Of a DNA stretch of 64,000 nt, positions 1-64,000 are shown piece by piece. The notes under the pieces were generated by a model. The model worked only from the letters and a program-made list of their open reading frames with translations, was not told the DNA's origin and ran no database searches. Position 1 is the first letter of the stretch. Each line of letters opens with the position of its first letter. The position numbers and the translations under genes are program-made. The stretch is from Labrenzia sp. R4_2 (lineage in GTDB: Bacteria; Pseudomonadota; Alphaproteobacteria; Rhizobiales; Stappiaceae): contig NZ_JAGHRJ010000004.1 of the NCBI RefSeq assembly GCF_017743865.1, positions 434,001-498,000 of the forward strand, read 5' to 3'.

Positions 1-797
1 CCTTCGAAGAAAGCCTTCGGCGTCGCGCCCCACTCGATGATGCCCGGAGCCATAACTTCGTGCTTGGTGCTCAGGTCAACGAGGTATTGCAGCGCCTCAA
101 CAACCTTCGGATCATCGAAGTTGGTTTTGTTGCCTTCCGCATTCACAAGCTCTGCACCATTCGCGATGGCGAGGCCTTGGAACAGCCAGTATGGGAAACC
201 GGAAGACGGGATGCGCACACCCCATTGCGTTGCATTACCGGACGCGTCTTTTTTGGTCAGCTTCTTGCCGAATTCGACCATTTCTTCCCAGGTCTCAGGA
301 GCGACTTCCGGGTCAAGACCAGCGTCCTTGAAAGCGTCCTTGTTCCAGTAAAGTACCGGCGTGGAGCGCTGGAACGGGATGCCGTAGGTCTTGCCACCAG
401 TCTGACTGTTTTCCATGAACGCAGGATAGAAACCTTCGAGCCATTTCTTGTCTTCCTCGGTGGTGAGGTAGTCGTCGAACGGCACAATGAGGTCTTCGTC
501 GATCAGTGTGTACATGTCGACGGACAGGATCACGCTGAGTTGCGGCGGGTTGCCACCACGCGAAGCAGTGATCGCCTTGGCAACTGTGTCCTGATAGGAA
601 CCAGCGTAGACCGCGTCGATGTTCACGTCCGGGTTTTGAGCGACGTATTCAGCGGTCAACTCTTGAATGGTGTCAGCAGCTTTACCGCCGACAGCAACCG
701 GGAAATAGAACTGAAGATCAACAGCCTGAGCGGACGCCCAGGTGCTGAATGTCAAAGCCGTTGCAGCAACGGCCTTCAGGAAAGTGGACTTCAACAT
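1..797 (-). CDS. ABC transporter substrate-binding protein, UgpB-like (3' part outside window)
   Basis: This is a periplasmic solute-binding protein of the family-1 sugar/glycerol-3-phosphate type, cut by the left window edge after about 265 residues. The ATG at 795-797 opens a signal peptide (MLKSTFLKAVAATALTFSTW, then ASAQA), after which the mature protein starts VDLQFYFPVAVGG. The segments VYAGSYQDT and LIDEDLIVPFDD are typical of UgpB-like proteins. It lies 83 bp downstream of the ATPase gene and reads in the same direction, so the two probably share an operon whose permease genes lie beyond the edge. Glycerol 3-phosphate or a related polyol phosphate as ligand is inferred from the family and the GlpR-like regulator two genes upstream; another sugar is possible. 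Confidence 0.85.
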   Translation of the reverse strand, partial: MLKSTFLKAVAATALTFSTWASAQAVDLQFYFPVAVGGKAADTIQELTAEYVAQNPDVNIDAVYAGSYQDTVAKAITASRGGNPPQLSVILSVDMYTLIDEDLIVPFDDYLTTEEDKKWLEGFYPAFMENSQTGGKTYGIPFQRSTPVLYWNKDAFKDAGLDPEVAPETWEEMVEFGKKLTKKDASGNATQWGVRIPSSGFPYWLFQGLAIANGAELVNAEGNKTNFDDPKVVEALQYLVDLSTKHEVMAPGIIEWGATPKAFFE

Positions 798-880
798 TCG
801 TTTTCTTCCTAAGGCTAATGACTTTCTAGGGTTTGAACATCCGCACAGGGCGGGGTTTCCACGCGGGCCCACGTAGACTG

Positions 881-1951
881 TCAGGAGCGCAATTGCGCCC
901 CAATTTCAGAAACAAGATCATCCCGGCGCGCACCGGACTGCGCATCAAAGACGTGCAAGGCATCCGGCTCAAAGCCGAGTTCAATGGACTGACCGGGTGT
1001 AACCGGATCTGCGGTCGCCAACCGGACTTGAAACGCCGTATCAGCAACAACGCAGTCGGCAAGAATGTCCGCTCCAAGATATTCAACTGTACGGATCGTC
1101 GCCTCCAGTGGGCCACCCACCTGGCGCCGCATGGCTTCGGGGCGAACACCTAACTTGTGCGATGGCGCATTTTCGAGTTTTCCAAAGGCCGCTGCCGGGA
1201 ACAAGTTCATCGGCGGCGTGCCGATAAACCGGGCTGCAAAGGGTGTGGCCGGTCGGTCATAAAGCGTGCGCGGGCCTGCGGCCTGCACCAGTTGCCCCTT
1301 GTTTAACAGGACAACCTGATCCGCCATTGTGATGGCTTCAACCTGATCATGGGTGACATAGACCATGGTGAAACCGAGTTGCCGCTGAAGCGCACGGATT
1401 TCCACCCGCATTTCGTGGCGAAGTTTAGCATCAAGGTTGGAAAGCGGCTCGTCCATCAAACAGATCGGCTTCTCGCCGATAATCGCCCGTCCCAGCGCGA
1501 CCCGCTGCTGCTGGCCACCGGAGAGCTGGCCGGGTTTCCGCTCCAGAAGCTGGGACAAGCCCAAGAGATCGGCGACTTTCTGCAAGCGCTCATCGCGTTC
1601 CGCACGGCCAACGCGGCGCACCTTCAATCCGAAGATGATGTTCTCTGCGACCGACAGGTGCGGGAACAGTGCATAGGACTGAAACACCATGGACAAATCG
1701 CGCTTTGATGACGGCGTATGGGTCACATCGCTTTCACCAATCTTGATGCTCCCCGACGAAACGCTTTCCAGTCCGGCGATCATCCTCAAGGTCGTGGATT
1801 TGCCACAACCGGATGGCCCCAACAGAGCTGTAAAAGACCCCGCGGGCATTGTGATGCTGAGATTATCGACGGCCACCGTCTCTCCCCAGACGCGGGAGAT
1901 GTTCTCCAGAACGATCGGCTTACCGGCACTGGACAGGTTCAGGTCTGTCAT
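881..1951 (-). CDS. ABC transporter ATP-binding protein, UgpC/MalK type
   Basis: This 356-residue ATPase energises the importer whose binding protein follows it. An intact Walker A (GPSGCGKST, about residues 44-52), Q-loop (VFQSYALFPHLS), signature (LSGGQQQRVALGRA), Walker B with catalytic Glu (CLMDEPLSNLD) and H-loop (VTHDQ) are all visible. A C-terminal TOBE-like region of about 100 residues (LGVRPEA...) is typical of MalK/UgpC proteins. The start ATG at 1949-1951 overlaps the stop of the upstream regulator gene by 4 bp (ATGA), so translation is probably coupled. The length is normal for the family. The substrate follows that of the adjacent UgpB-like protein. Confidence 0.92.
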   Translation of the reverse strand: MTDLNLSSAGKPIVLENISRVWGETVAVDNLSITMPAGSFTALLGPSGCGKSTTLRMIAGLESVSSGSIKIGESDVTHTPSSKRDLSMVFQSYALFPHLSVAENIIFGLKVRRVGRAERDERLQKVADLLGLSQLLERKPGQLSGGQQQRVALGRAIIGEKPICLMDEPLSNLDAKLRHEMRVEIRALQRQLGFTMVYVTHDQVEAITMADQVVLLNKGQLVQAAGPRTLYDRPATPFAARFIGTPPMNLFPAAAFGKLENAPSHKLGVRPEAMRRQVGGPLEATIRTVEYLGADILADCVVADTAFQVRLATADPVTPGQSIELGFEPDALHVFDAQSGARRDDLVSEIGAQLRS

Positions 1952-2748
1952 TGTTCACCCTCCGCCGATCCGGGGAGATGAACAATGGTCTGTGCATCTT
2001 TCAAGCTCTCCAGAAAGGCCTGAGGCACAGGTTTGTCGGTAAAAATATCTGTGACGTCGCTCAAGTGCCCGCCCCGAACGTGGGCACTCCGGCCAAACTT
2101 GCTGTTGTCGAGAACAAGATAGGAAGTCCGGCAATTCGCCAGAATAGCCTGACGGGCCGCGACCTCGTCTTCATGGAAGTCAAGCAGCGTGCCGTCTTCA
2201 TCGACGCCGGCAACACCAAAGATGCCGATATCCACCTTGTAGTTCGCAAAAAACGACTGGGCAGATGACCCAAGAACGTCCCTGTCGCCGTAGCGCAATC
2301 GGCCACCCGCAATCGTGACCTGAAAAGACGAATTGCTTGATGCACTGAACGCTACGTTCAAATTGTTGGTGAAGACCGCCAGATTCTCGTGACCGGTCAA
2401 AGCCTGCATCACGATCTCAGGCGTTGTACCAATGGAAAAAGCTATCGACTGATTGTTTTCAACCCGAGCTGCGACCTGACGAGCGATATCCTGCTTGCCC
2501 GGAAGGTTCAGAATCTGCCGGGTGGAGTAGTGGATGTTGGCAGCGCGCGCCGGTGGCTCGACGCCACCGTGGGTCCGGCGCAAAATTCCAAGTTCACAAA
2601 GTCCGTTTACATCGCGGCGAATTGTCTGGGTTGTCACTTCAAACCGCTCGGCCAATTCCTCAACTGAGGCAAATCCGGCTTTTTGCACCAGATCAGCAAT
2701 CTCTGCCTGCCGTTTTGTGATATCAATTTGCCCGAGCATACGACGCAC
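1948..2748 (-). CDS. DeoR/GlpR family transcriptional regulator
   Basis: This DeoR-family repressor has an N-terminal winged helix (VEELAERFEVTTQTIRRDVNGLCELGILRRTHGG, about residues 28-61) and a C-terminal sensor domain resembling a sugar-phosphate isomerase. The segment GVDEDGTLLDFHEDEVAARQAI is characteristic of GlpR relatives, so glycerol 3-phosphate is the likely effector (inference). A GTG at 2746-2748 preceded by AGGA at 7 nt spacing is the best start; an ATG at 2737-2739 is the alternative. It is the first gene of the operon with the UgpC- and UgpB-like genes and is probably autoregulated through the inverted repeat at 2840-2879. glpD and glpK lie near the other end of the window without a regulator beside them, so it may control them too. 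Confidence 0.9.
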   Translation of the reverse strand: MRRMLGQIDITKRQAEIADLVQKAGFASVEELAERFEVTTQTIRRDVNGLCELGILRRTHGGVEPPARAANIHYSTRQILNLPGKQDIARQVAARVENNQSIAFSIGTTPEIVMQALTGHENLAVFTNNLNVAFSASSNSSFQVTIAGGRLRYGDRDVLGSSAQSFFANYKVDIGIFGVAGVDEDGTLLDFHEDEVAARQAILANCRTSYLVLDNSKFGRSAHVRGGHLSDVTDIFTDKPVPQAFLESLKDAQTIVHLPGSAEGEQ

Positions 2749-2839
2749 CCAACATTCCTGCCGCCGCTGCCATATCTCGTCCGACCAGGAACAATCAAAT
2801 CCGGATCGAACCGCTCAGCGGCTGTTCCCAACAATCAAT

Positions 2840-2879
2840 CATTTTCATATGAACCTTATTCGACGCTCATATGAAAATG
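2840..2879. promoter_or_regulatory. Perfect inverted repeat, candidate operator upstream of the glpR-like operon
   Basis: The arms CATTTTCATATGA (2840-2852) and TCATATGAAAATG (2867-2879) are exact reverse complements separated by 14 bp. Each contains a smaller CATATG-centred palindrome, and the two centres are 22 bp apart, about two helix turns. It sits 92 bp upstream of the GTG start of the DeoR/GlpR-like gene, in the 337-bp gap 2749-3085, where no gene or other clear signal was seen. It is probably an operator for that regulator, or for another dimeric repressor of the same promoter. Confidence 0.6.
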
Positions 2880-3085
2880 CTATGACAGTTTCAGCCGTGA
2901 GTTTGAAAATTGCTGCAAAACGCCGAGCGAGCGTCTGGCTACCACCGCCTCTCAAAAACGGAAAGCAATTGTGCTCTGGGGGCTTCCTCGCAAGTCAGCG
3001 GCGCCCGTTTTGTAGAGACCGGATCCGCGCCGAAGCCCTATTCAATCAAAAAAACACCGAGCTATCGATAAGCTGCTTTTACAGA

Positions 3086-3787
3086 TCACAATTGCGAAAC
3101 GCCGCTGCGTTCGAGAACAGATCGCAGTGCTTGCAGGGCATTCAATCTATGAGCCTGTGCAATTTCGCTTGCTGCATTCTCATTACCACCTGAGAAAGCC
3201 TCTATCAAAGAGCGATGATCTGCATCCGCCTCAACAGGAGCGCCGTTCATTCGTGTGAGAACACGGACCGCCCGATGGATCTGATCCAGATTCAAACCGA
3301 TTTCCCGCTCAAGGCGTGCATTGCTGTATTTGGCAATTATCCTGTGAAAGCGGTCGTCTTGATCAATCCATCCGGTCAGATCGTTCTGGTCCCGCGCAAG
3401 CAACGCGGCAGTCGACGCACACTCCAACTCGGCAAGCGCATCAGATTTAGTTTCAAGTCGAGCAAGAATCGAGGCCGCCAGCCCCTCAAGCGCTGCGAGG
3501 ATTTCCATCACCTCTATCAGGTCCTGAAGCTGGATGGACAACACCTTCGCCCCCCGCCGCGGGATCAACGACACCAACCCTTCTGCCTCCAAACGGATCA
3601 ACGCTTCGCGGACTGGCGTGCGGCTCATTTCAAGACGGGCAGCTATCTCTGGTTCGGGCGCCTGAAATCCGGGCGCAAGTTCACCGCTAAGTATATCCGT
3701 TTTTAGTTTTTCATATGCGTTGTTAACGCGGGTCTCTTTGACACGAGCAAGCATTAGCGGGCGAACCTGGTTCTTGTGGCATGGCAC
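3086..3787 (-). CDS. GntR family regulator, FCD subfamily
   Basis: This 233-residue transcription factor has a winged-helix GntR domain (YEKLKTDILSGELAPG ... EIAARLEMSRTPVREALIRLEAEGLV, about residues 25-75). An all-helical FCD ligand domain follows, with DQDDRFHRIIAKYSNA and a late DADHRSLIEAF segment supplying likely metal/ligand histidines. FCD regulators usually sense small carboxylic or sugar acids and repress a nearby catabolic operon; no obvious target is adjacent. The start is uncertain: GTG at 3785-3787 gives the longest frame, and ATG at 3752-3754 also keeps the complete HTH. The next coding region upstream begins more than 500 bp away in the other direction. Confidence 0.85.
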   Translation of the reverse strand: MPCHKNQVRPLMLARVKETRVNNAYEKLKTDILSGELAPGFQAPEPEIAARLEMSRTPVREALIRLEAEGLVSLIPRRGAKVLSIQLQDLIEVMEILAALEGLAASILARLETKSDALAELECASTAALLARDQNDLTGWIDQDDRFHRIIAKYSNARLEREIGLNLDQIHRAVRVLTRMNGAPVEADADHRSLIEAFSGGNENAASEIAQAHRLNALQALRSVLERSGVSQL

Positions 3788-4352
3788 GAAACCCGCTTTG
3801 GACAGACGCTACCGCTCCTGGCCGTCTCATTGGCATACGAGAAGCAGCAGAATTGCATCAAACGAGTTTGTTGAGAGACGGTTCTGAGGCCAAATTCATT
3901 CTGGCTTGTAAATTTTATCATTAAGATTTTATTTAAACACGTTACGTAACGGAATAGATGACACCATATTCGATATAAGATATTGTTATTAAATAATAAA
4001 TTAGAAATACACTCAACATAAAATAATTCGTAAAACTGCCAATATATAGAGACGAATACACGAGACGACAGGTGGGTTGCGATCAGCTTGGAAAGCTAAA
4101 TTCAGCCTTCGAAGACACGCTGCCTCAAATCAGGATCACCTTGAGAGCCTTTTATGAACACCTTTCGGGAAACCACCCTTCATTGACGCCTGACCACCGA
4201 ATTTGATGTCGCCTACAAGCGCCTACAGCGCTCCAAAATTCATGGCCCAAAAACAAATATGCGAAATTATTACAATAGATAAAAAAGACAATATTATCGA
4301 TTTACATAAAAACTGTTTGTTATTACTTTTAACTTAACCTCTCACGGAGTGC
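3788..4352. other. AT-rich non-coding gap
   Basis: This gap of about 565 bp lies between the divergent GntR and EAL-domain genes. Parts of it (about 3900-4040 and 4240-4340) are markedly AT-rich compared with the flanking genes. No credible ORF, tRNA or terminator was seen. A short direct repeat GCGCCTACA occurs around 4211-4230. It presumably holds both promoters and upstream AT-rich elements, but no operator could be assigned. Confidence 0.4.
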
Positions 4353-4364
4353 GTGGGGGCCTAT

Positions 4365-6404
4365 ATGAACTTGGCGACAGCTGTAATATCGTCAAACTAC
4401 AATTCTGTTCTTTTGATTTTTTCGCTTGCGCTTTGCATCGCCGGAGCGATTTTCTCTGTTCAACTCATTGGAAGGCTAAACAAGAGCGCCGGGAAAGCCC
4501 AGATCATTCGATTGATCTGGGCATCTTTGGTGCTTGGCACTTCGCTTTGGGCTGCCGGTGTGTTTGCCGCAGCCGCACCTATTCCATCGTCACAGACGGG
4601 ATTTCAATTTGCGACGCTCATGGCCGCCTTGTTTATCGCAACAACCGGCACTTTTGTGAGCATCTGGCTCCCCCAGTTGGCTACAAACCTAATGATGCGG
4701 GTCGTCAGCGGCATCGTTTATGGAGCAGGTGTTGCAACAACCTTTATGATGATTGGATTTTCCTACAAGGTTGCCGGCATGCAAGCAGGAGCCGGACTTT
4801 CAGCCATCTGGCCAATCATCCTTGGCACCGTGTTCGGAGCAGCGCTATTTCCTGTGGCCCTTGACGCAGCCGCTAAGACAAAACTGGTCCAGGGTGTCTG
4901 CTTTATCTCCCTTCCGGCAGTCGTGTGCCTCCTTGCCTCACCAGTCTCGGTTCCACCTGAAGTCCCATATTGGTTTCCGCCGGGAATGAACTTGTTGCCG
5001 GTGTCCCAGACCCTAGTTGTTTCTGTTTTGCTGCCCGCGCTCTGTGCTGTTTTCGCGGCATCTGGAGATGTACTGGAACATCATTACAAACACTTGTCCC
5101 GCAGAACCTACCAGCATTTGGCCTTGCAGGATCCCCTCACCCACCTTCCAAACCGGCATTATGTCGAGAACATTGCAGAGCAATTGCTCAAGGAAGCCAG
5201 CCAAAACCAAAAAATCTGCGCGGTGGTTCTTGTCAGCCTTGACCAGTTCAAAACAGTGAATGAACTGCACGGCTACGCGACCGGCGACGCAGTCTTGAAG
5301 CAAATGGCCAGCCTTTTCCGGGAAGAATTTGCAGACCCCGTAGTCATTTCAAGGTTTTATGGTGACGAGTTTCTCATTATAAACCCGACGGTAAACAGCT
5401 TGGACGAAGCAACCAGTTTAGCCCGTCAGGTCCGCGATATGGCCAGACGCCCCATACAAACAGCAACCTACCGGCTCTCAATTCAATGCAGCATTGGTGT
5501 CGCCGTATCGCCAAGGGATGGTGAGAACCTGGCAAAGCTGGTTCAGCGCGCAAACCTTGCGGCAAAACGGGCAAAATCCATTGGCGGGAATTCCATTCAA
5601 CCATATGTCACCGGCATGGAGGAAAACAATCGTTGGGAAGCCGCATTGGCGGCAGACCTTCGTTACGCCACTCTGGACAATCAGCTGAACCTTTTGTTCC
5701 AGAAACAGAACCAAACCAAAACCGGTGAACTTGTAGGCTACGAAGCCCTCGTACGATGGCGCCACGCGGAGAAGGGACAAATTCCTCCAGAGGACTTTAT
5801 TCCGATTGCCGAACGCTCAGGCATTATTTTGGATATTGGTGCCTGGGTGCTTCGGGAAGCCTGCCGCGCCGCTGCTGACTGGCAAGACCCGGTCGCAGTT
5901 TCCGTCAACGCATCCCCCTCGCAGTTTACCCGCAATGATTTCAGTGGCCTGGTCTCAACAGTGCTCATGGAAACAGGGTTGGAACCGCATCGTCTTGAAA
6001 TCGAACTGACCGAGAGCACCCCTATCGAAGACCACAGCCGAGTACTTCAAACCATTATTGCGTTACGCGAAATGGGAGTACGGGTGGCGATGGACGATTA
6101 TGGAACTGGTTATTCCTCTCTCAACACCTTGCAGGCATTTCCGTTCGACAAGTTGAAAGTCGACCGTGTTTTCACTCAATCTCTTGAGGACAGCCCGCAA
6201 GCCAGGGCGATCTTGCGCTCCGCTGTTTTGCTGGGACACAGCTTTGGTATACCCGTTATCGCCGAAGGCGTCGAAACGGAAAAGCAATTGAACTTTTTGA
6301 AAGAAATGGGTTGCCAGCAAGTGCAAGGCTTCCTCTTCGGAAAGCACCTATTGCCAGGCCAAATCAAGTCGGCACGAGAACCCGAAAAAAGACGCGCCGG
6401 ATAA
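4365..6404 (+). CDS. Membrane-bound c-di-GMP phosphodiesterase: degenerate MHYT-like sensor, GGDEF, EAL
   Basis: This 679-residue protein should degrade cyclic di-GMP at the inner membrane. The first ~240 residues form about seven membrane segments laid out like an MHYT sensor, but the expected MHYT motifs read WAAGVFA and ATTFMMIGFSY, lacking the metal-binding histidines. The GGDEF domain has YGDEF in its active loop (residues 332-336), so cyclase activity is doubtful. The EAL domain is intact (YEALVRW about 459-465, ELTES, DDYGTGYSS, EGVET), so hydrolysis is likely. ATG 4365 is preceded by GGGGG at 5 nt; a GTG at 4353 would add four residues. It stands directly upstream of the type I secretion/adhesin locus, suggesting control of that surface protein (inference). 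Confidence 0.85.
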   Translation: MNLATAVISSNYNSVLLIFSLALCIAGAIFSVQLIGRLNKSAGKAQIIRLIWASLVLGTSLWAAGVFAAAAPIPSSQTGFQFATLMAALFIATTGTFVSIWLPQLATNLMMRVVSGIVYGAGVATTFMMIGFSYKVAGMQAGAGLSAIWPIILGTVFGAALFPVALDAAAKTKLVQGVCFISLPAVVCLLASPVSVPPEVPYWFPPGMNLLPVSQTLVVSVLLPALCAVFAASGDVLEHHYKHLSRRTYQHLALQDPLTHLPNRHYVENIAEQLLKEASQNQKICAVVLVSLDQFKTVNELHGYATGDAVLKQMASLFREEFADPVVISRFYGDEFLIINPTVNSLDEATSLARQVRDMARRPIQTATYRLSIQCSIGVAVSPRDGENLAKLVQRANLAAKRAKSIGGNSIQPYVTGMEENNRWEAALAADLRYATLDNQLNLLFQKQNQTKTGELVGYEALVRWRHAEKGQIPPEDFIPIAERSGIILDIGAWVLREACRAAADWQDPVAVSVNASPSQFTRNDFSGLVSTVLMETGLEPHRLEIELTESTPIEDHSRVLQTIIALREMGVRVAMDDYGTGYSSLNTLQAFPFDKLKVDRVFTQSLEDSPQARAILRSAVLLGHSFGIPVIAEGVETEKQLNFLKEMGCQQVQGFLFGKHLLPGQIKSAREPEKRRAG

Positions 6405-6599
6405 AGAATTTAATCCCACATACCTTGAAAATATTTGAAAATTAACAAAAACAATTCGAAAAATAATATTCTGGACAATTATTACAATATGAAATCTACT
6501 ATTTTATTGACAGGCATTAACGATAAACAATTGATTACAATTACCTTTGATTAACTATAAAACTTTACCTTAGTAGCAGATAACGAAAACGGTGCTGCT

Positions 6600-8105
6600 A
6601 TGACAAACTCGAACGCATCTTCGACAACCGGAAAAGGTAGACGCAACGATCGGCAAACGCTCTCGCGATTGCTGATGGCGAGCGCTGCTTTGGTCGGCGT
6701 TTTGATGTCAGGCGCTCCCTCATACGCCCAGTCCCTCGAAGAAGCGATGGGCGCGGCATATGCCTTGAACCCCGGCCTGAAAGCAGAACGGTCCAGATAT
6801 CAAGCGACCAACCAAGGTGTCTGGACTGCGCGTTCAGAGTTCCTGCCGACAGTGACCGGCAGTTACATCGGCGAACACAATTCGTTCCGGAACACTCGGG
6901 ACACATTGTCAAGTGACCGGGAGTACTTCCACGAGCTTGGCGTCTCCATGTCGCAGACGCTCTTCCAGGGTTTTGCCGGTGTAAACCGTCTCAATCAGGC
7001 CCAAGAAGAAGCCCAATCCGGCCGCAACCAGCTCATCGGAGCCGAACAGACGCTGTTGTTCAACACTGCGGATGCTTATTTGCGTGTGGTCCGGGACCGC
7101 GGCGTACTGGCTTATTTGAAGTCTTACACAAATGTCGTGCAGCGTGAGGTGAATGCTGCACGAGCACGCTACAAATCTGGCGATGCCACGCGTACCGACA
7201 TCGAACAGGCTCTTGCCCGCCTTGCGGAGGCTCAAGGGAACAAGGACCAGGCTGTTGGCGATTTGGAAGCGTCAGAAGCGCTCTATGAGCGCCTAACCGG
7301 TCAAAAACCTGGAAAAATTGGCTGGCCGGGCATCCCCAAGACCATCGAACCTGCAGGTCTTGATGATGCCATCACAGTTGCTTTTCAGAACAACCCGTCC
7401 ATTCGCGCCGCGATGAATGACGCGCGGGCGGCAAGATATGCTGCGCGCGCCTCAGTTGGCGACATGCTGCCCCGGGTTTCCTTGGAAGGCGAATGGTCGA
7501 ATGGATACCGGCGCGATTTCAGCGACCGCGATCGGGAAGACTACCGGCTTGGCATTCGGGTGACGGCTCCGTTCTTCACCGGTGGTCGGAACATTGCATC
7601 TGTGAAGCGTGCCAAATACACCGCAGCGCAGGAAGAGTATGAGCTGGATGATACGCAACAGATTATCCGCGAGAACGTCATTCGGGCCATGAAACAGCGG
7701 GCGGCCGCGCGGCTTCGCGCAAAAGCCGGGGTGCGGGCAATCGAGGCCAACAAGCGCGCTGTCAAAGGTCTTCAAGTCGAGTTTGAAAGCGGACAGCGTA
7801 CATTGCTCAACGTGCTGGACGGCGAACGTGAGTTGCTGTTGAGCCAGGTCGACTACGTCCGGGCCCAGTATGACGCGAAAATCGCGGACTTTTTTCTGCT
7901 GGCCAATATCGGTCGGCTGGCACCTCAGCACTTTGCCATTATCGAAGAGCGGCCGGCGCCGCCGTCCCGGATTATCCCTCAATTCAATACGTGGGATTTG
8001 CGTCTCGGGCCGACAGAGAATGATCCGTTCCAATCTGGCGTCATTGAGATTGCAGAGACCGAACCGGTGATCATTCAAGCAGAAGCGCTGCCACCGATCC
8101 AATAG
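6600..8105 (+). CDS. tolC: TolC family outer membrane channel of type I secretion
   Basis: This 501-residue protein starts with a long signal region (about residues 20-43, ending APSYAQ) followed by SLEEAMGAAYALNPGLKAERS, the usual start of a TolC barrel-helix protomer. Two repeated coiled-coil halves are visible (ARARYKSGDATRTDIEQALARLAEAQ and VEFESGQRTLLNVLDGERELLLSQVDYVRAQYDAKIADFFLLANIGRL), diagnostic for the family. It would form the outer membrane exit for the protein encoded at 8176-15273. The upstream gap 6405-6599 is AT-rich and presumably contains the promoter; no strong ribosome binding site precedes ATG 6600. It may serve other pumps as well, since it is transcribed separately from the ABC/HlyD genes. 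Confidence 0.93.
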   Translation: MTNSNASSTTGKGRRNDRQTLSRLLMASAALVGVLMSGAPSYAQSLEEAMGAAYALNPGLKAERSRYQATNQGVWTARSEFLPTVTGSYIGEHNSFRNTRDTLSSDREYFHELGVSMSQTLFQGFAGVNRLNQAQEEAQSGRNQLIGAEQTLLFNTADAYLRVVRDRGVLAYLKSYTNVVQREVNAARARYKSGDATRTDIEQALARLAEAQGNKDQAVGDLEASEALYERLTGQKPGKIGWPGIPKTIEPAGLDDAITVAFQNNPSIRAAMNDARAARYAARASVGDMLPRVSLEGEWSNGYRRDFSDRDREDYRLGIRVTAPFFTGGRNIASVKRAKYTAAQEEYELDDTQQIIRENVIRAMKQRAAARLRAKAGVRAIEANKRAVKGLQVEFESGQRTLLNVLDGERELLLSQVDYVRAQYDAKIADFFLLANIGRLAPQHFAIIEERPAPPSRIIPQFNTWDLRLGPTENDPFQSGVIEIAETEPVIIQAEALPPIQ

Positions 8106-8127
8106 AGGGAGCTGTTCGACGTAAAAA

Positions 8128-8149
8128 AAGCGGGCTGCAAGGCCCGCTT
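8128..8149. terminator. Bidirectional rho-independent terminator between tolC and the RTX gene
   Basis: The 8-bp stem AAGCGGGC/GCCCGCTT closes a 6-nt loop. A run of A on the left and TTCTTT on the right give a U-tract in both directions, as expected between convergent genes. Confidence 0.85.
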
Positions 8150-8175
8150 CTTTATCGCTGTAGAGGCTGTCCGGA

Positions 8176-11100
8176 TCAGGAGTATTGGATACCCTCGATC
8201 TCGGCAAAGTCGACGCGGCCGCCGTCTGCAAGTTCGATGTAGCCACTGGAGTCCTGAGACAATGACACTTCACCGTTGAGTGGATCGACATTCTCAATGC
8301 TGCCATCGGTCACGGTCACCGACCAGTCGGTGCCGTATTCACCGATTTGGGTGCCATTCGTGCCGTCACCGAGATCAATGATATCAATCCAGTTTTCGCC
8401 AGCACCGCCGTAGATGGAGTCGTTGCCGTCGCCCAGCATGTAGGCAAAGACATCAGAACCGTCACCACCGTTCATGCTGTCGTCGCCGGAACCACCATCA
8501 AGAGTGTCATCACCCGAGCCGCCAAAAAGGGCGTCGTTGCCTCCCCCGCCACTTAAAGTGTCGTCGCCGCCCTCGCCGTACAAGGCGTCATTGGCATCTT
8601 CGCCAACCAGCTCATCGTCATCTTCCGTGCCGACCTGGAATGTTGGGAGTTCGATGACATTGCTGTCTTCATCGTCGCTCTCGTCATCATCATCGCCATC
8701 ATTGCTGAAGCGGCTAGCCGAGGAAGCTGCGAGCTCATTGTCGTCGTCGCGCTCATCGTCATCATCGTCGCGATCATCGTCATCATCATCAGCAGCAGCG
8801 ACTGGCGGCATATCATCTTCTGTATCGTCAACATCGATGACATCCAGCGTGATGGTCTCCGTATCTGAAAGTCCACCGCTGTCGGTCGCCGTTACGTCGA
8901 GTGTGATGCTCTGCTCTTCTTCAAAGTCCAGCGAGACACCGTCCTTGAGCTTGAGCATATAACCGCTGCCATCAGACACCACTTCAAACCGGTCATCAGA
9001 AACCGTAAAGGTATGCGTGTCGTCTGCGTCGGGATCAACAACTGACAAAGCCACAACACCAGCTCCGGCAGAGTTTTCGGTGACATAAATGCCGTCGTCG
9101 TCGGTGTGACCATGTGGTTTGCCGTCATCATCATCTTCATCATCGTGATCATGTGAGCCTTTCGGGCCATCTTTGATATGGCCGTGATGGTCATCATGAT
9201 GATCATCCGTATGACCGCCTTTGCCTTTATAGACGGCGTCACCCACGATGAGATCGGGCGCAGTATTACCGCCACCGTCACCATCCGTTACCTCAATCGG
9301 GAACGTTTCAGACGATTGCGACCCGTCGCTGGACGTTGCGGTAATGACAACATCGATGGTTTCACCCGGTGTCAGGGTTGCGCCATCGGCCACGGTCACA
9401 ACTCCGGTGTCTTCATCTATGTCGAACCGGCTGTCGTCGATCGTGTAGGTCACCGTGTCTGCGGCATCTGCATCTTCTGCAAATGCCGTCAACCCAACCA
9501 ACGCCCCCGCTGCAACAGAGGCGGCAACAAGGTTCTTGGCAGAATCGGCATCCTGAACCGGGCCGATATCTGTGTTCGGCACTGCCGGTCCATCATCATA
9601 TCCGTTGACGGTGATCTTCAGGTTTGCAGTGTCCGTGTTCCCACCACTGTCGGTGACGGTGTACGTGAACACTTCGACATCGGATTCCCCTCGGCCAAGC
9701 GCCTGCGCGGCGGGGCTGTCGGGATCAAGGATGTAGGTGTACGTACCGTCAGAGTTGATCAGCAGCGACCCGTAGTCACCTGGGATGGTCGAGCCTGGCG
9801 CATAGTCCTGGCCGTCGAAGGAAACATTCGTGACCGTCAGAGCACCTTCCGCATCCGTGTCATTGGTCAGGACATTGCCTTCCACTTTTGCTGTCTGACC
9901 AGAAGAGTTGGCTGTCTCCGTCGCGCCCCAACCACTGTCGTTCATGACATAGTCATCCGGAACAGACACAGTCCCCGTCTCCGGGTCGATCTGATAAACG
10001 CGGCCGCCATTGGTGAAGGCGTAGAGTTGCCCGCCATCGTCACCGACCAACCCAAAGGCGTTGGACACCGGCAAGGTCGCAACAACATCAATGGTCGCCC
10101 CGGTATCCGGATCGATTTCCACGATTTTGCCGTTGGATGTTGACAGGTACAAACTGCCATTGGCAAAGGCCAAATCACCGGCAGAACCATAGTCCATCTG
10201 CCCGATCGTGGTCAGGCTGCCATCGTTCACGTCGACTGAGTACAGTTTCCCAGAAGTGTCCGCAGCGTAGAGCGTACCATCCGGCCCAAACTCCAAAGCG
10301 TTCATCGACGTTCCGAACCGAGAGGTTGAAATGAGCGACGCCTCGCCAGTATCCGGATCAATGGAGTAAAGCTTACTGAAGCTGATGCCATAGAGATTTC
10401 CGGCACTGTCCAGCGCAATGTCGGTCATCGCCCCAACACCCGTCGACCCGATTACAACGTCGGAACCATCCGAACTGATTAGGTGAATTTCACCGTCATC
10501 GTCGCTGTAATAGAAAGATGTCTTGGTCAGCCCGACTGTCGCCGCATCGTCATTTGCCACTGGCGGCTCGTCAAACTCCGTGACATCAATCCGGAATGTC
10601 TCAGTAACACTGGATCCATCTGTAGAGGTTGCCGTGACGTCCAGATCGATAAACGGTGTTTGCTCCGCATCAAAGCTGGCATTGTCCGCAACGGTCACCA
10701 CACCGGTGTCCGGGTCAATCTCAAAACGCGGATCAGTGATTCCGTAGGTCACACTGTCCCCGGCATCCGGCTCATTTGCGAACGCCGTCAAACCAACAAC
10801 AGTGCCGGCCGTTGCGCCCTCGGCGATCACATTATCCGATGTGTCGCTATCAATGAGATCTGTGAGCGGTGTGTTGGTCTCATCGATGTCAATGACATCA
10901 ATCACAACCACTTCCGTATCAGACAAACCGCCCTGATCAGTCGCAGTTACTTCCAGGGTAACTTGCGTTTCAGTCTCATAATCGAGCGCCTGATTGTCCT
11001 TCAGCTTGAGCATGTACTTGTCGCCAGAGACAACAACTTCAAACCGGTCATCAGACACCGTGAACGTGTGGGTGTCGCCTATGTCAGGATCAATGACCGA

Positions 11101-14100
11101 CAACGGAACGATTTCCGCGCCGAAGAACTCTTCAACAACAGCTGTGCGATTGTCTGAGACGATGGAAACGCTGTCGATCAGTGCTCCGCCGTTGTTGTCA
11201 GACCCGATTTCAACAAAGGTCAGCGTGTTGGAGCCGTCACCGGATCCACCGACAATGTTGAAGTTGTAGGTCTGCCAGCCGGTTCCCGTGGTCGCCGGAT
11301 CAATCGTGTCGATCAGCTCGCCATTCCAGTAAACCTCGGCAACACTCTGACCGACACCGCCCCGAGACTTCATGTCAAACTGAAGCTCGTAGACCTGACC
11401 TTCCATCTGGCCTTCGATCTGCTGGGATGCCCAACCGTTCGTGACCGAAGCCAAATCCAGATGGTGATTGCCGTCAGTGGCACCGAAATTGTTGTGGCCC
11501 GCCTGATGGACATCAACGTTGTCGTAGGACCAACCTTCAATCGAATTCGGATCCTGGTACCAGCCAGATCCATCCGAGCCGCCCAACTGTCCGTCAAAGT
11601 TCTCAAAGCTGCCGTTGATGATGAACTGCTGCGAACCGCTTTCCAGCTCAACGATGAGATCGGGCGGTGCGTTACCGTCCGTGATATCGATCGAGAACGT
11701 CTGGCTGGAGGAAGATCCATCCGTTGAGGTCGCCTTTACAGTCAGGTCGACAGTTGGCTCGGCCTCGGCATCGAACTGAGCACCATCTTTGACAGTGATA
11801 ACACCCGAGGTCTCATCAATCTCAAAGCGGTCACCGCCGCCAGTCAGCTCATAGGTGACCGTATCGGTCGCATCTTCGTCCTCGGCAAAAGCCGTGATGC
11901 CAGTGTTTTCGCCACCATCTGAAGACTCGGAGATCGTGTTGTCGCTTGTGTCGACATCCGAAACCGGGCCGATGTCGAACTCATTTTCATCACCCACTTC
12001 AACCGTGAAGGTCTTCGTTGTGGACGTCCCGTCTGTGGACGTCGCCTTGACCGTGACGTCAATCGTCGGCGTGGTCTCGCGGTCGATATCCACACCCGGA
12101 GCGACCGAGATCACACCAGAAGTCGGGTCGATCACGAAAGGAGAGTTCTGATCTACGATCTCATAAGTGACATCGTCAGACGTATCCGGATCGGTCGCAA
12201 ACGCTGTCACACCAACAACGGTGCCAGCATCGGAATTTTCCGCAACCAGGTTCGCAGTAGCGTCGCTATCTGTAAGCGGGCCGATTGGTTCTGCACCCTC
12301 GTCAATGTCGATGACGTCGATCACCACTGTTTCCGTATCGGACAGACCACCGGTGTCGGTTGCTGTGATCTGGACGGTCACCTGTTGCTCGGTCTCATAA
12401 TCGAGCGCCTGGTCGTCTTTCAGCTTCAGCAGATACTTGCCGTCGGCGGCAACCACCTCGAAGCGGTCGTCGGACACTGTGAAAGTATGCGTGTCGCCCA
12501 CATCAGGATCGATGACGGAGAGCGGAACAACCTTGGCACCTTCCAATTCTTCATAGACGCCGATCCGGTTTGTGCCGGTCAGTTCGACGTTATCGATGAA
12601 CGCGCCATAGGTGTTGTTGTCCTCACCGGTTTCACGGAACTCAAGGACGTCATTGCCGCCTGTTCCGACAACCTGGACCTCAAGCGTTTCCCAGTTGCCG
12701 AAAGCTGGATCGACAGTGGAAACCAGTTCACCGTTCCAATAAACCTCGACGGTGTTGGAGGCATCATCTCTGCGCGCCTGGACATCGAATGAAAGGTCAT
12801 AAACCTGACCCACCGACGTCTCGACGGTTTGGGAAATCGAATTGACGTTCTTTTCAGAATCCAACTCCAGATGCTGGTCACCCTCGGTGGCTTTGATACC
12901 GCCGAAGTTGTCCCAGACCTCCATTTTGCCGTTACTCGTCCACGCACCAGAACTGTCTTCAGAAAATTGATTCCACTTTCCGGTGGCAACGTCGAAGGAC
13001 TCGAACGAACCGTTTTTGATGAGGTTGGTGCCGATGTCGCCATACTCAACAACGAGATCCGGCGGCTCGTTGCCGTCTGTGACATCAATCGAAAAAGTGT
13101 TACTGGACGAAGATCCATCCGTGGACGTTGCCTTGACGGTTACGTCGACAGTCGGTTCTGTTTCCGCATCAAACTGCGCACCGTCTTTCACGGTGATGAC
13201 GCCGGTCGTCTCGTCGATCTCGAAGCGATCGTTGCCATCGGTCAACTCATAGGTGACGGTATCAGTCGCGTCAGGATCTTCAGCAAATGCCGTGACACCG
13301 ACAACCGTCCCGCCAACAGCGTCTTCATTAACGAAATTATCTGCATTGTCTGTGTCTGTGACCGGGCCGATGTCAAACTCATCCTCATCGCCGACTTCAA
13401 TACGAAATGTCGCTTGGGATGTCGAACCATCCGTGGACGTGGCCTGAACCGTTACATCAAAGAACGGCGTGGTTTCCCGGTCGATCTCGGCGCCAGGTGC
13501 GACACTGATAACGCCAGTAACCGGGTCGATGACAAACGGCGTGTCTCCGATGATTTCATAAGTGACCGTATCGGTAGCGTCCGGATCCTCAGCAAATGCC
13601 GTAACACCGACAACCGTTCCCGGATCAGAGTTTTCAAGGATAAAGTTGTCTGTCGTATCCGTGTCGACAACAGGCCCGATCGAGAACTCATCACCAACTT
13701 TGACGCGGAATATTGCCTCGGATGTCGACCCATCCGTAGACGTTGCCTTCACGGTTACGTCGACAGTCGGTTCTGTTTCCGCATCAAACTGCGCACCGTC
13801 TTTCACGGTGATGACGCCGGTCGTCTCGTCGATCTCGAAGCGATCGTTGCCATCGGTCAACTCATAGGTGACGGTATCAGTCGCGTCAGGATCTTCAGCA
13901 AATGCCGTGACACCGACAACCGTCCCGCCAACAGCGTCTTCATTAACGAAATTATCTGCATTGTCTGTGTCTGTGACCGGGCCGATGTCAAACTCATCCT
14001 CATCGCCGACTTCAATACGAAATGTCGCTTGGGATGTCGAACCATCCGTGGACGTGGCCTGAACCGTTACATCGAAGAACGGTGTGGTTTCGCGATCAAT

Positions 14101-15273
14101 CTCGGCGCCGGGTCCGACGCTGATAACACCCGTAACCGGGTCGATGACAAACGGTGTATCGCCTACGATTTCGTAAGTCACCGTATCGGTTGCATCCGGA
14201 TCCTCGGCAAACGCCGTTACTCCGACAACCGTGCCTGGATCAGAATTTTCGAGAATAAAGTTGTCTGTTGTGTCCGTGTCTACAACAGGCCCGATCTGAA
14301 ATTCTGTATTATCGTCTCCAACTTGGATGACAAAAGTCTCAACGACAAACGATCCATCGCTGGAAGTCGCCTGCACCGTCACACTGATAGCCGGCGTTTC
14401 TTCTCGATCAATGACAACTCCGGGACCAACAGAAATCACACCGGTCTCAGGATCGATAACAAATGGCGAGTCGCCGACGATGGAATAGGTAACGTCATCT
14501 CCATCAGGATCTTCTGCGAACGCGACAACCCCGACAGTTGTTCCAGGATCTGCATTTTCTTCGACAAAGTTTACGTCGAGATTGATATCAGTCAGCGGGC
14601 CGATCGGTTCGCCGAGATCGTCATCGCCGCCGCCGTCGCCATCACCGCCATCGTCATCGTCGCCGGCATCATCGCCGCCGTCGTCACCGTCATCGTCGGC
14701 CAGAACGGTCGTGCCGCCATCGCCGCCGCCTCCACCGCCGCCAATGCCGTCACCGATGCCATCGTCACTTGTCGGAATGCCTTGACCGCCAAGATTGAAT
14801 TGAGAAAGCCCGGCATCAAGGCCGCGCGCTTCGGGAACATCCCCGCCTCCGAGACCACCAACATCGCCCAAACCACCGTCAGATGTTTCCGCAACATCCT
14901 GAAGACCATCCGGGAGCGGCACGTTATCATTGCGGTCCAGACCCAAGCCGTTGCTAGGACCATCGTTACCTGCTCCGCCATTCAAGCCGCCGTCACCGCC
15001 AAGACCGTCACCATCGTGAAGAGAGGAACCGCTTCCTTCGTATTCCAATGGCACCGCCTGGAAGAGGTTGGCAACCGTTGCCTCACCAGTGTCCTCTGGA
15101 TTGATGGACAAGGAGTAGTCGTTGCCATCCGCGGGCTTGTACGGATCACCGGCCTGAGCTTCCGCACGGGCAGCATTTGGCGAGTTCGCACCTGAATTGG
15201 TTCGTGCAGCCGCGTCTGCGCCCGCGCCTTCAGTCGGTTTGCCAGATGTTTTCGGTGTGTCGGTATCAGCCAT
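8176..15273 (-). CDS. Giant cadherin-repeat RTX protein, type I secreted (putative adhesin)
   Basis: This 2365-residue acidic protein lacks an N-terminal signal peptide and ends in RTX repeats. In order: a low-complexity Gly/Asp-rich N-terminus (1-230); many ~100-residue cadherin-like repeats (VVGVTAFAEDPDATDTVTYE...IDETTGVITV); two lectin-like DUF642-type domains (NGSFESF about 745-905; NGSFENF about 1211-1375); a beta-propeller-like segment (about 1581-1790); a VCBS-like repeat (about 1790-1890, LINSDGTYTYILD); a His/Asp-rich stretch (about 2014-2064); an Asp-rich linker (about 2150-2200); and GGxGxD nonapeptides (about 2225-2290) before a C-terminal secretion region. Calcium-stabilised adhesion or biofilm function is inferred. 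It is divergent from its dedicated ABC/HlyD genes. GGAGCTT lies about 9 nt before ATG 15273. Confidence 0.9.
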   Translation of the reverse strand: MADTDTPKTSGKPTEGAGADAAARTNSGANSPNAARAEAQAGDPYKPADGNDYSLSINPEDTGEATVANLFQAVPLEYEGSGSSLHDGDGLGGDGGLNGGAGNDGPSNGLGLDRNDNVPLPDGLQDVAETSDGGLGDVGGLGGGDVPEARGLDAGLSQFNLGGQGIPTSDDGIGDGIGGGGGGGDGGTTVLADDDGDDGGDDAGDDDDGGDGDGGGDDDLGEPIGPLTDINLDVNFVEENADPGTTVGVVAFAEDPDGDDVTYSIVGDSPFVIDPETGVISVGPGVVIDREETPAISVTVQATSSDGSFVVETFVIQVGDDNTEFQIGPVVDTDTTDNFILENSDPGTVVGVTAFAEDPDATDTVTYEIVGDTPFVIDPVTGVISVGPGAEIDRETTPFFDVTVQATSTDGSTSQATFRIEVGDEDEFDIGPVTDTDNADNFVNEDAVGGTVVGVTAFAEDPDATDTVTYELTDGNDRFEIDETTGVITVKDGAQFDAETEPTVDVTVKATSTDGSTSEAIFRVKVGDEFSIGPVVDTDTTDNFILENSDPGTVVGVTAFAEDPDATDTVTYEIIGDTPFVIDPVTGVISVAPGAEIDRETTPFFDVTVQATSTDGSTSQATFRIEVGDEDEFDIGPVTDTDNADNFVNEDAVGGTVVGVTAFAEDPDATDTVTYELTDGNDRFEIDETTGVITVKDGAQFDAETEPTVDVTVKATSTDGSSSSNTFSIDVTDGNEPPDLVVEYGDIGTNLIKNGSFESFDVATGKWNQFSEDSSGAWTSNGKMEVWDNFGGIKATEGDQHLELDSEKNVNSISQTVETSVGQVYDLSFDVQARRDDASNTVEVYWNGELVSTVDPAFGNWETLEVQVVGTGGNDVLEFRETGEDNNTYGAFIDNVELTGTNRIGVYEELEGAKVVPLSVIDPDVGDTHTFTVSDDRFEVVAADGKYLLKLKDDQALDYETEQQVTVQITATDTGGLSDTETVVIDVIDIDEGAEPIGPLTDSDATANLVAENSDAGTVVGVTAFATDPDTSDDVTYEIVDQNSPFVIDPTSGVISVAPGVDIDRETTPTIDVTVKATSTDGTSTTKTFTVEVGDENEFDIGPVSDVDTSDNTISESSDGGENTGITAFAEDEDATDTVTYELTGGGDRFEIDETSGVITVKDGAQFDAEAEPTVDLTVKATSTDGSSSSQTFSIDITDGNAPPDLIVELESGSQQFIINGSFENFDGQLGGSDGSGWYQDPNSIEGWSYDNVDVHQAGHNNFGATDGNHHLDLASVTNGWASQQIEGQMEGQVYELQFDMKSRGGVGQSVAEVYWNGELIDTIDPATTGTGWQTYNFNIVGGSGDGSNTLTFVEIGSDNNGGALIDSVSIVSDNRTAVVEEFFGAEIVPLSVIDPDIGDTHTFTVSDDRFEVVVSGDKYMLKLKDNQALDYETETQVTLEVTATDQGGLSDTEVVVIDVIDIDETNTPLTDLIDSDTSDNVIAEGATAGTVVGLTAFANEPDAGDSVTYGITDPRFEIDPDTGVVTVADNASFDAEQTPFIDLDVTATSTDGSSVTETFRIDVTEFDEPPVANDDAATVGLTKTSFYYSDDDGEIHLISSDGSDVVIGSTGVGAMTDIALDSAGNLYGISFSKLYSIDPDTGEASLISTSRFGTSMNALEFGPDGTLYAADTSGKLYSVDVNDGSLTTIGQMDYGSAGDLAFANGSLYLSTSNGKIVEIDPDTGATIDVVATLPVSNAFGLVGDDGGQLYAFTNGGRVYQIDPETGTVSVPDDYVMNDSGWGATETANSSGQTAKVEGNVLTNDTDAEGALTVTNVSFDGQDYAPGSTIPGDYGSLLINSDGTYTYILDPDSPAAQALGRGESDVEVFTYTVTDSGGNTDTANLKITVNGYDDGPAVPNTDIGPVQDADSAKNLVAASVAAGALVGLTAFAEDADAADTVTYTIDDSRFDIDEDTGVVTVADGATLTPGETIDVVITATSSDGSQSSETFPIEVTDGDGGGNTAPDLIVGDAVYKGKGGHTDDHHDDHHGHIKDGPKGSHDHDDEDDDDGKPHGHTDDDGIYVTENSAGAGVVALSVVDPDADDTHTFTVSDDRFEVVSDGSGYMLKLKDGVSLDFEEEQSITLDVTATDSGGLSDTETITLDVIDVDDTEDDMPPVAAADDDDDDRDDDDDERDDDNELAASSASRFSNDGDDDDESDDEDSNVIELPTFQVGTEDDDELVGEDANDALYGEGGDDTLSGGGGNDALFGGSGDDTLDGGSGDDSMNGGDGSDVFAYMLGDGNDSIYGGAGENWIDIIDLGDGTNGTQIGEYGTDWSVTVTDGSIENVDPLNGEVSLSQDSSGYIELADGGRVDFAEIEGIQYS
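13136..13458. repeat. 323-bp perfect direct repeat, copy 1 (within the RTX gene)
   Basis: This stretch matches 13751-14073 with no mismatch by eye; the copies are offset by 615 bp (205 codons, two cadherin-like repeats). The flanks on both sides differ mostly at synonymous positions. Confidence 0.9.
13751..14073. repeat. 323-bp perfect direct repeat, copy 2 (within the RTX gene)
   Basis: This is the second copy of the identical segment at 13136-13458. It keeps the reading frame, so copy-number change would add or remove a pair of cadherin-like repeats from the protein. Confidence 0.9.
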
Positions 15274-15447
15274 GCTCGCACAAGCTCCATTAGATCATGA
15301 AGCCATTCGCGCAGGCTTGTCTTAACAAAAACCAACCAGAACCTGTGAAATACCACTATATCTTGATGTAAATTAGCGAGTTCCATAGTTCTTGGTAAAC
15401 GCTTTTGAAACACTTGCGCGCCTTAATAGAGATAGGAGGCGCCAAGT

Positions 15448-17223
15448 ATGGTCAGTTTTATCAGCAATGCTTTAGCTAACACTGCGTTACCTCAGCTGAA
15501 ATTTCATTCATCTGAGACAGGAGAGCAAGTTAAAGCCCCAAATTTGCCGCGCTCGGTGGTAATGGCCTCGATACTTATAAATGTATTGGGCTTGGCGATG
15601 CCCCTGACAATTCTTCAGGTATATGACCGAATTCTTCCAAACCAGGCTATCGATACACTGGTCGTTCTAATTGTCGGGCTTGGGATCGTCCTGGCGGTGG
15701 ATGCGGTATTGAAGATTGCTAGATCATTTGTTGTCGCCTGGTCAGCAGCTTCCTTTACACACAAAGCAAACATGGAAGCGACGCACCGTCTGCTCTGCTC
15801 CCGTTCTGATGCCGTGACCGATGCCAGTGTTTCCAAGCATCTGGACTCTCTGAAGTCACTTCAGTCCCTGGGAGACCAGTACGGCGGACCGGCGCGACTT
15901 TTGGCGATCGATCTCCCGGCTAGCCTTATTTTTCTCGTTGTCCTGTTTCTCATCGGCGGCCCGATCGGTTTCATCCCGCCGATCTTGTTGTTGATTTTCG
16001 TGTTGCGGACTGCTCACCTGAATTCCAAACTCAATACGCTCGTTGAAAAACGCGCTGTCCAGGACCAGCGCAAATACGATTTCATTTTTGAAGTCCTGTC
16101 CGGGCTCAACACGATCAAGGCAATGGCGCTTGAACCCGTGATCCTCCGGCGATTTGAAAGACTGCAAACCCAGGTCTCCCGCCTCGGTTACGACCAGATC
16201 GACCTGAACAACAAGGCGCGCAACAGCAGCGGCTTTTTCACTGTCCTGACAACGGTATGCGTTGTATCGGCTGGTGCATTGCTGGTGATGGGAGGCTTCA
16301 TAAGCATCGGTGCTGTTGCTGCCTGTACGCTCCTTGCGGGCCAAGTCGTCCAGCCTCTTTTGCGGGGTATCAACCACTGGACGGAGATGCAGCGGGTCAA
16401 GCACGACTATGGTGCCGCTCAATCCCTTTTTGATCTGCCAGTTCAAAACAGGCACCAATCGCGGAATATTCCGATCATCGGCAATGTACAGATCCAAAAT
16501 GCTGGATACGATTCAAGGCATGACGTGATCGTCCCGATCCACGGACTGAACCTGTCCGTCAATGCTGGAGAAACGATAGCCTTTGAAGGCAAAGATGGTA
16601 GCGGACGATCAACACTCTCCCGATTGATTTCAGGCAGCCTGGAACCGACTTCGGGATCAGTCATGCTTGATGGTCATGATCTTTACGGTGAAGATCATTG
16701 GGGTCTTCGGAAACACATTGCCTACGTCGGCAACGATTCTGAAATGTTCGCCGGAACAATCTTGCAGAATCTGACTTTGTTTGGGTCTCAGTCGACGCCG
16801 CAGACCGCACGAATGGCCGCAGAACTCATCGGCCTGGAAAAAGACATTCACCTGCTCCCGCTGGGCTACGACACACAATTGGGTAACACCATCGAGGAAA
16901 ATCTCACGGACTCCATGATCCAGCGGATCGCGATTGCACGTGCCTTGGCCCGAGAACCAAAAATCTTGATCCTGGATGATGCAAACGGCGCCCTCGATCA
17001 CCGCAGCGAAGCTGAGCTTGCGGAAGGACTCAAACGCATCAAAGGCCAGCTCACGATGATCATTGTCAGCCACCGCCCATCCTTCCGGGCAATTGCTGAC
17101 AAGCAGTATCTGGTGGAGGACGGGAAATTGAAATCAGTACCGATAAAACCCGCCACAACAAAAAAATACAAGCTTCAGCCGCGTATACGCAAAGAAGCGC
17201 CAAAAATGAGCCAAGGAGCCTGA
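15448..17223 (+). CDS. Type I secretion ABC permease/ATPase, first half-transporter, degenerate NBD
   Basis: This 591-residue protein is a PrtD/HlyB-like exporter half with a six-helix membrane domain (about residues 35-310) and a nucleotide-binding domain (about 345-570). The fold motifs are recognisable but key residues differ: Walker A is GKDGSGRST with Arg387 in place of the Lys; the Q-loop position is Asn429 (YVGND); the signature reads LTDSM (486-490) instead of LSGGQ; the residue after the Walker B Asp is Asp511, not Glu. The H-loop His542 is kept. A strong AGGAGG lies 8 nt before ATG 15448. It is followed after 1 bp by a second half-transporter, so the two probably form a heterodimer exporting the RTX protein encoded divergently. 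Confidence 0.88.
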   Translation: MVSFISNALANTALPQLKFHSSETGEQVKAPNLPRSVVMASILINVLGLAMPLTILQVYDRILPNQAIDTLVVLIVGLGIVLAVDAVLKIARSFVVAWSAASFTHKANMEATHRLLCSRSDAVTDASVSKHLDSLKSLQSLGDQYGGPARLLAIDLPASLIFLVVLFLIGGPIGFIPPILLLIFVLRTAHLNSKLNTLVEKRAVQDQRKYDFIFEVLSGLNTIKAMALEPVILRRFERLQTQVSRLGYDQIDLNNKARNSSGFFTVLTTVCVVSAGALLVMGGFISIGAVAACTLLAGQVVQPLLRGINHWTEMQRVKHDYGAAQSLFDLPVQNRHQSRNIPIIGNVQIQNAGYDSRHDVIVPIHGLNLSVNAGETIAFEGKDGSGRSTLSRLISGSLEPTSGSVMLDGHDLYGEDHWGLRKHIAYVGNDSEMFAGTILQNLTLFGSQSTPQTARMAAELIGLEKDIHLLPLGYDTQLGNTIEENLTDSMIQRIAIARALAREPKILILDDANGALDHRSEAELAEGLKRIKGQLTMIIVSHRPSFRAIADKQYLVEDGKLKSVPIKPATTKKYKLQPRIRKEAPKMSQGA

Positions 17224-17224
17224 C

Positions 17225-19411
17225 ATGTCCCTGGCAGCGTTTGAAAACACCTCCGCCTATATTCAAGGTTCAGACCCGTCTACCCGGCGCTTAAATCTGG
17301 CAAGCCGGGTCCGCCAGCAAGCAGGCACCCATATTGACCGAAACACGGCAGCTGAAGCATGCCTCTTGCCAGTGCTGGAAGCACTTGGGTGGGACGGCAT
17401 GGAGCGGCACCTGTTTGAGGCTTTGCCACATCTTGAGGGCATCACTGAAATCTATGATTTGCGGGCCGTGCTTACCCGGCTCAATTACCGGGTCACCAGC
17501 TCCTCAAGGCCGATCAAGCAACTCACAGCAGAGCAATTTCCCTGCTTGTTAAAGGTCGGACAGAATGTCTGTGTCGGCCTTGGACCAAGCGGGGACGGCC
17601 GACTTCGTGTTTTCAGCGGTGAAGCTCAGCAAACGGTAAATCTTGATTACTCTGCCCTGAAGGATGCAGAGCTGTTCCTGATTGCCGAAGATGACCCAAC
17701 AGCGACTGCCGGTTTTAAACACTGGTCATCCAGATTGTTTCACAGATTTCGGGGTACGCTGACCTCGATTATGGCAATCGGCTTTCTTGCCAACCTGTTG
17801 GCGCTCGGCCTGCCCTTGTTTGTGATGAACGTCTACGACAAAGCGATTGGCGCAAAGTCCGTTTCCGTTCTCATTACACTCATGATCGGCATTGCGGTGA
17901 TCTTGTGTATGGATTGGCTGGTCAAGGGAACCAAATCCCGCCTCCAAGCATACCTTGGCGCACGACTGGACGCTGTCGTTGCGAATACGACCTTCCGCCA
18001 TTTCTTGCACCTGCCTCTGCCGTTGACGACTTCAGCACCAATTGGCGCGCAGATCACCCGCTTGAAGCAGTTTGACGGTGTCCGGGAAATCTTTCACGGC
18101 AACCTTGCTAATGCTCTGATTGATTTGCCGTTTTCCGCACTGTTCGTGGTGGTTCTTTCACTGATCGGCGGCCCGCTCGCGCTGCTTCCGCTCGGTTTGC
18201 TGGGTCTCTACATCGTTGCCGCGCTTCTCATCGTTCCGCGGATGAAACGTGCGATCAACCTTGCCGGGGAGGCCAAATCCCGCGTCCAGAACATCACGGT
18301 AGAAATCCTGTCAAAGCGCGATGCGATCCAGAATTTGTCCGCAGATGACGTTTGGATCGACAAGTTTCGTGCCCTGTCAGCAGATTTCGCGCAAAAGAAC
18401 CTGAAAACAAAACACCTGTCTCAAATAATGCAGGTCATCTCGCAAATGATGATGACCCTCTGCGGCATCGGTGTTCTGGGTTTCGGGGCCATCATGGTGA
18501 TGAACCAAAGCCTCACACAAGGCGCCTTGATCGCAGTGATGGCTTTGTCCTGGCGCGCGATGAACCCAATGCATCAGGCCTTCTTGAGCTTCTCACAGCT
18601 TGGCCAGGCCCAGCAAACGATCGAACGGATCAACGGTCTCTTGAAGATCGACATGGAACGGCAACCGGGCAAACTCCCGAGCTTGCATCGTCAGTTCCAA
18701 GGTACGGTCCGCTACTCCAACGTTGTGCTTCGCTATCCGGCCCGCCAGGAACCGGCATTGCGGAATTTCTCTTTACAGGTCGAACAAGGCGCAGTCGCTG
18801 CGATCACAGGCCCAAGTGGATCAGGGAAAACTTCTCTGGTTCGTGCGACGCTGGGGCTTTACCGGCCACAGATGGGGGCGGTCTTGGTGGATGACCTCGA
18901 TATCCGCCAGCTGGATCCGGGTGAATGGCGCCATGCAATTGGCTATGCACCCGAACACTACGATTTCTTCTACGGGACCATCGCCCAGAACTTCCGGATG
19001 GCCAATCCGCAAGCTGACAATGATCAGGTCCGCGGCGCATTCGAAGACTTTGGCCTCAACAACTACGCAGAATTGCTTCCTCAAGGAGTTGAGACCCGTC
19101 TCACAGGCCAGCTTCTGCAAGTGCTTCCAGACAACGTGAAACAGCGGATCCTGCTTGCAAGGGCCTTCGTACGGCCGGCCTCAATCTACGTTCTGGATGA
19201 TCCAGCCGGCAATCTAGATGTTGATGGCGACAAGCTGCTGATGAAAAAAATTGAACAGGTTCGCGGTAAATCAACCGTCATCCTGACCACTTATCGGCCA
19301 AGCCACATGCGGATCGCTGACCAGCTCGTCTACATGCAGAACGGAATGGTCACCATGGCAGGTCCGCCATCAGAGATTTTGGACGACGTCCTGAAACAGC
19401 AATCGAAGTAA
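17225..19411 (+). CDS. Type I secretion ABC permease/ATPase, second half-transporter with C39-like domain
   Basis: This 728-residue protein starts with a region resembling a C39 peptidase-like domain (about residues 35-155) without the catalytic DCG Cys or HF His, as in HlyB-type transporters that do not cleave their substrate. A membrane domain (about 175-465) and NBD (about 495-720) follow. Walker A is intact (GPSGSGKTS, Lys535), but the Q-loop has Glu577, the signature is LPDNV (634-638), the catalytic Glu is Asp659 and the H-loop His is Tyr690 (TTYRPS). The defects do not complement those of the first half-transporter in the usual one-good-site pattern. AAGGAG precedes ATG 17225, just after the upstream stop. 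Confidence 0.88.
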   Translation: MSLAAFENTSAYIQGSDPSTRRLNLASRVRQQAGTHIDRNTAAEACLLPVLEALGWDGMERHLFEALPHLEGITEIYDLRAVLTRLNYRVTSSSRPIKQLTAEQFPCLLKVGQNVCVGLGPSGDGRLRVFSGEAQQTVNLDYSALKDAELFLIAEDDPTATAGFKHWSSRLFHRFRGTLTSIMAIGFLANLLALGLPLFVMNVYDKAIGAKSVSVLITLMIGIAVILCMDWLVKGTKSRLQAYLGARLDAVVANTTFRHFLHLPLPLTTSAPIGAQITRLKQFDGVREIFHGNLANALIDLPFSALFVVVLSLIGGPLALLPLGLLGLYIVAALLIVPRMKRAINLAGEAKSRVQNITVEILSKRDAIQNLSADDVWIDKFRALSADFAQKNLKTKHLSQIMQVISQMMMTLCGIGVLGFGAIMVMNQSLTQGALIAVMALSWRAMNPMHQAFLSFSQLGQAQQTIERINGLLKIDMERQPGKLPSLHRQFQGTVRYSNVVLRYPARQEPALRNFSLQVEQGAVAAITGPSGSGKTSLVRATLGLYRPQMGAVLVDDLDIRQLDPGEWRHAIGYAPEHYDFFYGTIAQNFRMANPQADNDQVRGAFEDFGLNNYAELLPQGVETRLTGQLLQVLPDNVKQRILLARAFVRPASIYVLDDPAGNLDVDGDKLLMKKIEQVRGKSTVILTTYRPSHMRIADQLVYMQNGMVTMAGPPSEILDDVLKQQSK

Positions 19412-19467
19412 TTGGAGCGTGCGCTGAGAAAAGCCGCACCTCACGACAACCGCCGAGGAAGAAACCG

Positions 19468-20808
19468 ATGGCAGCCAAAGATACCTCAGATCCGCTTCGC
19501 AAAGCCGTTTATGGCCGAGTAGGATTGCCACTCGAACTGGAGGACGGGGTTCCACCGGCCTTCTACACCCGGCTGTTGATCGGTCTCACGGTTGCGACCC
19601 TGGCACTGCTGCTATGGGCAGCCATTGGTCAGATCCGTGAAGTCGCCAACACGATCGGTGAAATCACGCCTGCAGGTCAGATCCTTGCTGTCGAACACCT
19701 GGAGGGCGGTATTGTCAGTGAGATCCTCGTTGAAGAAGGCCAACTCATCATGGCAGGCGACCCGATCGCTCGCCTCGAGAAAGAAGACACTACTGCCGAA
19801 CTTGGCCGCATTCAGAGCCGCCTGAGTTATCTGGAACTCGAAGAAGAGCGGCTAAGAGCCCAAGAGTTCAGTGATCCGAACACAGTTGGACTGCGGCTCG
19901 ACCCGGCAGTCAGCGGTTTGAGCACACAACAACGGGCGGCACTCACGGCAAACCGCAGAGCAGTCGCCGATGAACAAGATGCATATACGGCTCGTGTCGC
20001 ACAAAAACGTGCGGAAGTGGCCAGCCTGGAGGCTCAGGTTGTTCTGCAACGGTCACAAGTCGAGTTGGAACGGGAAAAATTCCAGATTCAGGAAAACCTT
20101 CTGAAAGATGGCTACACATCCCGCCGCCGGTATCTTGAATCAAAAGGTGAATACCAACGTTCCCAGGTAACGCTGGAACAGCTCGTCGGCAATCTGGCGC
20201 AAGCCCGTGAAATGCTGACCGAAGCTCAGGCGAGCCTGAACCAGGCGGGCGCTGAGGTGAACCGGGATGTGGCCGATGAACGCGCTCGAATTGCTCAAGA
20301 GCGGGCTGAGCTGGCACAGGAAATCGCCAAACTCGAAGACAGGCAGAATCGCTTGTTCGTAAGGGCTCCAGTTGATGGCTACATCAAAACACTGGGTCAA
20401 ACCGGACGTGGTGCTGTTGTGAATCCGGGCGACATGATCGCGGAGATCGTTCCGCAGACCGAAAGCATGGTGGCTGAGGTGAAGGTCAATCCACGCGACA
20501 TCGGCCACATCAATGTGGGCGACAAGGCTGAAATCACGATCACCAGCTATGACCCGAACATCTATGGGACGATCGTCGCGGAGGTGGACACCATCTCAGC
20601 ATCCAGTTTCCAGGATGAATATGGCGAGTACTATTTCAAAGCTGACCTTGGCTTTCCGGGCAACACGATCGGCACCGGTAATGTAACCAGCCCCGTCCGG
20701 CCGGGCATGCAGGTGAATGCACAGATTGTGACAGGATCCAAATCAGTCCTTGCCTATCTGCTGAACCCAGTGACCCGCGCGATGCGCACGGTGTTCTCCG
20801 AACGCTAA
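19468..20808 (+). CDS. HlyD family type I secretion periplasmic adaptor
   Basis: This 446-residue membrane fusion protein has one N-terminal transmembrane helix (about residues 33-53, LLIGLTVATLALLLWAAIG). A lipoyl half-motif (VEHLEGGIVSEILVEEGQLIMAGDPIARLE), a long coiled coil (about 100-300) and the C-terminal beta-barrel region (NPGDMIAEIVPQTESMVAEVKVNPRDIGHINVGDKAEITITSYD) follow. It bridges the two ABC proteins encoded immediately upstream and the TolC-like pore. GAGGAAG precedes ATG 19468; the gap after the second ABC gene is 56 bp, so the three genes are probably one transcript ending at the terminator 20832-20857. Confidence 0.94.
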   Translation: MAAKDTSDPLRKAVYGRVGLPLELEDGVPPAFYTRLLIGLTVATLALLLWAAIGQIREVANTIGEITPAGQILAVEHLEGGIVSEILVEEGQLIMAGDPIARLEKEDTTAELGRIQSRLSYLELEEERLRAQEFSDPNTVGLRLDPAVSGLSTQQRAALTANRRAVADEQDAYTARVAQKRAEVASLEAQVVLQRSQVELEREKFQIQENLLKDGYTSRRRYLESKGEYQRSQVTLEQLVGNLAQAREMLTEAQASLNQAGAEVNRDVADERARIAQERAELAQEIAKLEDRQNRLFVRAPVDGYIKTLGQTGRGAVVNPGDMIAEIVPQTESMVAEVKVNPRDIGHINVGDKAEITITSYDPNIYGTIVAEVDTISASSFQDEYGEYYFKADLGFPGNTIGTGNVTSPVRPGMQVNAQIVTGSKSVLAYLLNPVTRAMRTVFSER

Positions 20809-20831
20809 GCGATTAGGCCATTGCAAACAAA

Positions 20832-20857
20832 AAACCCCGGTCAACCGACCGGGGTTT
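20832..20857. terminator. Bidirectional terminator between hlyD-like gene and proV-like gene
   Basis: An 11-bp stem (AAACCCCGGTC/GACCGGGGTTT) with a 4-nt loop is flanked by A-rich and T-rich tracts. It can serve both convergent transcripts. Confidence 0.9.
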
Positions 20858-20879
20858 CTTTTTGTCTGGTTTCAAGCCT

Positions 20880-21911
20880 TCAGTGGGATGCTGGCGTCAC
20901 CATCGCACTGATGGTGTCTTGAACGTTCAAAACGCCCAAGGGCTTGCCATCGCCGTTGACAACGCAGCACTCGCCTTGACCGGTTTCGGCAAACTTCTTG
21001 GCTGCTTCTTCCAGCATGATCCCGCTCTGGACGGTCAAACCGCCCTCGAGGGTCTTTGTCTTGTCCATGACTGTATCGACGAGGATCACACGCCCACGGT
21101 TCACCTCCTTGACAAAATCGGCGATGTACTCATCCGCAGGCCGCAGGACAATCTCTTGTCCAGTGCCTTGCTGAATGACTGCACCATCGCGCAAGATCGC
21201 AATCTTGTCGCCGAGCCGAAGAGCTTCATCCAGGTCGTGAGTGATGAAGACGATTGTCTTATGAAGCTCTTCTTGAAGATCAAGCAAAACAGTCTGCATA
21301 TCCATACGGATCAACGGATCAAGCGCTGAGAACGCTTCGTCCATTAGCAAAATGTCCGCATCGTTTGTCAGAGCCCGGGCAAGACCGACACGCTGCTGCA
21401 TACCGCCCGACAACTGGTTCGGATAATGGTCTTCAAAGCCTTCCAAGCCAACACGAGCGATCCAGCGGGCAGCCCGTTCTTCAGCCTCCTTCATGGAGAC
21501 GCCCTGAATTTCCAGGCCGTAGACGGTGTTTTTCATCACGGTCCGGTGGGGCAGAAGCGCGAACTTCTGGAAAACCATCGCTGTTTTGTGGCGACGGAAT
21601 TCCCTCAGCTCACCCTGAGACATCTTACAGACGTCTTCATCACCGTAGAGCACTTCCCCGTCTGTCGGATCGATCAGCCGGTTGATGTGCCGGATCAAGG
21701 TGGATTTCCCCGACCCGGACAACCCCATCACCACCTCGATCTTACCGCCAGGCATCGAGATATTGATGTTGTTCAAGCCCAAGACGTGATTGTGCTTTTC
21801 GTTGAGCTCGGCTTTGGACATGCCGTCCTTGACGAGCTGCACCATGTCTTTGCCGTTTGGACCAAAAATCTTGTAAAGATTTTTAATCTCAATGCCTGTC
21901 GCCTCACCCAT
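20880..21911 (-). CDS. proV: Glycine betaine/choline ABC importer, ATP-binding protein
   Basis: This 343-residue ATPase is of the ProV/OpuAA type. Walker A (GLSGSGKST), Q-loop (VFQKFALLPHRTV), signature (LSGGMQQRVGLARAL), Walker B (ILLMDEAFSALDPLIR) and H-loop (ITHDLDEA) are canonical. The region after residue 260 looks like a shortened tandem-CBS module (GECCVVNGDGKPLGVLNVQDTISAM), which in this family senses ionic strength or nucleotides. The ATG at 21909-21911 overlaps the permease stop by 8 bp. It is the last gene of a proX-proW-proV order. Betaine, choline or proline betaine are the likely solutes. Confidence 0.92.
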   Translation of the reverse strand: MGEATGIEIKNLYKIFGPNGKDMVQLVKDGMSKAELNEKHNHVLGLNNINISMPGGKIEVVMGLSGSGKSTLIRHINRLIDPTDGEVLYGDEDVCKMSQGELREFRRHKTAMVFQKFALLPHRTVMKNTVYGLEIQGVSMKEAEERAARWIARVGLEGFEDHYPNQLSGGMQQRVGLARALTNDADILLMDEAFSALDPLIRMDMQTVLLDLQEELHKTIVFITHDLDEALRLGDKIAILRDGAVIQQGTGQEIVLRPADEYIADFVKEVNRGRVILVDTVMDKTKTLEGGLTVQSGIMLEEAAKKFAETGQGECCVVNGDGKPLGVLNVQDTISAMVTPASH

Positions 21912-22791
21912 GGATCACCTCCGAGTGTTTCTGAAGGCGCTTGCCGTAGGCCTGGGTCGCGCGGTCGAAAATAATGGCAATCGCAACGATCGCGAGACCA
22001 TTCATGACGCCCATCGTCAAATACTGGTTCGCAATGGCGTTCAGAACCGGCTGACCGAGACCTTTCACGCCGATAAGAGCCGCAACAACAACCATCGCAA
22101 GTGCCATCATGATGGTCTGGTTCACGCCAGCCATGATCGTTGGCAACGCAAGTGGCAGCTGAACATTGGTCAACTTCTGCCAAGAACTGGACCCGAAGGC
22201 GTCGGCTGCCTCAAGAACGTCTTGGTCAACAAGACGAATACCGAGGTTGGTTAGTCGGATCATCGGCGGAATGGCGTAGATAACCACCGCAATCATGCCC
22301 GGCACTTTGCCAAGGCCGAAAATCATGACCACCGGAATGAGATAAACGAAGCTCGGCATCGTCTGCATGAGATCGAGTACTGGATTGATGACGCTCTGAA
22401 TTCGATCTGAGCGAGCCATCAAAATTCCAAGCGGAATACCCAGCACGATCGCCATCATCGTACAAACAGTCACCATGGCGATTGTGCGCATGGTGTCTTC
22501 CCACATGCCGAGATAACCGATGACGCAAAGCGCCACCAAGGAGCCGATTGTAATCCGGGCGTTCCGGCTCATGAGGTAAACAATCCCGACAAGCACTGCC
22601 AGGATAATCGGCCAAGGCGAGTTGATGAGCAGTTGCTCCAAAAAGATCAGGAAGTCCTTGATCGGATCAAACGCACTTTCGATTGCGTCCCCGTAGGCAC
22701 GCGTAAAATCCTTAAAGGCTCCGTCAATTGTTTGGCGCATTTCGCGCAAGCCACCCCGGCTCATAGCGGGGAATTCTTGTAACCACTCCAT
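21904..22791 (-). CDS. proW: Glycine betaine/choline ABC importer, permease
   Basis: This ~295-residue ProW/OpuAB-type permease has an N-terminal amphipathic extension followed by about six membrane helices and the binding-protein-dependent transport loop around DVLEAADAFGSSSWQKLTNVQLPLALPTIMAG. The segment GIPLGILMARSDRIQSVINPVLDLMQTMPSFVYLIPVVMIFGLG is typical of ProW. Translation may start at the ATG 22789-22791 or at the GTG directly before it. It lies downstream of the binding protein with a hairpin between them, and overlaps the ATPase gene. Confidence 0.92.
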   Translation of the reverse strand: MEWLQEFPAMSRGGLREMRQTIDGAFKDFTRAYGDAIESAFDPIKDFLIFLEQLLINSPWPIILAVLVGIVYLMSRNARITIGSLVALCVIGYLGMWEDTMRTIAMVTVCTMMAIVLGIPLGILMARSDRIQSVINPVLDLMQTMPSFVYLIPVVMIFGLGKVPGMIAVVIYAIPPMIRLTNLGIRLVDQDVLEAADAFGSSSWQKLTNVQLPLALPTIMAGVNQTIMMALAMVVVAALIGVKGLGQPVLNAIANQYLTMGVMNGLAIVAIAIIFDRATQAYGKRLQKHSEVIHG

Positions 22792-22824
22792 CACTCTCGT
22801 CCCGTTTCTTTGCCCCTCAATGAA

Positions 22825-22848
22825 GAGCCCGCATCGTGATGCGGGCTC
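22825..22848. terminator. Intercistronic hairpin between proX and proW
   Basis: The arms GAGCCCGCATC and GATGCGGGCTC are perfect complements around a 2-nt centre. In the transcribed (minus) direction no U-tract follows, so it is more likely a stabilising or partially attenuating hairpin than a full terminator. It would favour binding protein over permease. Confidence 0.6.
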
Positions 22849-22865
22849 CTTTTCGCTTCAACGGA

Positions 22866-23858
22866 TTACAGAGAAGCTTTCACTTTTTCAGCGACTTCCG
22901 GGCTGACCCACTGGGTCCATACATCTTCAAAGTTTTCAAGGAAGTAGTATGCGCCGTCTTCGTTGGTCGCCTGATTGTCAGTCATCCATGCCAGGACCTT
23001 ACCGGCTGTACGGTTGTCCCAGGTCCGGCCTTTCACGTAGTCCATGGTCGGACCAGCTTTTTTGGCGAACTCTTCGGTGACAACTGTGAACACCTCGGAT
23101 TTAACCCAGGAGTTTGGCTTCGGATCCGGACAGTCTTCAACAACTGTACACTTGTCCCACTCTTCCTTGTCGTGTTCCACTTCAAAGTCGAGCAGTGTCA
23201 TGTCGTACTTGCCGAGGATCGCTGTCGGAGCCCAGTAGTAACCGAGCCAACCTTCACCGCGCTCGTTGGCACGAGCCAAAGACCCGTCAAGACCGGCAGC
23301 AGAACCCGGATCTACGAGTTCGAAACCAGCTTCATCGAAACCGTTTGCGCGGAAGAGGTTACCTGTCGTGATGCGGCAGTTCCAACCGGTCGGACAGGTG
23401 AAGAAGCCACCCTTGCTGTCGTCCTCGGCACCTTTGAAGAGATCTGGACGCTCTTTAGCGGCAGCTACGGTGTAGATGTCATGCTCTTCCGCGATAGCGG
23501 TCGGAACCCAAAAGCCTTCAACACCACCTTCGTTCAGGATTTCACCACCGATGATCAGAGAACCTTCAGCGACGGCCTTATCAAGCGGCTCACGTACAGC
23601 GTTAATCCAGAGCTCCGGAGCCATGTCCGGCTCACCCTTCTCGTTCATGGACGTGAAGGTCGGCATGGTGTCGCCAGTGACCAGCTCAACATTACAGCCG
23701 TATCCATTTTCAAGAATGATCTTGTCGATGTGCGCAATCGCGCCGGCAGATGCCCAGTTCATTTCCGCAACAGTGACTGTTCCGCATTCTTCGGCCATGG
23801 CGGAAGACGCCATCCCGACGAGCGCAGTCGCAGCGACTGTGACAAACAACTTTTTCAT
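22866..23858 (-). CDS. proX: Glycine betaine/choline ABC importer, substrate-binding protein
   Basis: This 330-residue periplasmic protein has a clear signal peptide (MKKLFVTVAATALVGMASSA, cleaved near AMAEE). The OpuAC/ProX fold follows, with several Trp/Tyr-containing segments (APELWINAV, GWLGYYWAPTAILGKYD) of the kind that form the cation-pi cage for quaternary ammonium ligands. Cysteines in FTCPTGWNCRI and CTVVEDC could form disulfides. AGGAG lies 7 nt before ATG 23858. It is the first gene of the proXWV operon, behind the palindrome at 23910-23931. Choline, betaine and similar osmolytes cannot be told apart from sequence alone. Confidence 0.93.
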   Translation of the reverse strand: MKKLFVTVAATALVGMASSAMAEECGTVTVAEMNWASAGAIAHIDKIILENGYGCNVELVTGDTMPTFTSMNEKGEPDMAPELWINAVREPLDKAVAEGSLIIGGEILNEGGVEGFWVPTAIAEEHDIYTVAAAKERPDLFKGAEDDSKGGFFTCPTGWNCRITTGNLFRANGFDEAGFELVDPGSAAGLDGSLARANERGEGWLGYYWAPTAILGKYDMTLLDFEVEHDKEEWDKCTVVEDCPDPKPNSWVKSEVFTVVTEEFAKKAGPTMDYVKGRTWDNRTAGKVLAWMTDNQATNEDGAYYFLENFEDVWTQWVSPEVAEKVKASL

Positions 23859-23909
23859 GGGGTACTCCTATGCAGTCTGTTTGTTGAGTTTTCCATTGGC
23901 GCATCCTGA

Positions 23910-23931
23910 GAATACTAGAGCTCTAGTATTC
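23910..23931. promoter_or_regulatory. Perfect 22-bp palindrome upstream of proX
   Basis: The half-site GAATACTAGAG is followed directly by its exact complement, with no spacer. It ends 52 bp before the proX start codon, a position suitable for a repressor operator. It contains two CTAG tetranucleotides, which are usually rare in proteobacterial genomes. The cognate regulator is unknown; no regulator of betaine uptake is adjacent. Confidence 0.7.
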
Positions 23932-24319
23932 ACCTCCCGGCGCATCAATTGATCATGTAAATTGGGAATGTGGATCAAATCACACAAAAAGGCGGGAAGA
24001 TCTAAGATCTCCTCAACTGCCTTTACTCGTAGCATCTACTTCGACCCTGCTCCCTAATCTTCAGCATGAGCCCATTGGGCCGCACGAGGTCGAAACAGGT
24101 ATTTCGACCAAGCTCTTGGGCTCGCTCTCAATACCATTGCATTATGCGACGGCCAGCACAACAGTTGACCTGCACTTCTTTTGCGGATCGTTCCTATTAT
24201 TTCCCAGACTAGCCAAGCAGCGACATTTTCCTGCCAAGAAACGCCACGATAGATAACATTATAACTTTTACGTGCAGTTCTGATTACACTATTTGAGCTA
24301 ATTTCAGAATATAAACATC
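23932..24319. other. Non-coding gap upstream of the betaine operon
   Basis: This ~390-bp gap lies between the palindrome and the end of the LysR gene. A 95-codon open frame on the minus strand (24054-24341) has no recognisable protein character and overlaps the LysR 3' end. No RNA gene or clear terminator was recognised. Confidence 0.4.
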
Positions 24320-25216
24320 TTATAGTTGCATATTTTCGCAATCTGGATTGGATTCATGAGAAGCTCCTAATGCGGTGTTTTGCAAAAGCAAATCTATTTT
24401 GGCGACGAGGGACATGGTCCGTTGCAGCAAGACAATCGAACGCTTCGGGATGGAAGGAATTGGCGACGCCGAAGCACAGAGATCGGAATGATGTATTTCG
24501 AGACCAGACCAACGAGGAACTGCCGCTTGCCCAAGCCCCTCATGGACCATTGCGGCAATGGTCTCCGGGGAATCCAGTTCACACAAAACAGGCACATGCG
24601 AATTTGCCTTATCGAGATAACGGCTCGCCAGCCCCCCTCCCCAAGATGACCGGTCATAGATAATCCAGGGTAGAACATCGTTCTTATCCTGCCGAAGGTG
24701 CGTTTCTGGGCGGATATGCAGAAAGGGCTCTTCTGCAACCGGGAAGCACCGGATCCCCTTCGGCAGCTGAAACGGAGGTGCGACACAAATCACTGCATCA
24801 ACCTTTTCAACCAACAGATCTTCATAAAGCGAACGGGAGTTGCCAGGCAGAACGGACAGTTGCACATCGGGCGCCTTTTCACGAAATGCCCGTACAACCT
24901 TGGGCACAACATCAAGCAACGCCGTTGAAATAGCTCCAATGCGATAGGGCCCGCTCAGACGGTCATTGGATATCCCAAATGACAACCGGCTCGCATCACG
25001 AACCAGCGCGCTTGCTGCTGGAAGAAGCCGCTGACATTCCGGCGATGGCTGCACCGTTTTCGCGGAACGAACGAGAAGTCTGCAATTCAAATCAGTTTCG
25101 AGCACCTTGATCCGCTGACTGATTGCAGCAGCGGTTAAGCCTTGTTGGCGCGCAGCCCCGGCAATGGACCCTGTCTCGACCACAGCAAGGAGGCTTTCCA
25201 AAAATCGCGTGTCCAA
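24320..25216 (-). CDS. LysR family transcriptional regulator
   Basis: This 298-residue regulator has the N-terminal LysR winged helix (FLESLLAVVETGSIAGAARQQGLTAAAISQRIKVLETDLNCRLLVRS, residues 5-51) and a periplasmic-binding-like effector domain. The start appears to be TTG at 25214-25216, with AGGA 7 nt upstream. It is divergent from the VOC/hydroxyacid dehydrogenase/TIM-barrel operon that starts 90 bp away, which it most likely activates or represses. The effector is unknown. Confidence 0.88.
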   Translation of the reverse strand: MDTRFLESLLAVVETGSIAGAARQQGLTAAAISQRIKVLETDLNCRLLVRSAKTVQPSPECQRLLPAASALVRDASRLSFGISNDRLSGPYRIGAISTALLDVVPKVVRAFREKAPDVQLSVLPGNSRSLYEDLLVEKVDAVICVAPPFQLPKGIRCFPVAEEPFLHIRPETHLRQDKNDVLPWIIYDRSSWGGGLASRYLDKANSHVPVLCELDSPETIAAMVHEGLGQAAVPRWSGLEIHHSDLCASASPIPSIPKRSIVLLQRTMSLVAKIDLLLQNTALGASHESNPDCENMQL

Positions 25217-25306
25217 AATTTTTTCCTATGCTCAGAGAAGAAAAAACATAGTAATTGTTTTTCTCAGGCTCTGCTATGAAACAAAGACCTCAATTGGAGA
25301 CGACAT

Positions 25307-25720
25307 ATGCAGCCCTGCTTTCACCTCGCTTTTCACGTGACCAATCTTGATGACGCCCGCGCCTTCTACGGTGAACTGTTGGGCTGCCAAGAAGGACGCA
25401 GCACCGACACATGGGTCGACTACAATTTTTTTGGACACCAGCTTTCGCTGCATATCGGGAAACCTTTCGAAACCACCAACACCGGAAAAGTTGGCGAGCA
25501 CATGGTTCCGATGCCGCATATGGGCGCGGTGCTTGACATGGGCACTTGGAAAAAAGTGGCGGACCGGCTTACGAGCGCGGGCGTCGAATTTGTTATCCCG
25601 CCTACCATCCGTTTCGAAGGGCAACCAGGGGAGCAAAGCACCATGTTTTTTCGGGACCCTTCCGGCAATCCGATCGAGATCAAGGGATTTGCCGATGAAA
25701 CGGGAGTTTTTGCTGCATGA
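25307..25720 (+). CDS. VOC superfamily (glyoxalase/dioxygenase-like) protein
   Basis: This 137-residue protein has the paired beta-alpha-beta-beta-beta layout of the vicinal oxygen chelate fold: FHLAFHVTNLDDARAFYGELLGC at the start and TMFFRDPSGNPIEIKGF at the end. The His in the first strand, the His in HQLSLHI and the Glu in NPIEIKG are candidate metal ligands. It probably acts on a small hydroxy- or keto-acid, judging from the downstream dehydrogenase, with which it overlaps by 4 bp. GGAGA lies 8 nt before ATG 25307. The precise reaction cannot be told. Confidence 0.85.
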   Translation: MQPCFHLAFHVTNLDDARAFYGELLGCQEGRSTDTWVDYNFFGHQLSLHIGKPFETTNTGKVGEHMVPMPHMGAVLDMGTWKKVADRLTSAGVEFVIPPTIRFEGQPGEQSTMFFRDPSGNPIEIKGFADETGVFAA

Positions 25721-26664
25721 TGCCCGTAATACCTTTCGTTTCCGAAGTCGGCGGTGTGGAACGGAAAGCCTGGAAAGATGCACTGCCGGAAGCCCTGAGC
25801 GGGATTGCGCAAGTCAAGGCGTTCGATGATCTGACACAGGTTGAACGAGAGAAAGCCACCGTCGCTATCGTCGCAAATCCAGACCCGACAAAAGTGGCCT
25901 CACTGCCCAACCTGGTTTGGGTTCAAAGCTTGTGGGCTGGCGTTGAACGTTTGGTCGCCGAATTGCCGGACACGGGTCCCCAGATTGTACGCCTCGCGGA
26001 TCCGCAAATGGCGGAAACCATGTCGGAAGCGGTCCTTGCCTGGTCTCTCTATCTCCACCGCGACATGCCGGCATATATGCGGCAGCAGCGGGACCATGTC
26101 TGGCAACACCATCTCCTGAAAACGCCTCATGAGGTAACGATCGGTGTGCTGGGGATTGGAGAACTCGGATCAGCTTCGGCACTGCGCCTGAAAGCCAATG
26201 GCTTCAATGTGCTTGGGTGGAGCCGGTCCCGCAAAACACTCAAAGGCATCGAGACATTTGCCGGAGCAGAGGAACTCGGCGCGGTCTTGGCCCGATCCGA
26301 CATCCTTGTGCTGCTGATGCCTTTGACAGGCGACACACGCGGTCTGATCGGCAAGCAGGCACTGGCTTCGGTGAAACCGGGTGCAAAGCTGATCAACTTC
26401 GCCAGGGGGCCGATCGTAGACACCTACGCGCTCCTTACTGCCCTTGACGACGGCCGTGTCGGGCATGCCGTGCTGGATGTTTTTGATCAGGAACCGTTGG
26501 ACAAGGACCATCCCTTCTGGTCCCACCCTGAAGTGACTGTCCTGCCTCATATCTCCGCGCCAACAATCACCAGCACTGCATCTGCGATTGTTGCTCAAAA
26601 CATCAAACAGTATCTGGAAACTGGCAGCATCCCGCCAACCGTCGATCGTCAAAGGGGCTATTAG
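25717..26664 (+). CDS. D-2-hydroxyacid dehydrogenase, GhrA-like (glyoxylate/hydroxypyruvate reductase)
   Basis: This 315-residue NAD(P)-dependent enzyme has a Rossmann motif GVLGIGELGSASALRLKANGFNVLGWSRS (about residues 145-173). Catalytic segments include NFARGPIVDTYALLTALDDGRVGHAVLDVFDQEPLDKDHPFWSHPEVTVLPHISAPT, with Arg, Glu and His in the usual order. This matches the GhrA subgroup, which reduces glyoxylate and hydroxypyruvate. It starts in the stop of the VOC gene (ATGA overlap) and is followed by the TIM-barrel gene in the same direction. Confidence 0.88.
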   Translation: MMPVIPFVSEVGGVERKAWKDALPEALSGIAQVKAFDDLTQVEREKATVAIVANPDPTKVASLPNLVWVQSLWAGVERLVAELPDTGPQIVRLADPQMAETMSEAVLAWSLYLHRDMPAYMRQQRDHVWQHHLLKTPHEVTIGVLGIGELGSASALRLKANGFNVLGWSRSRKTLKGIETFAGAEELGAVLARSDILVLLMPLTGDTRGLIGKQALASVKPGAKLINFARGPIVDTYALLTALDDGRVGHAVLDVFDQEPLDKDHPFWSHPEVTVLPHISAPTITSTASAIVAQNIKQYLETGSIPPTVDRQRGY

Positions 26665-26738
26665 GGGGCTCCCTAACCAAGCACCGTCAACGGCCGTCGC
26701 AAAACTGTCACCGGTTACCGCCTATGAGGCGGACATTG

Positions 26739-27581
26739 ATGTTCAATTTTTCAGAGCCTTATATGTCCAGTCTTCCTATCCTTGGCGCTGCCATGTCGCT
26801 GTCGTCTTTCCAACGTCACCGGGATCTCATGCTTGAAAAGCAGCGGGACCTGGAACTACAGGATTTTGTAACCGGGGAAGTTCTGAATGGAGACTGGGCG
26901 TCCGTTGCAGACCACGCCAAGAAACTGCTGGATGGACATGAAGGTAGGGTTGGCATCCATGGCCCCTTCTGGGGCTTTACAGTTGATGCAAAGGACCCTG
27001 ACATACGAGAGATCGTTAAGAAACGTCTGTTGCAGGGGCTTGAGGTTTGCGAAGCCATTGGTGGCACACATATGGTCGTGCACAGCCCTTACTCGACTTG
27101 GGATTACAACAATCTCGACAACTACGAGACCGGCCGGGCAACAAAGATCGAACTCTGTCACCTCACGATGAAAGAAGCGGTCAAGCGCGCAGAAGAGATC
27201 GGTTGCGAACTGGTACTTGAAAACATTGAAGACAAGGACCCTTACGCGCGCATCGAACTTGCCGAGAGTTTCGGTTCGCAAGCTGTAAAGATATCCATCG
27301 ACACGGGTCATGCCCACTACGCCCACGGGTCCACAGGCGCACCGCCGGTCGACTATTTCATCAAGGCTGCGGGCAACAACTTGCGCCACATTCATCTTCA
27401 GGATGCCGATGGCTATGCGGACCGTCACTGGACGTTAGGAGAAGGCACCATCAACTGGCCGAGCGTGTTTGCAGAACTTGGAAAACTGGACAGCGACCCG
27501 CGGCTGATCGTTGAACTGCGGGACGTTTCCGGGCTACCCGCCTCAATTGCCAACATGGAAGCTCTAGGGCTCGCCCAATAG
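26739..27581 (+). CDS. Sugar phosphate isomerase/epimerase family (AP-endonuclease-2-like TIM barrel)
   Basis: This ~280-residue protein has metal-ligand motifs of the xylose-isomerase-like TIM barrel: GGTHMVVHSPYSTWD, LVLENIEDKDPYA, VKISIDTGHAHYAHG, LRHIHLQDADGYADRHWTLGEGTINWPSVFAEL. These proteins epimerise or isomerise sugars, hydroxyacids or inositol derivatives. Start candidates are ATG 26739 (GAGGCGG about 8 nt upstream), ATG 26724 and ATG 26763. It is the third gene of the putative LysR-controlled operon and converges on the asmA-like gene with only 12 bp between the stops. Confidence 0.85.
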   Translation: MFNFSEPYMSSLPILGAAMSLSSFQRHRDLMLEKQRDLELQDFVTGEVLNGDWASVADHAKKLLDGHEGRVGIHGPFWGFTVDAKDPDIREIVKKRLLQGLEVCEAIGGTHMVVHSPYSTWDYNNLDNYETGRATKIELCHLTMKEAVKRAEEIGCELVLENIEDKDPYARIELAESFGSQAVKISIDTGHAHYAHGSTGAPPVDYFIKAAGNNLRHIHLQDADGYADRHWTLGEGTINWPSVFAELGKLDSDPRLIVELRDVSGLPASIANMEALGLAQ

Positions 27582-27593
27582 ACAATCGGCGTT

Positions 27594-30260
27594 CTATTTT
27601 GGACCTGTGTTTTTGGGAATGACGCACGGGCGGGCGTCTTTATCGATGGCGCCTGATCCGGAAAAGATATGACCGAGGACGTTGATGGGAAGTGACAAGA
27701 CCTCTCCCATGGCTCGGCCAGCTCCGCCGTCTTTCACAATGACTTCCGGGTCCGACAGGTTGCCCTTGATCTCAAATGGAGACACAATCTCAACAAGTTG
27801 CTTTTTCTTAGCGCGCGGCAAAAAGGCCAAGTCCAGATTGCCGCTTTTGAAGTTGACTGAGCCGCCTCCGACGATCTGAACATTTTCGGTTTCGACAACC
27901 AGGGAATTGCCTGACGCGTTACCGGATTTGAACCGGAGTGGCAGAACCGCACAGACCAGCTTGGCACCCTGTTCCGAATTACCGGACATCAGCCAGGTGA
28001 AAACACTCAAACCGCTCAACTCGATCAGCCGATCCGGAAAACGTCCTCCCCACAACGATGTTGTCATTTTGCCGTTCAACGTATCCAGAAAAGCGTTCAT
28101 GGAGCCTGTCTCTCCTTGGAGATCGAGACTGGCGTATACAGTGCTGCTGATCGGAGCCGTGAGGCCAAGCTCATTCATCAGGCTTTGGAGTGGAAACTTT
28201 TCCATCCGCCCCTTGACCGAAGCCACCGGCGGTTCTGTTTTGAAGTTCAAACCGAGATCACCGCTCACCCGTCCGCCGATATATGCCAATGCCAACTCTG
28301 CAATGCTCAAAACCTTGTCCTCGAATTGAACGTGTGCCGAGATGTCACCTGCTTTCTTTTTGCCCGCGACCAGGCTTTTCGCTGCGACATGAATGCTGGC
28401 CGCAAACTGCGATGCGTCACTGTCAGTGATCTCAAGTCCGGTCTCCGGTCCTTTAAACCCAAGCTCGGCGAGCTGTGCCAGACCCGATAACTCCGAGAGG
28501 TTCAAAGCTTCGGAGCGAATATCACCGCTCAAGAGCCAGGTAGAAGTCTCGGGCTTTGGACCAACATTCAGATCGGCCGAGATAGCGCTGCTGCCGGAAA
28601 CAAACTCACCGGAAATCCCGAGTTCGCCCGCTTGCAGGCTGCTTTGACCTGAGAAAGTGATCTCTGGCAATGGTTCTGAAGCCGCCCCCGAAACCAGCTC
28701 TACGACTGCTGCAGGGTCCGGAATTGCAAATTCGGTTGTGAAGTTAAGCTTATCAACGCGGCGCAACTCAGGCACGGTCAGGTCAAAACTGAAATCCAGC
28801 AGGTCAGTGCCTTCCACCGCCCCCTTGAACGTGTTGAGAGCAAACCAGCTGTCGGAATCGCTAAGTTCAATCTGCCCGACAAGCGTTCCAAGATCCGGTT
28901 GTGGTTCTTTGTTCGAGTTGAGAAAAAAGGACACCGGATATTCAAAACGTCCGGCAAGCGTTATCCCGTCCAATGCGATCACATCATCTATCTGACCAGC
29001 CAGTGTGAGGTTTGGACCGCCATCGGTCCCATTATTGATAGTCAGCTCCTGCAGGCCTACCCGGCCGTCTTCGGACTTTACAATGTGGCCCACGGAGATT
29101 GGGCCGATCGTCTCAATATCCAAAATGGCGGCATTGGTTCTGACTTGCGCATTGCGGATTGCCAGATCATTCAACGGGCCGTAGATTTCGCCGGCCAGCG
29201 CCAAAATTTCAATTGCCAGTTCATTGTCCGTTGACGCGAACGGCGCCAAAAGCGCGTTGAACGAAAGATCCAAAGACGGATCCAGGCTGGCGTTTTCGAC
29301 CGCCCCCGTTATCGTCACCTTGTCGGAGTGCCGGCTTGTGAAGTTGATCTCGATGTCGGAAATCGATAACGACTCAAGCGTTCCGGAAAACTTCCAGGAC
29401 GCATCGACTTGACCATCGACTTCACTGGTCAATCCACCAGAGGCTAATGCCTGAGCCAACGAGCCTGAAGACAATTCCAGCTCTCCGTCAACACCGGCGT
29501 AGGCTGTCGAGGTGTTGATCCTGCCGGAAATCTTGGAGTTTATGCCGGGAAACGTAAGGGCGAGTTCAAATGCGCCGTTTTGCAGTGGCCCATTTTGCGG
29601 TGGCCGGGCAATTTCACCCGAGATTTGAAGCGGAGTTCCGTTCAAGTCGGCATCCAGCTCAATATCGAGCGTGTCCGTTTCTTCCGACGAACCAATGGTG
29701 AGCGAACGGATAATCACACGCTCATTCCAACCACTTTGGATGCCAAGATAACGTAAGGTAACGTCGGTCAGTTTCAGGGCATCAAACACCGGCAGATTGA
29801 TAAGTTCGGAAGGCAGCTGGTAGTAGGCCATTTCCGCCTCGGTGGTCTCCCCCGGGGACGCCAGCAATTCAATGTCAGCACCAGCCATTTCAAAATTTGA
29901 GATACCGGATAAGTCACCAAGAAGAAGTCTGTAAGGTGCATCAAACCGGACATAATCAAAGAACCTTCCGGTGCCGCCTTTTGGCTGGCTGTACCGCTCG
30001 ACGACGGCATCCTCCATCCGCACAACGATCTGAGACCCAAATTCGATCCGGACAGGACCTTGCACCTCCGCCGACCGATTGAGCTGCACCGTCAGAATGC
30101 GGCTTGCGATGGATTGCCGGAGAGGCTCGAAAATTCCAAGGGTTAGAGTCGAGACCACAAAAGCAGCCAATACCAACAGACCAACCACACAGCCGGCGAA
30201 GACACGCCGGACTATTCTGATGTTCGGCCGAACCGCCACTTTCGGGGTTTGTATTGCCAT
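27594..30260 (-). CDS. AsmA family inner-membrane/periplasmic protein
   Basis: This ~888-residue protein has a single N-terminal membrane anchor (VFAGCVVGLLVLAAFVVSTL) and a long periplasmic region rich in beta-strands. The C-terminal region (LTAPISSTVYASLDLQGETGSMNAFLDTLNGKMTTSLWGG ... VETENVQIVGGGSVNFKSGNLDLAFLPRAKKKQLVEIVSPFEIKGNLSDPEVIVKDGG) is characteristic of AsmA, a relative of bridge-like lipid transfer proteins. It probably takes part in phospholipid transport or outer membrane assembly. ATG 30258-30260 is preferred; a GTG at 30311 would add 17 residues before the anchor. It is probably monocistronic. Confidence 0.9.
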   Translation of the reverse strand: MAIQTPKVAVRPNIRIVRRVFAGCVVGLLVLAAFVVSTLTLGIFEPLRQSIASRILTVQLNRSAEVQGPVRIEFGSQIVVRMEDAVVERYSQPKGGTGRFFDYVRFDAPYRLLLGDLSGISNFEMAGADIELLASPGETTEAEMAYYQLPSELINLPVFDALKLTDVTLRYLGIQSGWNERVIIRSLTIGSSEETDTLDIELDADLNGTPLQISGEIARPPQNGPLQNGAFELALTFPGINSKISGRINTSTAYAGVDGELELSSGSLAQALASGGLTSEVDGQVDASWKFSGTLESLSISDIEINFTSRHSDKVTITGAVENASLDPSLDLSFNALLAPFASTDNELAIEILALAGEIYGPLNDLAIRNAQVRTNAAILDIETIGPISVGHIVKSEDGRVGLQELTINNGTDGGPNLTLAGQIDDVIALDGITLAGRFEYPVSFFLNSNKEPQPDLGTLVGQIELSDSDSWFALNTFKGAVEGTDLLDFSFDLTVPELRRVDKLNFTTEFAIPDPAAVVELVSGAASEPLPEITFSGQSSLQAGELGISGEFVSGSSAISADLNVGPKPETSTWLLSGDIRSEALNLSELSGLAQLAELGFKGPETGLEITDSDASQFAASIHVAAKSLVAGKKKAGDISAHVQFEDKVLSIAELALAYIGGRVSGDLGLNFKTEPPVASVKGRMEKFPLQSLMNELGLTAPISSTVYASLDLQGETGSMNAFLDTLNGKMTTSLWGGRFPDRLIELSGLSVFTWLMSGNSEQGAKLVCAVLPLRFKSGNASGNSLVVETENVQIVGGGSVNFKSGNLDLAFLPRAKKKQLVEIVSPFEIKGNLSDPEVIVKDGGAGRAMGEVLSLPINVLGHIFSGSGAIDKDARPCVIPKNTGPK

Positions 30261-30369
30261 CTTGGAGACCGCTTGTCTTGCAGCCCCCCGCCGGGGGATC
30301 TGAGTGCACACGGCAATTACAGATCAAACAGGTATCGCTTTCAACCGAGAAGTCTCCAAAGCGTAGATT

Positions 30370-30990
30370 TTAACCTTGAGCGCCCCCACGCGGAGGGTCT
30401 TCTGGCAGCACCGACAAACTGACCTCGATCATCTTGTCCAGCTCAGTCAGCGAAAGCCCAGCTTGGGCCATGGACGAAATGGCAGCCGCTTGTCCCGCGA
30501 AGAAGTCTGCAATTGCATTGATATCGGTGCTGTCCGGCAACTCGCCTTCGGTCTCGGCCCGCCTTAAGCGGAGAAGAAAGGCGTCCCGCCGCTCAAAATT
30601 GAGGTCTTTCAGCGCCTGTTTTAATTGCTGGCTTTGGGCCGAACAAGCGAAACTGTTGTTGACGATGAAACAGCCCTCGGGCAGTCCGCTCCCTTCTTTC
30701 GCGTGCAGAACACCCCTCAAAGCGGTTCGCAGGCTCTGTTTCAGAGGTTCAGGTGAGTTCACGAGATGGTTGACAAGAGCCGCGCCAATCTCTTCCTGGT
30801 AGAGCCGCAAAGCCTTTTGGAAAATCTCGTCCTTGTCACCAAGGTTGGCATAAAGGCCCGGCTTGGCCATTCCCGTAGCGGACACAAGATCCGCCATGGA
30901 CGTGCGATCATAGCCCCGCTCCCACAAAGTGTGCATAGCGGTTTTAAGCGCATCCTTCGGTTCGATTTTTCTCGGCCGGCCTCTCGGCAT
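30370..30990 (-). CDS. TetR family repressor of the divergent SDR gene
   Basis: This 206-residue TetR/AcrR protein starts MPRGRPRKIEPKDALKTAMH and has a helix-turn-helix RTSMADLVSATGMAKPGLYANLGDKDEIFQKAL (about residues 30-62). A helical ligand domain follows, with a Cys pair region (GCFIVNNSFACSAQ) of a subgroup that often senses electrophiles. It is divergent from the SDR gene; the 133-bp gap contains two similar 22-bp operators (31019-31040 and 31071-31092). The protein encoded at 49523-50164 is a relative of the same subgroup (GRPRK...GMAKP.LYA..GDK). Confidence 0.92.
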   Translation of the reverse strand: MPRGRPRKIEPKDALKTAMHTLWERGYDRTSMADLVSATGMAKPGLYANLGDKDEIFQKALRLYQEEIGAALVNHLVNSPEPLKQSLRTALRGVLHAKEGSGLPEGCFIVNNSFACSAQSQQLKQALKDLNFERRDAFLLRLRRAETEGELPDSTDINAIADFFAGQAAAISSMAQAGLSLTELDKMIEVSLSVLPEDPPRGGAQG

Positions 30991-31018
30991 GTGCTGGTTG
31001 TCCTGCGTGATCGCAAAT

Positions 31019-31040
31019 TAAAATACCAATCCGTATTTTA
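31019..31040. promoter_or_regulatory. TetR operator 1
   Basis: The arms TAAAATAC and GTATTTTA flank a 6-nt spacer (CAATCC). The site lies 29 bp upstream of the tetR start, so the regulator probably represses itself here. Confidence 0.8.
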
Positions 31041-31070
31041 TTGTCTTGAAACTCGCTTTCAAGCACTTAT

Positions 31071-31092
31071 TAAAATACCGTATCGTATTTTA
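31071..31092. promoter_or_regulatory. TetR operator 2
   Basis: The same arms, TAAAATAC and GTATTTTA, flank a 6-nt spacer (CGTATC). The site lies 32 bp upstream of the SDR start codon. Its centre is 52 bp from that of operator 1, close to five helix turns, so both dimers face the same side of the DNA. Confidence 0.85.
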
Positions 31093-31123
31093 TTCGATCT
31101 ACCACCAGAGAGGACGTTTGCAA

Positions 31124-31864
31124 ATGTCGAAAATTGAAGGAAAGGCCGTCTTGGTCACTGGCGCGAACCGGGGCATCGGACGGGCGTTTGTCACTGCGCT
31201 TCTGGAACGCGGCGCCGCAAAAGTCTACGCAGCCGCACGCCAGCCAGAAACACTGAATGATTTAGTTGCGCAGAACAATGGCAAGGTGATTCCAGTCAAG
31301 CTGGACGTGACTAAACCGGAAGACATTGCGGCCGCGGCAGAACACAAGGACGTGGCACTTGTGATCAACAATGCGGGCACCGCCGGTTTCTCAAGCTTCA
31401 CGAATCCGGATGCCGCAGATCGCGGGCGCTTTGAAATGGAGACCAACTATTTCGGCACTTTGAATGTGTCTCAAGCCTTTGCTCCGATCCTGAAAGCCAA
31501 CGGCGGAGGCGCGATCATCAACCTAGGATCGATCGCCTCGCACGTGAATTTCCCGGTCTTGGGGACCTATAGCGCCTCGAAAGCGGCCGTACACTCGCTG
31601 ACACAGGGCCTTCGAGCGGAGCTCGCAGCACAAGGAACGCTAGTCGTCGGCGTCTACCCTGGACCGGTGGATACCGACATGGCCGAAAAGTTTGAAACCG
31701 ATAAAACCTCGCCTCAGGAGGTTGTCCGGCAGATCCTTGATGCCTTGGATAAGGGGGAAGAGAATGTCTTCCCAGACCCTGCATCGACGCAATTGTATGA
31801 GCAATTTCTCGCAGCGCCCGATGCAACGGCACAGTTCGTCGGTCAGACATATCTGCCAGGCTAA
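31124..31864 (+). CDS. Short-chain dehydrogenase/reductase (SDR) family oxidoreductase
   Basis: This 246-residue classical SDR has the NAD(P) motif TGANRGIGRAF (about residues 13-23), NNAG (about 86-89), a catalytic Ser in LGSIASH and the YSASK catalytic pair (Tyr and Lys, about 148-152). The start ATG 31124 has GAGAGG about 9 nt upstream; the in-frame ATG at 31046 would place the start within the operator region and is rejected. Its expression is probably induced when the divergent TetR protein releases the twin operators. The substrate is unknown, plausibly a reactive carbonyl compound. Confidence 0.9.
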   Translation: MSKIEGKAVLVTGANRGIGRAFVTALLERGAAKVYAAARQPETLNDLVAQNNGKVIPVKLDVTKPEDIAAAAEHKDVALVINNAGTAGFSSFTNPDAADRGRFEMETNYFGTLNVSQAFAPILKANGGGAIINLGSIASHVNFPVLGTYSASKAAVHSLTQGLRAELAAQGTLVVGVYPGPVDTDMAEKFETDKTSPQEVVRQILDALDKGEENVFPDPASTQLYEQFLAAPDATAQFVGQTYLPG

Positions 31865-31881
31865 CAAGACGGAAAACTCTC

Positions 31882-31903
31882 GAGCGCGCCACTCGGCGCG
31901 CTC
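31882..31903. terminator. Hairpin between convergent SDR and gndA genes
   Basis: A 9-bp GC-rich stem (GAGCGCGCC/GGCGCGCTC) closes a 4-nt loop. Only weak T-tracts follow (GAGAGTTTT on the minus strand), so intrinsic termination is plausible but not certain. Confidence 0.55.
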
Positions 31904-31939
31904 AAACTGGCCCGCCGGGTCTGGCTCTATGATCCGCCC

Positions 31940-33364
31940 TTAACCCATCGCCCAGGGACCGTGATAGCCACCACCCTCCTTGTCCGTACGCGCAAATCCA
32001 TGTGCTCCAAAGAAGTCACGCTGTCCTTGAAGCATGTTCGCGGTCGAACGCTGGGTCCGCATTATGTCGAAATACGACAGCGCTGCCGATAGGGCCGGAA
32101 CCGGCAGACCGTGAAGGGTGGCCTGTGCCACAACCTGGCGCAGGCTCGCCTCGGTTTCTTTCAGCTTTCCGGTGAAGAACGGGGCCAGCATCAGGTTGCG
32201 GTTCGCATCGTCCGACAGTGCGGACGACATGTCGTTCAACATGGCAGAACGGATAATGCAGCCGTTGCGCCAGATCTTCGCGATCTCCGGAAGCGGCATG
32301 TCCCAGCCATACTGTTTCGCCGCCTCCAGGATCAGACCGAAGCCCTGCGCGTAACACACAATCTTTCCGGCAACCAGCGCAGCTTCCAGCGCGTCAATTC
32401 CGATGAGGTCCTTGTCCATGCGCTGAGGCGCAGCACCGAACACCTTTTCGCCCTTTTCACGCTCTCCAAGCCTTGCAGACATGTTGCGTGCGGCAACGGC
32501 AGCCTCGATTGCACTGGCAGGCGTGCCAAGCATCAACGCCTCGATCGCCGTCCAGCGGCCCGTGCCCTTCTGGCCCGCAGTGTCCAGAATGATATCCAGC
32601 ATCGGCTTGCCGGTGTCCGGATCCGCCGTCTTGGCGACCTTCCCGGAAATTTCGATCAGATAGGACTGGAGTATCCCGCCATTCCAGCGTTCAAGTACCT
32701 CACCCACGTCGGCTGCGCTCATGCCGAAGCCATCGCGCATCACACCATAGACCTCGGCGATCATCTGCATGTCGGCATATTCGATGCCATTGTGTACCGT
32801 CTTGACCAGGTGACCGGCACCGGCTGCTCCGAGGAACGCGGCACACGGCTCGTCCTCATACTTGGCCGAGATCGCCTCCAGAATATGCCCGACGCGGTCC
32901 CAGGCGGATTTGTCGCCCCCGCCCATGATCGACGGACCAAACCGGGCCCCTTCCTCGCCGCCAGACACTCCGATGCCCATGAACCGCGGCCCCTTTTCAT
33001 CGGCTTCTTCCGCCCGCCGATTAGTGTCGTGGTAGTTGGCATTGCCCGCATCGATGATGAGATCATCCGCATCCAAAAGCGGACGAAGAGCTGCGATCTG
33101 CGCGTCAACGGCCTCCCCGGCCGGCACCATCAAAATGATTGCGCGTGGTGAAGCGATCGACGCAACGAAATCCTCAAGGGCCTTGCTTGGCACGAGTTTC
33201 TCAGCAAGCGAACCAGACTTTTCCATGAACTGATCGGTTTTTTCCGGTGTCCGGTTGAACACGGCAATCCGAAAACCGTTTTCGGCAATATTGAGCGCCA
33301 GATTTCCGCCCATCGTTCCAAGGCCGATCAGGCCGATTTCCGCTTTAGCGCCGTCAGTTGTCAT
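31940..33364 (-). CDS. gnd: 6-phosphogluconate dehydrogenase (decarboxylating)
   Basis: This 474-residue enzyme oxidises and decarboxylates 6-phosphogluconate to ribulose 5-phosphate in the oxidative pentose phosphate pathway. The Rossmann motif GLIGLGTMGGNLALNIAENGF (about residues 12-32), the substrate signature GIGVSGGEEGARFGPSIMGGG (about 128-148) and the catalytic VKTVHNGIEYADMQMIAEVY (about 183-202) are intact. The C-terminal QRDFFGAHGFARTDKEGGGYHGPW is typical. The length is normal for the long (GndA) form. No other pentose phosphate genes are nearby, and it appears to be monocistronic. Confidence 0.96.
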   Translation of the reverse strand: MTTDGAKAEIGLIGLGTMGGNLALNIAENGFRIAVFNRTPEKTDQFMEKSGSLAEKLVPSKALEDFVASIASPRAIILMVPAGEAVDAQIAALRPLLDADDLIIDAGNANYHDTNRRAEEADEKGPRFMGIGVSGGEEGARFGPSIMGGGDKSAWDRVGHILEAISAKYEDEPCAAFLGAAGAGHLVKTVHNGIEYADMQMIAEVYGVMRDGFGMSAADVGEVLERWNGGILQSYLIEISGKVAKTADPDTGKPMLDIILDTAGQKGTGRWTAIEALMLGTPASAIEAAVAARNMSARLGEREKGEKVFGAAPQRMDKDLIGIDALEAALVAGKIVCYAQGFGLILEAAKQYGWDMPLPEIAKIWRNGCIIRSAMLNDMSSALSDDANRNLMLAPFFTGKLKETEASLRQVVAQATLHGLPVPALSAALSYFDIMRTQRSTANMLQGQRDFFGAHGFARTDKEGGGYHGPWAMG

Positions 33365-33607
33365 GCAATGTGCCCGTTAGTTTTCTTTAAATCGATTTGA
33401 CGTGGTGATAGCCGACCTCATGACAATCGGCAATTGCCTGGTATCATCGTCAGTGAAGGGGCAGCGTATTTTCTCAATCGTCCGTCAATAGGACGGAAGC
33501 CCCAATCACGTATTTTTACCTAGCAGCCAAAAAAAATCTGTCACACAAGCCTGATAGCCAAGGCCATCTGTTAACCACCAGTGGCCTTTCGCAAAAGGAT
33601 CCGTGAC

Positions 33608-34588
33608 ATGAAAAAGTTCCTGATGGCTGCCGGCATTCTTGCCGGTGCAACCGCATCCGCATTTGCCGGCGACGTTGCCGGCAAACTGGTTCTTTATACC
33701 TCCCAGCCGAACCAGGACGCTCAGGCAACGGTCGACGCGTTCACCGCAAAACACCCGGACGTTGAAGTTGAATGGGTGCGCGACGGCACCACAAAAATGA
33801 TGGCCAAGCTGCGCACGGAATTTGAAGCAGGCGCGCCAAAGCCAGATGTTCTCTTGATCGCAGACATGGTCACCATGGAAGGGCTGAAGCAGGAAGGCCG
33901 TTTGATGGCCCACGAAGGCGCTGATGTGTCCGCCTATGATCCGGCTCTGATGGATGATGACAAAACCTACTTCTCCACCAAGCTGATCACCAGCGGCATC
34001 GTTTACAACACCAATGCACCGATGAAGCCGTCCTCCTACAAGGATCTCCTGAAGCCGGAAGCCAAAGACAAATTGGCCATGCCGTCTCCGCTGACATCCG
34101 GTGCGGCCACCATCCACATGGCAGCTCTGACCTCCAACCCGGATCTCGGTTGGGCCTTTTACGAAGGCCTTGCAGATCAGGGTGCCAATCCGAAGGGCGG
34201 CAATGGCGGCACCTACAAGGCCATCGCCGGCGGTGAAAAGCTCTATGGTTTCGTCGTGGACTTTCTTCCGATCCGCGAAAAGCTGAAAGGTGCTCCGGTC
34301 GAGTTCGTGTTCCCGGAAGAAGGTGTTTCTGCTGTCACCGAACCAGTTGCGATCCTGTCTACCGCCCAGAATCCTGATGCGGCCAAGGCTTTTGTTGACT
34401 TCCTTCTTTCCGAGGAAGGCCAGAAACTGGCGTCGTCTCAAGGATATCTGCCAGCCCATCCGGCTGTTGCAGCACCGGAAGGTTTTCCGGCTCGTGACCA
34501 GATCAAGCTGATGGACTTCGATCCAGCAAAGGCCCTCGAGCAAGATCAAGCAAACAAGATCAAGTTCACCGAGATATTCGGTGGCTAA
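33608..34588 (+). CDS. ABC transporter substrate-binding protein, Fe(III)/2-aminoethylphosphonate type
   Basis: This 326-residue periplasmic protein has a signal peptide (MKKFLMAAGILAGATASAFA, cleaved before GDVAG). LVLYTSQPNQDAQATVDAFTAKHPDVEVEWVRDGTTKMMAKL and FVFPEEGVSAVTEPVAILSTAQNPDAAKAFVDFLLSEEGQ place it in the FbpA/PhnS-like family. ATG 33608 is chosen because it gives the signal peptide directly. The permease gene follows after 6 bp, and the ATPase is on the opposite strand at 36860-37906. The ligand could be iron, an aminoethylphosphonate-like compound or another small organic ion; the nearby choline-kinase-like gene and betaine/DMSP cluster favour an organic ligand (inference). Confidence 0.87.
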   Translation: MKKFLMAAGILAGATASAFAGDVAGKLVLYTSQPNQDAQATVDAFTAKHPDVEVEWVRDGTTKMMAKLRTEFEAGAPKPDVLLIADMVTMEGLKQEGRLMAHEGADVSAYDPALMDDDKTYFSTKLITSGIVYNTNAPMKPSSYKDLLKPEAKDKLAMPSPLTSGAATIHMAALTSNPDLGWAFYEGLADQGANPKGGNGGTYKAIAGGEKLYGFVVDFLPIREKLKGAPVEFVFPEEGVSAVTEPVAILSTAQNPDAAKAFVDFLLSEEGQKLASSQGYLPAHPAVAAPEGFPARDQIKLMDFDPAKALEQDQANKIKFTEIFGG

Positions 34589-34594
34589 GACTTG

Positions 34595-36310
34595 ATGGCG
34601 CAAGCCCGGAATTCAAAACTGCTCAATGGCGAGAGGATCTCTCTCGCCATTTTGGTTCTCTGCGCGACGCTCCTGTGCGGGTTGCCGCTCCTCCTCTTGT
34701 TCAAGATCGGATTGACCCAGGACGGCGCGCTTGCTTTGGCGCCGCTGGCAGAAGCCCTATCCAGCCGGTCTGTCCAAAGGGCGCTCTGGCACTCCATGGA
34801 GAGCAGCCTCTTGTCGGCGCTCGCGGCAACAGTCTTGGGAACAGTTCTGGCCCTGATTGTCGGACTGACAGATGTTCGCGCCAAGGGACTGCTCGTCTTT
34901 TTGATCCTCCTGCCGATGATGATCCCGCCGCATGTCACGGCAATTGCCTGGATCCAGGCACTGGGGCCGGCAAGTCCGGTGCTTCGATGGATTGGGCTGG
35001 CACCCGAAATCGGGTCGACGCATCCGCTTTATTCACGCGAGGGTCTTGTTCTTCTTCTGACACTCCAGCACAGCCCCTTGGTGTTCCTGCTGGTTCGAGC
35101 AGCGCTCCGGTCCTTTCCGAGGGAATTGTCTGATGCTGCGCGCGTGTCCGGCGCAGGGGCATTCCGTCTTTTGACAAGAATTACGCTGCCACTCCTCGCG
35201 CCAGCTTTGCTCGCCGGCTTCGCTCTTGCGTTTATCGCAGCACTTGGAAACTTCGGCATCAACGCTCTCATCGGCATTCCGGCACGCTACACGACATTGC
35301 CGGTTCTGATTTGGCGAAGACTGGCGAGTTTCGGGCCAGACGTCCTCCCGAATGTCGCGATCATTTCGGTCATCCTCGCGCTGGTCGCTCTTGCAGCCCT
35401 CCTTATACAAGGGGTGTTGCAACGACATATGCGCGCCAGCCTCATTGGCCTGCCCCAGGACCCGCTTGCAATCTCGCTTGGCTCAAAACGCAAATGGGTA
35501 GAAGCAGGTCTTTGGAGTTTTGTTGGCCTGGTTCTGTTGCTTCCCGCTGCATCGCTTCTGGCGACTTCCTTGGTGAAGACATACGGGCTCCCGCTTTCAG
35601 CAAGCACTGTGAATCTGGACAACTTCGCAGAAGTTCTCTGGCGCCAGTCTGTAACACTGAGAGCCTTTGCGAATTCGACGTTGATTGCCGCAATTGCAGC
35701 GGGCGTCATCGCGGTCATCAGCATCTTCTTGGGCTACTTCCTCAGTCACCGGCATAACGCTTATCGCCGTACGGGGACCGCAACGGCCGCACAGGCGGAG
35801 ATCGCTTTTGCCGTGCCAGGTCTGGTCATATCCATCGCCTTTATTCTGGCGTTCATCCATCCCCTGCCGTTCTTGAATATCTCGCTCTACAACACGCTTT
35901 GGATCATTTTGATTGCTTATATCTCCGCTTTTCTCGCGGTCGGATTAAAACCCGTTGCAGCTGCCTTTGTGCAGATGGACAGATCACTGGAAGACGCTGC
36001 CCGTGTATCCGGCGCGGGATTTTTCCGGCGCATCCGGCGTGTATTTGCGCCGCTTGTTGCGCCGTCTGCAGCTTCCGGCGCGATTCTGGTGTTCCTCACT
36101 GCCTACAATGAGGTCACTGTCTCGGCACTACTTTGGTCCACGGGAAACGAGACGATCGGAACCACCATTTTCAATTACGAAGATGGTGGTTACACCACAC
36201 TCGCAGCAGCCATGTCTGTGGTGGTTGTTCTGGCAACAATTTTGGTCATGCTCGGCATGAACGGTCTGGCGAAACGCGTGCCCTCTGGAACGATCCCCTG
36301 GAAGGACTAG
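34595..36310 (+). CDS. ABC transporter permease, fused double-permease (FbpB/ThiP type)
   Basis: This 571-residue protein has two permease modules in tandem, each with about six membrane helices and an EAA-like loop (SDAARVSGAGAFRLLTRITLPLLAPALLAG in the first half; LEDAARVSGAGFFRRIRRVFAPLVAPSAASG in the second). Such fused permeases serve iron, thiamine or phosphonate importers. It directly follows the binding protein gene. Start ATG 34595; a TTG one codon earlier is possible. Confidence 0.9.
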   Translation: MAQARNSKLLNGERISLAILVLCATLLCGLPLLLLFKIGLTQDGALALAPLAEALSSRSVQRALWHSMESSLLSALAATVLGTVLALIVGLTDVRAKGLLVFLILLPMMIPPHVTAIAWIQALGPASPVLRWIGLAPEIGSTHPLYSREGLVLLLTLQHSPLVFLLVRAALRSFPRELSDAARVSGAGAFRLLTRITLPLLAPALLAGFALAFIAALGNFGINALIGIPARYTTLPVLIWRRLASFGPDVLPNVAIISVILALVALAALLIQGVLQRHMRASLIGLPQDPLAISLGSKRKWVEAGLWSFVGLVLLLPAASLLATSLVKTYGLPLSASTVNLDNFAEVLWRQSVTLRAFANSTLIAAIAAGVIAVISIFLGYFLSHRHNAYRRTGTATAAQAEIAFAVPGLVISIAFILAFIHPLPFLNISLYNTLWIILIAYISAFLAVGLKPVAAAFVQMDRSLEDAARVSGAGFFRRIRRVFAPLVAPSAASGAILVFLTAYNEVTVSALLWSTGNETIGTTIFNYEDGGYTTLAAAMSVVVVLATILVMLGMNGLAKRVPSGTIPWKD

Positions 36311-36334
36311 TATCGGTCTTAGAGAGTGTGAGAT

Positions 36335-36850
36335 TTGAAGATCAGACAAACACGCAAAAGCGATATCTCAGTTCTTCAGGCCGTGGAGATTTCCGCCAGC
36401 AGAGCCTTTCTAGAAATCGAAGGATTGGAAACCTTCGCGGATGGCAGTTGCGCGACCGAAGAACAGCATCTGTCTGCAATCGAACCCGGCACAAGCTGGA
36501 CCGCGGAAACAAATAACGGACAACAGGTTGGCTTTCTGGCAGCGATCCCGGAAAATGACGCTCTCCATGTCTACGAGATTTCCGTCCATTCCGATTACCA
36601 GAAAAAAGGGATCGGCAAAGCGCTAACGGAACACGCTGAAGCCCATGCGAGAGCGCTCGGACTATCGGAAATGACATTAACGACGTTCAGGAACGTACCC
36701 TGGAATGCACCGTTTTATGAAAGACTGGGGTTCCAGATCCTGAAGTTGAAAGAATGTGATGCGCGGCTTGGAAGTATCCTCGCAGAAGAACTCGGCCGCG
36801 GCTTGCCCTTGCCCGAACAACGCTGCGCCATGCGCAAAACGCTGACTTGA
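36335..36850 (+). CDS. GNAT family N-acetyltransferase
   Basis: This 171-residue protein has the acetyl-CoA-binding motif VYEISVHSDYQKKGIGKALTEHAEAHARALG (Q-x-x-G-x-G, about residues 70-100) and the motif B region PWNAPFYERLGF. The start appears to be TTG at 36335-36337, placing MKIRQTRKSDI at the usual N-terminus. It lies 24 bp after the permease gene and probably shares its transcript. It converges on the ATPase gene with a 9-bp gap. The acceptor is unknown; an amine or amino acid related to the transported solute is possible. Confidence 0.85.
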   Translation: MKIRQTRKSDISVLQAVEISASRAFLEIEGLETFADGSCATEEQHLSAIEPGTSWTAETNNGQQVGFLAAIPENDALHVYEISVHSDYQKKGIGKALTEHAEAHARALGLSEMTLTTFRNVPWNAPFYERLGFQILKLKECDARLGSILAEELGRGLPLPEQRCAMRKTLT

Positions 36851-36859
36851 GCAGGCCAT

Positions 36860-37906
36860 TTACTCCGGCAATATCCATCCGCGGAGAATGTCCAGAAACA
36901 GAGTTTCGCCGGTCACAGCCGGGCGATTGAGGGTCATCAACAACGGCATTGAGAGCCCTTCGAGGGCCACAAAAACTTCCCAGAAACCGCCACGGTAAAT
37001 CGTCCGCTCAACGGTTGCTTTAAGACCGTGCCCACCAACAGATGGAACAAGGTGTTCGGGCCGCAGTATCAACGTTGCCGACCCGGTTCTGGTACCAACA
37101 GGGCAGTCCACGTCGACCCGGTGCCCGGCAAGTGTAATATTCGCGTGGCCGGCTTCGACATGGTTGACCTCAACGCCAACCAGACTGCTGCGCCCGATAA
37201 AACTGGCAACCTTTCGTGATGTCGGCCGACGATAAAGCACATCGGGCTCAGCAACCTGCAAGATCTCGCCGTCCCACATAACCGCGACCTGGTCGGCGAG
37301 TGCCATCGCTTCGCGCTGATCATGGGTGATGAACAGGGTCGTCGCGCCACTGGCCTTGTGAAACGCCGCAAGCTCTTCCTCCATGGCACCACGCAAATGC
37401 GGATCAAGGTTTGCAAGCGGCTCGTCCATCAACACTGTTTTTGCGCCTTGCGCCAAACAGCGGGCGAGCGCAACCCGCTGACGCTGCCCACCGGAAAGAT
37501 CGGCCGGTTTCCGATCGCGAAACGCCGTCAATTCCACCGTGGCAAGGTGTTCATTGGTGCGTGTTTTGATGTCGGACTTTTTCAAGCCAGACGTTTCCAT
37601 CGGAAAGGCGACATTTTCAGCAACGCTCATGTGCGGCCAGAGAGCGTAGGACTGGAACACGACGCCAGTTTGCCTCCGTTCAGGCTCCATATGGTACCCG
37701 TCTCGAGCGACTGTTGCGCCGCCCAGCGCGATTTCTCCACTGTCTATGGGCTCCAGTCCGGCGATCGTACGCAACAGTGTGGACTTGCCGCAACCGGAAG
37801 GACCAAGCACCACAAAAAATGTGCCCTCCGGGATCGAAAGAGATACGTCCTTCAGAGCTTTGTGTGACCCGAACGACTTGGTAACGGACGCAATTTCAAT
37901 AGACAT
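36860..37906 (-). CDS. ABC transporter ATP-binding protein, FbpC/PotA type
   Basis: This 348-residue importer ATPase has canonical motifs: Walker A GPSGCGKST, Q-loop VVFQSYALWPHMS, signature LSGGQRQRVALARCL, Walker B VLMDEPLANLD and H-loop ITHDQREAM. A TOBE-like C-terminal region (LILRPEHLVPS) follows. It most likely energises the binding protein and permease encoded convergently at 33608-36310, which lack an ATPase in their own operon. GGGG lies about 5 nt before ATG 37906. The kinase-like gene upstream reads in the same direction with a 59-bp gap. Confidence 0.9.
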   Translation of the reverse strand: MSIEIASVTKSFGSHKALKDVSLSIPEGTFFVVLGPSGCGKSTLLRTIAGLEPIDSGEIALGGATVARDGYHMEPERRQTGVVFQSYALWPHMSVAENVAFPMETSGLKKSDIKTRTNEHLATVELTAFRDRKPADLSGGQRQRVALARCLAQGAKTVLMDEPLANLDPHLRGAMEEELAAFHKASGATTLFITHDQREAMALADQVAVMWDGEILQVAEPDVLYRRPTSRKVASFIGRSSLVGVEVNHVEAGHANITLAGHRVDVDCPVGTRTGSATLILRPEHLVPSVGGHGLKATVERTIYRGGFWEVFVALEGLSMPLLMTLNRPAVTGETLFLDILRGWILPE

Positions 37907-37965
37907 ATGACCCCGTTACCGGCTTCCTATGACAGCCGGATTACACCCGTTCATGGTCGCTCCGT

Positions 37966-38886
37966 TCACTTTCCGCGCAGTCTGAGGAGAAGGTCGACCT
38001 CTTCTTCCAGGGCACGTGCATAGGCACGTGAGGCCGGTGCGTTTTCGTGGGTCAGGGTTTCCTGCCGAAACAGACAATATGCGGCCAATCGCCAATGGTA
38101 GGCGGATCGTTCAGCCAAAAAACGATCAACAATCGCGCGGTCCGGATAATGCTCCAAAAACAGGTCCTCGGCATAAAGGACGAGTGGTTTCAGGCCATAA
38201 AGCGTGAGGAGACCGGGGGAGAGAAAACAAGCGATGTCTTCAACGGGATCTCCGAGACCAGCATATTGCCAATCGATCAAAGTGGGTCCTGCCGCTGTCA
38301 TTTGCACTGTGCCGAGGCAAAGGGACCTGTGAATCAGGATGTGTTGGGGTGCCGCAGATACCACAATCGAACTGTCGTGGGGCCGGAGACGTTTCAAATT
38401 GGCGGCCCGGCGGCTATCCGGAATCTTTTCCAGAATAGCATCAGCATGAGCGAGCACCTGGTGATACCCGGACGGCACCATTCTGACTTCCTCTGGCGCA
38501 AGCTCCAGAGCTGCAAAGCGCCCAAGCATCAGAGCCGCATCACGCACATCAATTTCAGCTTCCGAGCCGCGTTCATATCCGTAAATCACCAAAGGCGACC
38601 CAGCAGGACTGTCTAGAAAACACTCCAAACGCGGCGCCAATCGATGACGCTCTAACAAGGTCAGGGCAGTCGCTTCTTCCTGAGGTAGCGTCGGATAGAG
38701 CGGATTGTTCTCAAGGCCAGGAAAATACTCCTTGATGACATAATCACGTTCGCGCGTCTGGAGGCGCCAAAACCGATGTGTGTAGGAACTCGGAAGAGGC
38801 CGTAGCCGCGCCCCGCCAAGATCCCCGAACGGATAGCGGCCTTGCAAAAAGTCCAGCAATTCAGCGTCGGTCATCCTGTCAGTCAC
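37966..38886 (-). CDS. Aminoglycoside/choline kinase-like (APH fold) protein, degenerate catalytic loop
   Basis: This 306-residue protein has an APH/choline kinase fold: DYVIKEYF with a likely ATP Lys52, the C-lobe LIDWQYAGLGDPVEDIACFL with Asp205 as the metal ligand. The catalytic loop, usually H-x-D-x-x-x-x-N, reads HRSLCLGT (186-193): the catalytic Asp is Ser188 and the Asn is Thr193. It may therefore be a pseudokinase or a binding protein. The GTG start at 38886 has GAAGG 7 nt upstream. It lies upstream of and co-directional with the ATPase gene, and divergent from the mttB-like operon. Confidence 0.8.
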   Translation of the reverse strand: MTDRMTDAELLDFLQGRYPFGDLGGARLRPLPSSYTHRFWRLQTRERDYVIKEYFPGLENNPLYPTLPQEEATALTLLERHRLAPRLECFLDSPAGSPLVIYGYERGSEAEIDVRDAALMLGRFAALELAPEEVRMVPSGYHQVLAHADAILEKIPDSRRAANLKRLRPHDSSIVVSAAPQHILIHRSLCLGTVQMTAAGPTLIDWQYAGLGDPVEDIACFLSPGLLTLYGLKPLVLYAEDLFLEHYPDRAIVDRFLAERSAYHWRLAAYCLFRQETLTHENAPASRAYARALEEEVDLLLRLRGK

Positions 38887-38905
38887 GCAACACCTTCAAA
38901 ATTCA

Positions 38906-38921
38906 CTTCATTTTTTTGAAG
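38906..38921. promoter_or_regulatory. Short inverted repeat in the kinase-like/mttB-like divergent region
   Basis: CTTCA and TGAAG flank a T6 spacer, 20 bp upstream of the kinase-like gene. A near-identical core (TTCA-A-T7-GAA) occurs at 46005-46021 upstream of the LysR gene that closes this cluster, so both may bind the same regulator. Confidence 0.35.
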
Positions 38922-39140
38922 CCTTTGCAACGCAGACGTCAAGCTTCGTCAATAGCCGGGCTGACCCTATTGACCGCCGGATCTGGAAATGTCGCGAAAG
39001 TGGCAACCGCCGTCGTTCTGAGACGCCGTAGAAAAATGACCCTCTCGATTAAGGTTGAACGACAGGTTTGGGCAGACATCTGCTCACGGCCCCAAAGTCT
39101 TTCACGCTCTTCGTATACGGCCACGGAAAGGTGTCTCGCC

Positions 39141-40721
39141 ATGTCCAGTCAGCTCGATCTTGTTGAGACCACGGAAGCGGCGCCAGTAAGGCGTGGCCGC
39201 CGCCGGCGAGGCGGTGGAGACAAAGCGGGCCCGGAGCTCTTCCCTCAAAAGCCATTCAAACAACCCCGCCACATCTACAAGCCTGTGGAGGCTGTCTCCG
39301 CTGATGAGCTGGAGTCCATTCATGAAGCTTCAATGCGGGTGCTCGAAGACATCGGCATCGACTTCCTTCATGAGGAAGCAAAGGAAATTTTGAAGGCTGC
39401 TGGAGCGGATGTAACACCGGGATCAGACCGGGTTCGCATGGACCGGGCCATGGTTGAAGAGCTCGTCGAAAAAACACCGGATCAGTTTACGGTTCATGCC
39501 AGAAACCCTGCGAACAACTTGATCCTTGGCGGCGACCATATTGCCTTCTCCTGTGTCGCAAGTGCACCGAATGCTGTCGACCGCGAGGGTGGGCGCAGGC
39601 CCGGAAACCAGACGGACTATCGCAATTTCCTGAAGCTTGCGCAGTTCTTCAACATCATTCACTGCGTCATGGGGTATCCGGTCGAACCGGTCGACATTCA
39701 CGCCTCTGTCCGGCATCTGGATTGTGTGTCCGACATGATCCGCCTGATGGACAAAGTGTTTCACATCTATTCGCTCGGCAAGGAGCGGAACCGCGATGGT
39801 CTGGAGATGACCCGCATCGCGATGGGGTTATCGGAAGAAGAGTTCCGCAAGACCCCGAGCGTTATCACAATCATCAATTCTTCCTCCCCGCTTCGGCTCG
39901 ATACGCCGATGCTCCAGGGCCTCATCGAAATGGCACGGGCCGGACAAGTGAGCGTTCTGACGCCGTTCACGTTGGCCGGCGCAATGGCTCCTGTGACGGT
40001 CGCGGGAGCATTGACACTCCAAAATGCCGAAGCACTCGCCGGCATCGCCTTCACCCAAATGGTCAATCCCGGCGCGCCGATGGTCTATGGCGGCTTCACG
40101 TCAAATGTGGACATGAAATCCGGCGCACCGGCCTTCGGAACGCCGGAATACATCAAGGCCGCCCTCGTCAGCGGACAGCTTGCCCGGCGCTACGGTCTTC
40201 CCTTCCGAACCTCCGGCGTGTGCGCAGCCAATACGGTCGACTATCAAGCTGCACTTGAAACGACATTGTCAGAATGGGGTGCGATCAATGGCGGCGGCAA
40301 CCTGATCAAGCATGCCGCTGGATGGCTTGAAGGGGGCCTATCGGCCGGGTTTGAGAAATTCATCACGGATATCGACCTCCTCCAGATGCTGGCCGAATAT
40401 CTGACGCCCCTCGATGTGTCAGAAGAGGCGCTTGCAATCGAGGCTATCCGCGACGTGGGCCCGGCAGGACACTTCTTCGGAACCGAGCACACTCAGGCAC
40501 GCTACAAGGATGCATTCTACGCTCCGATCGTGTCCGATTGGCGCAATTATGAGACATGGCAGGAAGCGGGAAGCCCGGTCGCGTACGACAAGGCGAACAC
40601 GCTCTACAAGAAGGCACTTGAGGCCTACGAAGCCCCGGCACTTGATCCTGCAATTGATGAACAACTCTCTGCCTTTGTCGCAAAACGCAAGGAAGAAGGC
40701 GGCGCGCCAACCGACTTCTAA
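39141..40721 (+). CDS. Trimethylamine methyltransferase family (MttB-like, non-pyrrolysine)
   Basis: This 526-residue TIM-barrel methyltransferase belongs to the MttB superfamily (HIYKPVEAVSADELESIHEASMRVLEDIGIDFLHEEA near the start; GAPMVYGGFTSNVDMKSGAPAFGTPEYIKAALVSGQLARRYGLPFRTSG in the second half). No in-frame TAG interrupts it, so it lacks pyrrolysine, like MtgB-type enzymes that demethylate glycine betaine or other quaternary amines. GGAAAGG lies 8 nt before ATG 39141, and the Arg-rich N-terminus (RRGRRRRGGG) precedes the conserved region. No corrinoid-protein or RamA gene is adjacent; an FAD-GcvT fusion gene follows after 62 bp. The methyl acceptor is therefore unclear. Confidence 0.87.
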   Translation: MSSQLDLVETTEAAPVRRGRRRRGGGDKAGPELFPQKPFKQPRHIYKPVEAVSADELESIHEASMRVLEDIGIDFLHEEAKEILKAAGADVTPGSDRVRMDRAMVEELVEKTPDQFTVHARNPANNLILGGDHIAFSCVASAPNAVDREGGRRPGNQTDYRNFLKLAQFFNIIHCVMGYPVEPVDIHASVRHLDCVSDMIRLMDKVFHIYSLGKERNRDGLEMTRIAMGLSEEEFRKTPSVITIINSSSPLRLDTPMLQGLIEMARAGQVSVLTPFTLAGAMAPVTVAGALTLQNAEALAGIAFTQMVNPGAPMVYGGFTSNVDMKSGAPAFGTPEYIKAALVSGQLARRYGLPFRTSGVCAANTVDYQAALETTLSEWGAINGGGNLIKHAAGWLEGGLSAGFEKFITDIDLLQMLAEYLTPLDVSEEALAIEAIRDVGPAGHFFGTEHTQARYKDAFYAPIVSDWRNYETWQEAGSPVAYDKANTLYKKALEAYEAPALDPAIDEQLSAFVAKRKEEGGAPTDF

Positions 40722-40783
40722 CGAGCCAATTTTGACATGCCGCGCTTTAAGCGGATGAAACTGACTTTTCGGAGCAATAGAGA

Positions 40784-43219
40784 ATGAAGTCCCATACTCA
40801 GGTCGTCGTGATTGGTGGCGGTGTCGTTGGCTGCAGTGTGCTCTATCACTTGACCAAGCTCGGCTGGAAGGACGTGGTCCTGGTCGAGCGGAGCGAACTC
40901 ACATCCGGCTCCTCCTGGCACGCGGCGGGCGGCTTTCACACCCTCAACGGTGACCCGAACGTCTCCCAGCTTCAAAGCTACACGGTCGATCTCTATAAGG
41001 AACTGGAAGAGATCTCGGGCCAGTCCTGCAGTTTGCATCTGACCGGTGGCGTGATGCTGGCAGACACTCCCGAGCGGATGGATTTTTTGCGCCTCGCCCA
41101 GGCCAAGGGCCGGTATCTCGGCATGGATCTGGAACTGATCTCGGTCTCTGAGGCCAAGAAGATGTTTCCGATCCTGGATGAGAAATACTTCATCGGCGCC
41201 TTGTGGGATCCGATCGAAGGGCATCTCGATCCTTCGGGCACCACCCACGCCTATGCAAAAGCGGCGCGGATCAATGGCGCAGAGATCTATCGGCACACCA
41301 AGGTTGAGGAGATGGTACAGACCCCGGAAGGCACCTGGGATGTCATCACAGACAAAGGCACCATCCGGGCTGAACATGTCGTCAACGCGGGCGGTCTCTG
41401 GGCCCGTGAATGCGGCCGCATGGTCGGGATCGAATTGCCGGTGCTCGCCATGGAGCACATGTACCTCCTCACCGATGAAATGCCCGAAGTCGTTGCGCAC
41501 AACGAGGCGACCGGCAAGGAGCTGATTGGCGTCCTTGATTTTGGCGGTGAAATCTACACCCGTCAGGAAGGCAAGGGCATGCTGCTCGGCACTTATGAGC
41601 AGAATTGCCGCCCCTGGAGCCCGAAAGAAACGCCATGGGATTTCGGGCACGAACTCTTGGCACCGGACCTTGACCGGATCTCTCCGGAACTCGAAGTCGG
41701 CTTTGAGCATTTCCCGGCCCTGCAAAACGCCGGTATCAAGCAGATCATCAATGGACCCTTCACTTTCGCCCCGGACGGCAATCCATTGGTTGGCCCGGTG
41801 CGGGGCCTCAAGAACTACTGGGTTGCTTGCGGCGTCATGGCCGGCTTCAGTCAGGGTGGCGGCGTCGGGCTGACACTTGCCAACTGGATAATCGACGGCG
41901 ATCCGGGCTACGACATCTGGGGCATGGATGTGGCCCGGTACGGCGACTGGGCGACGCTTGCCTATACGAACAAGAAAGTTCAGGAGAACTACAGCCGCCG
42001 GTTCCGCATTCGCTTCCCGAATGAGGAATTGCCTGCCGGGCGGCCGCACCAAACAACACCGCTCTACGACAAGATGTTGGCGCAAGGGGCTATCATGGGC
42101 GACAGCTGGGGGCTTGAAACTCCCCTCTGGTTTGCGCCCGATGGCGAGACAGCTGAAGATGTCGTCTCGTTCCGGCGATCCAACGACTTTGACGCGATTG
42201 GAGCGGAATGCCGGGCGGTACGAACCGGGGTTGGTATTACAGAAATCGCCAACTTCGCGAAGTACAAGATCACCGGCGCAGGAGCCGAGGACTACCTGTC
42301 CTATCTGATGACCAACACCATGCCGAAGGTGGGGCGGATTGTGCTGACGCCGATGCTGAACGAAGCCGGCAAGCTGATCGGCGACTTCACCATCGCCCGC
42401 GCCAGTGACGAGACGTTCTACATGTTCGGGTCAAGTCAAGCCGAAGTCTATCACATGCGGTGGTTTGAGAAGCATTTGCCGGATGATGGCAGCATTGCAA
42501 TTGAGGCCATCAACCTTGGCTGGATGGGTCTTTCCATTGCAGGTCCGAAGGCCCGCGATGTCCTTACGAAAGTCGCCGGGGACGATGTCTCCAATGACGC
42601 TTTCCGGTTCATGGACTTCCGTGAAATGGACGTCGCGAATGCGCCCTGCAAGGTCAATCGGATCAGCTACACCGGTGACCTTGGCTACGAGATCTGGATG
42701 ACACCGGAATACGAGCGTCAGGTCTACATGGCTCTAATGGAGGCCGGGGCGGAATTCGGCATCCAAAACTTTGGCATGCGCGCGCTGCTCGCCATGCGCC
42801 TAGAAAAGAACTTCGGGACTTGGTTCCGGGAGTTCCGCCCGATTTATGGTCCGTTCGAAGCCGATCTTGGGCGGTTCGTAAAACTCGGCAAAAACAACTT
42901 TATCGGCCAGGAAGCCGCGCGCAGGGAATACGAGGATGGGCCGAAACGATCCCGGGTTTCCTTCGTCGTCGATGCACTCGATGCCGATGTGATGGGCGAT
43001 GAACCGATTTGGCACGAGAACGATGTGATCGGCTGGATCACGTCGGGCGGCTACGCACACCATGTCGAGAGGTCTTTGGCTCAGGGCTATGTCCCCAGTG
43101 AGTTTGCGGGAAACACGGATGACGGAGCCTTCGAGATCGAAATTCTCGGAGAGCGCCGCAAGGCCACCCTCATCACGGATCCATTGTTCGATCCCAAAGC
43201 GGAACGTATGCGGATGTAG
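40784..43219 (+). CDS. FAD-dependent oxidoreductase-GcvT fusion, dimethylglycine/sarcosine dehydrogenase-like
   Basis: This 811-residue enzyme has an N-terminal DAO-type FAD domain (VVVIGGGVVGCSVLYHL, residues 7-23; SGSSWHAAGG, 41-50, where His46 matches the flavin-linked His of DMGDH). FAO_M/GcvT domains start near residue 430 (TPLYDKMLAQGAIMGDSWGLETPLWF) and run to the C-terminus. The family oxidatively demethylates N-methylated glycines and passes the one-carbon unit to tetrahydrofolate. It stands between the MttB-like and DddP-like genes in one direction, so a product of the methyltransferase is a likely substrate. It is much longer than DmdA, which lacks the FAD domain. Confidence 0.9.
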   Translation: MKSHTQVVVIGGGVVGCSVLYHLTKLGWKDVVLVERSELTSGSSWHAAGGFHTLNGDPNVSQLQSYTVDLYKELEEISGQSCSLHLTGGVMLADTPERMDFLRLAQAKGRYLGMDLELISVSEAKKMFPILDEKYFIGALWDPIEGHLDPSGTTHAYAKAARINGAEIYRHTKVEEMVQTPEGTWDVITDKGTIRAEHVVNAGGLWARECGRMVGIELPVLAMEHMYLLTDEMPEVVAHNEATGKELIGVLDFGGEIYTRQEGKGMLLGTYEQNCRPWSPKETPWDFGHELLAPDLDRISPELEVGFEHFPALQNAGIKQIINGPFTFAPDGNPLVGPVRGLKNYWVACGVMAGFSQGGGVGLTLANWIIDGDPGYDIWGMDVARYGDWATLAYTNKKVQENYSRRFRIRFPNEELPAGRPHQTTPLYDKMLAQGAIMGDSWGLETPLWFAPDGETAEDVVSFRRSNDFDAIGAECRAVRTGVGITEIANFAKYKITGAGAEDYLSYLMTNTMPKVGRIVLTPMLNEAGKLIGDFTIARASDETFYMFGSSQAEVYHMRWFEKHLPDDGSIAIEAINLGWMGLSIAGPKARDVLTKVAGDDVSNDAFRFMDFREMDVANAPCKVNRISYTGDLGYEIWMTPEYERQVYMALMEAGAEFGIQNFGMRALLAMRLEKNFGTWFREFRPIYGPFEADLGRFVKLGKNNFIGQEAARREYEDGPKRSRVSFVVDALDADVMGDEPIWHENDVIGWITSGGYAHHVERSLAQGYVPSEFAGNTDDGAFEIEILGERRKATLITDPLFDPKAERMRM

Positions 43220-43272
43220 GCGGGACACGGCATTTACGGGATTGACCAATTGGCGGAGGAGAGCAGGCGGTC

Positions 43273-44649
43273 ATGAATACGGAACACTTTGGCCGGCACC
43301 GGCGAAAAATTATGCCGGCTGTTTTGCCCGATCATCCTGGCGATACAGCTGGATACGAGGCGCTGTCGGCCTATGCGACTGAAAAAGCCTCTGCGCTCAA
43401 TCGTCATGTCCTTGGATATGGTGATCTTGCAGAAACCGAGTGGTCAGCGCTTGGCCTTGCAGCACCTGACCTGGATGCCGTTCGGGAATACCGGCTTCAA
43501 AGAATTCGCCAACAACTCCAGTCCTTCGACTTGAGCGCGGCCATTCTGTGTGATCCGCTGAACGTTCGGTATGCGACCGACAGCACCAACATGCAGGTCT
43601 GGAGCACTCACAATGCGGTGCGCTACACGCTCGTGACGCTGAACGGCCCGGTCATCGCCTTCGACTTTCACAACTGCGAACACCTGTCCGCGCACAACAT
43701 GCTCGTTGATGAAGTCCGCCACGGTGTGCCCTGGTTCTATTTTGAAGCCGGACCGCGGTCTGCGGAACTTGCGCAGAAGTGGGCTGATGAGCTGGCCGAT
43801 CTGATCAAGACTTATTGTGGCCCAAACGCTCGGATCGCCATCGACAAATGCCGCCGGGAAGGCGTTGCAGCACTTCAAGGCCATGGTTTGACGCTGCATG
43901 ACGGTGAAGAGGTTATGGAACTTGCCCGTGCCGTTAAATGCTCCGACGAGATCAAGGCGATGCGCCGGTCCATTGCTGCCTGTGAAGCTGCAATGTCGGA
44001 AATGGAAGCGGGCCTCCGGCCGGGCATGACGGAATGGGATCTTTGGGCATTGCTGCATGCGGGGAATATCCGTCGCGGCGGCGAGTGGATTGAAACACAT
44101 CTGCTCGCTTCCGGCCCACGCACAAATCCCTGGTTTCAAGAAGCCTCAGCGCGCGAAATCCAATTTGGCGAGTTGGTCGCCTTCGACACCGATCTTGTTG
44201 GGCCCTACGGCATGTGCTGCGACATTTCCCGCACGTGGCTGTGCGGCGGCGGACAACCGACCAACGAGCAGAGATCACTCTATCAAATGGCGGTGGATCA
44301 GATTGAAGCGAACATAGAAATGCTCGCACCCGGGCGCAGTTTTCATGAGCTTTCCCACAGCGCCAAGAACCTACCGAAAGACTATCAGGCGAATCGATAC
44401 TCGGTTCTATTTCACGGTGTTGGCCTGTGTGATGAATACCCGGCAGTCCCCTACCCCGCAGACTGGGCGAGCGGTGGATACGATGGGGTACTGGTACCTG
44501 GAATGGTGGTCTGTGTGGAAAGCTATGTTGGCCGCCACGGCGGACATGAAGGCGTAAAGCTGGAGGAGCAACTGCTTATCACAGAAACTGGCTATGAACG
44601 CCTCAGCACGTATCCATACGATGCCCGGTTGATGGGCCGTCAAATCTGA
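43273..44649 (+). CDS. dddP: M24-fold DMSP lyase, DddP-like
   Basis: This 458-residue protein has a creatinase N-terminal domain and an M24 'pita-bread' domain. Metal-site residues are Asp305, Asp307, Asp317, His381, Glu416 and Glu431. From memory of the structurally studied DddP of a marine roseobacter (Asp295, Asp297, Asp307, His371, Glu406, Glu421, with Tyr366 and catalytic Asp377), every one matches here at a constant offset of 10, including Tyr376 and Asp387 in YSVLFHGVGLCDEYP. That argues strongly for cleavage of dimethylsulfoniopropionate to dimethyl sulfide and acrylate rather than peptidase activity. It is co-directional with the FAD-GcvT gene, 53 bp away; a GGAGGAG stretch precedes ATG 43273. 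Confidence 0.85.
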   Translation: MNTEHFGRHRRKIMPAVLPDHPGDTAGYEALSAYATEKASALNRHVLGYGDLAETEWSALGLAAPDLDAVREYRLQRIRQQLQSFDLSAAILCDPLNVRYATDSTNMQVWSTHNAVRYTLVTLNGPVIAFDFHNCEHLSAHNMLVDEVRHGVPWFYFEAGPRSAELAQKWADELADLIKTYCGPNARIAIDKCRREGVAALQGHGLTLHDGEEVMELARAVKCSDEIKAMRRSIAACEAAMSEMEAGLRPGMTEWDLWALLHAGNIRRGGEWIETHLLASGPRTNPWFQEASAREIQFGELVAFDTDLVGPYGMCCDISRTWLCGGGQPTNEQRSLYQMAVDQIEANIEMLAPGRSFHELSHSAKNLPKDYQANRYSVLFHGVGLCDEYPAVPYPADWASGGYDGVLVPGMVVCVESYVGRHGGHEGVKLEEQLLITETGYERLSTYPYDARLMGRQI

Positions 44650-44668
44650 CGGCCTATTCCAACCAAGA

Positions 44669-44965
44669 CTACTTCAGACGGACTATCTTGGCACCAAGCC
44701 CACGCACGTAGTCATCTTGGGTCATGACGACCACGTTGGTCTCATTGATTTCTGTTTGCCGGAGCTCCAGTGGCGTCTTGCCACCTGGATTGATGATCAC
44801 CTTGCGGGTTGGCGGCAGACCGCGGAAAACCAATACGCCCGCTTCCTTGGTCACGATGGCGCCGTACGGCTCGTCATGAAGGATACGGGTTGTGTCGCCC
44901 GCATAAGCCGATCCGGCAACAACGATCGTCGCTGCAGCGACAATAGTTTTTGTCAGGATATTCAT
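44669..44965 (-). CDS. Small secreted hypothetical protein
   Basis: This 98-residue protein starts with a signal peptide (MNILTKTIVAAATIVVAGSA, cleaved near YAGDTT) and has a short mature domain (ILHDEPYGAIVTKEAGVLVFRGLPPTRKVIINPGG ... RQTEINETNVVVMTQDDYVRGLGAKIVRLK). I do not recognise the family. ATG 44965 with GAGGCG 6 nt upstream is preferred to the longer frame from 45028, which would bury the signal peptide. It converges on dddP with a 19-bp gap and lies downstream of the LysR gene in the same direction. Confidence 0.7.
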   Translation of the reverse strand: MNILTKTIVAAATIVVAGSAYAGDTTRILHDEPYGAIVTKEAGVLVFRGLPPTRKVIINPGGKTPLELRQTEINETNVVVMTQDDYVRGLGAKIVRLK

Positions 44966-45070
44966 TTGAGCGCCTCTTCGCTGAACACACTTTTGCAATT
45001 CGCGAAAGAGTAACTCTTTGTTAACCATGTGGCGATGTGTTTTTACGATCTGTTAACTTTATGGTTAACG

Positions 45071-45943
45071 TTACCCGGACACAGGCGCACCGCCAAGCGT
45101 GATCTCCTTGAAGCATTCCTCAACATGCTCGGCAAAGGCATGGGTCGCGCGCCCAGCGCGCGGACGCTGCTTCATGACGATATGATAGTCGCCAATCTTT
45201 GGCAGTCCGTGACGATCATCCAGCACTTGCAGAGGTGGCTCAACAACACTGGCCGGAAACGGTGCAACTGCGAGATCAGCCAACAAAGCGGCCTCCTGCC
45301 CCGCGCTGTGAAAGCTTGTGTATGAGATGCGATAGGGTTTCTGGGCACCGTCCAGCGCAATCCGGGCCGCACGCCGCCATGGACACCCAGGGGTCGACAC
45401 AGCCAATGGAAGCGGGTCCCGGTCGTAGGCAATCCCCCCCTCCAAACCCACCCAAACAAGCGGTTCGGAAAACACAACATCCGTTCCCGTTGGCATCGGT
45501 GCTCCAGGACGGACCGTTGACAGTACAAGATCCAACTCGCCCTTGCGGATTTTATCATCCAACGCCGGACTGCCGTCCAGATGCACGTCGACATTCACGC
45601 CGGGATGAGACCGGGCAAAGCGGGACAGGAAATTTGGCAAGAAACGTGTCCCAAAATCCGCCGGTGCGCCGAACCGCACTTCACCCTCGACAGATGGCGA
45701 AACAAACAGACTCACAGCCTCTTCGTTCAACATCAATATCCGGCGAGCGTATCCCAGCAATGCCTCACCTTCTGAAGTTAACCGCACAGCGCGACCCTCC
45801 CTTGCAAAAACTGCAACGCCGAGAATGGTTTCCAACTTCTTAATCTGCATGGAAACGGCAGATGGCGTCCGGCCAATCAGGTCAGATGCTTTTGAAAAAC
45901 TTGAAGTTTCAGCGATGACAAGGAACGTTCGATAAAGATCCAT
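45071..45943 (-). CDS. LysR family transcriptional regulator
   Basis: This ~290-residue regulator has a LysR winged helix at its N-terminus (MDLYRTFLVIAETSSFSKASDLIGRTPSAVSMQIKKLETILGVAVFARE). Its effector domain contains GEVRFGAPADFGTRFLPNFLSRFARSHPGVNVDVHLDG. ATG 45943 puts the HTH at the usual position; an ATG at 45982 would add 13 residues. It closes the MttB-like/FAD-GcvT/DddP cluster and could be its regulator, an idea supported only by position and by a motif shared between 38906 and 46005. Confidence 0.88.
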   Translation of the reverse strand: MDLYRTFLVIAETSSFSKASDLIGRTPSAVSMQIKKLETILGVAVFAREGRAVRLTSEGEALLGYARRILMLNEEAVSLFVSPSVEGEVRFGAPADFGTRFLPNFLSRFARSHPGVNVDVHLDGSPALDDKIRKGELDLVLSTVRPGAPMPTGTDVVFSEPLVWVGLEGGIAYDRDPLPLAVSTPGCPWRRAARIALDGAQKPYRISYTSFHSAGQEAALLADLAVAPFPASVVEPPLQVLDDRHGLPKIGDYHIVMKQRPRAGRATHAFAEHVEECFKEITLGGAPVSG

Positions 45944-46004
45944 ATCGATCAGTTCAGTTCCTGTCCCTGGCAATTTTTCCATAGCTGAATTCCGGATTTT
46001 CTGA

Positions 46005-46021
46005 GTTCAATTTTTTTGAAC
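46005..46021. promoter_or_regulatory. Inverted repeat upstream of lysR-like gene
   Basis: GTTCAA and TTGAAC flank TTTTT, 62 bp upstream of the LysR start. It is a candidate LysR-type binding site. The core resembles the repeat at 38906-38921. Confidence 0.4.
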
Positions 46022-46152
46022 AAACCGATGAATACTATTCGATTGATTGAACCGCAAGTTATGCCCATATAGCAGTCAAGCGGCCCGTTATTTAAGCAGC
46101 GGACCGCACTTTCAAAATCAAACTTCGAACTGAACTCAGGATTGGGAAGACC

Positions 46153-46287
46153 ATGACCTATCTTGCACAAGCCCTCGGCACCAACCTCATGGGTGTTGTC
46201 TCCGGCCGCTCCGCTGCTGAACTCGCCCGTATGAACCAGACCTTGCGTCTGGGCGAAGCTGCAAAAGCTCGTATCCTCGGCCGCTAA
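46153..46287 (+). CDS. Small ORF, 44-residue hypothetical protein
   Basis: The frame reads MTYLAQALGTNLMGVVSGRS and continues AAELARMNQTLRLGEAAKARILGR before TAA. GGAAGA stands 2 to 4 nt before the ATG. Codon use resembles the neighbouring genes, with mostly C or G in third position, and the predicted product is an Ala/Leu/Arg-rich amphipathic helix. It is divergent from the LysR gene and converges on the PhnD-like gene with 16 bp between stops. I do not recognise a family; a short conserved alphaproteobacterial protein is likely. Confidence 0.6.
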   Translation: MTYLAQALGTNLMGVVSGRSAAELARMNQTLRLGEAAKARILGR

Positions 46288-46303
46288 TTGCCGAGTGGAA
46301 GCA

Positions 46304-47131
46304 TCAAGCAAGGACGGAGTAGTTTTGCGCCCTTGCATCAGCTTCCATATCCAGGATGACTTGATAGTCAGCCAAAGACAGTTTTGAAAAGCCGCAAATG
46401 CGAAGGCGTTTGCGGCTTTTTTCTGTCTGCGGATTTGAAAGAACACGAGACACCGCGGCGGATATCTCCGCATGTGTTTCCGCGCCCAGATGCATTGAGG
46501 TTATGAACGGCAAACCCGGAACTTGCGCGGTTTGCGCTAAAGCGCGCAGTTGGTTGGCAAGCCCAGGCTTTTCTTGTTCAGCAAGGGCCCAGCACACCCC
46601 GTCAATGGCCGCAACATCAGCCCGCCCCTTGGCAACAGCGTCCATCGACGCCAAGTGACCACCACTTTCTACGACGCTGTCAAAGAAGCCCCCCCCATCC
46701 GACATCGGTGCGATGGTATCTCGAAACGCATTCATGCCAGATTGACTGTCCGGACCGTTATAGACAGCGCGCGCTCCCTTCAGATCGGTCAACGATTGAA
46801 ATGGGCTGTTCGCAGCCACCACAATTTGGCTGCAATACTTCGCGCCTTTGCATCCAGTGGCCCTGTAGTGCGGCGCCCCCAGAAGATGGACCTTGCCAGC
46901 CAGTTTGTGCGTGAGCGGATATCCGCAGGTCTGCGCGAAAAGCAAGGCTGGATAGGTCCACAAATCATAAAGACTGATCTCAGGATCCCAGGGTTCCAAA
47001 GCAGACGGAGCAATGGCCAGCGCGCTGCAGATCTCATCCGTCAGCGCTACTTCTAGTTCTTGTGTTTCACTAGCCACTTCCGGCCAATCGTACATCGGCA
47101 ACCGAACCGGCCGGAATGATCTTTGGGTCAT
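46304..47131 (-). CDS. PhnD-like phosphate/phosphonate binding-fold protein without signal peptide
   Basis: This 275-residue protein has the type II periplasmic-binding fold of the phosphonate/phosphite PhnD family (VVAANSPFQSLTDLKGARAVYNGPDSQSGMNAFRDTIAP, MDAVAKGRADVAAIDGVCWALAEQ). It has no recognisable signal peptide at the ATG 47131, which overlaps the desaturase stop by 4 bp. It may be a cytoplasmic binding or sensor protein rather than a transporter part, or the start may be misjudged. No permease or ATPase lies nearby. Confidence 0.8.
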   Translation of the reverse strand: MTQRSFRPVRLPMYDWPEVASETQELEVALTDEICSALAIAPSALEPWDPEISLYDLWTYPALLFAQTCGYPLTHKLAGKVHLLGAPHYRATGCKGAKYCSQIVVAANSPFQSLTDLKGARAVYNGPDSQSGMNAFRDTIAPMSDGGGFFDSVVESGGHLASMDAVAKGRADVAAIDGVCWALAEQEKPGLANQLRALAQTAQVPGLPFITSMHLGAETHAEISAAVSRVLSNPQTEKSRKRLRICGFSKLSLADYQVILDMEADARAQNYSVLA

Positions 47132-48129
47132 GATGGTGGCAGTGCGCGACCGGCGTCGGCATTCCGAACGAGAGGATGTGGAACAGGTTCCTTGACCTTG
47201 AAAAGGAAGGCTTTGGCCATTTGCAGATAACTCTTGAACACATACCCCTGATTGCGCGCCTGCCATTCGTCCCGAGCGTCGTGGTACAACTTTGGAAGCG
47301 TATACCAAGGCGCCCGTGGGTGCGAATGGTGCACGATATGAAGATTGTTGTTTAAGAAAAGCAGCGAAAACAGAGGGCAAAACTCTACGATCACAGATCG
47401 CGCCTCGGCATTTTCGTGAGCCCTGTGCTCTGCGTAAGTGCGCAACATCAACAAACTCATTCCGGGATAGGCTACTCCAAATATGTAGAGCCAAAGGGGG
47501 ATGCCGCCAACAACCGATATGAATGCTAGCACGAGAACAAGGCCCACCAGATGATGCGCCCATGCTCTTGCAATACCGCTGTCTCCGGACGCTACCGCGC
47601 GAAGTTCCGATCCATAGAACCCGACCAAAGACACAACCGGACCAATCAGCAAGCGACCGGCAAGTGTGTTGTTCAAGGTCAATACGAGTCGCAAGGCCCA
47701 ATGCATTTTCTGCCAGTCTCCCCAGGCGAGGTAAAAACTCTCCGGGTCATCGTAAGGGTCCGTCAACCGGTCATCATTGTGGTGGCGCAAGTGCAGCGTC
47801 TTGAACCGGCGGTACGGGATAAACAGTCCGAAAGAACAATATATCAGGGCTTCATTGAGCCCCGCATTTCGGGTCGGATGACCATGCAGGACTTCATGCT
47901 GAAGAGAAGATTGAAGCGTCACAAGCAGGGCAGCCAGCGGACAGACGATCCAGCCTCCCCAGTCCGAATAAAACGAAATGACCAAAGTCCAAGCCGCCGT
48001 TGTGGCCATAATCAGCGCCAACGTCGGCCACTCGCAGGATTTCCCAAGCGGCACGCTTTCCCCCAAATATCTGATACATTTTGAAAAACCGAAATGGTTT
48101 GGGGAGGATGCGGAGTTGGTAATTTGCAT
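47128..48129 (-). CDS. Fatty acid desaturase family protein
   Basis: This 333-residue integral membrane di-iron enzyme has three His boxes: HEVLHGH (78-84), HLRHH (113-117) and HIVHH (264-268). Membrane helices surround residues 35-75, 90-105, 155-175 and 190-225. It should introduce a double bond or hydroxyl group into a lipid acyl chain or related hydrophobic substrate at the cytoplasmic membrane. Its coupling to the PhnD-like gene is by overlap; whether the two share a function is unknown. The upstream gap 48130-48417 holds the promoter region and no other gene. Confidence 0.88.
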   Translation of the reverse strand: MQITNSASSPNHFGFSKCIRYLGESVPLGKSCEWPTLALIMATTAAWTLVISFYSDWGGWIVCPLAALLVTLQSSLQHEVLHGHPTRNAGLNEALIYCSFGLFIPYRRFKTLHLRHHNDDRLTDPYDDPESFYLAWGDWQKMHWALRLVLTLNNTLAGRLLIGPVVSLVGFYGSELRAVASGDSGIARAWAHHLVGLVLVLAFISVVGGIPLWLYIFGVAYPGMSLLMLRTYAEHRAHENAEARSVIVEFCPLFSLLFLNNNLHIVHHSHPRAPWYTLPKLYHDARDEWQARNQGYVFKSYLQMAKAFLFKVKEPVPHPLVRNADAGRALPPS

Positions 48130-48417
48130 TCAACGAGAGACTTGGGAACAAAGTCTACAAAGCGTAATTTACCAATCTAATTGATGATTAAATTGTATTT
48201 TGATGAATTATTTAAGCAATATAGCTGTATCGGCACCGACATGAAGACAAAACATCGGGTACACGATCAATACGGCGACTTTCTCCAGAAAGCGTCCGAT
48301 CAATCAAGACAGTTCATTCTCGGTGCTCGGGTAACACATCATCGACGGCTTTCCCTTGGCGCGCACCGCCAAATCAGGTTATGGAGGCAGCTCGTTTGAA
48401 GATCCCGGAGATACGAT

Positions 48418-49539
48418 TTGGCTTGGTCGCCTCAACAAGATACCGCCTTGAAGGACGCCGCAGCCTGGCTGAAACGCGGCGACCGGCAGGTATTCAGGCT
48501 GTTCGGGTTTGCAGGGACGGGAAAAACCACGCTAGCGCGGCATCTGGCTGAAGACATTGACGGCGACGTCTGCTTCGGGGCTTTCACAGGCAAGGCAGCA
48601 CATGTTCTGCGCCAGAAAGGCTGTGAGGACGCTGGCACCATTCATTCCCTGATCTATCGCCCCCGGTCTGCCAAGGAAGAAGAAGCCGTCGATGACGATG
48701 AGGAAGACGCAGGACCACAGTTTGCCATCAAGCGGGACAGCGCGGCGGCCACAGCCCGGCTGATCGTTATCGATGAATGCTCTATGGTCGACGAGGAACT
48801 TGGCCGCGATCTTATGTCGTTCGGCACACCGGTTCTGGTTCTGGGCGACCCGGCGCAGCTCCCACCAGTGAAGGGCGGAGGCTTTTTCACGGAGGCCGAG
48901 CCAGACATCATGTTGACGGAAGTTCACCGCCAGGCGCAGGACAATCCCATTGTTCGCATGTCGATGACCATCCGCGACGGCGGTAAGTTGGACTACGGGG
49001 ATTTCGGTGAGAGCAAGGTGATCAACCGGCGCCAGATCGATAAGGATCAGATCCTTGCCGCCGATCAGGTTTTGGTCGGCACGAACAAAACGCGGCGGCT
49101 GTACAACAGCCGCATTCGTGAACTGAAGGACTTCACCACTCCGATGCCGGCTGTTGGCGACAAACTGGTTTGCCTACGAAACGACAAAACCAAAGGTTTG
49201 CTGAATGGCGGCCTCTGGACGGTGAAACGGCTGCGGCAGCCGCGCGGAAACACCTTGCGTTTTGATGTGGTTTCGGAAGACGAGCTCATCAAAACGGCGG
49301 TGAAGGTCAAGGTTCTCCCGGCCATGTTCGAGGACGGGGCTGAGAGCATTCCATACGCCATCCGGCGCAAGGCGGATGAATTCGATTATGGTTACGCCCT
49401 GACGGTTCACAAGGCGCAAGGGTCCCAATGGGACGATGTCGTGTTGTTTGACGAAAGCTGGGCTTTCCGTGAGCACCGGGACCGCTGGCTTTACACGGCC
49501 GTGACCCGCGCTGCGGAACGCATTACTGTCGTAAAGTGA
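48418..49539 (+). CDS. RecD-like ATP-dependent DNA helicase
   Basis: This 373-residue SF1B-type helicase has Walker A GFAGTGKTT (residues 30-38), Walker B VIDECSMVD (about 118-126), motif III LVLGDPAQLPPV and the UvrD/RecD C-terminal YALTVHKAQGSQWDDVVLFDE...TAVTRAAER. It is short, like phage T4 Dda-type or RecD2-like helicases without N-terminal extensions. The start is a TTG at 48418, supported by GGAG 7 nt upstream. Its stop overlaps the convergent TetR gene by 17 bp. It probably acts in DNA repair or replication restart. Confidence 0.9.
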   Translation: MAWSPQQDTALKDAAAWLKRGDRQVFRLFGFAGTGKTTLARHLAEDIDGDVCFGAFTGKAAHVLRQKGCEDAGTIHSLIYRPRSAKEEEAVDDDEEDAGPQFAIKRDSAAATARLIVIDECSMVDEELGRDLMSFGTPVLVLGDPAQLPPVKGGGFFTEAEPDIMLTEVHRQAQDNPIVRMSMTIRDGGKLDYGDFGESKVINRRQIDKDQILAADQVLVGTNKTRRLYNSRIRELKDFTTPMPAVGDKLVCLRNDKTKGLLNGGLWTVKRLRQPRGNTLRFDVVSEDELIKTAVKVKVLPAMFEDGAESIPYAIRRKADEFDYGYALTVHKAQGSQWDDVVLFDESWAFREHRDRWLYTAVTRAAERITVVK

Positions 49540-50164
49540 AGCTATTGGAGGTCTCTAGATCAACGCTTCCATAAGACGGCAATGCGCGCATGGCTGTTTC
49601 AACGAATGTGTCGATTTGGTTCTTGGTGCCACCTGAGCGCGCCAATATGGAAACTGCGGCCAACTGTCCGTCAATAAAGGTCGCGAGTGTATCCGGATCC
49701 TGCTCCTCAGGAACCTGTCCGGCATCGATTGCCTTCAAAACGCGTGTTTTGATCGCATTGAATCGAGCCTGCCCGAGATCCGCAAGCAACGCCTTATGAC
49801 GCTCAGAGCCGTAAGCGACCTCAACTTGCGAATTAAATAGAAAACACCCCATTGGCGTGGATTCATCAGCGGCCAAATACCCTACGGTCCGGATCAATTC
49901 TTGAAAATCCAAAAGGTAGTGATGGTCTGCTGCAGCAAGCGGACCAAAAACCATATCCCCGTAACAGTCGAAATAGTGCAGGAGCGATTTTTCAAACATC
50001 GCTTCCTTGTCACCGAAAGCGGCATAAAGACTGGGCTTCGCCATCCCCGAAGCATCGACAAGATCATTCATGGATGTCGCCTTGTAGCCGTTCTGCCAAA
50101 AGGCGCGCATGATGCCGTGCAATGCGTCTAGTGTTTCCGTTTTCCGCGGTCGGCCTCTTGTCAC
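49523..50164 (-). CDS. TetR family transcriptional regulator
   Basis: This ~213-residue protein is a paralogue-like relative of the TetR encoded at 30370-30990, with TRGRPRKTETLDALHGIMRAFWQNGYKATSMNDLVDASGMAKPSLYAAFGDKEAMFEKSLLHY at its N-terminus. The GTG at 50162-50164 gives the expected MTRGRPRK start; a TTG at 50185 would add seven residues. It converges on the helicase gene and overlaps it by 17 bp. The 389-bp gap upstream leads to tex. Its target is unknown; only autoregulation can be suggested. Confidence 0.88.
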   Translation of the reverse strand: MTRGRPRKTETLDALHGIMRAFWQNGYKATSMNDLVDASGMAKPSLYAAFGDKEAMFEKSLLHYFDCYGDMVFGPLAAADHHYLLDFQELIRTVGYLAADESTPMGCFLFNSQVEVAYGSERHKALLADLGQARFNAIKTRVLKAIDAGQVPEEQDPDTLATFIDGQLAAVSILARSGGTKNQIDTFVETAMRALPSYGSVDLETSNSFTLRQ

Positions 50165-50185
50165 ACCCACATCCCCACTTGCCAA

Positions 50186-50574
50186 TGTCTGCTCACAACG
50201 TCAGCGCCCAAACCAACAATGAGCCCAAAGCAGCATTATTCGCTATTCAGCACTGTCGAAACTACCAAATAACAGCGGCGCAAGAATACGCAAAACTAAG
50301 CAAATCGTTCGATTGTTGAAATTTTAAGCAATATTACTGACCAATCGCCGAACAAAACTGCACTCTATACGCGATTTTTATCAAACATCCATCTTGAGTT
50401 TTTGCGGCCCAGGTCTGTTGCTGGCCTTCAAAGTTTTCAAATTTGGAAGCGCATGGCGATCGACTCACCAGATATCGAGAATTGCCAGTGGATCATAGAT
50501 CGGACCTCTTTTGCGCGCAGGGTGTCCGAATTATCGTCCCTGTCTCGTTTCCAGTCCTGAAAGTGTAGACCCAG
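50186..50574. other. Non-coding gap between tetR-like gene and tex
   Basis: This gap holds both divergent promoters. A short AATCG-TT-CGATT palindrome at 50303-50314 is the only candidate operator seen. No ORF or RNA gene is supported. Confidence 0.35.
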
Positions 50575-53004
50575 ATGACAAGCGTCGTTGCTCCAGACCC
50601 GACATCCCAGAAGTCAGCTAATTCCCTCCCCGCAGAAACGGCGCTGCGGATCGCAAGAAGAATTGCAGACGAAATCGGCTGCCAGGCCGGTCAGGTGAAT
50701 GCAACTGTTCAGCTGCTGGACGAAGGATCGACAGTGCCGTTTATCGCCCGGTACCGGAAAGAGGCTACGGGCGGACTGGACGACAGCCAACTGCGCAAGC
50801 TCGAGGAGCGGCTGATTTACCTGCGCGAACTTGAAGACCGGCGTGGTGCAATCACCCGGTCCATCGATGAGCAGGGCAAGATGACCGAAGCCCTCGCTGC
50901 AAGCATTCAGGCAGCCGAGACCAAATCGCAGCTCGAAGACATCTACCTGCCCTTCAAAAAGAAGCGCCGCACCAAAGCCCAGATCGCGCGGGAAGCCGGA
51001 CTGGAACCGCTCGCGGACCTGCTGCTGGCCGATCCTGGAAAAACACCGGAAACGGAAGCTGCAGGTTTCATCGACGACACCAAGGGCGTTGCCGATACGA
51101 AAGCTGCGCTTGACGGCGCCCGCCAGATCCTCATGGAACGGTTTGCCGAAAATGCCGAGCTCGTGGGACGGCTGCGCCGGTATATGGAAGAGCGCGGCGT
51201 TGTGCAGTCCAAGCTGATCGACGGCATGGGCGACAAGGGCGCAAAGTTCGCCGATTATTTCGACTACTCGGAGAGCTGGTCAAGGATCCCTAGCCACCGG
51301 GCGCTTGCCCTGTTCCGTGGCCGCAATGAAGGCATTCTGTCAGTCGATCTGACAGTCGACGCCGATGATCCGGCACCGATCCTGCCAGCTGTGAAGATGG
51401 TCTCAGACACCTACGGCATCGCCGATCGAGGCCGCCCGGCCGACAAATGGCTGATGGATGTCGCCCGCTTTGCCTGGAAGGTCAAACTGGCCCTTCATCT
51501 GGAACTCGACCTGATGGGTGTTCTTCGGGACAAGGCCGAGGAAGAAGCCATTCAGGTGTTTGCCAAGAACCTCAAGGATCTGCTGCTTGCCGCTCCTGCC
51601 GGGTCAAAAGCAACGCTCGGTCTGGATCCGGGCATCCGGACCGGGGTCAAGGTTGCCGTGGTCGACGAAACCGGCAAGCTGATCGACACCGCAACGATCT
51701 ATCCGTTCCAGCCGCGCAATGATCTTGCCGGATCCCGCAACACGCTTCTGGCACTGATTGCAAAGCACAAGGTCGGTCTGATCGCCATCGGCAACGGCAC
51801 AGCAAGCCGGGAGACCGACAAGCTGACCGGCGACGTCCTTGCCGATGTTCCGGCGGCACAACGGCCGGTAAAGGTGATCGTCAACGAGGCGGGCGCATCG
51901 GTCTATTCCGCCTCGGAACTGGCCGCCAAGGAAATGCCGGACGTTGATGTCTCCCTGCGCGGTGCCGCGTCAATTGCCCGGCGCCTTCAGGATCCTTTGG
52001 CTGAGCTCGTCAAGATCGAGCCGAAGTCCATTGGTGTTGGGCAGTACCAGCATGACGTCAACCAGACGAAACTTGCCCGCGCCCTGGATGCAGTTGTCGA
52101 AGACGCGGTGAACGCGGTTGGTGTTGATCTCAACACCGCCTCCCCGGCCCTTCTGTCCCGAATTTCCGGCCTCTCCGACAGCCTTGCAAAGGCGGTCGTT
52201 GAACATCGCGATACGATTGGCCGGTTTGACAAGCGCTCACAATTGAAGGACGTGCCACGTCTGGGTGCAAAGGCGTTTGAACTCTGCGCCGGCTTCCTGC
52301 GCATCAACGATGGAACCGAACCTCTCGATTCTTCCTCGGTTCACCCGGAAGCCTATCCGCTCGCCAAGCGCATCGTGAAAGCCTGTGGCCGGGATGTTCG
52401 CCAGTTGATGAGCGACAGCAGCATTCTGCAGAACCTGGAGCCGAAAGACTTCATCGACGAGAAATTCGGCTTGCCGACGGTCAAGGACATCCTGTCCGAA
52501 CTTGAAAAACCAGGCCGGGACCCGCGTCCCGAATTCAAGACCGCAGCCCTTCAGGATGGTGTCGAGGAAATCTCGGATCTGAAACCGGGCATGAAACTGG
52601 AAGGCACGGTGACCAACGTCACGAACTTCGGAGCCTTCGTGGACGTTGGGGTGCACCAGGACGGCCTGGTGCATGTCTCCCAGCTTGCGGACCGCTTCGT
52701 TGATGACCCGCATCAGGTCGTCAAAGCCGGCGATATCGTCAATGTGACCGTGCTGGAAGTCGACATTCCGCGCAAACGCATCTCAATGACCATGAAATCG
52801 CAGGCCGATTATCAGGGGCAAAAGGAGCGCAATGCGCAGAACCGGCCGGCTGGTGCAGGCGGGAAAGGATCAGGTGGTGGCCGGGGCCCGGCTAACGCCT
52901 CACGCGGTAACAAGGGCAGCCCTCAAAAATCCTCCGGCAATGACGGCGGAAACAACGCCATGGCCGCAGCCCTTGCAGCAGCGATGAACAAGAAGCGGAA
53001 GTAA
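50575..53004 (+). CDS. tex: Tex family RNA-binding protein (YqgF/S1 domains)
   Basis: This 809-residue Tex/Spt6-like protein has an N-terminal helical region ([48 protein letters not shown]). A YqgF nuclease-like domain ([20 protein letters not shown], near residue 345), tandem HhH motifs ([19 protein letters not shown], near 525) and a C-terminal S1 domain ([28 protein letters not shown], near 675) follow. The end is a Gly/Asn-rich basic tail of about 50 residues. The protein acts in transcription and RNA metabolism. It is probably monocistronic. Confidence 0.96.
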
Positions 53005-53019
53005 CTGTTTCGATTCGTG

Positions 53020-54261
53020 TCAAAACCGGTCGGCGCGGAACGGATCCGGGTCGACCGAAGGCGTTGCGCCGTCGATCATGTCGGTGATCATCTCCCCCGT
53101 CACCGCCGCCTCCGTCAGCCCATGATGGGCATGCCCGAAGGCGTAATAGACCCCATCCGCCCGCGGCGCGGCGCCAATCACAGGCAGACTGTCCGGAATA
53201 GAGGGACGGAAGCCCATCCAGCGCTTCCCCCCTTCAGTTTTGAGATCCGGGAAGAAGCGCCGCGCCTTGGCAACCATGGCATCAACCCGCTTCCAGTTTT
53301 CCGGCAGGTCCAACCCGCCGAACTCGACGGCTCCGCCGACCCGCAATCCCGTGGACAGGGGCGACAGGACAAAGCCGTGTCCCGGCAACATGATGAACCG
53401 ATTGACGGCAACACCGGGCTCCGGGATCGTGATGTTGTACCCCCGCTCCGTATCCAACGGGATCTTGTCTCCAAGCTGAGCGGCAAGTATCTTCGACCAG
53501 GCTCCACACGCGATCACCAACCGGTCAGGATGACAAGTCCGGCCATCGGCAAGCGTCAATTCCGGGCCTGAAGACCCGGACTGAACGTTCACGACATCCC
53601 CGACATCAAAAGAAACGCCCTGGCTTTTCAGCCAATCGGCCAGAGACAGGCACAACAGTTTCGGGTCGTCCACCTGCGCCCATTCGGGCACGAGGGCACC
53701 GCCCACAACTCGATCAGACAATGCCGGCTCCATATCGTGGATCGCTGCCAGATCGAGCTCCTGAACATCAATGCCGAAGGCGCGCTGTTCCTCCCATCCC
53801 GAATGCGCATCTTTCAGTGAACTGACGGTATCGAACAGCTCCAGGCATCCATCCTTGCGCACCTGATTATGCGTCCCGGAAACGCGCCACAAACGCTCCC
53901 AGGATGGCCACGCTTCCGCATTGAGTGCAGCCAAAGCCTCGGTGCTGCGCTTCATCTGGTTCTGATTGGAGGCCGCCATGAAACGGAGCATCCATGGCAA
54001 GATCTTGACGGAATAAGCCGGGCGAACAGTCAGCGGCCCAAGCGGATCCATCAACCATTTGATCGCCTGTTTCCAAAGGCCGGGACTCGCGAGCGGGGCG
54101 ACATCAGTCCAGGCAATCGCACCGGCATTACCCTGGCTCGCGCCAGCCGCGGGTCCTTCGCGATCGAGGATTGTGACACGGTATCCGCGTTGCAGGAGAT
54201 TTGCCGCCGTCGCCAGCCCAATGATGCCGGCTCCGACGATGGTGACGTCAGGTTTGCTCAT
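53020..54261 (-). CDS. D-amino acid dehydrogenase-like FAD oxidoreductase (DadA type)
   Basis: This 413-residue DAO-family flavoenzyme has DVTIVGAGIIGLATAANLLQRGYRVTILDRE (residues 4-34) as its FAD motif. The C-terminal MGFRPSIPDSLPVIGAAPRADGVYYAFGHAHHGLTEAAVTGEMITDMI is typical of DadA, which oxidatively deaminates D-amino acids and delivers electrons to the respiratory chain. ATG 54261 has GAAGGG 5 nt upstream. It converges on tex, 15 bp apart. Other N-methyl or cyclic amino acids are possible substrates. Confidence 0.88.
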   Translation of the reverse strand: MSKPDVTIVGAGIIGLATAANLLQRGYRVTILDREGPAAGASQGNAGAIAWTDVAPLASPGLWKQAIKWLMDPLGPLTVRPAYSVKILPWMLRFMAASNQNQMKRSTEALAALNAEAWPSWERLWRVSGTHNQVRKDGCLELFDTVSSLKDAHSGWEEQRAFGIDVQELDLAAIHDMEPALSDRVVGGALVPEWAQVDDPKLLCLSLADWLKSQGVSFDVGDVVNVQSGSSGPELTLADGRTCHPDRLVIACGAWSKILAAQLGDKIPLDTERGYNITIPEPGVAVNRFIMLPGHGFVLSPLSTGLRVGGAVEFGGLDLPENWKRVDAMVAKARRFFPDLKTEGGKRWMGFRPSIPDSLPVIGAAPRADGVYYAFGHAHHGLTEAAVTGEMITDMIDGATPSVDPDPFRADRF

Positions 54262-54329
54262 GCATCCCTTCAATCAACCCAAACCGGATTTTGCAAGCCA
54301 AGTATCGGGTTTAAAGCGCGCGTTACCGG

Positions 54330-55028
54330 TTAAGCCTCAGAGGGTTTCAGGGCTTCCTTCTCCGACGTTTTTGATTGCAGGAGCCAAGTGAACACCGCAA
54401 GGGCAAGCGCCGCCCCGATCAGCTGGGCAACAATAAACCCAGGCACATCAACCGGCCGGATGCCTGCAAAGGTATCGGTAAACGCACGGGAAATCGCGAC
54501 CGCCGGATTGGCGAAGGATGTGGAAGCGGTGAACCAGTAAGCTGCGGTGATGTAGAGTCCTACCAGCCACGGCACTGCGTCAGCGCGGAACCGGATACCC
54601 GCCAAGATACTTGCGAGCAGACCAAAAGTGGCGACCACCTCTGCGACCCATTGGGCACCGCCGGTTCGAACCGTGGTCGATGCCTGCCAGACCGGCAATT
54701 CAAACATCACATGCGCGATCAGCGACCCGCAAATGCCGCCGAGGATCTGAACAGCGACATAGGCCGCGGCCACCGGAATTGTCAGTTCACGCTTCAACCA
54801 AAACACAAACGTGACCGCCGGATTGAAGTGCGCCCCCGAAATTGGTCCGAACAAGGTGATCAGGACCACCAAGATCGCACCGGTCGGGATCGTGTTGCCC
54901 AGAAGGGAGACCGCAACATCCTCGGACAAATTGTCTGCCATGATGCCGGACCCGACAACGGTTCCAACCAGCATCGCGGTTCCAAGCGCTTCAGCGACGA
55001 GACGCCGTGAGAGAGAAAATTCTGACAT
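54330..55028 (-). CDS. aqpS: Aquaporin/aquaglyceroporin of the arsenic operon (AqpS-like)
   Basis: This 232-residue MIP-family channel has six membrane helices and two NPA motifs (HFNPAVTF, residues 68-75, and SFANPAVAI, 171-179). In the last position of arsR-arsC-aqpS it should let arsenite made by ArsC flow out down its gradient, as described for the Sinorhizobium meliloti operon (established knowledge). No ArsB or Acr3 pump gene is adjacent. It lies 11 bp after arsC. Confidence 0.88.
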   Translation of the reverse strand: MSEFSLSRRLVAEALGTAMLVGTVVGSGIMADNLSEDVAVSLLGNTIPTGAILVVLITLFGPISGAHFNPAVTFVFWLKRELTIPVAAAYVAVQILGGICGSLIAHVMFELPVWQASTTVRTGGAQWVAEVVATFGLLASILAGIRFRADAVPWLVGLYITAAYWFTASTSFANPAVAISRAFTDTFAGIRPVDVPGFIVAQLIGAALALAVFTWLLQSKTSEKEALKPSEA

Positions 55029-55039
55029 GAGACGTAATC

Positions 55040-55531
55040 CTAGTCGTCGGCCGAGGCGCCGATAGCGGAGAGTTGTTTTTTTCCATCAGCTGCTGAGAAG
55101 ACATCATCGCCAAGCGCGAGCATCGCACCGATGCGGCGCTCAAGACGGTCATAAGCAAGGTCGAAAGCCTCAGCGCGGGTCGCATCATCGCCCTCAACGG
55201 AGGCCGGATCGGCAATACCCCAATGCACGACAAACGGATGCCCCGGCCAAACCGGGCAGGCCTCTCCGGCTGCACTGTCACAAACAGTGATGATCAGATC
55301 CATTTTAGGTGCATCCGCACCGGCAAACTCTTCCCAGCTCTTCGATCTGAAACCGTCTGTTGGAAGGTTCTTGCGCTCCAGGCAGGAGAGTGCGTCCGGA
55401 TTGACCATGCCCCGCGGTGTCGAACCCGCTGAATAGGTGTTGAATTTTCCCTCGCTCATATGGCGCAGGATCGCTTCGCCTAAAACCGAGCGCGCAGAAT
55501 TGGCCGTGCAAACAAACAAGGCGTTACGCAT
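55040..55531 (-). CDS. arsC: Arsenate reductase, low-molecular-weight phosphatase type
   Basis: This 163-residue enzyme reduces arsenate to arsenite. The P-loop CX5R motif is FVCTANSARS (Cys8 to Arg14 with this start), and a second Cys segment (CDSAAGEACPVWPG) follows near residue 84. ATG 55531 gives MRNALFVCTANSARS, the usual start; a GTG at 55564 preceded by AAGGA would overlap the arsR stop and add 11 residues. It is the second gene of arsR-arsC-aqpS. No arsH was seen in the window. Confidence 0.92.
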   Translation of the reverse strand: MRNALFVCTANSARSVLGEAILRHMSEGKFNTYSAGSTPRGMVNPDALSCLERKNLPTDGFRSKSWEEFAGADAPKMDLIITVCDSAAGEACPVWPGHPFVVHWGIADPASVEGDDATRAEAFDLAYDRLERRIGAMLALGDDVFSAADGKKQLSAIGASADD

Positions 55532-55557
55532 ATTATGAAGCCCCACTTTTTCCGGTT

Positions 55558-55911
55558 CTAACACCGGTCCTTTTCAACGCTCACACTATCGCCGAGCATG
55601 GTCATGATCGGGGCGCACATCTCCGGGTTTCCGCCGCAACAATCTTGCAGCAGATACGTTGTGAGCGCGCCCATGGCGGAGAGATCCGCGCGGTAATGGA
55701 TCGAGCGCCCGTCCCGTTCGGCGTGCACAAGGCCGGAGCGGGACAGGGCGCTCAAGTGGGTCGATAGGGTATTCGGACGCACGCTGAGAGCATCTGAAAT
55801 GGCGCCCGCTGCCATGCCTTCTTTTCCCGCTTTCACCAACAGGCGAAAGACGTCGAGGCGGGTTTCCTGACCCAAGGCCGCCAATGCTCTCAAGGCATCT
55901 TCTTTTTCCAT
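55558..55911 (-). CDS. arsR: ArsR family arsenic-responsive repressor
   Basis: This 117-residue winged-helix protein has the HTH AGAISDALSVRPNTLSTHLSALSRSGLVHAERDGRSIHYRAD. Its likely As(III)-binding cysteines are near the C-terminus (LQDCCGGNPEMCAP), unlike the E. coli type with cysteines in the recognition helix. The short repeat at 55914-55929, directly before its start codon, is a probable operator. No ribosome binding site is visible before ATG 55911, so initiation may be leaderless or start further inside. It is the first gene of the arsenic operon. Confidence 0.92.
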   Translation of the reverse strand: MEKEDALRALAALGQETRLDVFRLLVKAGKEGMAAGAISDALSVRPNTLSTHLSALSRSGLVHAERDGRSIHYRADLSAMGALTTYLLQDCCGGNPEMCAPIMTMLGDSVSVEKDRC

Positions 55912-55913
55912 AT

Positions 55914-55929
55914 TTCGAGAATACTCGAA
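55914..55929. promoter_or_regulatory. Candidate ArsR operator overlapping the arsR 5' end
   Basis: TTCGAG and CTCGAA flank AATA, 2 bp upstream of the arsR start codon. Its position would block transcription or ribosome access. Confidence 0.6.
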
Positions 55930-56120
55930 TTATGGAAAAGTTCAACCCAAACTCCCGCCAAAAGAGAACCTCAAACGGAGAAAGTCATTCAACACAAGGA
56001 TGGAAGCTGGAAGAATATGGCTGGGAGACAAAATGCCAGGAAGGAACTGATCTAAAACCGTCCAGCAGACATGACACGCCAAAGCCTTGTGGGGCTAACG
56101 GTCATTAGTCGCATTTACGC

Positions 56121-57734
56121 TTAATCGATCAGGTCTATGCCCTTAAAGGAATGGCCACCGAGCGGATCCATAACGTATCCGGTGACTTTTGCAGACATCG
56201 TAACATAAGCCATGGAATGCGCGATGGTCACCCAAGGGGCTTCTTCCTTGAAGATACGCTGAGCCTCTTCATATAGCTTTGCGCGCTCTGCTGTATCAAA
56301 GGTAGTGCGAGCGTCCTGTATGAGCGCTTCAAACACATCGTTACACCATTGGGCCCGGTTGGAACCGCCGACACGCTCACAACTCAGAAGTTCACTCAAG
56401 AAGTTGTCCGGATCACCATTGCGACCGGTCCATCCGAACAGCACAGCACCCTGCCGATTAACGTCTTTCGACAACGACAAGTACTTACCCCATTTGCGGG
56501 AAACGATTTCGACGCGCACACCAACCTTCTCCAAGTCAGCTTTGATGTATTCAGCCATCAAACGCGCATTCGGATTGTACGACCGCGGAACCGGCATCGC
56601 CCAGATCGTCAGGGAAAGATCTCCAATGCCGGCCGCGGCAAGCATTTCCGTTGCGAGGTCCGGGTTATAGGCATCGTCTTCGATCGCCGTGTTGTAGGAC
56701 CAGACTGTCGGCGGGAACGGATTTTTCGCAACGTGACCAGCTCCCTGGTAAACCGCCTCAAGTATCTCCTGCTTGTTGATGGCGTGATACAGAGCCTTGC
56801 GAACCTCCTTGCGATCGAATGGAGGCACTTTGGTATTGTACGCCAGATAGCCGATGTTCAAGCTCGGCTGCTCCATCAAAGTCAGATCGTCATCTGAGCG
56901 AATATCATCGATATCCGTCGGACCCGGGCGTGACATCACATGACACTCGCCCGCCTTGAGTTTTTGAAGCCGGACTGCTGCGTTCGGGGTGATTGCGAAA
57001 GTCAGGTTATCGATGGCTTGCTTGCCATCCCAGTAATCGGAATGCGCGGAGAAGCGAACGATCGCGTCTTCCTGGTAGCCAACAAAGGCGAAAGGCCCCG
57101 TGCCAACCGGCTGGACGTTCAACTGCTCTTTTGCACCCGCATCCTCAAGCTGATCAGCATATTCAGCTGACAAAATGGACGCGAAATCCATCGCAAGGTT
57201 TGCCAAAATCGGCGCTTCCGGGCGTGTCAGCACAAATTTCACTGTGTGGTCATCGACCTTGACGATGTCCTTGATGAACTCCGGCATGGACATAGCATCG
57301 AAAAACTCCCAAGTAGTGCCAGGCATGTAGGCGTGCCAGGAATGGCTTTTCTTACGCTGGCGCTCGAAAGAGAACAGCACGTCGTCAGCATTCAACTCAC
57401 GGCTCGGCGTAAAAAATGGGGTGTTGTGGAATGTAACGCCTTTGCGGAGATGGAACGTGACTTCCCGCCCATCATCAGACACGTCCCAGCTCTCAGCCAA
57501 ACCAGGTTCGACTTCAGTCGTTCCGGGTTTGAATTCGACCAAACGATTGTAGAGGGGCTTGGAAGACGCGTCGAAAGTGATCGTTGAGGTATGAAGAGCC
57601 GGGTCAAAACCTTCTGGTGAGCCTTCCGAGCAAAACACCAGCGTCTTTGCTTCCGATCCCGAAGCGGTGGCCACCACCAAGCAAACACCCAGGACCGCGT
57701 ACTTCAAAGTTCCCGAAAAAGTCATCAAGCGCAT
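56121..57734 (-). CDS. Peptide/nickel-type ABC substrate-binding protein (DppA-like), orphan
   Basis: This ~537-residue family-5 binding protein has a signal peptide (LKYAVLGVCLVVATASGSEA) followed by KTLVFCSEGSPEGFDPALHTSTITFDASSKPLYNRLVEF, close to DppA. The FLFG-like middle and GRNGDPDNFLSELLSCERVGGSNRAQWCN segment are typical of dipeptide or heme binding members. Start candidates are ATG 57734 (GAAGAG close upstream), ATG 57725 and TTG 57749; the first is taken. No permease or ATPase genes flank it: arsR is downstream and glpK upstream. It presumably uses a transporter encoded elsewhere. Confidence 0.9.
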   Translation of the reverse strand: MRLMTFSGTLKYAVLGVCLVVATASGSEAKTLVFCSEGSPEGFDPALHTSTITFDASSKPLYNRLVEFKPGTTEVEPGLAESWDVSDDGREVTFHLRKGVTFHNTPFFTPSRELNADDVLFSFERQRKKSHSWHAYMPGTTWEFFDAMSMPEFIKDIVKVDDHTVKFVLTRPEAPILANLAMDFASILSAEYADQLEDAGAKEQLNVQPVGTGPFAFVGYQEDAIVRFSAHSDYWDGKQAIDNLTFAITPNAAVRLQKLKAGECHVMSRPGPTDIDDIRSDDDLTLMEQPSLNIGYLAYNTKVPPFDRKEVRKALYHAINKQEILEAVYQGAGHVAKNPFPPTVWSYNTAIEDDAYNPDLATEMLAAAGIGDLSLTIWAMPVPRSYNPNARLMAEYIKADLEKVGVRVEIVSRKWGKYLSLSKDVNRQGAVLFGWTGRNGDPDNFLSELLSCERVGGSNRAQWCNDVFEALIQDARTTFDTAERAKLYEEAQRIFKEEAPWVTIAHSMAYVTMSAKVTGYVMDPLGGHSFKGIDLID

Positions 57735-57866
57735 CTCTTCTTTAGTCAAACAGCATAGCCCTCAACCATTGGAACGTTCTCTTTGAGAAGAACTTGAGCC
57801 CGCAGGAAACAGGATGCAACGGCTCGGAAGATAAACAAATTCGATATGTTGGAAATGCGTAATTAC

Positions 57867-57891
57867 AAAAAAGCCCCGGCAATGCCGGGGC
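57867..57891 (-). terminator. Rho-independent terminator of glpK
   Basis: An 8-bp stem (GCCCCGGC/GCCGGGGC around AAT) is followed on the minus strand by six T. Confidence 0.9.
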
Positions 57892-57904
57892 CCTAATTGT
57901 CGGC

Positions 57905-59398
57905 CTAGTCCAGATTGGAGCGCGTTCTTCTGACCGCGTCTTTCCAACCGGCCAGAAGCTGATCTCGCCGATCCTGGTCAAGATTGGGTTCAAACCGTTT
58001 TTCCAGTTTCCATTTGGCTGAGAATTCCTTCTGGCCAGGCCAAATCCCGGCCCGACTTCCTGCAAGCCAGGCAGCGCCGAGGGCTGTGGTCTCAGCTACG
58101 GTCGGACGATCCACCGGCGCACCAAGGATATCGGACAGAAATTGCATCGTCCAATCGGACGCCGTCATACCCCCGTCGACCCGCAATACGGGCGAATGCG
58201 CATCCGGCCAGTCAGACTGCATCGCAGAGATGAGGTCACTGGTCTGATAACCGACACTTTGCAGAACCGAGCGGGCGATTTCCTTCGGCCCGGTGTTCCG
58301 GGTCAAACCGAACATCGCGCCACGCGCATCCGCGTCCCAGTATGGCGCACCGAGACCGACGAAGGCCGGGACCAGATAAACATCCTGGTTAGGGTCGGCT
58401 TGCTCAGCAAGAGTCTGAGAGTCGGCCGCATTTTCAATGAGGCCGAGGCCATCACGGAGCCATTGGACCGCGGCACCTGCAATGAAAATCGATCCCTCGA
58501 GCGCATAAGTCGTCTCACCGTTTAATTGGTAAGCGATCGTCGTCAACATCCGGTTTGCAGAGGCGACCGGCTTCGTACCCGTATTCATCAAGGCAAAACA
58601 GCCGGTGCCGTAGGTCGACTTCACCATGCCCGGTTCAAAACACGCCTGTCCCACAGTGGCAGCCTGCTGGTCCCCGGCGACGCCAAGGATCGGCAACTCC
58701 CGCCCGAAGAGATCCGCCTTGGCCACCCCGAAATCATCCGCGCTGTCTTTGACGTCGGGCAGAAGACTCATTGGGATTTTCAATAGCTCGCAAAGCTCGG
58801 CATCCCAGGAATTGTCATGGATGTTGTAAATCAGTGTCCGGGATGCATTGGTAGCGTCAGTCGCGTGCACCTCTCCTTCTGTCAAATGCCAGATCAGCCA
58901 GCTATCAACCGTTCCGAACGCAAGTTCACCGCGTTCGGCTCGTGCACGAACGCCGTCGACATTGTCCAAGATCCAGGCGATTTTTGTCCCGGAGAAATAG
59001 GGATCAAGCAGCAAGCCAGTCTTGGCTGTGAATTTTGCCTCAAGACCGTCTCCGCGAAGTTTTGCGCAAAAGTCGGCGGTCCGGCGGTCCTGCCACACAA
59101 TCGCATTGTAGACCGGCTCACCGGTTTTGCGATCCCAGACCAGCGTTGTTTCACGCTGGTTTGTAATCCCGATCGCTGCAACATCGGCACCGTTGCCTGG
59201 TGCTTTTTCCATCGCCTCGCGGCAAACACGGAGCGTGCTGGTCCAAATATCGGATGGTGAGTGCTCAACCCAACCAGACATTGGAAAGTGTTGCGGAAAC
59301 TCCTGCTGCCCGACACTTACCGGCTGAAAATCCTCACCAAAGACAATGGCACGGCTTGACGTAGTGCCCTGGTCAATCGCCAACACACATCCGGCCAT
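57905..59398 (-). CDS. glpK: Glycerol kinase
   Basis: This 497-residue FGGY-family enzyme phosphorylates glycerol to glycerol 3-phosphate. The phosphate motif [12 protein letters not shown] (residues 9-20), [38 protein letters not shown] and the C-terminal [29 protein letters not shown] are intact. ATG 59398 has GGGAGGAG 5 nt upstream; an upstream in-frame ATG at 59419 is less likely. It follows glpD in the same direction, with a terminator-like hairpin in the 81-bp gap and its own terminator downstream at 57867-57891. Confidence 0.96.
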
Positions 59399-59432
59399 GG
59401 CGCTCCTCCCAAATTTCATGCTTGTTGTTTTT

Positions 59433-59460
59433 AAAAAACCGCCGGCGGCTCCCGGCGGTT
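59433..59460 (-). terminator. Intercistronic terminator between glpD and glpK
   Basis: A 9-bp stem (AACCGCCGG/CCGGCGGTT) with a 6-nt loop is followed on the minus strand by TTTTTT. It lies between the glpD stop and the glpK ribosome binding site, so glpK needs readthrough or its own promoter. Confidence 0.85.
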
Positions 59461-59479
59461 CGGTCAGGTTTTGACAGTA

Positions 59480-61000
59480 CTATGCAGCAGTGCCAACCAA
59501 CTCCGCAAGATGAGCAGAGAGGTAGTTGTCGAGCGCGGCTGTTTCCACTTCGCTCAAACGCAAACCCAATTTGGTCCGCCGCCACAAGACATCTTCTGCG
59601 GTCCGGGCCCATTCGCGGCTGACGAGCCATTTCACTTCGGCTTCATAGAGATTGTAGCCAAACAGCTGACCAAGATCAGAAAGTTGCGCTGCCTTGCCCA
59701 GGATAGACCGGGCATCAGTGCCGTAAAGGCGGATCAGACGCGTGGCGAAGATTTTGTCGAGGAAAGGATAATGGGCCTGTAGCGCCGAGACTTCTTCTTC
59801 AAAAGCCAGAACGTTGAAGTTTCCGCCTGGCAGCACGTCCTGATCCGTCCACTCTTCGCGTTTGAATGGCAGATGTGGTTTCAGTTTTTCCAGAACGTGT
59901 TCGGATAGCTTCCTGTACGTTGTGATTTTACCGCCAAACACAGATAGAACGGCCGGTTTCTTGTCCCCGGCATCCAACTCCAGGACATAGTCGCGTGTGG
60001 CAGCCTTCGCATCTTTCGCGCCGTCATCATAAAGTGGGCGCACGCCCGAATAGGTATGGACGACATCATCCGGAGTAACCGGCGTCTCGAGATATTCGCT
60101 CACCGCTTTGCACAGATACTCAACCTCGTCTTGAGAGATTTGCACCTTGCCAAGGTCATCCTGGTAATCGACGTCGGTGGTCCCGATGAGCGTAAAGTCA
60201 TTTTCATACGGGATCGCAAATACAATCCGGCCATCGCCGTTCTGGAAAATGAAGCACCGGTCGTGCTCGAACTGACGCGGCACGATGATGTGACTGCCTT
60301 TAACGAGGCGGACGGCCGACGAATTGTTTGCTCCAACGACTCCGCGCAGCATTTCCGCAACCCAAGGCCCGGCAGCGTTGACCAAAACGGAGGCTGTCAC
60401 GGTGCGCTCAGTGCCGGACGACAGATCTTTGAGGACAACTTGCCAATGATCTCCCTCCCGGCGGGCGCTGACGCATTTTGTGCGGGTCAGGACTTCAGCC
60501 CCGCGATCGGCAGCATCGCGGGCATTCAGTACCACTAAACGCGCATCGTCGACCCAGCAATCTGAGTACTCAAACCCCTTCTTGAAAAGCTTTTTCAAAC
60601 CCTTGCTGTAGGTCCCTTGATCCAGGGGCACGGTCTTTGTCGCCGGCAGAAGTTTACGGCCGCCGAGATGGTCATACATGAACAAGCCGAGCCGCAGCAG
60701 CCACGCCGGACGCAGATCTTTATGATGGGGCAGAATGAAACGCAGTGGCCAGGCGATATGCGGCGCCAGCTTCCAAAGGACCTCGCGTTCCTTCAGCGCT
60801 TTGCGCACCAAATCGAACTCGTAATACTCAAGATAGCGCAGGCCTCCATGGATAAGCTTGGTCGATGCAGACGAGGTTGCTCCCGCAAGGTCTCCCATCT
60901 CAACAAGCATAACCGACGCGCCCCGACCGACAGCATCACGGGCGATTCCTGCACCATTGATCCCGCCACCAATTACAAAAAGATCGTAGTCCGCCGCCAT
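59480..61000 (-). CDS. glpD: Aerobic glycerol-3-phosphate dehydrogenase
   Basis: This 506-residue membrane-associated flavoenzyme oxidises glycerol 3-phosphate to dihydroxyacetone phosphate and feeds quinones. Its FAD motif is YDLFVIGGGINGAGIARDAVGRG (residues 5-27), with SSASTKLIHGGLRYLEYYEFDLV, IIVPRQ, DVDYQDD and the C-terminal DVLWRRTKLGLRL all typical. AGAGG lies close before ATG 61000. Upstream are three phased CGAAA repeats (61041-61066), probably the operator for a GlpR-type repressor such as that encoded at 1948-2748. Confidence 0.96.
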   Translation of the reverse strand: MAADYDLFVIGGGINGAGIARDAVGRGASVMLVEMGDLAGATSSASTKLIHGGLRYLEYYEFDLVRKALKEREVLWKLAPHIAWPLRFILPHHKDLRPAWLLRLGLFMYDHLGGRKLLPATKTVPLDQGTYSKGLKKLFKKGFEYSDCWVDDARLVVLNARDAADRGAEVLTRTKCVSARREGDHWQVVLKDLSSGTERTVTASVLVNAAGPWVAEMLRGVVGANNSSAVRLVKGSHIIVPRQFEHDRCFIFQNGDGRIVFAIPYENDFTLIGTTDVDYQDDLGKVQISQDEVEYLCKAVSEYLETPVTPDDVVHTYSGVRPLYDDGAKDAKAATRDYVLELDAGDKKPAVLSVFGGKITTYRKLSEHVLEKLKPHLPFKREEWTDQDVLPGGNFNVLAFEEEVSALQAHYPFLDKIFATRLIRLYGTDARSILGKAAQLSDLGQLFGYNLYEAEVKWLVSREWARTAEDVLWRRTKLGLRLSEVETAALDNYLSAHLAELVGTAA

Positions 61001-61040
61001 GGTCCTCTAAGGCTCCGTATATTTCGCGCGATTTCAAAAA

Positions 61041-61066
61041 CGAAAATAATTCGAAACCAGTCGAAA
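61041..61066. promoter_or_regulatory. Phased CGAAA repeats, candidate GlpR operator of glpD
   Basis: CGAAA begins at 61041, 61052 and 61062, i.e. every 10-11 bp, one helix turn. In the glpD reading direction this is three TTTCG repeats 41-66 bp before the start codon, a pattern known for alphaproteobacterial DeoR/GlpR operators. A further TTTCG on the plus strand is at 61022-61026. Confidence 0.7.
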
Positions 61067-61093
61067 ATCAATCACAATTCATTCACGCATAAG

Positions 61094-61131
61094 AAAAGCC
61101 CCTGCCAGAGGACAAGCCAGCCAGCAGAGGC
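61094..61131 (-). terminator. Probable terminator of the mscS-like gene
   Basis: On the minus strand GCCTCTGC pairs with GCAGGGGC (one G-U) over an 18-nt loop, followed by TTTTCTT. The large loop makes it less certain. Confidence 0.5.
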
Positions 61132-61160
61132 GCAGAAAAATGCAAGATGGAAGTATGCGG

Positions 61161-63431
61161 CTAGCGGTCGCCATCCTCCGCCGGCGCGTCGTCGGCGAGC
61201 GGTTTCGGTTTCTTGGTGGCCTTGGCTTGCGTGACTTTTGGTACATCGTCCTTCGCATAAGCTGGCGTTGCTGCATGATAGGTCACTTGCGGGAACGGGA
61301 TTTCGATGTTGCGCTCGTCAAAAACCTGTTTGACATACTCGTTATAAGCCCGACCGACCGACCATTGATCACCTGGCGTGGTTTTGATCCGGGCACGAAT
61401 GTCGATCGAACTTGCACCGAAGTTTGTGACCCCGTGCATTTCAAGATCTTCATATATCTTGGAACCGTAGTCGGTCGCTTTGAGACGCCGGAATGCTTCC
61501 TGCATCGCCTCTTTTGCCTCGGCGATATCTGTATCGTAGGACACCCCAATCAAGGCCACGTGATACGAGAAACCGCGCATGAAATTGGACACCATGTCCA
61601 CAGACGAGAATGGAATGATGTGTGTCGTCCCATTCAGGTCGCGAATCCGGACAGATCTCACGGTAATGCCTTCAACAGTGCCGGTGATGCCTGCGACGGT
61701 CACAACATCTCCCTGGTTGATTGCGTTCTCAATCTGAATGAAGGCGCCCGTGATGATGTCTTTCACAAGGGTCTGCGCACCGAATGAAATCGCAAGACCC
61801 ACTACACCGGCACCGGCGATCAGCGGGCCGATATCAATGCCGATTTCCGACAGTCCGAGCAAAACGGTCATCACAAGAATGACGACGGTCGCGGCATTTC
61901 GAAACAGTTGGAAAAGTGTTCGCTCGCGCGCGGTAACGATGTGACCGCGCCGCGATTGCAGGCGCAGGTCAACCCAAGACATCAACGCCAACCAGATAGC
62001 GAAACCAACCAGAACAACAAGGAATGCGGACCCATAGCTGCTGACGAGCCGGTTACCGGTTTCAGACGACAACCAATCCAGAATGCTGAAGAGTCCCCAA
62101 ACTTCGAAGAGCAGGAGAACGGTTGCGATAAAGACAAAGAATCGAACCAGCTTGAGCAGTCGCGGAACGAAGGCATTTAGCCGGTGTTGGAGTGCTGGAA
62201 GCTTTGTGTTCAGATCTTCGGGCAGTCGTATTCCGCCCTTGATGGCTCGGGTAACGATCAACGACAGCGCCATCCCTGCCATGATCGTGACAATCGACAG
62301 GACGGTCGCCCGCAAGATGATGGTTGTTGCATCAAACGGCCGGGTTACCCAGACGACAAAAATCGCGACGATGTAGCCAAGCGCGCCAACATGCCAAAGC
62401 TTTCCAAGGTTGGATAGAGCCCTTTGCGCCAGATTACTCTGCAGCGTTTCCGCATATCCTTGCGTTCCCTCCCGCACCCGGACGCGGTTCCGCACAATCA
62501 ACACCATCAAGTAGATCATGCCGCTGAGCACGATCAGAAAGCGAAGCGCATTCCCAAGAACAAACGAAACAGCAATGTTGGAAACGGGAACAAGCAAAAA
62601 TATGCCGAAGTTGTTCCAGTACATATACAACCGAAGCCTTGTGTACCAATAAAGGGCATTCTGGTCGTCGAAGGGAAGCAATCGCAACTCCGGACGGCGC
62701 GGCGCAAACACAAACCGAAGCGCGACATTGGCCATGCCCGTTATGAAAAACGCATTGAGCGCAAGACTTTCCTGAATGGTGACGCCAGCTGCAAACCCGC
62801 CATACGCCAGAAGAGCGACAAAATAGCCAACGCCCAAACCGATTGCGACCGTGATCCCGTCAATCACGGTCGACAAGACCAGAATGGATGTCCGCATCAG
62901 CCCGCCACCATAACGCGCCTTGAGAGCGAGCCCGGCATACGCTTTTCGAGCAACCAACTGACCTGACCAGAAAGCCAAGTATGCGGCAAACAAGACCGCT
63001 GCAACTTGCACAAATACCGTTTGAACCCGATCCCACTTGATCGGAATATCACCTTTGAGGATCAAAAACAGTCCGTTCAGCGAATGCTCTGCTCTATCGA
63101 GGAAGATGCCAACTTCATCTGCAAGCTTGCGGGTGTATTCCCCTACCCTCAGCACAAAGCTCTCATTGGCCTCAACTGGTGTCGCCGTAGCGGGCTCGGA
63201 CTGCGCGCCAGTTTGATCACTGCCATTATCCGACGTCTGCTGGTCTTCGCTCAGTTGTTTGATGAGTGCCGCGCGGGTATCAGGATCCTCTAAAATCTTG
63301 ATCAGTGCGTCCCGCGCCTGGTTGATTTCGTCTGCTTGCTGGGTGGAACCAGCAGCGTCTTGCGCGATTGCCACACCTGGAACAAGCATAAGAAAAATGA
63401 TCAGGCAAAGGCTACGCATAAGGACGGTCAT
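61161..63431 (-). CDS. Large mechanosensitive ion channel, MscS family
   Basis: This ~756-residue protein has a signal peptide (LMRSLCLIIFLMLVPGVAIAQDA), a periplasmic coiled region (about residues 25-130), and about ten membrane segments. The MscS core near residues 520-640 includes GAGVVGLAISFGAQTLVKDIITGAFIQIENAINQGDVVTVAGITGTVEGITVRSVRIRDLNGTTHIIPFSSVDMVSNFMRGF; a cytoplasmic domain follows with an Asp/Lys-rich tail. It resembles YbiO/MscM-like channels that release solutes on hypo-osmotic shock. ATG 63431 has GGTGGAAG about 8 nt upstream; the frame from 63533 would put 34 residues before the signal peptide. Confidence 0.92.
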   Translation of the reverse strand: MTVLMRSLCLIIFLMLVPGVAIAQDAAGSTQQADEINQARDALIKILEDPDTRAALIKQLSEDQQTSDNGSDQTGAQSEPATATPVEANESFVLRVGEYTRKLADEVGIFLDRAEHSLNGLFLILKGDIPIKWDRVQTVFVQVAAVLFAAYLAFWSGQLVARKAYAGLALKARYGGGLMRTSILVLSTVIDGITVAIGLGVGYFVALLAYGGFAAGVTIQESLALNAFFITGMANVALRFVFAPRRPELRLLPFDDQNALYWYTRLRLYMYWNNFGIFLLVPVSNIAVSFVLGNALRFLIVLSGMIYLMVLIVRNRVRVREGTQGYAETLQSNLAQRALSNLGKLWHVGALGYIVAIFVVWVTRPFDATTIILRATVLSIVTIMAGMALSLIVTRAIKGGIRLPEDLNTKLPALQHRLNAFVPRLLKLVRFFVFIATVLLLFEVWGLFSILDWLSSETGNRLVSSYGSAFLVVLVGFAIWLALMSWVDLRLQSRRGHIVTARERTLFQLFRNAATVVILVMTVLLGLSEIGIDIGPLIAGAGVVGLAISFGAQTLVKDIITGAFIQIENAINQGDVVTVAGITGTVEGITVRSVRIRDLNGTTHIIPFSSVDMVSNFMRGFSYHVALIGVSYDTDIAEAKEAMQEAFRRLKATDYGSKIYEDLEMHGVTNFGASSIDIRARIKTTPGDQWSVGRAYNEYVKQVFDERNIEIPFPQVTYHAATPAYAKDDVPKVTQAKATKKPKPLADDAPAEDGDR

Positions 63432-63705
63432 AAAGGCTTCCACCAGCACAGAATTATCGTTGGAAAGACAGTATGCTAGAGGTGACGTAGGCCCACGGCA
63501 ATCCCGGTTTGATGTCTTTAGCGGTTCGCTCAACAGAAGTCATGTCTGCTCCCGATTAGTCAATACATTGCGATTTATGACGATATACGTCGCAAAATAT
63601 CAAGAAATATCCTAAATTTCCGCAAGGTCATCTTTAACTTTCGGACTAAATGGTAACGTATTAATAACAGTATGAAGCTTTCCTTCCGTGTTAAGAGGAG
63701 GAAAG

Positions 63706-64000
63706 ATGTCAGTCACGCTGTTAAAACTTGCCGAGGAAGGTACAGATTCCGCACGAGCGGCGCTGTTCGGTGAGCTTTGCAGGCTCGTTACTGATGATTT
63801 GGACCAGCGCACCACACCGGAACTCACAATATTTGCTGAGGTAACGCTCAAGCTTTACAGCGACGCCACGGCCGACGACCGCGTACGCCTCGCGCAGAAA
63901 CTGTCAAACTGCCCAGACGTACCCGATGCGTTGGCCAAAAAAATCGCGGAAGATGATGCACCAATTGCATCCCCCCTACTGGCGTCTTCTCCTGTCTTCT
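63706..64000 (+). CDS. DUF2336 family protein (5' part; continues beyond window)
   Basis: The frame opens at ATG 63706 behind a strong AGGAGG and runs to the window end for 98 codons: MSVTLLKLAEEGTDSARAAL, then FGELCRLVTDDLDQRTTPEL, TIFAEVTLKLYSDATADDRV. The pattern of short alpha-helical repeats (LYSDATADDRVRLAQKLSNCPDVPDALAKKIAEDDAPIASPLL) matches DUF2336 proteins, common in Hyphomicrobiales and of unknown function. It is divergent from the mscS-like gene. Confidence 0.75.
   Translation, partial: MSVTLLKLAEEGTDSARAALFGELCRLVTDDLDQRTTPELTIFAEVTLKLYSDATADDRVRLAQKLSNCPDVPDALAKKIAEDDAPIASPLLASSPVF

Follow-up and report, generated by a model that had tools for sequence, protein, structure and literature searches.

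HlyB acts as homodimers, three per complex, and requires ATP hydrolysis for secretion (excerpts of PMC9751043 and PMC5018854). The driving force of type I secretion is still argued: hydrolysis is reported to be essential for HlyA export, with a pull by Ca2+ excluded, whereas a Ca2+ ratchet is reported for CyaA (PMC5018854, excerpts). The atypical four-component MARTX system has two distinct ABC proteins, RtxB and RtxE, which both seem to be required for one very large RTX cargo; its rtx genes are ordered B-D-E, with the adaptor gene in the middle (PMC3034196, excerpts). TM287/288, TmrAB and TAP likewise consist of two different half-transporters with asymmetric sites. These keep one working site, and in the human ABC proteins reviewed in the same source degeneracy is confined to a single site of the pair (PMC7756269, excerpts), in keeping with what a preliminary description of the present locus had said of known heterodimers. 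Lap-type retained adhesins (LapA/LapB/LapC/LapE with LapD and LapG) are a further point of comparison.

Here we analysed a 64,000-nucleotide stretch of DNA from the marine bacterium Labrenzia sp. R4_2 (the window) carrying two adjacent genes for different half-transporters, ABC1 and ABC2. The pair resembles the LapB/LssB type (TIGR03375), which is the best NCBIfam match of both proteins, has the same domains and goes with HlyD, TolC and a large repeat protein at the locus, but both proteins fall below the family cut-off, the two subunits differ and neither has LSGGQ. ABC1 and ABC2 also match HlyB (202.4 and 189.9 bits to 7sgr), although a heterodimer is predicted here. As in the MARTX system there are two ABC proteins, but the gene order is ABC1-ABC2-HlyD. 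ABC2 matches TM_0288 at 139.5 bits, yet neither site of the pair is canonical. The LapB-like ABC proteins, the giant repeat protein and the LapG-type protease family in the genome recall the Lap systems; here, however, the LapG-type genes are on other contigs and a neighbouring GGDEF-EAL protein scores far under the LapD cut-off. Two-ABC type I systems are already known (RtxB/RtxE), but the literature searched, with most subscription papers out of reach, yielded no account of a type I exporter in which neither site is canonical.

Organization of the locus

The genes for ABC1 (15448..17223; 591 aa) and ABC2 (17225..19411; 728 aa) are both on the + strand, one base apart, and the two distinct adjacent half-transporters of the preliminary description were confirmed as open reading frames. 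ABC_membrane and ABC_tran domains were detected in ABC1, and PF00664 and PF00005 scored above their cut-offs in both proteins. Against TIGR03375, ABC1 scored 351.9 bits and ABC2 448 bits over residues 45-724 (cut-off 693.1); for ABC1, PHROGs returned nothing more specific than generic ABC families. ABC1 is without the N-terminal peptidase-like domain, while ABC2 is extended at its N-terminus by a stretch alignable to the peptidase-like region of LssB, and the domain search gave no C39 peptidase match for it.

Downstream on the + strand is a gene for a HlyD-family type I periplasmic adaptor of 446 aa (19468..20808; TIGR01843, 319.1 bits, cut-off 208.65), and a TolC-family outer-membrane channel of 501 aa is encoded at 6600..8105, also on the + strand (TIGR01844, 257.9 bits, cut-off 225.15). 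Between TolC and ABC1, a divergent gene on the - strand (8176..15273) encodes a giant protein of 2365 aa with cadherin repeats and two DUF642 domains by Pfam. RTX-like repeats were seen at its C-terminus on reading the translation; the Pfam scan gave no RTX match. The locus thus holds a complete type I set, with adaptor, channel and repeat-rich putative cargo, and Pfam and NCBIfam found no other ABC exporter of the type I kind there. By proximity, the giant cadherin/RTX protein is the likely cargo. Outside the genus, a divergent open reading frame of at least 500 aa lay within 1.5 kb in only 26 of the 51 loci with room for one. Additionally, the GGDEF-EAL protein identified by Pfam (4353..6404, + strand; LapD model 115.4 bits, cut-off 1020) is a neighbour whose membership is uncertain.

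ATPase motifs of ABC1 and ABC2

Motif positions were taken from the columns of one MAFFT alignment that included canonical paralogues from four of six loci of the same genome (L002, L004, L005 and L006), all with LSGGQ or LSGGE, LDE and H. The motifs of ABC1 and ABC2 fall in the same columns, and misalignment was rejected. All of the non-consensus residues named in the preliminary description were found at their positions (coordinates below are on the + strand; clade rows are those of the Roseibium-like clade of the window, 34 for ABC1 and 27 for ABC2).

In ABC1, the Walker A Lys is replaced by Arg387 (GKDGSGRST, 16588..16614; Arg in 34/34 clade rows), the Q-loop residue is Asn429 (16732..16734; Asn in 32/34), LTDSM stands in place of LSGGQ at residues 486-490 (16903..16917) and the Walker B motif reads D510-D511, with Asp for the catalytic Glu (16975..16980; position 510 is Asn in 23/34). 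The H-loop His542 is retained (17071..17073; 34/34). ABC2 has an intact Walker A motif (GPSGSGKTS, 18809..18835; Lys in 27/27), but its Q-loop residue is Glu577 (18953..18955; Glu in 23 and Asp in 4 of the 27 rows), LPDNV replaces LSGGQ at residues 634-638 (19124..19138), the catalytic Glu of Walker B D658-D659 is again Asp (19196..19201; position 659 is Asp in 15 rows and Asn in 12), and the H-loop residue is Tyr690 (19292..19294; Tyr in 27/27). The Walker B Asp of ABC2, like its Walker A Lys, is kept in 27/27 rows. Neither composite site is therefore canonical in the window, as had been claimed.

Errors in the motif codons, a concern raised in the preliminary description, are unlikely because ABC1 and ABC2 of three close relatives (G001, G004 and G007, with ABC1 identities of 97, 99 and 98%) show identical motifs, the sole exception being a flanking Val/Ile at the ABC2 Walker B of G001; the clade rows also keep the derived residues.

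ABC1 and ABC2 as a widespread pair

Of 80 related loci, 77 have ABC1 immediately before ABC2, two lie at contig edges and one (L067) has an ABC2 that no ABC1 precedes. Homologues occurring mostly alone, which the preliminary description had named as a ground for refutation, are not what these loci show. The two proteins diverge in step (mirror-tree r = 0.958 over 89 loci, a value reached in 0 of 1000 permutations), and ABC1 and ABC2 were fused in a single frame in 18/18 of the long-frame loci fetched and also in L158. From gene order, co-divergence and these natural fusions, ABC1 and ABC2 very probably form one heterodimer. The idea that the arrangement is an isolated oddity did not hold up: the pair is a widespread family, and the literature already describes a type I system dependent on two ABC proteins (RtxB/RtxE; PMC3034196, excerpts).

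The SGG of LSGGQ was absent from both signatures in 101/101 readable pairs, and no pair (0/101) had a site combining the core K/DE/Q/H with S-G-G. Under a looser signature rule, nine of the 101 had one such site, the window not among them. Two deeper pair-like loci of the genus, L139 and L140, were left out of the 101-pair count; both were in the first tree and, as far as labels allowed, among the 89 mirror-tree loci. Three paired-family loci (L044, L057 and L059) contain the string LSGG, though elsewhere than in the signature column of the alignment. Among 20 comparator ABC frames, 16 have LSGGQ or LSGGE, and the other four were dropped from the tree. When a single signature loss before the ABC1/ABC2 split was set against two parallel losses, p-AU was 0.309, with four long-branch rows left out.

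A uniformly dead family was rejected because the ABC2 core is intact in 81/101 pairs and in 17/17 readable fusions. The ABC1 loop completing the site with the ABC2 core is usually L-P-x-G in the wider family. In most relatives, the motifs make it plausible that one site is catalytic, built from Walker A/B, Q and H of ABC2 plus the ABC1 loop, while the other is degenerate. Its putative heterodimeric, sometimes single-chain, type I engines, both halves of which carry another sequence in place of the signature, could help to show what LSGGQ is needed for.

Erosion and selection in the Roseibium-like clade

In the clade of the window, judged by its motifs, the plausible site is lost as well, and the losses persist throughout its rows. 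In L149, both catalytic Glu residues are Asn and both open reading frames are intact. Across relatives, the losses increase stepwise and differ between clades. Such a pattern could suggest gene decay, with the motif changes arising by drift, as could the somewhat faster evolution of the ABC1 NBD (dN/dS 0.041-0.071 against L143, L146 and L147) than of its TMD (0.029-0.035), a difference that fits some relaxation. However, the same comparisons gave 0.005-0.031 for the ABC2 NBD, and purifying selection is strong on both NBDs despite the loss of the sites; the reading frames are intact, and the same derived residues recur in 34/34 and 27/27 rows. Because of the dN/dS values, which also led us to reject a pseudogene, drift is already refuted unless those values are wrong, and we give it almost no weight.

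Both sites of an apparent giant-protein pump are thus eroded while its genes are intact, which makes the locus a natural test of whether export needs ATP splitting. With such a naturally evolved exporter, still under constraint, and with relatives whose sites are less far eroded, the driving-force question could be tested directly.

Possible modes of action

The reading we lean towards, tentatively and at slightly less than an even chance, is a heterodimeric exporter gated by ATP binding, with very slow or absent hydrolysis. The ABC1-ABC2 heterodimer would serve as inner-membrane engine in a type I secretion system that takes the adjacent giant protein out through HlyD and TolC. ABC2, with Lys535 and Asp658 conserved, may still bind Mg-ATP; binding would close the NBDs and open the export path, and rare hydrolysis or nucleotide exchange would reset the gate. 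The cargo would be moved chiefly from the outside, where the Ca2+-driven folding of its cadherin and RTX domains, or another passive ratchet, would do the pulling; this driving force is speculative. ABC2 Tyr690 occupies the same place as H662 of HlyB, and the H662A mutant of HlyB has under 0.1% activity (PMC9751043, excerpts), still binds ATP and has lost secretion (PMC5018854, excerpts). Telling against this reading are the findings on HlyA, which needs hydrolysis for export and for which a Ca2+ pull was excluded (PMC5018854, excerpts), the somewhat higher dN/dS of the ABC1 NBD, the lone ABC2 of L067 and, for the cargo, the 26 of 51 loci outside the genus. The stronger claim, that in the Roseibium-like clade a protein of >2000 residues leaves through a transporter of its own that hydrolyses no ATP, an ATP-binding-gated channel with a Ca2+-folding or passive-ratchet pull, strikes us as rather unlikely.

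Alternatively, the heterodimer may hydrolyse ATP well enough for export by an unusual arrangement, with Asp659 as the base, the Thr/Pro loops closing on the gamma-phosphate and substitutes for the H- and Q-loops. This is a real possibility, if one we doubt. Both catalytic positions of the window are Asp rather than Asn, and sites with Asp for Glu can still turn over slowly (PMC7756269, excerpts), a point that also counts against the reading above. Selection on both NBDs is also strong, and L-P-x-G loops occur family-wide alongside an ABC2 core retained in 81/101 pairs, which makes it probable that replacement of the loop is tolerated in itself. Against efficient hydrolysis stand the Asn residues at ABC2 position 659 (12/27 rows) and ABC1 position 510 (23/34), the double Asn of L149 and the invariant H-loop Tyr, given the residual activity of the corresponding HlyB His mutant.

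Two further readings place the energy or the export elsewhere, and both face the complete type I set, with its own HlyD and TolC. The pair could be a channel that does not itself hydrolyse ATP and shares a mixed multi-dimer complex with a canonical type I ABC protein whose gene lies elsewhere. HlyB offers a precedent in its three dimers, one of them conducting (PMC9751043, excerpts), and of 16 genomes examined from the same genus, 15 had a PrtD-type ABC protein above cut-off and the sixteenth (G020) a weaker canonical-like match of 375.7 bits. We nevertheless regard energising in trans as improbable: the PrtD-type gene of the window genome is on another contig and adjoins its own HlyD-like gene (107.6 bits), and the natural fusions suggest a heterodimer that needs no further partner. 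Less probable still is a role with no part in exporting the giant protein, in which the pair would gate, sense or regulate a surface-retained protein that leaves the cell by other means. The erosion of both ATPase sites would suit such a role, as would LapG-type proteases in 9/9 same-genus genomes, which suggest retained large proteins in the genus; however, no second type I ABC exporter is present at the locus, and the genome's two LapG-type genes (PF06035) lie on other contigs.

Organization of the locus

Two adjoining ORFs of the 5.66 Mb genome G000, ABC1 (15448-17223, + strand, 591 aa) and ABC2 (17225-19411, + strand, 728 aa), each encode an ABC_membrane and an ABC_tran domain. The best match of both was TIGR03375, a type I secretion subfamily (351.9 and 448 bits, both below the cut-off of 693.1), and the named proteins closest to them among the matches listed (best 120 for each) were from Labrenzia/Roseibium. 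HlyD (19468-20808) and TolC (6600-8105) exceeded the cut-offs of their family models, and a divergent ORF (8176-15273) encodes a giant protein of 2365 aa with cadherin repeats, DUF642 domains and C-terminal RTX-like repeats. A glycine betaine type ABC importer (ATPase, permease and OpuAC binding protein; 20880-23858, - strand) adjoins the HlyD gene, and a 905-aa AsmA-family protein is encoded at 27594-30311 (- strand).

Neither composite site is canonical

The preliminary description had listed substituted ATPase residues in both proteins, and alignment with canonical paralogues showed every one of these calls to be right. With composite sites defined as in PMC7756269, site I combines R387, N429, D510-D511 and H542 of ABC1 with the LPDNV signature of ABC2, while site II combines K535, E577, D658-D659 and Y690 of ABC2 with the LTDSM signature of ABC1. 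As had been proposed, the aligned motifs leave neither site canonical; in the matching columns, four canonical paralogues from G000 all keep LSGGQ or LSGGE, DE and H.

Most of these states are shared across the Roseibium-like clade carrying this type of pair. For ABC1 (34 rows), Arg387, Thr487 and His542 were found in 34/34 and Asn429 in 32/34, with position 510 being Asn in 23 and Asp in 11. For ABC2, Lys535, Asp658 and Tyr690 were present in all 27 rows, with Glu (23/27) or Asp (4/27) at position 577 and Asp (15/27) or Asn (12/27) at position 659. The motif state of a sister clade, which includes many Roseibium names (see also loci L152-L156), was nearly opposite: of 49 ABC1 rows selected from the best 120 matches listed, 44 kept Lys, all 49 kept Glu and 46 kept His, whereas the Glu, His and Gln positions of ABC2 were Asn, Gln and Asp in all five selected rows. 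One locus, L149, has Asn at both catalytic Glu positions.

ABC1 and ABC2 occur as a pair

ABC1 and ABC2 belong to separate families by their protein matches (best 120 listed for each). When genomes were scanned with the ABC2 alignment, ABC1 lay at most 1.5 kb upstream at 77 of the 80 loci listed out of a larger number of matches; these 77 include L098, where ABC1 is broken into two frames. Two of the 80 abut a contig edge, and at the sole listed locus with ABC2 but no ABC1 upstream, L067, a GGDEF-EAL gene takes that place. The listed loci with taxon names include members of a number of alphaproteobacterial orders, Magnetococcales and a single gammaproteobacterial symbiont. Of 385 genomes from the class, 43 carried ABC2-type matches (E <= 1e-150), and of 398 from the phylum, 60 carried ABC1-type matches (E <= 1e-110), the latter count falling to 51 once nine genomes are set aside whose best match (~1e-111 to 1e-116) is probably ABC2 or a canonical protein. 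A eukaryote-labelled ABC2 match (P0156, Tetraselmis set), with motifs identical to those of bacterial Stappia, is probably bacterial contamination.

The trees of ABC1 and ABC2 were correlated (mirror-tree r = 0.958, 89 loci; 0/1000 permutations as high), a value that still includes shared species history. Natural fusions were also found. Among 20 ABC1-type matches with frames of 1049-1484 aa, we examined 18 (L211-L228) together with L158 in genome G083, leaving out a contig-edge frame in G492. All 18 frames (1068-1384 aa) contained ABC1 then ABC2, the ABC2 portion being short in L213, and L158 is likewise a single-frame fusion. ABC1 is thus first in every fusion, both in those from outside the window's class (L211-L228) and in the one inside it (L158). 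Given the fusions and the mirror-tree correlation, a heterodimer of ABC1 and ABC2 would be the natural reading.

HlyD was encoded on the same strand at 72 of the 75 listed ABC2 loci with an ABC1 frame, and a divergent ORF of at least 500 aa lay within 1.5 kb at 26 of the 51 listed loci where the sequence upstream of ABC1 extends for 2 kb or more. At same-genus loci (n=14) the corresponding counts were 9/14 for HlyD, which in L155 is located past the giant ORF, and 13/14 for the divergent ORF. Across these loci (L143-L156) the giant ORF differs in length, for example 1392 aa in L151 and >2900 aa in L146, where its end is beyond the sequence examined; this variation suggests repeat-number change. 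Genome G003 has one pair of the window-clade type and one of the sister-clade type (L144 and L145), and a separate divergent giant ORF adjoins each.

An asymmetric family norm

Both NBDs were readable in 101 of 110 surveyed loci (L029-L138, some near-identical between two scans). S-G-G was absent from the signature column in all 101 ABC1 and all 101 ABC2 proteins; position 2 was Pro in 83 ABC1 and 71 ABC2, and position 4 was Gly in 90 and 56, respectively. Under a looser rule (Ser/Ala/Thr at position 2, Gly at 4), 9/101 pairs had one acceptable site. The K/DE/Q/H core was intact in 81/101 ABC2 and 20/101 ABC1; 19 pairs had no intact core in either protein, some of them with Glu to Asp as the lone ABC2 change (e.g. 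L046, L052). Both NBDs could be read in 17 fusions: all 17 had an intact ABC2 core and a replaced ABC1 H-loop His, 16 had Pro in the ABC1 signature and 15 had Ser in the ABC2 signature (LSAG, LSSG or LSTG). Together, the core and signature counts in pairs and fusions indicate an asymmetric norm in the family: the ABC1 loop, usually L-P-x-G, closes the site with the good core, and a sometimes more normal ABC2 loop closes the other, which tends to lack a full core.

In two Cohaesibacter species (L103, L106), the ABC1 Walker A is wholly gone (GNRVSDDHH, GNQPRDDHQ) while that of ABC2 is kept. Two same-genus genomes carry deeper, very divergent pair-like loci on very long branches (L139, L140), neither with a normal Walker A in ABC1.

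In a quick maximum-likelihood tree with 87 rows, single branches set off the 32 ABC1 rows and the 32 ABC2 rows (SH-aLRT 97 and 99), and the 23 canonical rows lay outside both rather than forming one group. A single ABC1+ABC2 clade was not rejected (p-AU 0.309, four long-branch rows left out), and therefore one and two signature losses are indistinguishable. In Nei-Gojobori comparisons of the window's pair with L143, L146 and L147, dN/dS was 0.041-0.071 for the ABC1 NBD, 0.029-0.035 for its TMD, 0.005-0.031 for the ABC2 NBD, 0.018-0.028 for its TMD and 0.022-0.033 for HlyD; synonymous sites were saturated in most of the more distant comparisons. These values indicate strong constraint, NBDs included, the ABC1 NBD being the least constrained among the ABC1 and ABC2 domains and HlyD.

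Possible mechanism and known systems

The H662A variant of HlyB is reported to have <0.1% activity (PMC9751043) and to bind ATP and form the dimer with secretion abolished (PMC5018854). In ABC2, unlike HlyB with its H-loop His662, Tyr occupies that place throughout the window's clade. Human degenerate sites in which Asp replaces Glu seemingly can still hydrolyse ATP, if slowly (PMC7756269). Taken together, these observations point to an ABC1-ABC2 pair in which ATP binding would most likely be retained and hydrolysis slow or absent.

The giant protein, the likely cargo, carries cadherin and RTX-like repeats, which belong to Ca2+-binding families. Speculatively, these repeats could, through Ca2+, provide the driving force of export. 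The HlyA results given in PMC5018854 speak against such a driving force as a general rule.

The use of two ABC proteins by a type I system is already known from RtxB/RtxE (PMC3034196), and one degenerate site is common among exporters, being present in 21/29 full-length or heterodimeric human ABC proteins (PMC7756269). Our literature search for a type I exporter with both sites non-canonical found no description of one.

Of 16 same-genus genomes, 15 encode a canonical PrtD-type ABC protein scoring above the cut-off; in the window's genome its gene is accompanied by an HlyD-like gene of its own. LapG-type proteases were found in all nine genomes examined, in G000 on contigs other than the window's.
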